From a virus: a stretch of 22,469 nucleotides of DNA. Below the pieces are notes generated by a model. The model searched no databases, was not told where the DNA came from, and saw nothing but the letters and a program-made list of their open reading frames with translations. The translations under genes were made by a program, and so were the position numbers. The first letter of the stretch is position 1. Each line of letters opens with the position of its first letter. Shown here piece by piece: positions 1 through 22,469 of this stretch. The stretch is from IMG/VR virus record IMGVR_UViG_3300013094_005466, positions 1 through 22,469 of that record; one strand, given 5' to 3'.

Positions 1-534
1 CTCATCCTCCCCAGCGCTGACACGACGGGCGAGAGTGACGATGTGGCGGCCAATGAGACCGATTTCAGCCGGGCCAAAATCACCGGCAAAATCAGCGGCA
101 CTACGCGTGAAATCCCGTGCCCAGCCAGCGGCATCGTCTTTGGACAATTCGACATCGGCGGCGCGATCGAGGAGATCATACGCGGTGTCTGTTTGCGTGA
201 AGATCAGCGCCAGGGCCGCGATGGCTTTAAGACTGGGGATCGTGGGTTCATCCATGCCAGCCGCCACTTGGGTGCGAGGGTCTTCACCGAAGACTTTGGC
301 ATAAAGCATGAAGCACAGCGAAACAAGCAAATCATCGCCGCGCAGCGCATGGCCTTTGAGCTTGGGCGCGCCAGTAGCAGTGCCGGTGTCGGCGGCTTGT
401 GCCGCACCGACCAGGGCGCGCAGTTGCGTGACATCGCCACCAGCCGCGGCGGCGGCTTCACGGGCGGCGATACCGGCCTGGGCTTCGTGGAAGCTCAGGT
501 CGCGTTCGGTGATGGGGGGCAGTTGAGCGCTCAT
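1..534 (-). CDS. Unrecognised phage tail-region protein, C-terminus cut by window edge
   Basis: An open frame starts at an ATG whose last base pairs with 532 and runs leftward off the window, giving 178 residues with no stop. It begins MSAQLPPITERDLSFHEAQA, then an Ala-rich helical stretch, then a mostly helical soluble region. I see no signal peptide, no membrane segment and no motif I can name. It lies 17 nt downstream of the previous gene in the same leftward operon. Being the third small gene after the fibre-like gene, it could be a tail assembly chaperone or another tail protein, but that rests on position only. The frame is continuous and shows coding-like amino-acid composition, so I am confident it is a gene and not of its function. 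Confidence 0.75.
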   Translation of the reverse strand, partial: MSAQLPPITERDLSFHEAQAGIAAREAAAAAGGDVTQLRALVGAAQAADTGTATGAPKLKGHALRGDDLLVSLCFMLYAKVFGEDPRTQVAAGMDEPTIPSLKAIAALALIFTQTDTAYDLLDRAADVELSKDDAAGWARDFTRSAADFAGDFGPAEIGLIGRHIVTLARRVSAGEDE

Positions 535-551
535 GAGATCAACGGTTCAGT

Positions 552-938
552 TTATGCGCCTGCGACCAGCGTGCCCACGGCGGGATTGCTGCCGATGGAT
601 GCCCACTGCCTGGCGTGGACGGTGATCTTGCGACTGCCTTTGGCTTCGCTGTTCAGCGTCCAGTTGGTGATGTTGCCCGTGACGCCAGCATAAGGGAAGG
701 CGATGGGCTGGCCATCGGTGGGGAGATCGCCTGTGCTGGGAAAGATGGCGGTGAATTGCAGGGTGTAACCAGGGTTCACGAGCAACCAGGCCTGGAAGCC
801 GCCGAAGTTGTCGGGAATGCCGATTTCTTCGATGGTGCGCTCGAGTGACGCGGACTCCACCTGGCCAAAGGTGGTGCCGAAATCAACGGTGCCGAAAAGG
901 ACGGCAACGTTGCCGATGTTGGTGACGATGGCGGACAT
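552..938 (-). CDS. Putative phage structural protein (tail-tube-like size and composition)
   Basis: This 128-residue protein starts MSAIVTNIGNVAVLFGTVDF and is rich in beta-type segments, Gly, Thr and aromatic residues. It has no signal peptide or membrane helix. It reads as a small all-beta virion protein, which fits a tail tube or tail-associated protein between the fibre-like gene and the partial gene at the left edge. No specific family motif is recognised. The leader before the ATG is pyrimidine-rich (CCCCCCTTTATG on the gene strand) with no Shine-Dalgarno sequence, as for most genes in this operon. Function is inferred from context and composition only. Confidence 0.75.
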   Translation of the reverse strand: MSAIVTNIGNVAVLFGTVDFGTTFGQVESASLERTIEEIGIPDNFGGFQAWLLVNPGYTLQFTAIFPSTGDLPTDGQPIAFPYAGVTGNITNWTLNSEAKGSRKITVHARQWASIGSNPAVGTLVAGA

Positions 939-962
939 AAAGGGGGGCGGTAGAGGTGGGGG

Positions 963-1337
963 TTAGAAGGAAAGGATCTGAGTTTTTTCGTCGGCAGTGA
1001 TGACGTTGGCGGTCACGAGTGCGGCGAGCATGCCGAGTAGCTCGGCGTTGTTGGCGATGACTTCGATGGAAGCGGAAAGCTGCAGCAGTCCCTGATGAAG
1101 CTGCGCACCCAGGGGCGTCGCTGACATGCTGGCTTGCTGGATCTTCCGCCAGGTCTCCACTGGAATGCGGGCGATGAAGGCAGCGGAGCTGATGCGGTGC
1201 GGTTCGTTGTTTTCCTGGGCTGCAGCATGAGCTTTAATCAGCGCCATCTCGGCTTGCGGCTTGGTCACATGATGCATGGTCATGTAAGCGGTGACATCGG
1301 CGGCAGCAGGCTGCCAGGTGGGGGCGGAGGTGCTCAT
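963..1337 (-). CDS. Hypothetical small helical protein of the tail operon
   Basis: This 124-residue, mainly helical protein starts MSTSAPTWQPAAADVTAYMT. The C-terminal half (from about residue 70) is a run of amphipathic helices ending in AALVTANVITADEKTQILSF. It has no signal peptide, transmembrane segment or cysteine motif. It starts 3 nt after the stop codon of the fibre-like gene, so the two are almost certainly co-transcribed and may be translationally coupled. Such a position is often used by a fibre assembly or chaperone protein, but nothing in the sequence shows that here. I do not recognise the family. Confidence 0.7.
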   Translation of the reverse strand: MSTSAPTWQPAAADVTAYMTMHHVTKPQAEMALIKAHAAAQENNEPHRISSAAFIARIPVETWRKIQQASMSATPLGAQLHQGLLQLSASIEVIANNAELLGMLAALVTANVITADEKTQILSF

Positions 1338-1340
1338 GAT

Positions 1341-2876
1341 TTAGTCGGTGTAAAAAGTGCCATTGATGAGAGAACCCCAGAAGGATTGAGACTCGCCATT
1401 GCTGAGGCCGGATAGAGACCGCGTGAAGTAAGTGGTCACATTGCCCGCCGCGCCGGCGGTGCCTGCTGCGCCAGCATCGCCAGTGGAAGAGCCAGTGCCC
1501 GCAGGCCCAGCCGCACCGCCATTGGCAGCAGCGGAGTACATGCCCCCGACGATGCAATTATTGAGGATGACTTGCCCAGCAGTGCCACCGTTGCCGCCGT
1601 TGCCGCCATTAGCGCCAGGGCCGTTATTGTCGATGTAATTGCTACCCTGCCCCCCTTGTCCACCTTGTCCAGCATAGCTGACCGCGTAGCCCCCGAGGAT
1701 GGAGTCATTGACGGTGAGGATGCCAGCCGCGCCGCCGTTGCCGCCATTGCCACCGTGGAAAGGGCTGGTGCCTGCGGTTGTATCGCCCCCATAGCCACCT
1801 GCCCCGCCGTTGCCGGACACGAGAACGATGTCCGAGGCGCAGTTGACCCCTGTGACGGTGATGTTGGGAGCGTCCGAGCCGATGGCTCCATCTCCCGGCG
1901 GGATCTCATTGGAGGGATCGCCATTGGTTCCAGCGGTGCCGTCTGGGGCCACGATGTAAATGCTGCTCACGGACACAGCGTTGCGGCCGTTGCCGTAGAT
2001 GTTGCCGCTCTGGTTGCTGATGTTGCCCACCGCGCTGCGCGTCGCGCCAAGACCCACAAGGAGGATGTCGTCAGTGCCGCCGCTCAGGTCTCCAAAACTG
2101 CCAACCCCGAGGCAAAACACGCGAGCACCGGCGTTGTAGGCGGCTTGGATGGTGACGAAGGGATGGAACGGGTCAGCGACGACCCCTGTGCTGTCATTGC
2201 CCCCGCCCTGAATATACCCCACGGCGGTGCTACCCAGAGGGGCCACATAGCTAGACACCCAGGCAGTCGAGGGGATATATGCTCCGATGGCCAATAGACT
2301 TGGCCCAGGACTGACTGTTGGAGTGCCAGTCAGCGCCGCATTGGCCAGCGGTGCATACGTGCTCGACACCGTCGCAGCCGTGATGGCATCGGTGATGCCG
2401 TAGCTGCTGAGGGTCGTCGGCGTGCTGGTGATCGTGCCCCATGGGACGCTGGTGATGCCATACCCCGAGAGTGTGGTCGGCGTGCTAGTGATCGTTGACC
2501 AGGCCTGGGTTCCAGTGTGGTTCGTGCGTGCCAATGGATTTGTGGAGAGAACTGAGAGCGCCAGCGAGCCATTGGTGATCAGCGGCTGGTAGGTGCTGGC
2601 AGCGGTGGCGGCGGTGATGGAGTCGGTGATGCCATAGCCGCTGAGAGTCGTGGGTGTGCCGGTGATCGAGGACCAGGCGGGCGAGCTGGTCACCGTGACA
2701 GCGCCGAGATTGCCGCTATTGTCCCAGCCCAGGATTTTGCCCGGCGTCTTCGTGATCCAAACCGGTGTGAGCGGGCCGCTGGAAGACTTGACGGGAAGCT
2801 GAACATCGCCCGTGGATTGAGCCAAGGCGAGGCAGGGGGCGAGGACGGCAAAGAGGATGGAAGTCAGGTACTTCAT
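1341..2876 (-). CDS. Fibre/appendage-like protein with signal peptide, TPTTLSGYGIT repeats and Gly-rich region
   Basis: This 511-residue protein probably forms a trimeric or beta-helical fibre. The first 20 residues look like a Sec signal peptide: Lys near the N-terminus, a hydrophobic core, and an A-L-A-Q end at about 17-20. Residues 68-84, 126-142 and 146-162 are three copies of W-x-T/S-I-T-x-TPTTLSxYGIT, a repeat common in phage tail and head fibres. Residues about 220-350 look like a pectate-lyase-type beta helix ('FVTIQAAYNAGARVF'). Residues 354-478 are extremely Gly-rich (GGNGGNGG type). The start ATG overlaps the stop of the upstream gene (ATGA), which supports this start and hence the signal peptide. 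Secretion of a virion fibre is unexpected. An exported surface protein of the lysogen is the alternative. Confidence 0.85.
   Translation of the reverse strand: MKYLTSILFAVLAPCLALAQSTGDVQLPVKSSSGPLTPVWITKTPGKILGWDNSGNLGAVTVTSSPAWSSITGTPTTLSGYGITDSITAATAASTYQPLITNGSLALSVLSTNPLARTNHTGTQAWSTITSTPTTLSGYGITSVPWGTITSTPTTLSSYGITDAITAATVSSTYAPLANAALTGTPTVSPGPSLLAIGAYIPSTAWVSSYVAPLGSTAVGYIQGGGNDSTGVVADPFHPFVTIQAAYNAGARVFCLGVGSFGDLSGGTDDILLVGLGATRSAVGNISNQSGNIYGNGRNAVSVSSIYIVAPDGTAGTNGDPSNEIPPGDGAIGSDAPNITVTGVNCASDIVLVSGNGGAGGYGGDTTAGTSPFHGGNGGNGGAAGILTVNDSILGGYAVSYAGQGGQGGQGSNYIDNNGPGANGGNGGNGGTAGQVILNNCIVGGMYSAAANGGAAGPAGTGSSTGDAGAAGTAGAAGNVTTYFTRSLSGLSNGESQSFWGSLINGTFYTD
1443..1817 (-). repeat. Glycine-rich low-complexity coding region
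   Basis: This segment encodes residues about 354-478 of the fibre-like protein. Gly-Gly-Asn, Gly-Gly-Gln and Ala-Gly triplets alternate with short beta strands such as 'GILTVNDSILGG' and 'GQVILNNCIVGG'. The alternation suggests successive beta-helix rungs joined by Gly-rich loops, a pattern found in PE-PGRS-like and adhesin proteins. Confidence 0.7.
2391..2675 (-). repeat. Three TPTTLSGYGIT fibre repeats
   Basis: Three copies of a 17-residue unit (W-S/G-S/T-I-T-G/S-TPTTLSxYGIT) are encoded at about 2625-2675, 2451-2501 and 2391-2441. The first and third are followed by a related 'D-S/A-ITAAT-x-x-STY-x-PL' unit. DNA identity between copies is clearly lower than amino-acid identity, so the repeats are old and selected at protein level. 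Such repeats are typical of fibre shafts. Confidence 0.75.
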
Positions 2877-3736
2877 GCGAGGAAACGGGGAATGCGACCA
2901 TGGGGCGCGCCATTGAGGGCCACGGTATAAAATTCATCCGCAGCCCCGGTAAGTGTGTAGCCCATCACGCTGCTGCGCGGATCGCCATCGCCGGCGGCAT
3001 CGCGTTGCACGCGGCCATGCAGAGCGCCGTTGAAAGCAATGGCGTAGAAGTCCGCGCCAGAGTCGGCGATCGCGAAATCAGCGGCACTGCCTGCGTTATC
3101 CTCAGTGCCAGGCAAAAAGCGCTGAATTTGGCCATGCGCCGCACCATTCAAGACGATGTCATACGACACATCCTCAGCGGCGGCGATGCGGTAGAAGGTG
3201 CCGAGCACCATGGCGGCAATGCCATTGGGATCGGTGGCAGGGTCGTCGTGGGCAAAGATCAAATCGAAGTTTGCCTTCGCGGTGCGAAAGGCGGCCTGGC
3301 CATCGTAGCGCAGCCATTCCCATCCGCGATACCGGAAGCCTTTGGCGTCGATGTCGGGCGCGACGAGTTTGAGGCCACGCACCTTGCGAATGAGCCAATG
3401 CAGGCGCGTGAAAAAGGCGGGGGTGCCACGGATGGATTCATGCGCCACATTGTGATTGCGCACGGGCTCCATGCCTTTAGGGGCTTGCACGAAGGCGACC
3501 AGGCGGCCTTCGACGAGACCGGTGTCGAGGTCTTCGAGATTATTGTCGCCATCCATGGAGAGGATGACACGCCAGCGCTCGGGGGCTTGCGCCAGCTCCT
3601 GCAGGGCGTCCTCTTCGGCCTCAGCGACCGAGACGAGCCCGCAATTGTCTGCCAACACCAGCGGCGCGAGGGAAGATTCGACGGCGCTGAGGATGGTGGC
3701 AGAGGTCATGAGCAGGATGGCGCAGAGCAGTTTCAT
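2873..3736 (-). CDS. Putative tail-completion protein with signal-like N-terminus and three 39-residue NGAxHGR repeats
   Basis: This 287-residue protein lies directly after gp36 (ATGA overlap), where Mu-like phages carry gp37 or another tail-completion protein. The middle part (about residues 55-165; 'RWRVILSMDGDN', 'VAFVQAPKGM', 'GFRYRGWEWL') resembles the fold pattern of tail-terminator proteins. Residues 192-206, 231-245 and 270-284 are three copies of Y-x-I/V-x-L/F-NGA-x-HG-R/Q-I/V-x-R, exactly 39 residues apart. The first about 18 residues are hydrophobic like a signal peptide. A second Met at residue 10 (MTSATILSAV) would remove most of that; the ATGA overlap favours the first Met. The family assignment is tentative. 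Confidence 0.75.
   Translation of the reverse strand: MKLLCAILLMTSATILSAVESSLAPLVLADNCGLVSVAEAEEDALQELAQAPERWRVILSMDGDNNLEDLDTGLVEGRLVAFVQAPKGMEPVRNHNVAHESIRGTPAFFTRLHWLIRKVRGLKLVAPDIDAKGFRYRGWEWLRYDGQAAFRTAKANFDLIFAHDDPATDPNGIAAMVLGTFYRIAAAEDVSYDIVLNGAAHGQIQRFLPGTEDNAGSAADFAIADSGADFYAIAFNGALHGRVQRDAAGDGDPRSSVMGYTLTGAADEFYTVALNGAPHGRIPRFLA
2885..3163 (-). repeat. Tandem 117-nt coding repeat (39 aa, NGAxHGR)
   Basis: Three copies of a 15-residue motif recur at exact 39-residue (117-nt) steps at the C-terminus of the protein encoded at 2873-3736. The cores are YDIVLNGAAHGQIQR, YAIAFNGALHGRVQR and YTVALNGAPHGRIPR. The exact period suggests a small beta domain duplicated in tandem. Confidence 0.8.
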
Positions 3737-4158
3737 GCGGCGAGCGATTCGGAATAAGCGCGGCTGGGTTCCCCAATGAGTTCACCGGCTGGATTGCCGG
3801 GCTTAATGTTGACGCTGAGAGGGTCGGTGCCGTTGCCGAGTGCGGTCAGGCGGTCGGTAGCGCGCTTGATGCGGGTGGCGAGCAGGCTGTCTTTCTCGAT
3901 GCCGATCTGGCGGCGGATGTAGAGAGCTTCAGCGCAGAGGCAGACACCGATTTCTTGCACCACGGCCGCGAGTGCGAGATCCGTCAAGACCAGTGGCAGC
4001 GCGTAGCGTCCGCCAAGGACGGCATTGATGGCGTTTTCCGCTCCGGCCATCACTTCGGCCAGTGCGCTGGGTTCACCCACTGCCGCGTCGTCAGTGCCAT
4101 CGACAAGCCAGTTGTCGGGCACCAGACCGGTCATGTTTTGGCGGGTAAAGTAAGCCAT
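3733..4158 (-). CDS. Mu gp36-like protein (DUF1320 family)
   Basis: This 141-residue protein starts MAYFTRQNMTGLVPDNWLVD. It has the DUF1320 pattern: an acidic 'AEVMAGAENAINAVLGGRYALPL' helix-turn around residues 38-60, then a helix containing 'LCAEALYIRR'. In Mu-like phages this protein sits between capsid genes and tail genes and is thought to act at the head-tail connection. Here it is also downstream of the capsid block and overlaps the next gene by 4 nt. The leader before the ATG is a pyrimidine tract (CTCTCACTTCCC) without a Shine-Dalgarno sequence. Family assignment is fairly secure; the biochemical role is inferred from the family. Confidence 0.85.
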   Translation of the reverse strand: MAYFTRQNMTGLVPDNWLVDGTDDAAVGEPSALAEVMAGAENAINAVLGGRYALPLVLTDLALAAVVQEIGVCLCAEALYIRRQIGIEKDSLLATRIKRATDRLTALGNGTDPLSVNIKPGNPAGELIGEPSRAYSESLAA

Positions 4159-4180
4159 GGGAAGTGAGAGAAGAGAGGGA

Positions 4181-4222
4181 GAAAAACAGCGCCCCAGGTT
4201 GGGTTATGAGCCGCCTGGGGCG
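4181..4222 (-). terminator. Candidate Rho-independent terminator between capsid and tail blocks
   Basis: Read on the minus strand, a perfect 9-bp GC-rich stem (CGCCCCAGG / CCTGGGGCG) with a 15-nt loop is followed by CTG and five T residues. It lies in the 110-nt gap between the gene ending at 4269 and gp36 starting at 4158, on the correct strand to end or attenuate the capsid transcript. The loop is rather long and the T-tract short, so partial read-through is likely. Confidence 0.55.
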
Positions 4223-4268
4223 TGTTCCTCCGGGCGGAGAGACCCACGATGAGCGGCGTGGGGAGTCG

Positions 4269-4652
4269 TTAAGAAGCGGGGGGCGTCGGGACAGTGAAGG
4301 CCGTGACGAAGGGATCAGCGAGCTTGGTGAACTGCTTGACCAGGTCAGGGGTCAGGCCTTCGTGCTCGGCGGTGACAGCCGCGACGGGATCGGCATCGGT
4401 GAGCTTTTTCAAATCGGCCACCGACTTCTGCGCGGTCATGACGCCACGCACAGCGGCCATCAGAGAATTGCGGGCTTGAGCGGCGGCATTGCGGGCGGCC
4501 TGGGTCGCGGCTGGCGTGTTGTCAAACACGCTCTTCACGGGTTGCGGGCCAGAGGTAACCACGGTGCGCTGCAGTGGCACGCGGGTGCCTGCTGGCGGAG
4601 TCAGCAGCGACGCAGGAACAGCAGGCAGGGCGGCGGGAGATTCGGGAGGCAT
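4269..4652 (-). CDS. Small capsid-region protein, paralogue of the protein at 5219-5512
   Basis: This 127-residue protein has a Pro-rich N-terminal third (MPPESPAALPAVPASLLTPP) and a helical remainder. Its C-terminal half aligns with the protein encoded at 5219-5512. Both share an Ala-rich helix, then 'ADP-x-AA', then a spaced E-GL-QF-LA/AEP-AF pattern (here 'KQFTKLADPFVTAF'; there 'AQFLGLAEPIFNAF'). The two copies lie on either side of the second decoration-like gene, so the pair probably arose by duplication. There is no membrane segment or signal peptide. A head-completion or capsid-accessory role is inferred from position alone. The ATG has a CCCTTTT leader and no Shine-Dalgarno sequence. 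Confidence 0.7.
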   Translation of the reverse strand: MPPESPAALPAVPASLLTPPAGTRVPLQRTVVTSGPQPVKSVFDNTPAATQAARNAAAQARNSLMAAVRGVMTAQKSVADLKKLTDADPVAAVTAEHEGLTPDLVKQFTKLADPFVTAFTVPTPPAS

Positions 4653-4685
4653 AAAAGGGCGCGGTGTGAGGTTCGTGGACTCGGA

Positions 4686-5177
4686 TCAAGGCATCACGGT
4701 CGTGGAGCGCATCGGGTTGACCAGGTCAGCGCGGAACGCGATGGTGGTGGTGGATGTGCCGCATCCAATCACATAGAGATACCAGCCGGTGGTAAGGTCT
4801 GTGAGTGGAGCAACACCGCCGGCAGTGGCGGAGAGGATATAGACGGTGCCATTGGCCACCGTGGCACCGATGACCAGGGCGGGATCTGAGATGACATACT
4901 TGCACGGTGTGCCGACTGAGGCGGAGTTGATGGCGATACCGCACACGGTGCGGACGTTGACACCGGCGTCATTGGCATCGGCAAGCTTGAGCGTGAAGCT
5001 TGCGGAGGGGTCGCGGTAGAGTAGCTTGCCCGCTGTGATGGCCGCACCGGCGATTCCTTCCCGAATGACCGCATTGGCCGATGGGGTGACATTGGCGGCG
5101 GTGATTGAGAGGTCCGTGGCGAAGACGGAAGCCGATAGCAGGCAGAGGGCGAGCAGGGAGCGAAAGAGGAAGTTCAT
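4686..5177 (-). CDS. Capsid decoration/cement-like protein with Sec signal peptide
   Basis: This 163-residue protein has residues 1-20 typical of a Sec signal peptide (MNFLFRSLLALCLLSASVFA, then TDLS). The mature part has the pattern of small phage capsid-cement proteins (DUF2190-like): 'AGKLLYRDPS', 'KLADANDAGVNVRTVCGIAI', 'GATVANGTVYILSA' and 'GWYLYVIGCGTSTTTIAF', all short beta strands with Gly turns. No in-frame ATG, GTG or TTG lies between the start and the mature part, so the signal-like segment must be translated. It lies downstream of the capsid gene and between the two paralogous small genes. The decoration role is by similarity of pattern and by context. A secreted virion decoration protein is unusual. 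Confidence 0.75.
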   Translation of the reverse strand: MNFLFRSLLALCLLSASVFATDLSITAANVTPSANAVIREGIAGAAITAGKLLYRDPSASFTLKLADANDAGVNVRTVCGIAINSASVGTPCKYVISDPALVIGATVANGTVYILSATAGGVAPLTDLTTGWYLYVIGCGTSTTTIAFRADLVNPMRSTTVMP

Positions 5178-5218
5178 GGGCGAGTTTGGGAGTGTGGGAG
5201 CGTTTGAGGTGGGGAAAA

Positions 5219-5512
5219 TCAGGCGATAGGGAAGGCATTAAAGATCGGCTCGGCGAGTCCGAGGAACTGAGCCATGGCGCTTTCGCTGAGTCCGTATTGT
5301 TCGAAGATCGCAGCGGCAGCGGGGTCAGCTTTCGCCGTGCGCTGCATGCTGGCCATGGCATCGGTGGCACGGCGGAGAGCGATGTTGGAACCGTCAATCA
5401 ATTGGCGGCCTTCTTCTGCCTGGCGGCGGGCCGCAGCAGCGGCACGCGCTGTCTGTTGCGAGGCGACGGAGAAGGCGGCGGGCTTGGGTTTTTTGGATGC
5501 TTTTTTGGCCAT
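5219..5512 (-). CDS. Small Lys/Ala-rich capsid-region protein, paralogue of the protein at 4269-4652
   Basis: This 97-residue protein starts MAKKASKKPKPAAFSVASQQ. I chose this ATG over an upstream in-frame one at 5680 because the latter would overlap the major capsid gene by about 100 nt and encode an unrelated, non-conserved leader. The basic N-terminus is followed by a helical Ala/Arg region and the C-terminal motif 'ADPAAAAIFEQYGLSESAMA' plus 'QFLGLAEPIFNAF', shared with the protein at 4269-4652. The leader is CCCTTTCTTCTT with no Shine-Dalgarno sequence. It sits directly behind the major capsid gene. Function is unknown. Confidence 0.75.
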   Translation of the reverse strand: MAKKASKKPKPAAFSVASQQTARAAAAARRQAEEGRQLIDGSNIALRRATDAMASMQRTAKADPAAAAIFEQYGLSESAMAQFLGLAEPIFNAFPIA

Positions 5513-5536
5513 AAGAAGAAAGGGAGTACTGCCAAA

Positions 5537-5558
5537 GGCCGTGCCTTGCAGCACAGCC
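5537..5558 (-). other. Hairpin after the major capsid gene
   Basis: On the minus strand an 8-bp stem (GGCTGTGC / GCACGGCC, one G-U pair) with a 6-nt loop TGCAAG is followed by only three T residues. It lies 25-46 nt after the capsid stop codon. It could stabilise the capsid message 3' end or act as a weak attenuator, setting a high capsid to low accessory expression ratio. Confidence 0.35.
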
Positions 5559-5582
5559 GATGGCGTGATCTGAGAGCGGGGA

Positions 5583-6497
5583 TTACGGAGCGTCGGCACC
5601 GGTGGAACCGACCGCACGGCGGGGCTCGCCTGGCCCGATGGCAAAGCGACTGCGAGCCTTCCATTTGTATTCGTCCTCATTTAGGACGTTGGCATTGGTG
5701 AGGTCCACGGCTGCTGTGAGTTCCAACGGAATGCGAGTTTGATAGACCAGGGGAGTAACGAGGTCAGCGCAATCCCAGAGCATCCAGGCATCACCCAGGC
5801 CAGGGATGACCACGATCTGAGCGGTGTTGTAGTTCGGGTTATCCGCACCACCGGCCAAGCGCTGTACTTGCACGATATTTTGGGCAGTGACTTCCCAGTT
5901 TTCACCGACGATCAAGTAGGACTTGGAGGCGTCCAACAGCGTGAACATCGGCTGGCCGGTAGCTTTCGGCATGGCCTTGAGCATGGCGCGGGCGGTGGCG
6001 TAATTGGCCGCGCTCAGCTTCTGCGTCATGAGGTTGTCGAACGTCGTCACCCCCAGAGGATGGGCGTTGTTGAAGAAGCTCACTCCAGTGTAAGCCTTGA
6101 TGGTTGTAAACAGCAGAGGAAGGATCTTCAGCAGTTCATAATCAGGAGCGGCAGCACCGTTCTGACCCAACTTGGCCGCAACATTGGCGAACATGCCGTA
6201 TTGGTCGTCCTCGATGGCCTTGCGCGGAATGGTGATGCCGACCTTGAACTCGTCATTGACGATGGTCTGACCCAAAAGCTCCACTGGATTCCAGGTGATG
6301 GCCTCAGGGTTCTTTTCCAGTTCAGGCAGGTCTTTCAGCCAGCCATAAAGTTCTTCAGATGTGGAGCTTTGCACAGTCAGCAGTCCAAGCTTCTTAACGA
6401 AGCCAGGGATGACGAGCGTGCCTTTGTTGAAGGAGGTTTGCAGCCCCTGATTGATCATAGTCAACAGGGCATTCGTGACGACATTTTTAGCGGCCAT
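5583..6497 (-). CDS. Major capsid protein, Mu gpT family
   Basis: This 304-residue protein matches the Mu gpT length (about 305). Typical family patterns are present: 'TSEELYGWLKDLPELEKNPE' (Mu-like proteins have a YGWL segment here), 'NDEFKVGITIPRKAIEDDQYG' near residue 80-100, a helical 'AAKLGQNGAA' region and 'FFNNAHPLG' near residue 140-148. The C-terminus carries 'TRIPLELTAAVDLTNANV'. It would form the icosahedral shell (HK97 fold in the family). It lies downstream of the protease/scaffold gene, as in Mu, but with a decoration-like gene between them. It has no signal peptide, unlike its neighbours. The leader is TTTACTTTT before the ATG. Confidence 0.92.
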   Translation of the reverse strand: MAAKNVVTNALLTMINQGLQTSFNKGTLVIPGFVKKLGLLTVQSSTSEELYGWLKDLPELEKNPEAITWNPVELLGQTIVNDEFKVGITIPRKAIEDDQYGMFANVAAKLGQNGAAAPDYELLKILPLLFTTIKAYTGVSFFNNAHPLGVTTFDNLMTQKLSAANYATARAMLKAMPKATGQPMFTLLDASKSYLIVGENWEVTAQNIVQVQRLAGGADNPNYNTAQIVVIPGLGDAWMLWDCADLVTPLVYQTRIPLELTAAVDLTNANVLNEDEYKWKARSRFAIGPGEPRRAVGSTGADAP

Positions 6498-6543
6498 AAA
6501 AGTAAAGCGTGAGGTGTGGGAGCGGGGTTAGAGAGAGAGGCGG

Positions 6544-7209
6544 TTATTTGAGCAGGCCATGGAGCACTAGGGCGGCCTTGATGGCGGCGACATCGACTTG
6601 GAGCGCGTTGCCTTGCGTCTTGAGTGCATTGGCCAGGGCTTCGGACGTGGTCAGGTCCGTCGCGGCTGCGGTGGAGTTCTGGGCGCTGGTGATGGAGACT
6701 GAAACTGGGGCGACACCTTTGCTATACGGTAGCCCCACCCAGACCCAAACACCGTCGCTGGTCACTTCCTCCACGATTCCTGCGACGACACCGTAGGTGT
6801 TGCTGGAGCTGGAGACCGTGTTGTTGTCTTCGATGAAGCAGACGCGGCCGATGTAGGCATTAGTTAGAGCGTTGGTTGCGGAGTTCTTCACCAAGAACAG
6901 GCCTTTGCGCACGCGACTGGACTGATCGCCCGCGCTGCCGCTGCTATTGTCGGTTTCCTGCGCATGCAGACCCACCACGCGGAGACCGGTGGCGTCGGTG
7001 GCTTCAAGCAGGTAGCCGCTGCTGTTGATCGCCGCGAAGGTGCCGATCAGTGTCTTGGTGCTGGCAGCGACGGGGAAGACGCTCTTGTTATCTTGGCGTT
7101 CAGGCACCGTGATGCTAACTGCCGTGGTGGCAAAGGACTCGTAAGACACACCGACTGCCAGAGCAGTCAGGACGAAGAGGGGGAGGATGGATTTACGGAG
7201 GGTATTCAT
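6544..7209 (-). CDS. Capsid decoration-like protein with N-terminal signal-like segment
   Basis: This 221-residue protein lies between protease/scaffold and major capsid genes, the usual place of a Mu-like head decoration protein. Residues 1-27 are a basic-hydrophobic signal-like sequence (core 'ILPLFVLTALAVG', possible cut after 'ESFA'). The body (residues 28-170) has short beta segments: 'VFPVAASTKTLIGTFAAINS', 'GYLLEATDATGLRVVGLHA', 'AYIGRVCFIEDN' and 'SDGVWVWVGLPYSKGV'. The last 50 residues form a helix reminiscent of a trimeric stalk. A GTG inside the hydrophobic stretch would be the only nearby alternative start and would remove most of the signal. The role is inferred from context and pattern. 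Confidence 0.75.
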   Translation of the reverse strand: MNTLRKSILPLFVLTALAVGVSYESFATTAVSITVPERQDNKSVFPVAASTKTLIGTFAAINSSGYLLEATDATGLRVVGLHAQETDNSSGSAGDQSSRVRKGLFLVKNSATNALTNAYIGRVCFIEDNNTVSSSSNTYGVVAGIVEEVTSDGVWVWVGLPYSKGVAPVSVSITSAQNSTAAATDLTTSEALANALKTQGNALQVDVAAIKAALVLHGLLK

Positions 7210-7235
7210 GGGATGCGGGGCGTTGAAGGGATGGG

Positions 7236-7255
7236 GTTTCGCGGCGTTTCGCGGA
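7236..7255. repeat. Tandem 10-nt repeat in intergenic gap
   Basis: Two adjacent copies of GTTTCGCGG(C/A) lie in the 117-nt gap between the protease gene and the decoration-like gene. The rest of that gap shows no ORF, hairpin or promoter that I can support. Confidence 0.4.
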
Positions 7256-7326
7256 TAGCTAGGAGGCGCGAGAGTGTTGCGGATGGGTGATGTGTGCGGA
7301 TTTGGGGTGCGACGCGTTAAAACGGC

Positions 7327-8385
7327 TTATTTGGCGGCCTCGGTTTTGGCGTTGGGGCCATGCTTGGCGTAGTCCTCTTTGGAGATGCCCATCTTTTCGA
7401 GCACGGCTTCGTCTTCAGCGCTCAGCGCGTCGGGCTTGGCATTGGGGTCGATGGTCGTCTCCACGGTCTTGTGCCCAAAGGGCACGACACCGGGCTTCAG
7501 GCCTGCCACCAGCTTTTCACAGGTGCTCAACGCGGTCACATTCCAGTCTTCATCAGACAGAGGGATTACTTTACCGGCATGGATGGCCTGTTCCTTGAGG
7601 CGGTCGCGTTTGATGGTGTCGCGTTCCTTCTCCACGGCTTCGAGGCGGACTTCGAGGGCAGAGAGGCCTTCGGCACCGGCCTTTTTATCGGCTTCGGCAT
7701 CCTTGGCGATTTTGGCCGTCAAGTCTTTAAGGGTGGAGGCAACCGTTGCTTCGTCAGCATCCGGGTTGAGGGTCATGCCGAGAGCGGCAAGCAGTGCGAT
7801 GAGTTCAGGGGTGGGCTTCATAGGAGAGGTCAGGGGGGAGTCAGAGGCAGAAAGAGCGGCGATGTCAGCGGAGAGCGCGGCCTGCACGGCGTCAGGGATG
7901 GTCAGGCCGTCAATCTCGCCATGCTGGCAGAGTGCGGCGCTGTGGATGGCGAGGACGTTGCCCGCTTTGTCGCGGTAAACCGTGGGGCTGATGTCCTGGA
8001 AGTGACCGCCGAGGAAGGACTCTTTGCCTTCAGGAGTCCAAGACAGGCCGGTGAGGAAGATGCCTTTGCCTGGGACTATCTCAGGCTTGCCGGTGGCAGC
8101 GATCTTACGCGGTTCCTTCTCTGCTAGGTAGCTCGGATGCCCCTTCAGAGAGTTGTGATTGAAATCGAGGCAGACGTGATCCGCCTTTTTTAAGCGAGAC
8201 ATGTTGCCGGCAAACACGCGGGCCGTGCCCTCGTTGACGATGGCCTTGCCCCGCGCTCCGATCTCATGCGTGCCCCACGGGGCCACAAGCAACCGTGTCG
8301 GCAGCGCATCGCCCTCGCGCTCCACGGTCTCAGCGCGGAGAGCACAGAGGGTGATGGGTGAAGCAGTGGCAGCGGTCTTGGACAT
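7327..8385 (-). CDS. Mu gpI-like prohead protease with C-terminal scaffold
   Basis: This 352-residue protein starts MSKTAATASPITLCALRAET. The protease part (about residues 10-185) has the Mu-I pattern: 'DFNHNSLKGHPSYLAEKEPR' (family DxxH region, D74/H77), 'GIFLTGLSWTPEG', 'DISPTVYRDKAGNVLAIHSA' and S149 in 'HSAALC'. The C-terminal part is helical and charged ('ALEVRLEAVEKERDTIKRDR'), then 'GKVIPLSDEDW', as in scaffold domains of this family. In Mu, scaffold Z is made from an internal start of gene I; here Met189 (ATG at 7819-7821, MKPTPELIALLAALGM) is at the right place. An upstream ATG at 8406 is possible but adds only seven residues. It heads the leftward structural operon. Confidence 0.9.
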   Translation of the reverse strand: MSKTAATASPITLCALRAETVEREGDALPTRLLVAPWGTHEIGARGKAIVNEGTARVFAGNMSRLKKADHVCLDFNHNSLKGHPSYLAEKEPRKIAATGKPEIVPGKGIFLTGLSWTPEGKESFLGGHFQDISPTVYRDKAGNVLAIHSAALCQHGEIDGLTIPDAVQAALSADIAALSASDSPLTSPMKPTPELIALLAALGMTLNPDADEATVASTLKDLTAKIAKDAEADKKAGAEGLSALEVRLEAVEKERDTIKRDRLKEQAIHAGKVIPLSDEDWNVTALSTCEKLVAGLKPGVVPFGHKTVETTIDPNAKPDALSAEDEAVLEKMGISKEDYAKHGPNAKTEAAK

Positions 8386-8458
8386 GCGGCAAGACTGCCA
8401 CCCCATTCACCCCCTGCATTCCTCTGTAGCCTCTATGGAACTAGCGCTGCCGAGTGAA

Positions 8459-8866
8459 TCAATACCCCAGTTTTCCATACTGAACTTTAGCCCGCGCTAA
8501 GCGAACATTCCCAACCCACGACTCGACACAAACATAGTCCCAGCCGCTGCGATGAGCCCATAAATTAGCTATGCCTTCGCAGACTCGTTGGGGATCGGTC
8601 CCATTGGGCACAGTAACCCACAAAATGTCTGGCTCAATAAAGCGCGAACTCTCCACGTGGTAGCTGTCTGCGATGATGGACTGTAGTTCAGCCGGACTTA
8701 TTTTGGAGGGTGTATTGCTCGCCAAGGCTGTGTGAGTCGCATTGGGGTTGTGCGATGCCATCCAAGCAATCAAGCAGAAGAAGCCAACCACTGCGAGAAG
8801 TCCTAGAAGTAGAACACCCAGGCCCTTCATCGTACCTCGCAGACAAGCTTTAAAGAAGGGATTCAT
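8459..8866 (-). CDS. Small membrane-anchored protein downstream of the repressor
   Basis: This 135-residue protein has a basic N-terminus, one clear transmembrane helix at about residues 14-36 ('GLGVLLLGLLAVVGFFCLIA') and a soluble domain of about 95 residues containing two cysteines ('QRVCEGIANLW', 'WDYVCVESW'). Lys/Arg before the helix suggests N-in topology with the domain in the periplasm. It follows the repressor by 22 nt on the same strand, so it should be expressed in the lysogen. Genes in this place often change the lysogen surface or block superinfection, but no family is recognised. Its last codons overlap the TTGATTCA motif discussed at 8451-8463. Confidence 0.75.
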   Translation of the reverse strand: MNPFFKACLRGTMKGLGVLLLGLLAVVGFFCLIAWMASHNPNATHTALASNTPSKISPAELQSIIADSYHVESSRFIEPDILWVTVPNGTDPQRVCEGIANLWAHRSGWDYVCVESWVGNVRLARAKVQYGKLGY

Positions 8867-8888
8867 GATCGTTTGTGGGTTGTGAATT

Positions 8889-9818
8889 TCAAAGCACCCG
8901 CGTCACACTGGAGACCGGGTAAATCCAAAGGAACTGCTCACGTGGAAAAGACATGGGCGGGTAAGCGGGATTGTAGCTGGAGAGCGTGACGGTGTTGCCC
9001 ACTTTGTGGTAGAGCTTGAGCATCACATCTCCGCCTTGATCTTCCCCCAGGCGCGCAATGACCACGGTGCCGTTGCGCGGTTCGTGGGAGGGGTAAACAA
9101 TCGCCGTGTCCCCAGGCCGGAAATCGGGGGTCATGCTGTCGCCTGCCAGCGTCACAGCGAAGGCTTTGCCGTCTTTGGGATTCATCGCGAGAAACCCACT
9201 GTGATCGTACGCGGTATCATCATAGGCCATCATTTGCCCGCACTGCGCCATGCTCAGCAGCGGCACAAAGCGCGCCTTCTGGCCAGGTGGTAAAATCAAA
9301 TTCGGCGTCTCCCCCACGGTGCCGTGATGCAGACCATTCGCGGGCGGGTGATCGCTGCCATCCAGCAATTCAGACACTTCCACGCCCAAGACCTTGGCGA
9401 CTTTCTCCGCCATGACGCGGGACATGTTCGAGTTCCCATTTTCAATCTGATCGTAAATGTGGGGAGAATAGCCCACGGCTTTGCAAAGCTCTTTGGGCGT
9501 CATGTTCTTCGCTATCCGCGCCTGCTTCAGCCGGGCGCGTCCACCCCCGAATCCAGCGGGCATTTCCCGCACCGATTGAGTCGTCGCGGTCGTCTCAGTC
9601 GGCGAAAACTCCGATTCAGTCGGAGTTTTCCCGTGCCGCCATTGTTCCTCAATACGATCAAACAATTCTCTGAGTGCCTCAGAGGGTTCGCGGCCTGATT
9701 CTAGTAGTGCCAACCAGTTGCGAGTAATCCGCATTTTCTCTGCCAACTGCTGTTGACTGAATTGCATCTCCAACCGGAAATTTTTCAATCTCGAAGAAAA
9801 TGTTGATTCAGATGGCAC
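8889..9818 (-). CDS. Phage repressor: two XRE-type HTH domains plus S24 (LexA/CI-like) peptidase
   Basis: This is read as 309 residues from a GTG at 9816-9818. An in-frame ATG at 9905 would add 29 Cys-rich residues and run through the whole ner operator region. HTH 1 is at about 8-60 ('FSQQQLAEKMRITRNWLALL'). HTH 2 is at about 94-153 ('MTPKELCKAVGYSPHIYDQI'). The linker (61-90) is Thr/Ser/Glu-rich. The S24 peptidase domain covers 184-309, with a likely self-cleavage site Cys193-Gly194 ('LLSMAQCGQM'), catalytic Ser228 ('LAGDSMTPDF') and Lys268 ('DVMLKLYHK'). Cys-Gly is the UmuD-type bond. It likely represses the divergent ner/transposase operon and is inactivated in the SOS response. Confidence 0.9.
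   Translation of the reverse strand: MPSESTFSSRLKNFRLEMQFSQQQLAEKMRITRNWLALLESGREPSEALRELFDRIEEQWRHGKTPTESEFSPTETTATTQSVREMPAGFGGGRARLKQARIAKNMTPKELCKAVGYSPHIYDQIENGNSNMSRVMAEKVAKVLGVEVSELLDGSDHPPANGLHHGTVGETPNLILPPGQKARFVPLLSMAQCGQMMAYDDTAYDHSGFLAMNPKDGKAFAVTLAGDSMTPDFRPGDTAIVYPSHEPRNGTVVIARLGEDQGGDVMLKLYHKVGNTVTLSSYNPAYPPMSFPREQFLWIYPVSSVTRVL
9604..9630. repeat. Palindromic element, copy 1 (inside repressor gene)
   Basis: Inverted repeat with 11-bp arms GAAAACTCCGA / TCGGAGTTTTC and a TTCAG centre. Bases 9605-9628 are identical to 11116-11139 inside the ParB-like gene. It encodes part of the linker between HTH 2's upstream segment and HTH 1 in the repressor, read on the opposite strand from the ParB copy. 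Confidence 0.85.
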
Positions 9819-9876
9819 TTTTTTGTTGATCTGTTGATTCAGTGTGCAATTATCACATGCACATGACGAGTGATAA
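9801..9876. promoter_or_regulatory. Repressor/ner control region with repeated operator-like sites
   Basis: The AT-rich gap between the divergent repressor and Ner-like genes holds TGTTGATTCA at 9801-9810 and 9832-9841, a variant TGTTGATCTG at 9824-9833, and an inverted repeat TTATCAC-N13-GTGATAA at 9850-9876. The minus-strand sequence TGTGATAAT (9849-9857) looks like an extended -10 box for the repressor. The Ner-like ATG (9863) lies inside the inverted repeat, so a protein bound there would block early translation or transcription. The binding factor is not identifiable from sequence; the repressor and the Ner-like protein are the obvious candidates. Confidence 0.6.
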
Positions 9877-10069
9877 CCCAGTTGGCAAGCGTAAGCAAGC
9901 CCCAAGTTTTAAGATCGAAGCCAAGCAGCGCTTGGTGGCGATGGACTTGAGCGTCAAGAGCCTGGCTGAAATGCTGCACCTCTCACGCAACGCCGTGAGC
10001 TTGGCGATCAATCACGAAACCATGTTTCCCCAGGTGAAACAGCGTATCAGGAGGGCTTTAGGACTGTGA
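9863..10069 (+). CDS. Ner/Cro-like HTH regulator, first gene of the early operon
   Basis: This 68-residue protein starts MTSDNPVGKRKQ at the ATG at 9863. GTG 9842 and ATG 9857 are in-frame alternatives. The C-terminal half is a helix-turn-helix: 'MDLSVKSLAEMLHLSRNAVS', then 'LAINHETMFPQVKQRIRRAL'. The position (divergent from the repressor, first in the rightward operon that includes the transposase) matches ner of Mu, which shuts down early transcription and repressor expression. The start codon lies within the inverted repeat 9850-9876, so autoregulation is likely. The leader would be very short. It has Cro/XRE-type features and could be called Cro instead of Ner. Confidence 0.8.
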   Translation: MTSDNPVGKRKQAPSFKIEAKQRLVAMDLSVKSLAEMLHLSRNAVSLAINHETMFPQVKQRIRRALGL

Positions 10070-10299
10070 GCGCTGAGTACAAACGTCAATGCCTTATTGC
10101 CCTCATTGAGTGCGCCATGCCTGCCATCCAGAGCTTGGACACCCCCCAGCGAGCCGAATGCTTTGACGGCGTCCATCTCGCCTGTTCCACCGACGCCCCC
10201 GACCTCGCCCTGGCTGCAAAGCAGGCCGCCGATGCGCTGCGCGATGCGGACAGCCGCCAACTCACTCTGCAACTTTTGTTGACTCAAGAAACAGCATGA
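10066..10299 (+). CDS. Small hypothetical early protein
   Basis: This 77-residue protein starts at GTG 10066, which overlaps the stop of the Ner-like gene (GTGA), so the two are probably translationally coupled. It is helical, with 'QCLIALIECAMPAIQSLDTP' at the N-terminus and 'ALAAKQAADALRDADSRQLT' at the C-terminus, and has three cysteines. I recognise no motif. It belongs to the block of short early genes between the regulator and the transposase. Confidence 0.65.
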   Translation: MSAEYKRQCLIALIECAMPAIQSLDTPQRAECFDGVHLACSTDAPDLALAAKQAADALRDADSRQLTLQLLLTQETA

Positions 10300-10472
10300 C
10301 CCCACGCCGCCCCAATTTTACCTGCCGTCTGCGCGCCGATCTGGCACGCACCGCCGCCCTTGTGCCTGCGCTGCGCCGTCCGGCGGATGTGCTGATCCTG
10401 CCCTCTGCGCTGAGTCACCTGCAGAGCTTCGTCAACAAGGTCCACACCAAGGCAGGCCCACGCCGCCGCTGA
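10296..10472 (+). CDS. Short basic early protein (58 aa)
   Basis: The ATG overlaps the stop of the preceding gene (ATGA), and the reading frame is open for 58 codons, ending in PRRR and a TGA. The protein is basic (MTPRRPNFTCRLRADLARTA) with many Arg residues at both ends, which would suit nucleic-acid contact, but no family is recognised. The coupled start and the immediate spacing to the next gene (7 nt) are the main support for a real gene. Confidence 0.6.
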   Translation: MTPRRPNFTCRLRADLARTAALVPALRRPADVLILPSALSHLQSFVNKVHTKAGPRRR

Positions 10473-10479
10473 TTTTCCC

Positions 10480-10674
10480 ATGAGCACACCCACACCCAAC
10501 CAAATGCAAGGCCGTCTGTCCCTGCTGAAACGCGCCGTGAACTTCCACGGCTGCAAGGAATGCGCCATCGCCGCTGCGAAGCGCGGAGACCGCCAAGGAG
10601 CGCGGTTCTGGGGCCAGCAGGCCCGCTTTGACTGGAACCTGATCTCCGCCGCTATCGCCAACCCCTCTCTTTGA
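10480..10674 (+). CDS. Small hypothetical early protein
   Basis: This 64-residue protein starts MSTPTPNQMQGRLSLLKRAV. It contains 'HGCKECAIAAAKRGDRQGAR', then 'FWGQQARFDWNLISAAI'. The Cys-x-x-Cys pair (GCKEC) and basic helix could bind metal or nucleic acid, but a single CxxC is weak evidence. The leader GATTTTCCC before the ATG is typical of this operon, U-rich without a Shine-Dalgarno sequence. The stop (TGA) precedes the next ATG by five nt, so it is co-transcribed with the ParB-like gene. Confidence 0.65.
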   Translation: MSTPTPNQMQGRLSLLKRAVNFHGCKECAIAAAKRGDRQGARFWGQQARFDWNLISAAIANPSL

Positions 10675-10679
10675 TTTCT

Positions 10680-11573
10680 ATGACTCACACTGTTCATCAA
10701 GTTCCCCTTCTCCACGTCACGATTGCCCCGGCCCTGGCCTGCATTCCGATGATGAGCCAAGTGGCGGAGCGTTTTCTTTCCTCCCCCAAGCCTGAACTCA
10801 AGAAGATCGGCGCGGAACTCAAAGCGGAGCACACCGCGCTTAACACTTCCCTGGATGATCTGGGTATTTTGGAACCCATCAAGGCCTACCGTGAAGGGGC
10901 TCGCTGGGTGGCTGTGGATGGACGCCACCGCATCGAATGGCAGACGAAGACGGACCCGAGTGGTGAAGTACCCTTGATCTTGATTAGCAAAGAAGATGCC
11001 GACAAGATCATCGAGGCCAGCGTCATTGGCCGCCGTCATTGGACCAAGGGTCAGCGTGCCTGGCTGGGGGTGATGCAACACCCGGAAGTGTGCGAAGCTG
11101 GCGAGGGGCGGCCTAAAAACTCCGATTCAGTCGGAGTTTCATTGAATTACACTACCTTAGCTGACCGCATCGGCGTTTCGCCAGACGTTGTCAATCAAGC
11201 TGGTCAACTCTACCGCCTGTTCTTTGCTCCCGGTGCCAAGGTGGGCAGTCCGGCGGCGATTGAGGCGGCGGCACTCAAGGCGAAGTATGAGCACCTGATC
11301 TGGGGCGGCGCGGGTCTGGGCGGCGTCTTGGCTGGCATCGCAGGCGGTGAAGCCACGGGCGACAAACCGAAGGCACAGACCGGCTTCCATCATCTGGACG
11401 CGCCACTGGCCTCGCTGGGACGCTTGGGCAAGGTCTGGGGCAAGTGGAACCCCGAAGAACAAGCGAAGGCTCAGGCGCTGATCGTGGCCCGCGTGCGTGG
11501 TACCAAGGAAGCGCCGGGCTGGCCCGAGGAATTTAGAACGGCTTTGGCGGAAGCCCTGGCCGCTGCGGACTGA
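10680..11573 (+). CDS. ParB/Srx-like nuclease-domain protein with HTH region
   Basis: This 297-residue protein is read from the ATG at 10680. A TTG three codons upstream is less likely. Residues about 10-120 resemble the ParB N-terminal domain, with the signature 'WVAVDGRHRIEW' (DGRHR at 80-84) preceded by 'SLDDLGILEPIKAY' and followed by 'GEVPLILISKEDADKIIEAS'. Residues 158-180 ('TTLADRIGVSPDVVNQAGQL') are an HTH-like helix pair, and the C-terminal third is helical. A linker at about 146-153 (KNSDSVGV) is encoded by the second palindromic element. Similar proteins occur in transposable phages before the transposase; a role in DNA binding or replication control is inferred. It has no partner ParA here. 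Confidence 0.8.
   Translation: MTHTVHQVPLLHVTIAPALACIPMMSQVAERFLSSPKPELKKIGAELKAEHTALNTSLDDLGILEPIKAYREGARWVAVDGRHRIEWQTKTDPSGEVPLILISKEDADKIIEASVIGRRHWTKGQRAWLGVMQHPEVCEAGEGRPKNSDSVGVSLNYTTLADRIGVSPDVVNQAGQLYRLFFAPGAKVGSPAAIEAAALKAKYEHLIWGGAGLGGVLAGIAGGEATGDKPKAQTGFHHLDAPLASLGRLGKVWGKWNPEEQAKAQALIVARVRGTKEAPGWPEEFRTALAEALAAAD
11116..11139. repeat. Palindromic element, copy 2 (inside ParB-like gene)
   Basis: These 24 bases are identical to 9605-9628. Arms AAACTCCGA / TCGGAGTTT flank TTCAG. Here it encodes KNSDSVGV in the linker between the ParB domain and the HTH region, read on the plus strand. Confidence 0.85.
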
Positions 11574-11595
11574 ACCTCTTACGAACTACCACGAT

Positions 11596-11811
11596 ATGTC
11601 TGGAACATCCAAAGCACGCCTGCAAGCCGCCAAAGCGCACCTGGACGGCCTCTTTGCCAACGCCCACACCGATGACCGCTTGGAGCTGGTCAAGGAACTC
11701 CGCGACTACCTCACCCTGCAACGCAGTGCCGCGAATCGCCCCGCTTACGAAGCGCACAGCAACAGCGCCACCGGCACCGGCCTGACCACCACCCCAAAAA
11801 CCAACGCCTGA
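11596..11811 (+). CDS. Small helical early protein
   Basis: This 71-residue protein is read from the ATG at 11596, which sits in an ACTACCACGATATG context that recurs before two later genes. An upstream in-frame start would overlap the ParB-like gene, so I reject it. The first 45 residues are an amphipathic helical pair ('SKARLQAAKAHLDGLFANAH', 'DDRLELVKELRDYLTLQRSA'); the tail is Ser/Thr-rich and probably disordered. No family is recognised. It belongs to the small-gene block before the transposase. Confidence 0.65.
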   Translation: MSGTSKARLQAAKAHLDGLFANAHTDDRLELVKELRDYLTLQRSAANRPAYEAHSNSATGTGLTTTPKTNA

Positions 11812-11815
11812 GACC

Positions 11816-11929
11816 ATGAACGAACTCCTCGCCCTCATTGCCACCACGCCTGCCACTGCTGAGGAGACCCTCGCTTGGTTCTCCCTCCTGATCAGCATCG
11901 CCGTGCTGGCCATCATCTTTGGAAAATAA
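11816..11929 (+). CDS. 37-residue single-TM protein
   Basis: The frame opens at an ATG 5 nt after the preceding stop and ends at TAA, encoding 37 residues with one transmembrane helix at about 20-35 ('AWFSLLISIAVLAIIFGK'). The acidic stretch 'TAEETLAW' precedes it. It is followed after 5 nt by another small membrane protein, so the two may act as a pair. It is too short for homology-based naming. The gene is supported by spacing, hydrophobicity and coding-like base composition. Confidence 0.55.
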   Translation: MNELLALIATTPATAEETLAWFSLLISIAVLAIIFGK

Positions 11930-11934
11930 CCGCC

Positions 11935-12120
11935 ATGTTTTCCCTCTCCCACTACATTGCCCTAGCCATCGCCGCCGCACCGGCAAGCGCTGTGCTGGCC
12001 TGCATCATCATTTCTGCTTGGGATGAGCACCGCGAACAGAATGGCGGCAACCGTTTCCGCCCCAGCCAGTGGCACCGCAAGGGCCGCACCGCTGCCACCC
12101 AACACCGCACCCGCCGCTGA
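11935..12120 (+). CDS. Small single-TM protein with basic cytoplasmic tail
   Basis: This 61-residue protein is read from the ATG at 11935. A further-upstream in-frame start would overlap the preceding small gene heavily. Residues 5-28 are a transmembrane helix ('YIALAIAAAPASAVLACIII'), followed by a strongly basic, His/Arg-rich tail ('RFRPSQWHRKGRTAATQHRT'). Charge distribution suggests N-out, C-in topology. Together with the 37-residue protein upstream it could be a membrane-active pair (holin-like or immunity-like), but no motif supports a particular function. Confidence 0.6.
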   Translation: MFSLSHYIALAIAAAPASAVLACIIISAWDEHREQNGGNRFRPSQWHRKGRTAATQHRTRR

Positions 12121-12124
12121 GATT

Positions 12125-12373
12125 ATGAGCAAGCCCATCATCGAAGTGCATTTTTACGGCGGCCATGCGGATGGTCTGACCCGTGAGTTTGAAGGCTCTC
12201 TGGCCCCGACGACTTGCAAGGTCGCGACGCGGGACGGCCATCGGCATCCGCCCGCTGGTCCCTTCACGGCCTATGTGCATTCCAAAGAATGGACCGCCCA
12301 CTTTGAAGGACGCCACACCCTGATTCCTGTCGGCTTCCCTGGCAAACCACCCCGCGAACGCGCTGCCGCTTAA
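12125..12373 (+). CDS. Small hypothetical early protein
   Basis: This 82-residue protein starts MSKPIIEVHFYGGHADGLTR at the ATG at 12125, in the GATTATGAGC context seen before several genes here. It has a mixed beta pattern ('IIEVHFYGG', 'FTAYVHSKEWTAHFEGRHTL') and several histidines, and no signal peptide or membrane segment. It lies immediately upstream (4-nt gap) of the transposase gene and is surely co-transcribed with it. No family is recognised. Confidence 0.65.
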   Translation: MSKPIIEVHFYGGHADGLTREFEGSLAPTTCKVATRDGHRHPPAGPFTAYVHSKEWTAHFEGRHTLIPVGFPGKPPRERAAA

Positions 12374-12377
12374 CCTC

Positions 12378-14300
12378 ATGCAAGGCTCTCCCACATCGCT
12401 CGCTGATCGCGCCTTGGCCGTGGCCATGGTGGATAGCTATGTGACGGCGAAGATGCCGGTGCGGCGGGCGTGCATTGAAGCGGGAGTGAAGTTTGTGTCT
12501 TACTACCGCTGGAAGGTGGAGATCGAGAACGCACAGCGGGGCGGATTGACGGCACCGGTCGAATTGAAGAAGCGCGGTAGGCCGGAACTCTTCACGCTGA
12601 CGGATGGCGAGACGCGCAGGCTGCGCTTCTGGCGCTTGGTCAAAGGTTCCATCCCGCTGGCTGTCGAGGCGGCGATCGCTGAGAGCACGACACAGGATGA
12701 CCTGCCGTATTTTGCTGCACTGCGCGCCATGCAAGCCGGTGGTGACGTTGTCAACGAAGCACACCGCAAGACACGCCAGAGCATCGAAGGTGCGACGAAG
12801 TTTGATGAGGCCAAAGCCATCGCTCTACGCGCCTACTGGCAGCGGTTTGTGGAAGCGCGCAAGGTGGTGACTTGGCCGATGTCCATCCAACGTGCGTGCC
12901 GCGTGTCTGAAGATGAAGAGGCCGCATTCCGAGGCCGCAAGGCGCTGGACAATCGCGCCGGACATGAGCGACGGGGCGCATTCATCATCGACGAAGAAGG
13001 CAAGCGCCTGCCATGGTTTGCGGGGGCGATTTGGTGCTCGGATGACATGAGCGTGAATGATCCCTTCAAGTTCTTCGATGCCGCTGAACAGCGCGAACTC
13101 ACGGGACGCCAGACACTCTGGACCACGGATGCCTTTTCCCTCAATTTTCTAGGCTGTCACCACATTGGCCGGGATCGCGATAGCTACCGCGCTGAGGACA
13201 TCGCCGACCATTTCGCGGCCCTAGTTGATGAGCATGGCCTGCCGATGATCTGGCGCGTGGAGCGTGGGCGCTGGGACAACAATTTTATCAACGGCTGTCC
13301 CATCCCTGGGGAGTTTGAAGAAGACGGAACCGCGAAGCGCTGGGGCGGGCTGGATGCCATCATTCGCATGGCCGTGAAGTTCAATTCTCGCGGCAAGGAA
13401 ATCGAAGGCTGCTTCAATTTGCTGCAAAGCATGATGGACCATGGCGGCAATGGCCAGGCACTGAGCATTGGCCGCAAGCGCGGCGAGTTCGAGCAGGCCA
13501 CGAAGCTCATGCTGCGGACGGATCGCGATGCCGCCGCGCTGGAGAAGTTCTGGAGCATCGAAGCCAGCGCGGATCATGCGCAGCGCGTGATGCAGGCCTG
13601 GCAGCAGCGGCCCAAACTGCGCGAGTCATTTGGCAACAAATCATTCACGCCGGCGGAACTGTGGGCCAGCCATGTGAAGCGCCCCTGCCCACAGAATGAG
13701 CGCTGGCGTTTTCTGCCCATCAAGATGGCGGCGCGGGTTTGGAAAGGTGTCATTGAAGTGAAGGTGCCACACTACCCGGTGAGCTTCCGCTTCCGTCTGC
13801 ATGGCGCTAGCCGCATCGCTGGGGCGCAGTTTGTGGATGGGCATGAAGTCATGATTGCCTTTCACCCTGGCAATGCCTGGGAAGGATGCCACGTTTTCAA
13901 CCGCGACCGCAGCGCCCGCAACCGCGACAAATGGAGCTGGCTGCAACGCATCGGCGTGGCTGACCACATGGCGGAAGTGCCCCAAGAGGATCTGCGTAGC
14001 GAAGGCTACAGCACCGGCCAAAGCCGCGCCCATGCGCAGGTGCGCAGTGAATACCGGGGCATGATCGCCGGGACCGCGCTGGACGGACGCCGCCGTAGTC
14101 ACGCACAGGACAGCCTGGGCAACGCGCTGAGTGTCCGCCGGGGTGTGGAGCTTAGCGGGGATGATGCACCACGCCAAACGCAGCCAGAACGCGTACGCGG
14201 TGGCCTCAGTGAAGGACGCCTGACCCCACGCCGCACCGTCTCCATCGGCGCGGAAGATTTCGACGAAGCCGAAGAACTCCACGCCCTGACCACCCGCTGA
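12378..14300 (+). CDS. Mu A-like DDE transposase
   Basis: This 640-residue protein is close to MuA in length (663). Residues 20-48 carry an HTH-like segment ('KMPVRRACIEAGVKFVSYYR'), a helical DNA-binding part continues to about 205, and the RNase H-like catalytic core starts near 217. The first acid is D222 or D223 ('IWCSDDMSV'). The expected second Asp position reads 'MIWRVERGRWDNN', so it is E295 or D300. The third acid is likely E343 ('RGKEIEGCFNLLQ'). A beta-barrel-like region follows ('VWKGVIEVKVPHYPVSFRFR'), and the tail from about 520 is charged. It would catalyse integration and replicative transposition with the downstream ATPase. The A-B gene order matches Mu. Confidence 0.88.
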   Translation: MQGSPTSLADRALAVAMVDSYVTAKMPVRRACIEAGVKFVSYYRWKVEIENAQRGGLTAPVELKKRGRPELFTLTDGETRRLRFWRLVKGSIPLAVEAAIAESTTQDDLPYFAALRAMQAGGDVVNEAHRKTRQSIEGATKFDEAKAIALRAYWQRFVEARKVVTWPMSIQRACRVSEDEEAAFRGRKALDNRAGHERRGAFIIDEEGKRLPWFAGAIWCSDDMSVNDPFKFFDAAEQRELTGRQTLWTTDAFSLNFLGCHHIGRDRDSYRAEDIADHFAALVDEHGLPMIWRVERGRWDNNFINGCPIPGEFEEDGTAKRWGGLDAIIRMAVKFNSRGKEIEGCFNLLQSMMDHGGNGQALSIGRKRGEFEQATKLMLRTDRDAAALEKFWSIEASADHAQRVMQAWQQRPKLRESFGNKSFTPAELWASHVKRPCPQNERWRFLPIKMAARVWKGVIEVKVPHYPVSFRFRLHGASRIAGAQFVDGHEVMIAFHPGNAWEGCHVFNRDRSARNRDKWSWLQRIGVADHMAEVPQEDLRSEGYSTGQSRAHAQVRSEYRGMIAGTALDGRRRSHAQDSLGNALSVRRGVELSGDDAPRQTQPERVRGGLSEGRLTPRRTVSIGAEDFDEAEELHALTTR

Positions 14301-14305
14301 ATTTT

Positions 14306-14503
14306 ATGCAACTCCTCGCAACTTTCGATCTGGATGACGACAACCGCCTGTTCGCCACGCTGAGCAATGTGGAGACCAACAGCCCCGTCGCTGTGGTCAC
14401 AGAAGACCTCAAAGATGGCCGCACCTTTCAAGACCAGGTCAAGGCCTTCGCCGCCAATCTCGGACACGAGATCGCCGAATGGGACCGCTCACGCGTCCCC
14501 TGA
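14306..14503 (+). CDS. Small hypothetical protein between transposase and ATPase
   Basis: This 65-residue acidic protein starts MQLLATFDLDDDNRLFATLS. Short beta segments ('LLATFDLDDD', 'SPVAVVTEDL') are followed by a helix ('FQDQVKAFAANLGHEIAEWD'). The start codon is 5 nt after the transposase stop with a TGAATTTTATG junction, a coupling pattern that recurs in this operon. No family is recognised. A 68-nt gap follows before the ATPase gene. Confidence 0.65.
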   Translation: MQLLATFDLDDDNRLFATLSNVETNSPVAVVTEDLKDGRTFQDQVKAFAANLGHEIAEWDRSRVP

Positions 14504-14571
14504 ATTTTCGCCCCAACCTCTGCCGGGCGGCGGAGCGGGGCGCGATAACGACAACGAACCAACACAACACT

Positions 14572-15591
14572 ATGAGCACCGATACCATCACCAACACCGA
14601 AGCCTCGCAACAGGAGCTGCGGGAGATCGCGCTGACGATCAAAGAGCACACTGAGGCGGAAGAAATCAGCATTAAGGAACTGATCCGCGTCTATCCGAAT
14701 CTAGGCAGTGATAAGACCTTTGGTCTGTGCTGCAAAGGGGACTTCACCGAACTCAAAGCAGACAACTGGTTGGAGGCTTATCGCGGGGTCTTGGACGCCA
14801 TGAGCGACAGCGGCGAGAGCGATCCGCTCTACGAAGACCTCACGACCACGCAGGAAGTGCGGAAACAAATCACGCGCCTCAAACTCAGCCGAACCAACGC
14901 CAAGTTGGTGATCATTGAAGGCTTCACCGGCAGCGGCAAGACCAGTGCGGCACGCATCATCGCCACCAAATACAACGGCATGGCCGCGACGCGCCAGGTC
15001 TTCACAATTGAAGCGAGCGCAGGCTGGGGAGACCGCCCCAACGCAATGCTGACCGCGATGCTCAAAGCACTGGGTCGTGGCGATGGTGGACGCTCCCAGG
15101 CGGCGCGTCTCGATAAGCTGTGTGAAGTATTAGCCGAGCGCCCAGTGATGTTCGTGATTGATGAGGTCCACGACTTCGGCGTGCGCTGTCTGCGCGTGGT
15201 GAAGACGATCCTCAGCACCACACCGACGAAGATCATTCTGCTGGCTCATCCGCGCCTCTTTAAAAACTTGGAGCGCGAAAACTGGGACGACCTCAGCCAG
15301 CTCACCGGCAATCGCCTGCTGGCGCGCATTCACCTTGGCACCCTGACCGTTGAAGACACTGAAGCACTGCTGCAACGCCGCCTTCCTGCTCCGGGCCTGA
15401 ATGGTGAACTCAAAGAAGCCGCCGAGATCGTGGCCCATGCCGCGCTAAACAACGGCAACCTGGCCTTCGTGCGTGAGGTCGTGGTGCGTCTGAGCAAGGC
15501 CGCGAAGAAAAACCCGCTCAACCTCGCCGCCGTGAAAACAGCGGTGCGCAAAGAACTCTCCGACCGCAACAGCGAAGCCAAAGCCGCCTGA
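14572..15591 (+). CDS. MuB-like AAA+ ATPase (transposition target-selection protein)
   Basis: This 339-residue protein is read from the ATG at 14572. The frame is open further upstream but starts there would overlap the preceding gene. Walker A is at 117-125 (GFTGSGKTS) and Walker B at 192-198 ('VMFVIDE', then VHD). Sensor-like segments follow ('STTPTKIILLAHPRL'). The N-terminal about 70 residues contain a helix-turn-helix-like domain ('ISIKELIRVYPNLGSDKTFG'), as in MuB, which has an N-terminal DNA-binding domain before its ATPase. It lies two genes after the transposase, as B follows A in Mu. It would bind target DNA, stimulate the transposase and confer target immunity. Confidence 0.87.
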   Translation: MSTDTITNTEASQQELREIALTIKEHTEAEEISIKELIRVYPNLGSDKTFGLCCKGDFTELKADNWLEAYRGVLDAMSDSGESDPLYEDLTTTQEVRKQITRLKLSRTNAKLVIIEGFTGSGKTSAARIIATKYNGMAATRQVFTIEASAGWGDRPNAMLTAMLKALGRGDGGRSQAARLDKLCEVLAERPVMFVIDEVHDFGVRCLRVVKTILSTTPTKIILLAHPRLFKNLERENWDDLSQLTGNRLLARIHLGTLTVEDTEALLQRRLPAPGLNGELKEAAEIVAHAALNNGNLAFVREVVVRLSKAAKKNPLNLAAVKTAVRKELSDRNSEAKAA

Positions 15592-15619
15592 TTTTAGTCA
15601 CATCCCACATACCACGATT

Positions 15620-15958
15620 ATGAGCAAGACCACCGCACCCGCCAAGAAAACCGCGAAGAAAGAACCCTCTCTCCGCACACTGCGCCGCCGCTTTTTGGCG
15701 GAGCAGAAGACCGTGAATCTGGATCCACTCCGCCCGGATGAGTACACTGAACTCCACGCCAAGATGGAGCGGCTGCAAGAGAGCAACCATGAGCTTCTCA
15801 TTGCTAGCCTGGGCGTGGACCAGTGCCGCACCGATCTGATCGAGACCGAACTGGCCCTGCAGGAAGCGGAAGACCATCTGCGCGGCGTGAAAGAGGAGCA
15901 CCAAACAGCGATGCGCGAAATCGCACCGCTGCTGAACCGCCTGCCTTCCGTGGCCTGA
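15620..15958 (+). CDS. Hypothetical coiled-coil protein with basic N-terminus
   Basis: This 112-residue protein has a Lys/Ala-rich start (MSKTTAPAKKTAKKEPSLRT), then helical segments, with a long coiled coil from about 45 to 100 ('YTELHAKMERLQESNHELLI', 'ETELALQEAEDHLRGVKEEH'). The basic tail plus coiled coil is like small nucleic-acid-binding or scaffold proteins, but no family is recognised. It lies between the MuB-like ATPase and the MarR-like regulator, and the ATG is in an ACCACGATTATG context shared with the next gene. Confidence 0.7.
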   Translation: MSKTTAPAKKTAKKEPSLRTLRRRFLAEQKTVNLDPLRPDEYTELHAKMERLQESNHELLIASLGVDQCRTDLIETELALQEAEDHLRGVKEEHQTAMREIAPLLNRLPSVA

Positions 15959-15984
15959 ACCCTTGACCCCAAGAAACCACGATT

Positions 15985-16467
15985 ATGAGCACTTTGATTT
16001 CACTTCCACCGACGCGCCAGCCGCTGCTGAGCGTGATGCAAAGCCGCAAGCAAGCGGTCCTGCGCATCTCGGATTTTCCGGCGCTGGCGCTGGCTGCGAC
16101 GGCGACTACGGGCGAGCTTGACACCCGGGGAGAGGCTTTCGCTGCGGTGTCGGCTTGTCTGGAGACGTTGCAACGGCTGAAGCTGTCCGGTTCATCGGCC
16201 TGGCTGCTGATCCTGCTGGTGAAGCACGGGCCGCAATCATGCTCGCAACTGGTATCTCTCACCAAAACCAGCAGCGCGGCCATCACGGGGCTTATCACGC
16301 TACTGGAGGCGCTGGGATTGGTCGCGTTGGATCGAGTCGCGGCTGACCGCCGCGTCGTGATCGTGACCGCTACGTCCGCCGCCCGCAAGGTGCTGGCGAG
16401 TCTTTGCGGTCTCACTGCCCTGGGCTCTGCTGCCAGCGTCCTCAACCGCATCCCTAACCGCCGCTGA
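15985..16467 (+). CDS. MarR-like winged-helix transcription regulator
   Basis: This 160-residue protein has a winged-helix domain at about 68-145: 'SGSSAWLLILLVKHGPQSCS' (helix 1-2), 'QLVSLTKTSSAAITGLITLL' (helix 3 and recognition helix), 'EALGLVALDRVAADRRVVIV' (wing), then 'TATSAARKVLASL'. This order is typical of MarR/HTH_27 proteins. The N-terminal part is variable. In Mu the Mor and C activators switch middle and late genes; here this regulator, two genes after the ATPase, could do an analogous job, but it is unrelated to Mor in sequence. The ACCACGATTATG start context is shared with the preceding gene. Confidence 0.75.
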   Translation: MSTLISLPPTRQPLLSVMQSRKQAVLRISDFPALALAATATTGELDTRGEAFAAVSACLETLQRLKLSGSSAWLLILLVKHGPQSCSQLVSLTKTSSAAITGLITLLEALGLVALDRVAADRRVVIVTATSAARKVLASLCGLTALGSAASVLNRIPNRR

Positions 16468-16471
16468 TGTG

Positions 16472-16972
16472 ATGAGTCCGATTCAATCCATCCACCAACT
16501 CCCTGAGGCGCTGTCCATCGCCAAACAGGCCACGATCTTGGCCAGCACGCTGACGAATGAAATGGACGCTGAGCTGGCTGCCGTGAAGGCACGCTTTGAA
16601 GGCAAGATCAAGGCGCGCAAGGATGAAGCTGAGGCCGCGATCAAGGCCGTGGAGGTGTATGCCGATGCGCACCGAAAAGAGCTGCTCAGTGACGGTGGCA
16701 AGAGCATCACCCTCAACGGCCATACGCTGGGCTGGCGTGACAACGGAGGGGCGATCAAGATGGCCCGTGGGCAGACCGAGAAGAAGGTGCTGGCCAAGCT
16801 GCTGCAGAACAACTCGCTCCGCCGCTTCTTCGTCCGCACGACCTACGCCCTCGACAAAGAGGCGATGAAATCCAAGTGGCACGGCTTTCGTGATCGCCTG
16901 ACCAGGCTGGGCGTGAAGTACACGCATTCGGAAAGCTTCTTTGTGGAGCTGGACGTGACGGAGAAGGCCTGA
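16472..16972 (+). CDS. gam: Mu Gam-like host-nuclease inhibitor
   Basis: This 166-residue protein has the Gam-like pattern: a coiled-coil N-terminal half ('ELAAVKARFEGKIKARKDEA'), then 'YADAHRKELLSDGGKSITLN', 'HTLGWRDNGGAIKMARGQTE' and a C-terminal helical part ending in 'HSESFFVELDVTEKA'. Mu Gam is a Ku-like dimer that binds double-strand DNA ends and protects them from RecBCD-type exonucleases. Size is close to Mu Gam (174). I chose the ATG at 16472; a GTG directly before it is in frame. It is downstream of A and B, as in Mu. Confidence 0.88.
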   Translation: MSPIQSIHQLPEALSIAKQATILASTLTNEMDAELAAVKARFEGKIKARKDEAEAAIKAVEVYADAHRKELLSDGGKSITLNGHTLGWRDNGGAIKMARGQTEKKVLAKLLQNNSLRRFFVRTTYALDKEAMKSKWHGFRDRLTRLGVKYTHSESFFVELDVTEKA

Positions 16973-16985
16973 ACCTGAAAACACC

Positions 16986-17546
16986 ATGAGCGACGAACTA
17001 CCATTACCGAAATCGAGGAAGGTGAAAGCCTTCCGGCTGTCAGCACTGACTTGTGCAGCGCTGGCGGATTTGTTGGAGCAACCGCCCGCCCAAAATCTGC
17101 GCGAGCCCTCGAAGCTGAAGCGCCTGCGGGCGATTCTCGGCAATGCAGACGCCATCAAGCGCCTGCGGATGTGTGGCGAGGCGGACGCTCTGCACTGGCA
17201 CGCCCACATGCGGACAGCGGCACTGGTGGCATGCGCGCCGGCGGTGCGCTTGACGATTGGCGCGGGCATACCCGCGACGATTGGCGGCACGCACTACACG
17301 CCCGCCGCCGCCCGGTTGGCGGCACGCAATGGCATCACGCTTCACCACCTTGGGCGGTATGCCTTCACTGTCTTGAAATCCCCCCCCCCCCGCAAAACGT
17401 CGCACCAAATGAAACCCTCTAATTTGCTTTCCCAAGTCCGCCGCAGTGGCATGGCCACGCGGCGGGCGCTGAAGCGCTGCCAGGTGGCTACTGTAAACGG
17501 TTACAGTGGTCGCAAGGCTCAACCTCAACGGAGGAAAGCGGCGTGA
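16986..17546 (+). CDS. Unknown early protein, probably two genes fused by a C12 tract
   Basis: As written this frame encodes 186 residues: MSDELPLPKSRKVKAFRLSA, then a helical region and 'TIGAGIPATIGGTHYTPAAA', 'ARLAARNGITLHHLGRYAFT'. A run of 12 C (17380-17391) then links it to a basic tail. With one C fewer, the first part would end 'SPPPAKRRTK' at a TGA (17410-17412) that overlaps an ATG (17409) in the ATGA manner used at many other junctions here. The likely real arrangement is a 141-residue gene followed by a 45-residue gene. No family is recognised for the first part. It lies just after Gam. Treat the fused frame as a sequencing, assembly or slippage product until checked. Confidence 0.65.
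   Translation: MSDELPLPKSRKVKAFRLSALTCAALADLLEQPPAQNLREPSKLKRLRAILGNADAIKRLRMCGEADALHWHAHMRTAALVACAPAVRLTIGAGIPATIGGTHYTPAAARLAARNGITLHHLGRYAFTVLKSPPPRKTSHQMKPSNLLSQVRRSGMATRRALKRCQVATVNGYSGRKAQPQRRKAA
17380..17391. repeat. Homopolymeric C12 tract in a coding region
   Basis: Twelve consecutive C residues lie within the gene starting at 16986. Tract lengths of 11 or 14 restore an ATGA stop/start junction, 12 gives a fused protein, and 10 or 13 gives a stop at 17420-17422. It is therefore a candidate site of sequencing error or of slipped-strand phase variation. Confidence 0.9.
17409..17546 (+). CDS. Candidate separate 45-residue basic protein
   Basis: This is the 3' part of the fused frame, read from its own ATG at 17409 as MKPSNLLSQVRRSGMATRRA and ending 'RKAQPQRRKAA'. 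It is strongly basic (many Arg and Lys), with a helical 'MATRRALKRCQVATVNGYSG' segment. It could be a small nucleic-acid-binding protein. Its start would overlap the stop of the upstream gene if the C tract has 11 residues. Its stop overlaps the next gene's GTG (GTGA). The evidence is gene-junction style only. Confidence 0.5.
   Translation: MKPSNLLSQVRRSGMATRRALKRCQVATVNGYSGRKAQPQRRKAA
17490..17507. promoter_or_regulatory. Perfect-arm inverted repeat, possible operator
   Basis: ACTGTAA-ACGG-TTACAGT, 7-bp perfect arms with a 4-nt spacer, AT-rich within GC-rich surroundings. It lies inside the coding region about 36 nt before the next start codon. It could be an operator or a small RNA hairpin controlling that start; no protein can be named. 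Confidence 0.4.
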
Positions 17547-17788
17547 ACGAAGAGACGCACAAGCTGCTGCTGGCCATGGGGTTCCTCCAACTCGACACCG
17601 ACGCCCGTGACGGTGGACCGAGATATCAGCATACGAAGCACGGCTTTGTTTTGGCGTTTCCGTGCGTCGGTGATGTGGAGCTTGGACACCTGGCTGATTT
17701 GATGTTCAAGGCTGGGGCAGAGGCCCAACAACGCGCAACCCGCGAAGTGATCCGCGATGCCGCACAGAAGCTGGGATTCAAACTTTAA
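17543..17788 (+). CDS. Small hypothetical protein
   Basis: This 81-residue protein starts at GTG 17543, overlapping the upstream stop by GTGA. A GGAGG sequence 9 nt upstream is one of the very few Shine-Dalgarno sequences in the window. The N-terminal part ('ETHKLLLAMGFLQLDTDARD') is followed by beta segments ('HGFVLAFPC') and a C-terminal helix ('QQRATREVIRDAAQKLGF'). No family is recognised. Confidence 0.65.
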   Translation: MNEETHKLLLAMGFLQLDTDARDGGPRYQHTKHGFVLAFPCVGDVELGHLADLMFKAGAEAQQRATREVIRDAAQKLGFKL

Positions 17789-17800
17789 CCGCCTGATTTT

Positions 17801-18448
17801 ATGAGCACCCGCAAGGCCCCGATTCCTTTTGACCCTGACGCTTTGAGCAGTGGCGTGGTTATTCATGCTGCGCTGAGTGGCGAGACGATGTTGAGTGAGC
17901 TGGTGGAGGCTCAGGACTGGCATGGCGATGGCAGCCCGCCGGTGGAATGCGTGAAGGGGCTGGCGAAGCCGCTGAGCAACTGGCAGAAGTTCAAACTCTC
18001 GGACCTGGCGAAGTCGGTGTATGCTTACTTGCGCGGCCAGGGGCAATGCCAGGGCGAGGATGGGACGGCTTGGCGGCATCGGATCGCGGTCGCGGCGTGT
18101 GGGAAGCGGATCAGCCAGGCGAGTCATGGGGACTTCAAGCTGATCCAGGCGGAACTGTTGAAGGAACGGGGTCGCGTGGAGGCGGCACGGCGGACGCTGG
18201 CGCAAGCGAAGGCGACTCCGGCGGCGATTGCGATGCACAACCTCATGAAGCTGTGCCGCGAGACGGGAACGCCTGCGAGCCATGCCCACACGATGGCATC
18301 CCGCTTCTACAAGGGCACGGAACTCCACGACCTGAACGCGAAGCAGCTTTGGACGATTTTTTACACGATCCGCAACAACGCGAACAACAAGGCGGGCGTG
18401 GGATCGAAGGCCAACCGATTCAAGAACAAACAACGCAAAAGCGCATGA
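17801..18448 (+). CDS. Hypothetical protein with helical C-terminal domain
   Basis: This 215-residue protein starts MSTRKAPIPFDPDALSSGVV. It has a soluble mixed N-terminal half, then helices rich in Ala/Arg ('LLKERGRVEAARRTLAQAKA'), then 'MHNLMKLCRETGTPASHAHT' and 'LNAKQLWTIFYTIRNNANNK', ending in a basic, Lys/Asn-rich tail. The C-terminal 'L-N-x-x-Q-L-W-x-I-x-x-T-I-R' helix is like small helical modules at the ends of phage DNA-binding proteins, but I cannot name the family. The stop overlaps the next ATG. It may be a regulator or a replication accessory protein. Confidence 0.7.
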   Translation: MSTRKAPIPFDPDALSSGVVIHAALSGETMLSELVEAQDWHGDGSPPVECVKGLAKPLSNWQKFKLSDLAKSVYAYLRGQGQCQGEDGTAWRHRIAVAACGKRISQASHGDFKLIQAELLKERGRVEAARRTLAQAKATPAAIAMHNLMKLCRETGTPASHAHTMASRFYKGTELHDLNAKQLWTIFYTIRNNANNKAGVGSKANRFKNKQRKSA

Positions 18449-18765
18449 GCACCGTGTCACGATTTAGCACGATGAATTTTCAGGAGCTGCAGGGGCAGCT
18501 TTTTGCCCTGCGCCTGAGCGTGTGGGACGCGCTGGCGCATCACGGTCCCTGCACGACGCGGGAGCTGGCGCATGAATGTGGCATCGACCTGCTGACGGTG
18601 CGGCCGCGTGTGACGGAACTGGTCCAGATGGGCTTTGCGGTGTGCGTCAACGAAGGGGAGCAGGGCCGGGAAGGCATCTACCGCGCTCTGACTTTGGCAG
18701 AGGCTGAGGCGGCATTTGAAGCGCGGCAGGCAGCGGCGGCTGAACAGGGGGTGCTGGCGCTATGA
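18445..18765 (+). CDS. Winged-helix DNA-binding protein
   Basis: This 106-residue protein starts by ATGA overlap with the preceding gene. The winged-helix region covers about 20-80: 'LSVWDALAHHGPCTTRELAH', then 'ECGIDLLTVRPRVTELVQMG' (recognition helix), then 'FAVCVNEGEQGREGIYRALT' (wing). The C-terminal part is an Ala/Glu-rich helix. The pattern resembles MarR/ArsR-type helix-turn-helix domains. It is the second winged-helix regulator in the rightward operon and could control middle or late expression. Confidence 0.72.
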   Translation: MSTVSRFSTMNFQELQGQLFALRLSVWDALAHHGPCTTRELAHECGIDLLTVRPRVTELVQMGFAVCVNEGEQGREGIYRALTLAEAEAAFEARQAAAAEQGVLAL

Positions 18766-18896
18766 TTGAGCAAAAGGCCTCAATGAGAAATATGGGCCAA
18801 GCCGGGCAATTCAGACGCCGGATGTGCGGGAGAACCGCCGAGCGGCGTTTTCTGGCTTTGTGCACGGAAGTAAAACCCAAATCCGACCAGGGCTGA
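18762..18896 (+). CDS. Short basic hypothetical protein (44 aa)
   Basis: The frame starts by ATGA overlap with the winged-helix gene and is open for 44 codons, MIEQKASMRNMGQAGQFRRR through to a TGA at 18894-18896. It is Arg/Lys-rich with two Cys. Evidence is coupling and the absence of another gene in this stretch. No family is recognised. Confidence 0.45.
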   Translation: MIEQKASMRNMGQAGQFRRRMCGRTAERRFLALCTEVKPKSDQG

Positions 18897-18926
18897 AGGG
18901 CGGGGAACTGCTGCAACTGACTTGAT

Positions 18927-19274
18927 ATGATCCCCACGAATGCCATGCAACTGGTGAAGGAACTGCACACGTGCTATGTGAAGCATTCGGAGCAGAAGAT
19001 TGCGTACAACCTGGCCCGGGAGAACGCTTGGCGGGATTGGTGTGCGTGGGGGAACTGGGAATGGACCTGCGATGACCTCGCACGGGTGATCAACTACTTG
19101 CTGGCTGAGATCAAAACCGGCAAGCGCAACCTGGGGGCGCTGAAATTCTCCAACTTGGTGGGCCGTCCCGATAACTTTGAAGAAGACCTGCAACTTTCGA
19201 CGAACACGCATGCAAAACGAACCTCAGCCACTGGCCGCAGTGATTCAGCAAATTCAGCGGGCCGCTACCGTTGA
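18927..19274 (+). CDS. Hypothetical replication-region protein upstream of DnaC-like ATPase
   Basis: This 115-residue protein starts MIPTNAMQLVKELHTCYVKH. It is Trp-rich in the middle ('RENAWRDWCAWGNWEWTCDD'), then helical ('DLARVINYLLAEIKTGKRNL'), and ends in a Ser/Arg-rich tail that overlaps the next gene by 65 nt. Genes of this size and composition are often found directly before DnaC-like loaders in phage replication modules, but I cannot name the family. The strong overlap suggests translational coupling to the ATPase. Confidence 0.65.
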   Translation: MIPTNAMQLVKELHTCYVKHSEQKIAYNLARENAWRDWCAWGNWEWTCDDLARVINYLLAEIKTGKRNLGALKFSNLVGRPDNFEEDLQLSTNTHAKRTSATGRSDSANSAGRYR

Positions 19275-19845
19275 AATCCGCGCTGATGTGGAGGCTTACG
19301 GATGGAAGCACATTGCTTACCATCCGGGCCTGCGTGGGGTTTTGCCGGCGGTGAAGATGTTTTGCAGCGCGGTGCTGGATAACACGACGCCGAGGCGGTG
19401 GCTGTCGCTGCTGGGGCCGTCTGGGGTGGGCAAGACGCACCTGCTGAAGCAGGCGGTGCGGCTGCTGGAAACGAAGTGGCGGATCAAGACAAAGACGGGG
19501 TTTCGTGGGCCGAATGTGGCGCATCTGATCCCAGCGGCGGATTTGACGGATTGGAAGGCAGCCCAGGTGTACGCGGCCTATGATTTGATCTACATTGAGG
19601 ACATCGGGGCGGGGCAGTCGATGGACGGCGGATCGGGCAAAGTGACGGCGTCGCGCATCCGTGAACTGTTGCAACTGCGGAGCAACAAATGGACGCTGCT
19701 GGATGCGAATCTTTACCGGGCTGACATCGCGGCGGCATTGGACGGGCGCATTGCGAGCCGACTGAAGAGGGACGGCTCCTGGATGATCGAGATCCCTGAT
19801 GAGGTGCCTGATTTCTGGGATGTCTCCGAAACTAAACAGCCATGA
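19210..19845 (+). CDS. DnaC/IstB-like AAA+ ATPase
   Basis: This 211-residue protein is read from the ATG at 19210. A TTG at 19177 is in frame but less likely. Walker A is at 69-76 (GPSGVGKT), Walker B at 125-132 (DLIYIEDI), with a Ser/Thr sensor region ('ASRIRELLQLRSNKWTLLDA') and an Arg finger-like segment ('GRIASRLKRD', 179-188). The size and motif spacing suit DnaC-type helicase loaders and IstB transposition helpers. The family hydrolyses ATP to load a DnaB-type helicase or to remodel a transposase complex. The prophage already has a MuB-like ATPase, so helicase loading is my preferred role. The next gene starts by ATGA overlap. Confidence 0.82.
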   Translation: MQNEPQPLAAVIQQIQRAATVEIRADVEAYGWKHIAYHPGLRGVLPAVKMFCSAVLDNTTPRRWLSLLGPSGVGKTHLLKQAVRLLETKWRIKTKTGFRGPNVAHLIPAADLTDWKAAQVYAAYDLIYIEDIGAGQSMDGGSGKVTASRIRELLQLRSNKWTLLDANLYRADIAAALDGRIASRLKRDGSWMIEIPDEVPDFWDVSETKQP

Positions 19846-20306
19846 CTTCGACCCTTTCCAAGAAACTGAATGGAACGCCAACGCCTGCGAAGGTGCGGGT
19901 GGAGTTCATGCCGGGGCGGGTGATGGAGGTGGTGCCGTTTGAGTCGGCGTCGGTGCCGAAGTTTGTGGTGTGCCGGTTGGTGAAGCAGGCGAATGGGATG
20001 TTTGCGCTGATCCCACAGCAGTGGAGCCAGCAGGTGAGGCTGACCCACCAACTGTGCCGCGACATGGGGATCCAGTGTGACCGGAAGATTGTGTACAATC
20101 TGATCCGGGCGGGGTTTGTGAAGGGGACGATGATTTCTGCACGCAACACGATGGTGGATGTGCTGAGTCTGGTGGAGCACCTGCAGCGGTGCCAGATTGG
20201 CAGCGGGAAGCCGGTGTACTGGACGAAGGCGCGGATCGAGAAGTATCGCTTTGCTTCCATAGGGGCGGTAGAGGAATGCGAGGATGATGATGCGGACGAA
20301 GATTGA
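19842..20306 (+). CDS. Hypothetical protein, possible DNA-binding
   Basis: This 154-residue protein starts MTSTLSKKLNGTPTPAKVRV. The N-terminal half has beta-type segments ('VRVEFMPGRVMEVVPFES', 'KFVVCRLVKQANGMFALIPQ'). The middle part is helical with 'LTHQLCRDMGIQCDRKIVYN' and 'LIRAGFVKGTMISARNTMVD', which reads like an excisionase-type HTH. The C-terminus is acidic (EECEDDDADED). It starts by ATGA overlap with the ATPase gene and ends just before gpF. In Mu, terminase and portal would be in this place; it resembles neither. Confidence 0.65.
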   Translation: MTSTLSKKLNGTPTPAKVRVEFMPGRVMEVVPFESASVPKFVVCRLVKQANGMFALIPQQWSQQVRLTHQLCRDMGIQCDRKIVYNLIRAGFVKGTMISARNTMVDVLSLVEHLQRCQIGSGKPVYWTKARIEKYRFASIGAVEECEDDDADED

Positions 20307-20311
20307 CGGTC

Positions 20312-21844
20312 ATGGCTTCTCCGTTTCTCTCTGAACCGACCCCTCACACGGAGGCGTCTGCGTGGCTGCGCGGCAAGCCGGTGGTGAGTAAGGAGATCTT
20401 TGACAATCTGCTGCCTGAACTGCGAGCACGGGCGTTTTTGGTGCAAGGGGTTGAGGACGCGAATGTGGTGGCTGAGGTGCGTGAGATCGTGGCGAAACTG
20501 CCGGAAGGTATGCCGTGGGAGGAAGCGAAAAAGGAGATCGCGAAGAAGCTGGGGCCGTGGCTGAGCACGGATGATGAGGCGATGATGGCGGCACGGGCGC
20601 GGGCGGAGCTGATCCTGCGGACGCATGGATTTCAGGCCTACCAGGTGACAGCCCATAAGATCATGCGGGCGCAAGAGGACGTGTTTCCATTTTGGGAGTA
20701 CCTGAGCCTGGGGGACGGGAAGGTGCGGCCTGCCCACGCAGCGCTGAATCATAAGGTGTGCCCGGCGGATTCACCCTTTTGGCATGACCATTCGCCGCCA
20801 TGGCAGTGGGGGTGCCGTTGCCGTAAAGTGGCGCTGCTGCCGCATGAGGTGGCGGAGATGGAGGCAGAGGACAAGGGACTGCCACCGGAGCGCCAGCGGG
20901 TGATGCAAGGCCCGGCACTGAAGCTGGCTGAGCAGGGACGGATTTACAATGCGGCGGGTCAGCAACTGGACATCAAGAGTGACCGCCAGAAGGGAAAGCC
21001 GGGGGGCTTTGTGTTTGACCCGGATGCTTTGACGGTGCCGCTGTCTGAACTGAAGGCGCGATATGACCCTATTACGTGGGCTGAATTTGAACAGAACTCG
21101 AAGGCGACGAAGTTGGATGATGGTCGCTCGGTCTGGAGCTGGCTGAACGGGGCCAAGGCTCCGAAGGTGAAGCCGGGGAAGGTCGCGCCGGCGGTGGTGG
21201 CTGCGGTGAAGCCTGGCGCTGCCGTGGCTGCAGCTACGACTCAGGACGGGGCGCTGGTGTCTGAGGCGCTGGACCTGGCGAAGACGGGGGTGCATGAAGC
21301 GGCGGCGAAGACGGCGCTGGATGCGATCGACAAGGTGCATTCGGACGGGGCGCTGCCGATGGCGGATGTGATCGCCGACACGGTGACGAAGATGGATGCG
21401 CTGGGGTCGTATGACCCGAGGACGAACGCGATTGAATTTGCCCATGATGGTACCTGGCCTGAGCTGACGGTGGTGCATGAGGTGGGTCATTTCCTGGACC
21501 GTCGTGCTTTGGGCAGCGGGGTGGGCTACGCCACGCACAGCCTGGACACTCCTGAGCTGCGAGACTGGTGGACTGCGATTGTGGGCTCGCCGACTTTCCA
21601 GAGCATCACACCGCGCAAGACTCGCGATCTGGATGCCTGGGCCTACTTCACGAGTCCGCATGAGGCCTGGGCGCGGAGCTACTCGCAGTTTATCGCGATG
21701 GAGAGTGCCGACCCTATTTTGAAGGCGTGCGTGGACCGCGTGCTGAAGTGTCCGCAGCCCTGGCGACAGTGGCAGGAGGCTGAATTTAAACCCATCGCGG
21801 ATGCGATCCGGGCCGTACTGCAATCGAAGGGATGGATGCCATGA
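20312..21844 (+). CDS. Mu gpF-like minor head protein fused to a zincin-like metallopeptidase domain
   Basis: This 510-residue protein is read from ATG 20312; a TTG three codons upstream is in frame. Residues about 90-180 form the MuF/SPP1 gp7 domain, with 'LGDGKVRPAHAALNHKVC', 'DSPFWHDHSPPWQWGCRCRK' and the conserved Cys residues. An Ala/Pro/Lys linker spans 281-315. The C-terminal part has H389-E390-x-x-H393 ('LTVVHEVGHFLDRR') and E451 in 'SPHEAWARSYSQFIAMES', the HExxH plus Glu pattern of zinc metallopeptidases. MuF proteins often carry C-terminal enzyme or toxin domains delivered with the virion. The gpF domain is secure; metallopeptidase activity is inferred from the motif. Confidence 0.88.
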   Translation: MASPFLSEPTPHTEASAWLRGKPVVSKEIFDNLLPELRARAFLVQGVEDANVVAEVREIVAKLPEGMPWEEAKKEIAKKLGPWLSTDDEAMMAARARAELILRTHGFQAYQVTAHKIMRAQEDVFPFWEYLSLGDGKVRPAHAALNHKVCPADSPFWHDHSPPWQWGCRCRKVALLPHEVAEMEAEDKGLPPERQRVMQGPALKLAEQGRIYNAAGQQLDIKSDRQKGKPGGFVFDPDALTVPLSELKARYDPITWAEFEQNSKATKLDDGRSVWSWLNGAKAPKVKPGKVAPAVVAAVKPGAAVAAATTQDGALVSEALDLAKTGVHEAAAKTALDAIDKVHSDGALPMADVIADTVTKMDALGSYDPRTNAIEFAHDGTWPELTVVHEVGHFLDRRALGSGVGYATHSLDTPELRDWWTAIVGSPTFQSITPRKTRDLDAWAYFTSPHEAWARSYSQFIAMESADPILKACVDRVLKCPQPWRQWQEAEFKPIADAIRAVLQSKGWMP

Positions 21845-22002
21845 GCGAGACGACTGAAGAACTCGAAGACCGTGTGATTGCCGCCCTGGGCGCTGGCACG
21901 ATGGACCGCAAACAGGCGGTGGCTGAATTTACTCGGGCTGGCTGGCCCCAGGCGCTCGCACTGGATTTTGTGAGCGTGATCGTCGATGGTAAGGGCGAAT
22001 GA
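21841..22002 (+). CDS. Short acidic hypothetical protein (53 aa)
   Basis: The frame starts by ATGA overlap with the gpF-like gene and its own TGA overlaps the next ATG, so it is translationally coupled on both sides. It is a 53-residue acidic, helical protein, MSETTEELEDRVIAALGAGT, then 'MDRKQAVAEFTRAGWPQALA'. No family is recognised. It could regulate or protect the gpF-like protein (an immunity-type partner for the fused enzyme domain is one possibility), but it could equally be a head accessory protein. Confidence 0.65.
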   Translation: MSETTEELEDRVIAALGAGTMDRKQAVAEFTRAGWPQALALDFVSVIVDGKGE

Positions 22003-22469
22003 AACTGCGAATCAAAGCGACCCGCAACGTTGTGACGCCTGACCTGGCTGCCAAGATGCGCAAGGCCAGGAACCCACGCAAGGCGCTGGAGGCCATCGGT
22101 TTGACGGTGGTGAGCATGCAGCAGCGGGCGTTTACGACCCCGGCGCTGCGACCCACGGCCTGGGCTCCGCTGAAACCGGCTACGATCAAGGCCAAGATCG
22201 CCAAGGGCTACGGCACGCAGCCGCTGATCTCATCCGGGGCGCTGGCGCATGCGGGGCGGATCGTGAAGACCACGAGCACGGCGGTTACGGTGGGTAGCGA
22301 TCGCCGCGTCAATGGTCACAGCCTGGCAGCGATCCACCAGCTCGGCACCCAGGATGGGAAAATCCCGGCGCGTCCGACGTGGCCATTCAACCGCGATGGC
22401 AAGCCGACTGCCAAGGCGGATGCCAACATCAAGGCCGCTGCCAGGGCTGCTCTCGATCTGGAGCGATGA
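21999..22469 (+). CDS. Mu gpG-like virion morphogenesis protein
   Basis: This 156-residue protein starts MKLRIKATRNVVTPDLAAKM. The pattern matches the phage virion morphogenesis (gpG / tail-completion, Phage_tail_S) family: 'GLTVVSMQQRAFTTPALRPT', 'WAPLKPATIKAKIAKGYGTQ', 'PLISSGALAHAGRIVKTTST', 'VTVGSDRRVNGHSLAAIHQL' and 'IPARPTWPFNRDG'. In Mu, gpG follows gpF and takes part in head/tail morphogenesis, so the F-small gene-G order fits. It starts by ATGA overlap and its stop codon is the last codon of the window, so the gene is complete. Confidence 0.87.
   Translation: MKLRIKATRNVVTPDLAAKMRKARNPRKALEAIGLTVVSMQQRAFTTPALRPTAWAPLKPATIKAKIAKGYGTQPLISSGALAHAGRIVKTTSTAVTVGSDRRVNGHSLAAIHQLGTQDGKIPARPTWPFNRDGKPTAKADANIKAAARAALDLER

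Follow-up and report, generated by a model that had tools for sequence, protein, structure and literature searches.

Tailed-phage virions are taught as wholly cytoplasmic products. Sec signal peptides on virion proteins are known from filamentous phages, whose coat proteins are made with them, but these phages are an unrelated virus type and assemble the entire particle in the membrane. An earlier note on a 22,469-nt stretch of viral DNA (IMG/VR record IMGVR_UViG_3300013094_005466; hereafter the window) had marked two and perhaps four proteins of a leftward structural operon as beginning with Sec-like N-termini. Do these virion proteins carry genuine export signals and, if so, where would the particle be completed?

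The window represents part of the genome of a Mu-like phage. Pfam family models matched, on the minus strand, a Mu I-type prohead protease/scaffold (7327 to 8406; PF10123, E = 5e-21), a major capsid protein of the Mu gpT type (5583 to 6497; PF10124, E = 9e-42) and a Mu gp36-type head-tail adaptor (3733 to 4158; PF07030, E = 2e-6), all three without a leader. The product of 12378-14300 appears MuA-like by reading of the sequence only, and is 70% identical to its counterpart in L007, a syntenic relative of the window whose capsid protein shows 66% identity. A domesticated particle, one of the arrangements proposed before, is unlikely: these two diverged phages share an intact, syntenic set of transposase-like, protease, capsid and connector genes. 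A contig search for the host of the window phage returned distant Armatimonadota matches only.

N-termini were evaluated with a score built on signal-peptide rules (a basic n-region, a hydrophobic core and the -3/-1 rule; cut-off ≥ 5), calibrated on 105 E. coli K-12 proteins whose exported set was labelled from annotation and general knowledge of E. coli. At this cut-off, 25 of 26 labelled exported proteins were accepted, as were 4/79 others, all of them known or annotated inner-membrane proteins. Five of the 31 plausible window genes reached it, namely 1341-2876 (6.69), 6544-7209 (6.40), 4686-5177 (6.05) and 2873-3736 (5.30), which are the four flagged proteins, and a transmembrane protein (8459-8866). 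The capsid protein and the protease, said before to lack such a segment, indeed scored below 5 (0.41 and 2.91 respectively). As a background, 24 of 1393 distinct ORFs from other phage head loci pass without a further transmembrane segment; leaders on three of the 11 late genes of the window correspond to P ∼8e-4. The protease of L007, which scored 5.37, is a probable false positive. The leaders of the decoration, cement and fibre proteins described below combine a basic n-region, an uncharged hydrophobic core and small residues at -3 and -1, and their third-codon-position G+C is 82%, versus 68% upstream. Judged by sequence, these three starts are textbook Sec/signal peptidase I leaders, with scores within the range of known exported proteins of E. 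coli.

The first of these proteins, 6544-7209, is encoded between the protease and capsid genes, a gene order common to JBD25, RC1 and vB_ThpS-P1. Its predicted leader of 27 aa (MNTLRKSILPLFVLTALAVGVSYESFA, followed by TT; 7129 to 7209, minus strand) ends at a cleavage site that we chose, the best parse of the score lying nine residues earlier. The L007 orthologue (MKHPLSKLLAVATLVFGLTALLHVVSTPSQA, followed by AT) is 37% identical in the leader, compared with 67% in the mature part. The latter (6544 to 7128, minus strand, stop codon included) matches phrog_1731 (E = 1e-28) and is of the JBD25 gp37 or 'capsid stabilizing protein' type, plus an added C-terminal helix; its AF2 model (pLDDT 84) finds phage capsid decoration proteins as best Foldseek matches. 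By sequence family and predicted fold, 6544-7209 is thus a capsid decoration (cement) protein. JBD30 gp39 was rejected as a model for it, because the capsid gene of JBD30 immediately follows the protease gene, with the minor capsid gene located after both.

The second protein, 4686-5177, carries a predicted leader of 20 aa (MNFLFRSLLALCLLSASVFA, followed by TDLS; 5118 to 5177, minus strand), with counterparts in L007 (MKHLFRLLALAAIAVLAASHVRA, followed by ADLS; score 7.27) and in G154, an unrelated integrase phage (MKKLLALVSLAALVMPLTAPA, followed by ADVT; 7.59). As claimed earlier, the leader contains no ATG, GTG or TTG after its first codon; the only start-like codons listed beyond codon 1 are CTG at codons 8 and 13 and ATT at codon 38. 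The mature protein (4686 to 5117, minus strand, stop codon included) begins exactly where homologues of the Rhizobium phage 16-3 p009 type begin. The Pfam family Phage_cement_2 was matched by 23 of 40 cement family members, the window sequence alone falling below the passing level. An AF2 model (pLDDT 95) gave Adjutor 8saj as rank 1 in Foldseek (E = 1e-3), followed by YSD1, Sf11, Pam3, TW1, SHP and lambda D, i.e. the decoration-protein fold, and family and predicted fold together identify 4686-5177 as a capsid cement protein. PDB sequence searches with the single decoration and cement proteins matched none. Both mature proteins share fold and family with lambda gpD, phage 21 SHP, the TW1 capsid-stabilizing protein, the decoration proteins of Pam3, XM1 and YSD1, and Phage_cement_2.

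The third, 1341-2876, has a predicted 19 aa leader (MKYLTSILFAVLAPCLALA, followed by QSTG; 2820 to 2876, minus strand), and its start is set by an ATGA overlap, as previously stated. The leader is followed by a putative fibre protein with repeated W-x-x-I-T-G-T-P-like motifs (1341 to 2819, minus strand), which has weak PHROG matches to fibre-like and decoration families. G154 carries a counterpart of the leader that scores 6.56 (MKRLALTLFVVHALACLSTA, followed by QVAE), and that of L007 (MRSLLLTLALCPALLA, followed by QSAG) scores 4.84, just below the cut-off. By eye, the L007 fibre counterpart ends in an apparent SGNH/GDSL hydrolase domain.

The fourth candidate, 2873-3736 (minus strand), is a tail/neck protein to which no family was assigned and which showed no relation to Mu-like tail-terminator proteins in a profile comparison. 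Its possible leader (MKLLCAILLMTSATILSA) is not the only possible start: an ATG at codon 10 (position 3709) opens the domain conserved in L007, which has an ATG at exactly the same place (10353; MTSATILSAVES in the window and MDSATILQAVED in L007). Codon 10 is therefore probably the start, being likelier than codon 1, and the signal of 2873-3736 is not established. Accordingly, the claim of 'two and perhaps four' Sec-like N-termini holds for the other three proteins and is doubtful for this one.

The leaders were then weighed against homologues. Those surveyed of the lambda gpD/Phage_cement_2 type start at the mature N-terminus, except in the window, L007 and G154; a leader is present in 2/114 decoration and 3/84 cement homologues, the third of these cement leaders being that of G154. 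Decoration homologues begin MAALT at the point where the window leader ends, and the start of leaderless cement homologues coincides with the predicted mature residue (M-ADIVITPANV versus VFA/TDLSITAANV in the window, the slash marking the predicted cut). Several of the leaderless homologues checked have in-frame stop codons just upstream. L131, L139, L144 and others, in which tblastn matches reached residues 1-11 of the cement query, were rejected as having no leader, most with upstream in-frame stops; a decoration homologue in L073 with a hydrophobic stretch upstream (score 4.88) was left uncounted, its internal ATG being the likely start. Homologues that consistently start after the hydrophobic segment had been named as evidence against the leaders. 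Literally this is the case for nearly all homologues elsewhere, but it does not refute the signals, since L007 and G154 keep them. L007 retains all three leaders at 37-47% identity, Ala occupying -1 and Ser, Val, Ala or Leu occupying -3, and leader-type features persist in L007 and G154 while the sequence has diverged (the L007 fibre remaining borderline). G154 combines a leader-bearing cement protein and fibre with a leaderless capsid protein, and on the cement tree the leader trait has to change twice. Because neither the window nor L007 has a usable start at the mature position of its cement gene, and because leaders are kept in both and in G154, the leader was most likely added in the window/L007 and G154 lineages.

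These data also bear on whether the starts were misjudged, with translation beginning within or after a leader that is in truth untranslated and open by chance. Shine-Dalgarno sequences are mostly absent in these phages, so the starts are unconfirmable by that route, and 6544-7209 contains a GTG at codon 21, a place at which L007 has no start codon. Yet such an error is very improbable, given that 4686-5177 has no alternative start and that the leaders are coding-like in third-position G+C and kept in three phages.

Leaders also occur on head proteins elsewhere. Similar ones precede 15 of 107 Mu-like major capsid proteins (L053, L072, L087, L103, L123 and others). A Shine-Dalgarno sequence marks the start of each of these 15 leaders, and such leaders have been gained and lost repeatedly. 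As in the window, the leader lies upstream of the canonical start of a head protein; unlike in the window, it is attached with a ∼20-residue linker to the capsid protein, has a Shine-Dalgarno sequence, and is accompanied by leaderless decoration proteins. No such capsid-protein leaders were present in cultured-phage records of the LPB1/JBD30/ZX4290/Mushu type or in the faecal contig MT835710. Signal peptides on major capsid proteins have been mentioned for Porphyromonas gingivalis phages, with removal by the prohead protease suggested or assumed (PMC10367356). This is likewise a Sec-like leader on a tailed-phage head protein, but there it sits on the capsid protein, whereas the window capsid protein begins MAAKNVV without one and the surface add-ons bear it. 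The supposed 'new arrangement' is therefore not new as regards capsid proteins; for cement proteins and fibres with signal peptides, we found no earlier report in the literature searched.

Because capsid proteins have to act in the cytoplasm even where they bear a leader, export does not follow from a leader as such. The leaders of the window may be non-functional for export, owing to fast cytoplasmic folding or a role as assembly propeptides, and their repeated gain and loss on capsid proteins fits this. We consider it improbable, however, because signal features and the -3/-1 residues are kept despite sequence divergence, and because in each of two phage lineages a leader became attached at the ancestral N-terminus. 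Somewhat less improbable, but still unlikely, is membrane-tethered assembly, in which leaders would keep the proteins of head and surface attached to the inner membrane until they are cleaved off by the signal peptidase of the host or by the phage's own protease, without periplasmic release. The 15 capsid proteins with their Shine-Dalgarno-preceded leaders, and the suggested cleavage by prohead proteases (PMC10367356), favour this. It is at odds with the leaderless capsid protein of the window clade, in which leaders are confined to surface add-ons; moreover, Sec insertion would put the passenger beyond the inner membrane, and it is inside the prohead that the phage protease is generally known to act.

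Among the earlier proposals, 'assembly at or outside the membrane' is the best remaining candidate reading. The explanation that we favour, and to which we give about an even chance, is that surface add-ons are exported, trimmed and held in the periplasm until lysis. The two cement/decoration proteins and the fibre would be made as Sec pre-proteins, exported by host Sec and relieved of their leaders by signal peptidase I, which would leave an N-terminus about equal to that made directly by leaderless relatives. While these proteins gather in the periplasm, the capsid protein, portal, scaffold-protease and tail tube would assemble and package DNA in the cytoplasm; lysis would break the inner membrane and allow the surface parts to attach to finished heads and tails. 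Lambda gpD and T4 Soc are examples of decoration proteins that can attach to preformed capsids in vitro. Against this explanation stand the leaders on cytoplasmic capsid proteins and the small number of genomes with the trait, three in all. We suggest that a tailed phage may complete its outer coat outside the cytoplasm. A general division of virion assembly, with a DNA-filled cytoplasmic core and Sec-exported cement and fibre joining it at lysis, from the periplasm or outside, which arose more than once and perhaps in phages of one host group, is put forward more tentatively, at slightly less than even chance.

Export signals on fibre and decoration proteins would also suit a role on the surface of infected or lysogenic cells, e.g. 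in blocking the adsorption of rivals, and one known class of exported phage proteins is the exclusion lipoproteins (PMC4936722). This role is nevertheless quite unlikely: the genes lie inside the late head operon beside the capsid gene, without a sign of separate expression, and the leader proteins have no visible lipobox and no surface-anchor domain that we could find. If periplasmic holding is correct, decoration would form its own step following lysis, surface proteins would be kept away from assembling heads, and the phage would depend on host Sec and signal peptidase. Leaders have most likely been gained repeatedly, by cement and fibre proteins here and by capsid proteins elsewhere. Late addition would also offer a possible reason for the dispensability of decoration proteins; in JBD30, whose minor capsid protein is not the one found here, roughly half of the particles are undecorated and the protein was called likely dispensable (PMC11445458).

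Scored with a home-made signal-peptide measure calibrated on 105 Escherichia coli K-12 proteins from three regions, 25 of the 26 proteins labelled exported were recovered at a threshold of ≥ 5; 4 of the 79 others also passed, every one a known or annotated inner-membrane protein. With gene starts taken from open frames, the window yielded one transmembrane protein and the four proteins of the leftward structural operon (6544-7209, 4686-5177, 2873-3736 and 1341-2876) for which an earlier note had proposed Sec-like N-termini, on two and perhaps all of them. Among other phage head loci, 24 of 1393 distinct ORFs passed without a further transmembrane segment; against this background, three such leaders among the 11 late genes of the window are unlikely to arise by chance (P about 8e-4).

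The window, a viral record of 22,469 bases, encodes a Mu-type I protease, a gpT capsid protein and a gp36 adaptor by Pfam, its head genes running leftward from 8406. The related contig IMGVR_UViG_3300042691_036497 (loci L002, L007 and L042) is syntenic with it, the capsid proteins being 66% identical and the transposase-like gene (12378-14300 in the window) 70%. No leader was found on the capsid protein, protease or adaptor of the window, or on the remaining tail genes of the window and L042; the L007 protease passed the score, probably as a false positive. The claims that 4686-5177 has no alternative start before its mature part and that 1341-2876 starts at an ATGA overlap were borne out by a start-codon check. 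The proposed start of 2873-3736 fared less well: an ATG at codon 10 begins the conserved domain and is matched by an ATG at the same position in L007, where a low-complexity repeat lies upstream. L007 does carry an SP-like stretch at the matching ATGA overlap, which leaves slight doubt on this point.

The leader-bearing proteins are components expected on the virion exterior. The 6544-7209 product belongs to phrog_1731, the gene lying between protease and capsid in JBD25 and its relatives; 4686-5177 encodes a relative of Rhizobium phage 16-3 p009, in a family of which 23 of 40 members match Pfam Phage_cement_2. Modelled with AlphaFold (pLDDT 84 and 95 respectively), both mature parts gave phage capsid decoration proteins as top structural matches, including those of Adjutor, YSD1, Sf11 and Pam3, the TW1 capsid-stabilizing protein, the phi29 head-fibre base, SHP and lambda D. 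These matches are modest (best E near 1e-3; TM-scores mostly 0.3-0.6), yet consistently of decoration type. The 1341-2876 protein has fibre-type repeats; its L007 counterpart shows, by eye, a C-terminal SGNH hydrolase-like region.

All three L007 counterparts keep signal-type N-termini at a leader identity of only 37-47%, whereas mature parts are 67% (decoration), 52% (cement) and 35% (fibre) identical. The leaders reach 82% third-position G+C, versus 68% immediately upstream, a difference that fits translated sequence. In leaderless homologues the N-terminus falls at the predicted cut: phage RHph_Y3_1 cement begins M-ADIVITPANV (window, TDLSITAANV after SVFA), and a leaderless decoration protein MAALTAGRLTP (window, TTAVSITVP after SFA). 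Among the best-scoring fetched loci, a non-random sample, only the window and L007 carried the leader (2 of 114 decoration and 2 of 83 cement homologues).

The fibre N-terminus, used as a query, brought up a third case, G154 (IMGVR_UViG_3300032296_003686), an integrase phage of 34.7 kb whose capsid protein is different and leaderless. Its cement homologue begins MKKLLALVSLAALVMPLTAPA, cut before ADVTVTAANV (score 7.59), and its fibre homologue MKRLALTLFVVHALACLSTA, cut before QVAEN (6.56). Leader-bearing cement and fibre thus co-occur in two unrelated phage backbones. In a quick FastTree run the G154 cement protein grouped with leaderless relatives, so that the trait needs at least two changes. 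Directly downstream of the G154 fibre, a possibly lysis-related protein (about 14360-14830) has, from an internal ATG, the signal-type start MKTFLIFFALLAWLTSFASA, cut before QTLV (7.35).

SP-like leaders of about 25 residues plus a linker also precede the canonical start of 15 of 107 Mu-like major capsid proteins in the same survey (L053:4413-5459, L103:4440-5492, L072:3291-4334, L087:4064-5095, L078:4411-5472, L085:4427-5491, L088:4406-5422, L095:4493-5509, L062:3154-4155, L100:4496-5533, L055:4412-5446, L112:4422-5459, L077:4397-5449, L123:4391-5437 and L118:3096-4112). A Shine-Dalgarno sequence stands at the leader start in all 15, and the leaders are scattered across the capsid tree, also a quick FastTree run, with at least six forced changes; none was found in the cultured relatives checked. 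For Porphyromonas gingivalis phages, signal peptides on capsid proteins have been mentioned and prohead-protease cleavage assumed (PMC10367356). Capsid assembly has to take place where the DNA lies; a leader of this kind is therefore, on its own, no proof of export. In the Mu-like capsid alignment A11, a segment (GAARTAM, DDGRPLGI, LLVVPP) is internal in one group and C-terminal in the other, a permuted order between L123-type and L095-type proteins. A capsid protein of another type (L137:7891-8985) has a possible leader, MIKRTIHLITLLVMMVIGTGLVSTAAVMA, the cement homologue of the same phage being leaderless; a 202-aa protein of a phage contig (L145:663-1271) joins a strong signal-type N-terminus, MKKFATFLCSLALLLSGLVSPAFA, to a virion-protein-like body.

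The leaders, their conservation, the fold and the lack of leaders elsewhere are observed; we infer that the host would most likely export and process the decoration, cement and fibre proteins, which would join finished heads and tails once the inner membrane is broken. The decoration proteins gpD of lambda and Soc of T4 can bind preformed capsids. About half of JBD30 particles lack the minor capsid protein, a different protein from the window's (PMC11445458). Together these cases make late or optional decoration plausible. The capsid leaders elsewhere weaken the step from leader to export, and for this reason we give export with assembly at lysis an even chance; membrane-tethered assembly appears unlikely.

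Shine-Dalgarno sequences precede few starts (1 of 11 in the window, 0 of 9 in L007, 3 of 18 in G154), and the upstream regions are pyrimidine-rich (62-70%). The repeats of L007 and G154 may resemble those of Verrucomicrobiota. Predicted cleavage would leave an N-terminal glutamine on the fibres of all three phages. This resembles the 'Q rule' for substrates of signal peptidase I in Bacteroidetes (PMC10367356) and may be a host clue. The right end of the window (19842-22469) carries rightward genes of Mu F-like and virion-morphogenesis-like type, placing the head genes in two divergent blocks flanking the early region. Small Ala-rich proteins, paralogue-like by eye, lie either side of the cement gene (5219-5680 and 4269-4652); the former probably starts at an internal ATG (MAKKASKK).
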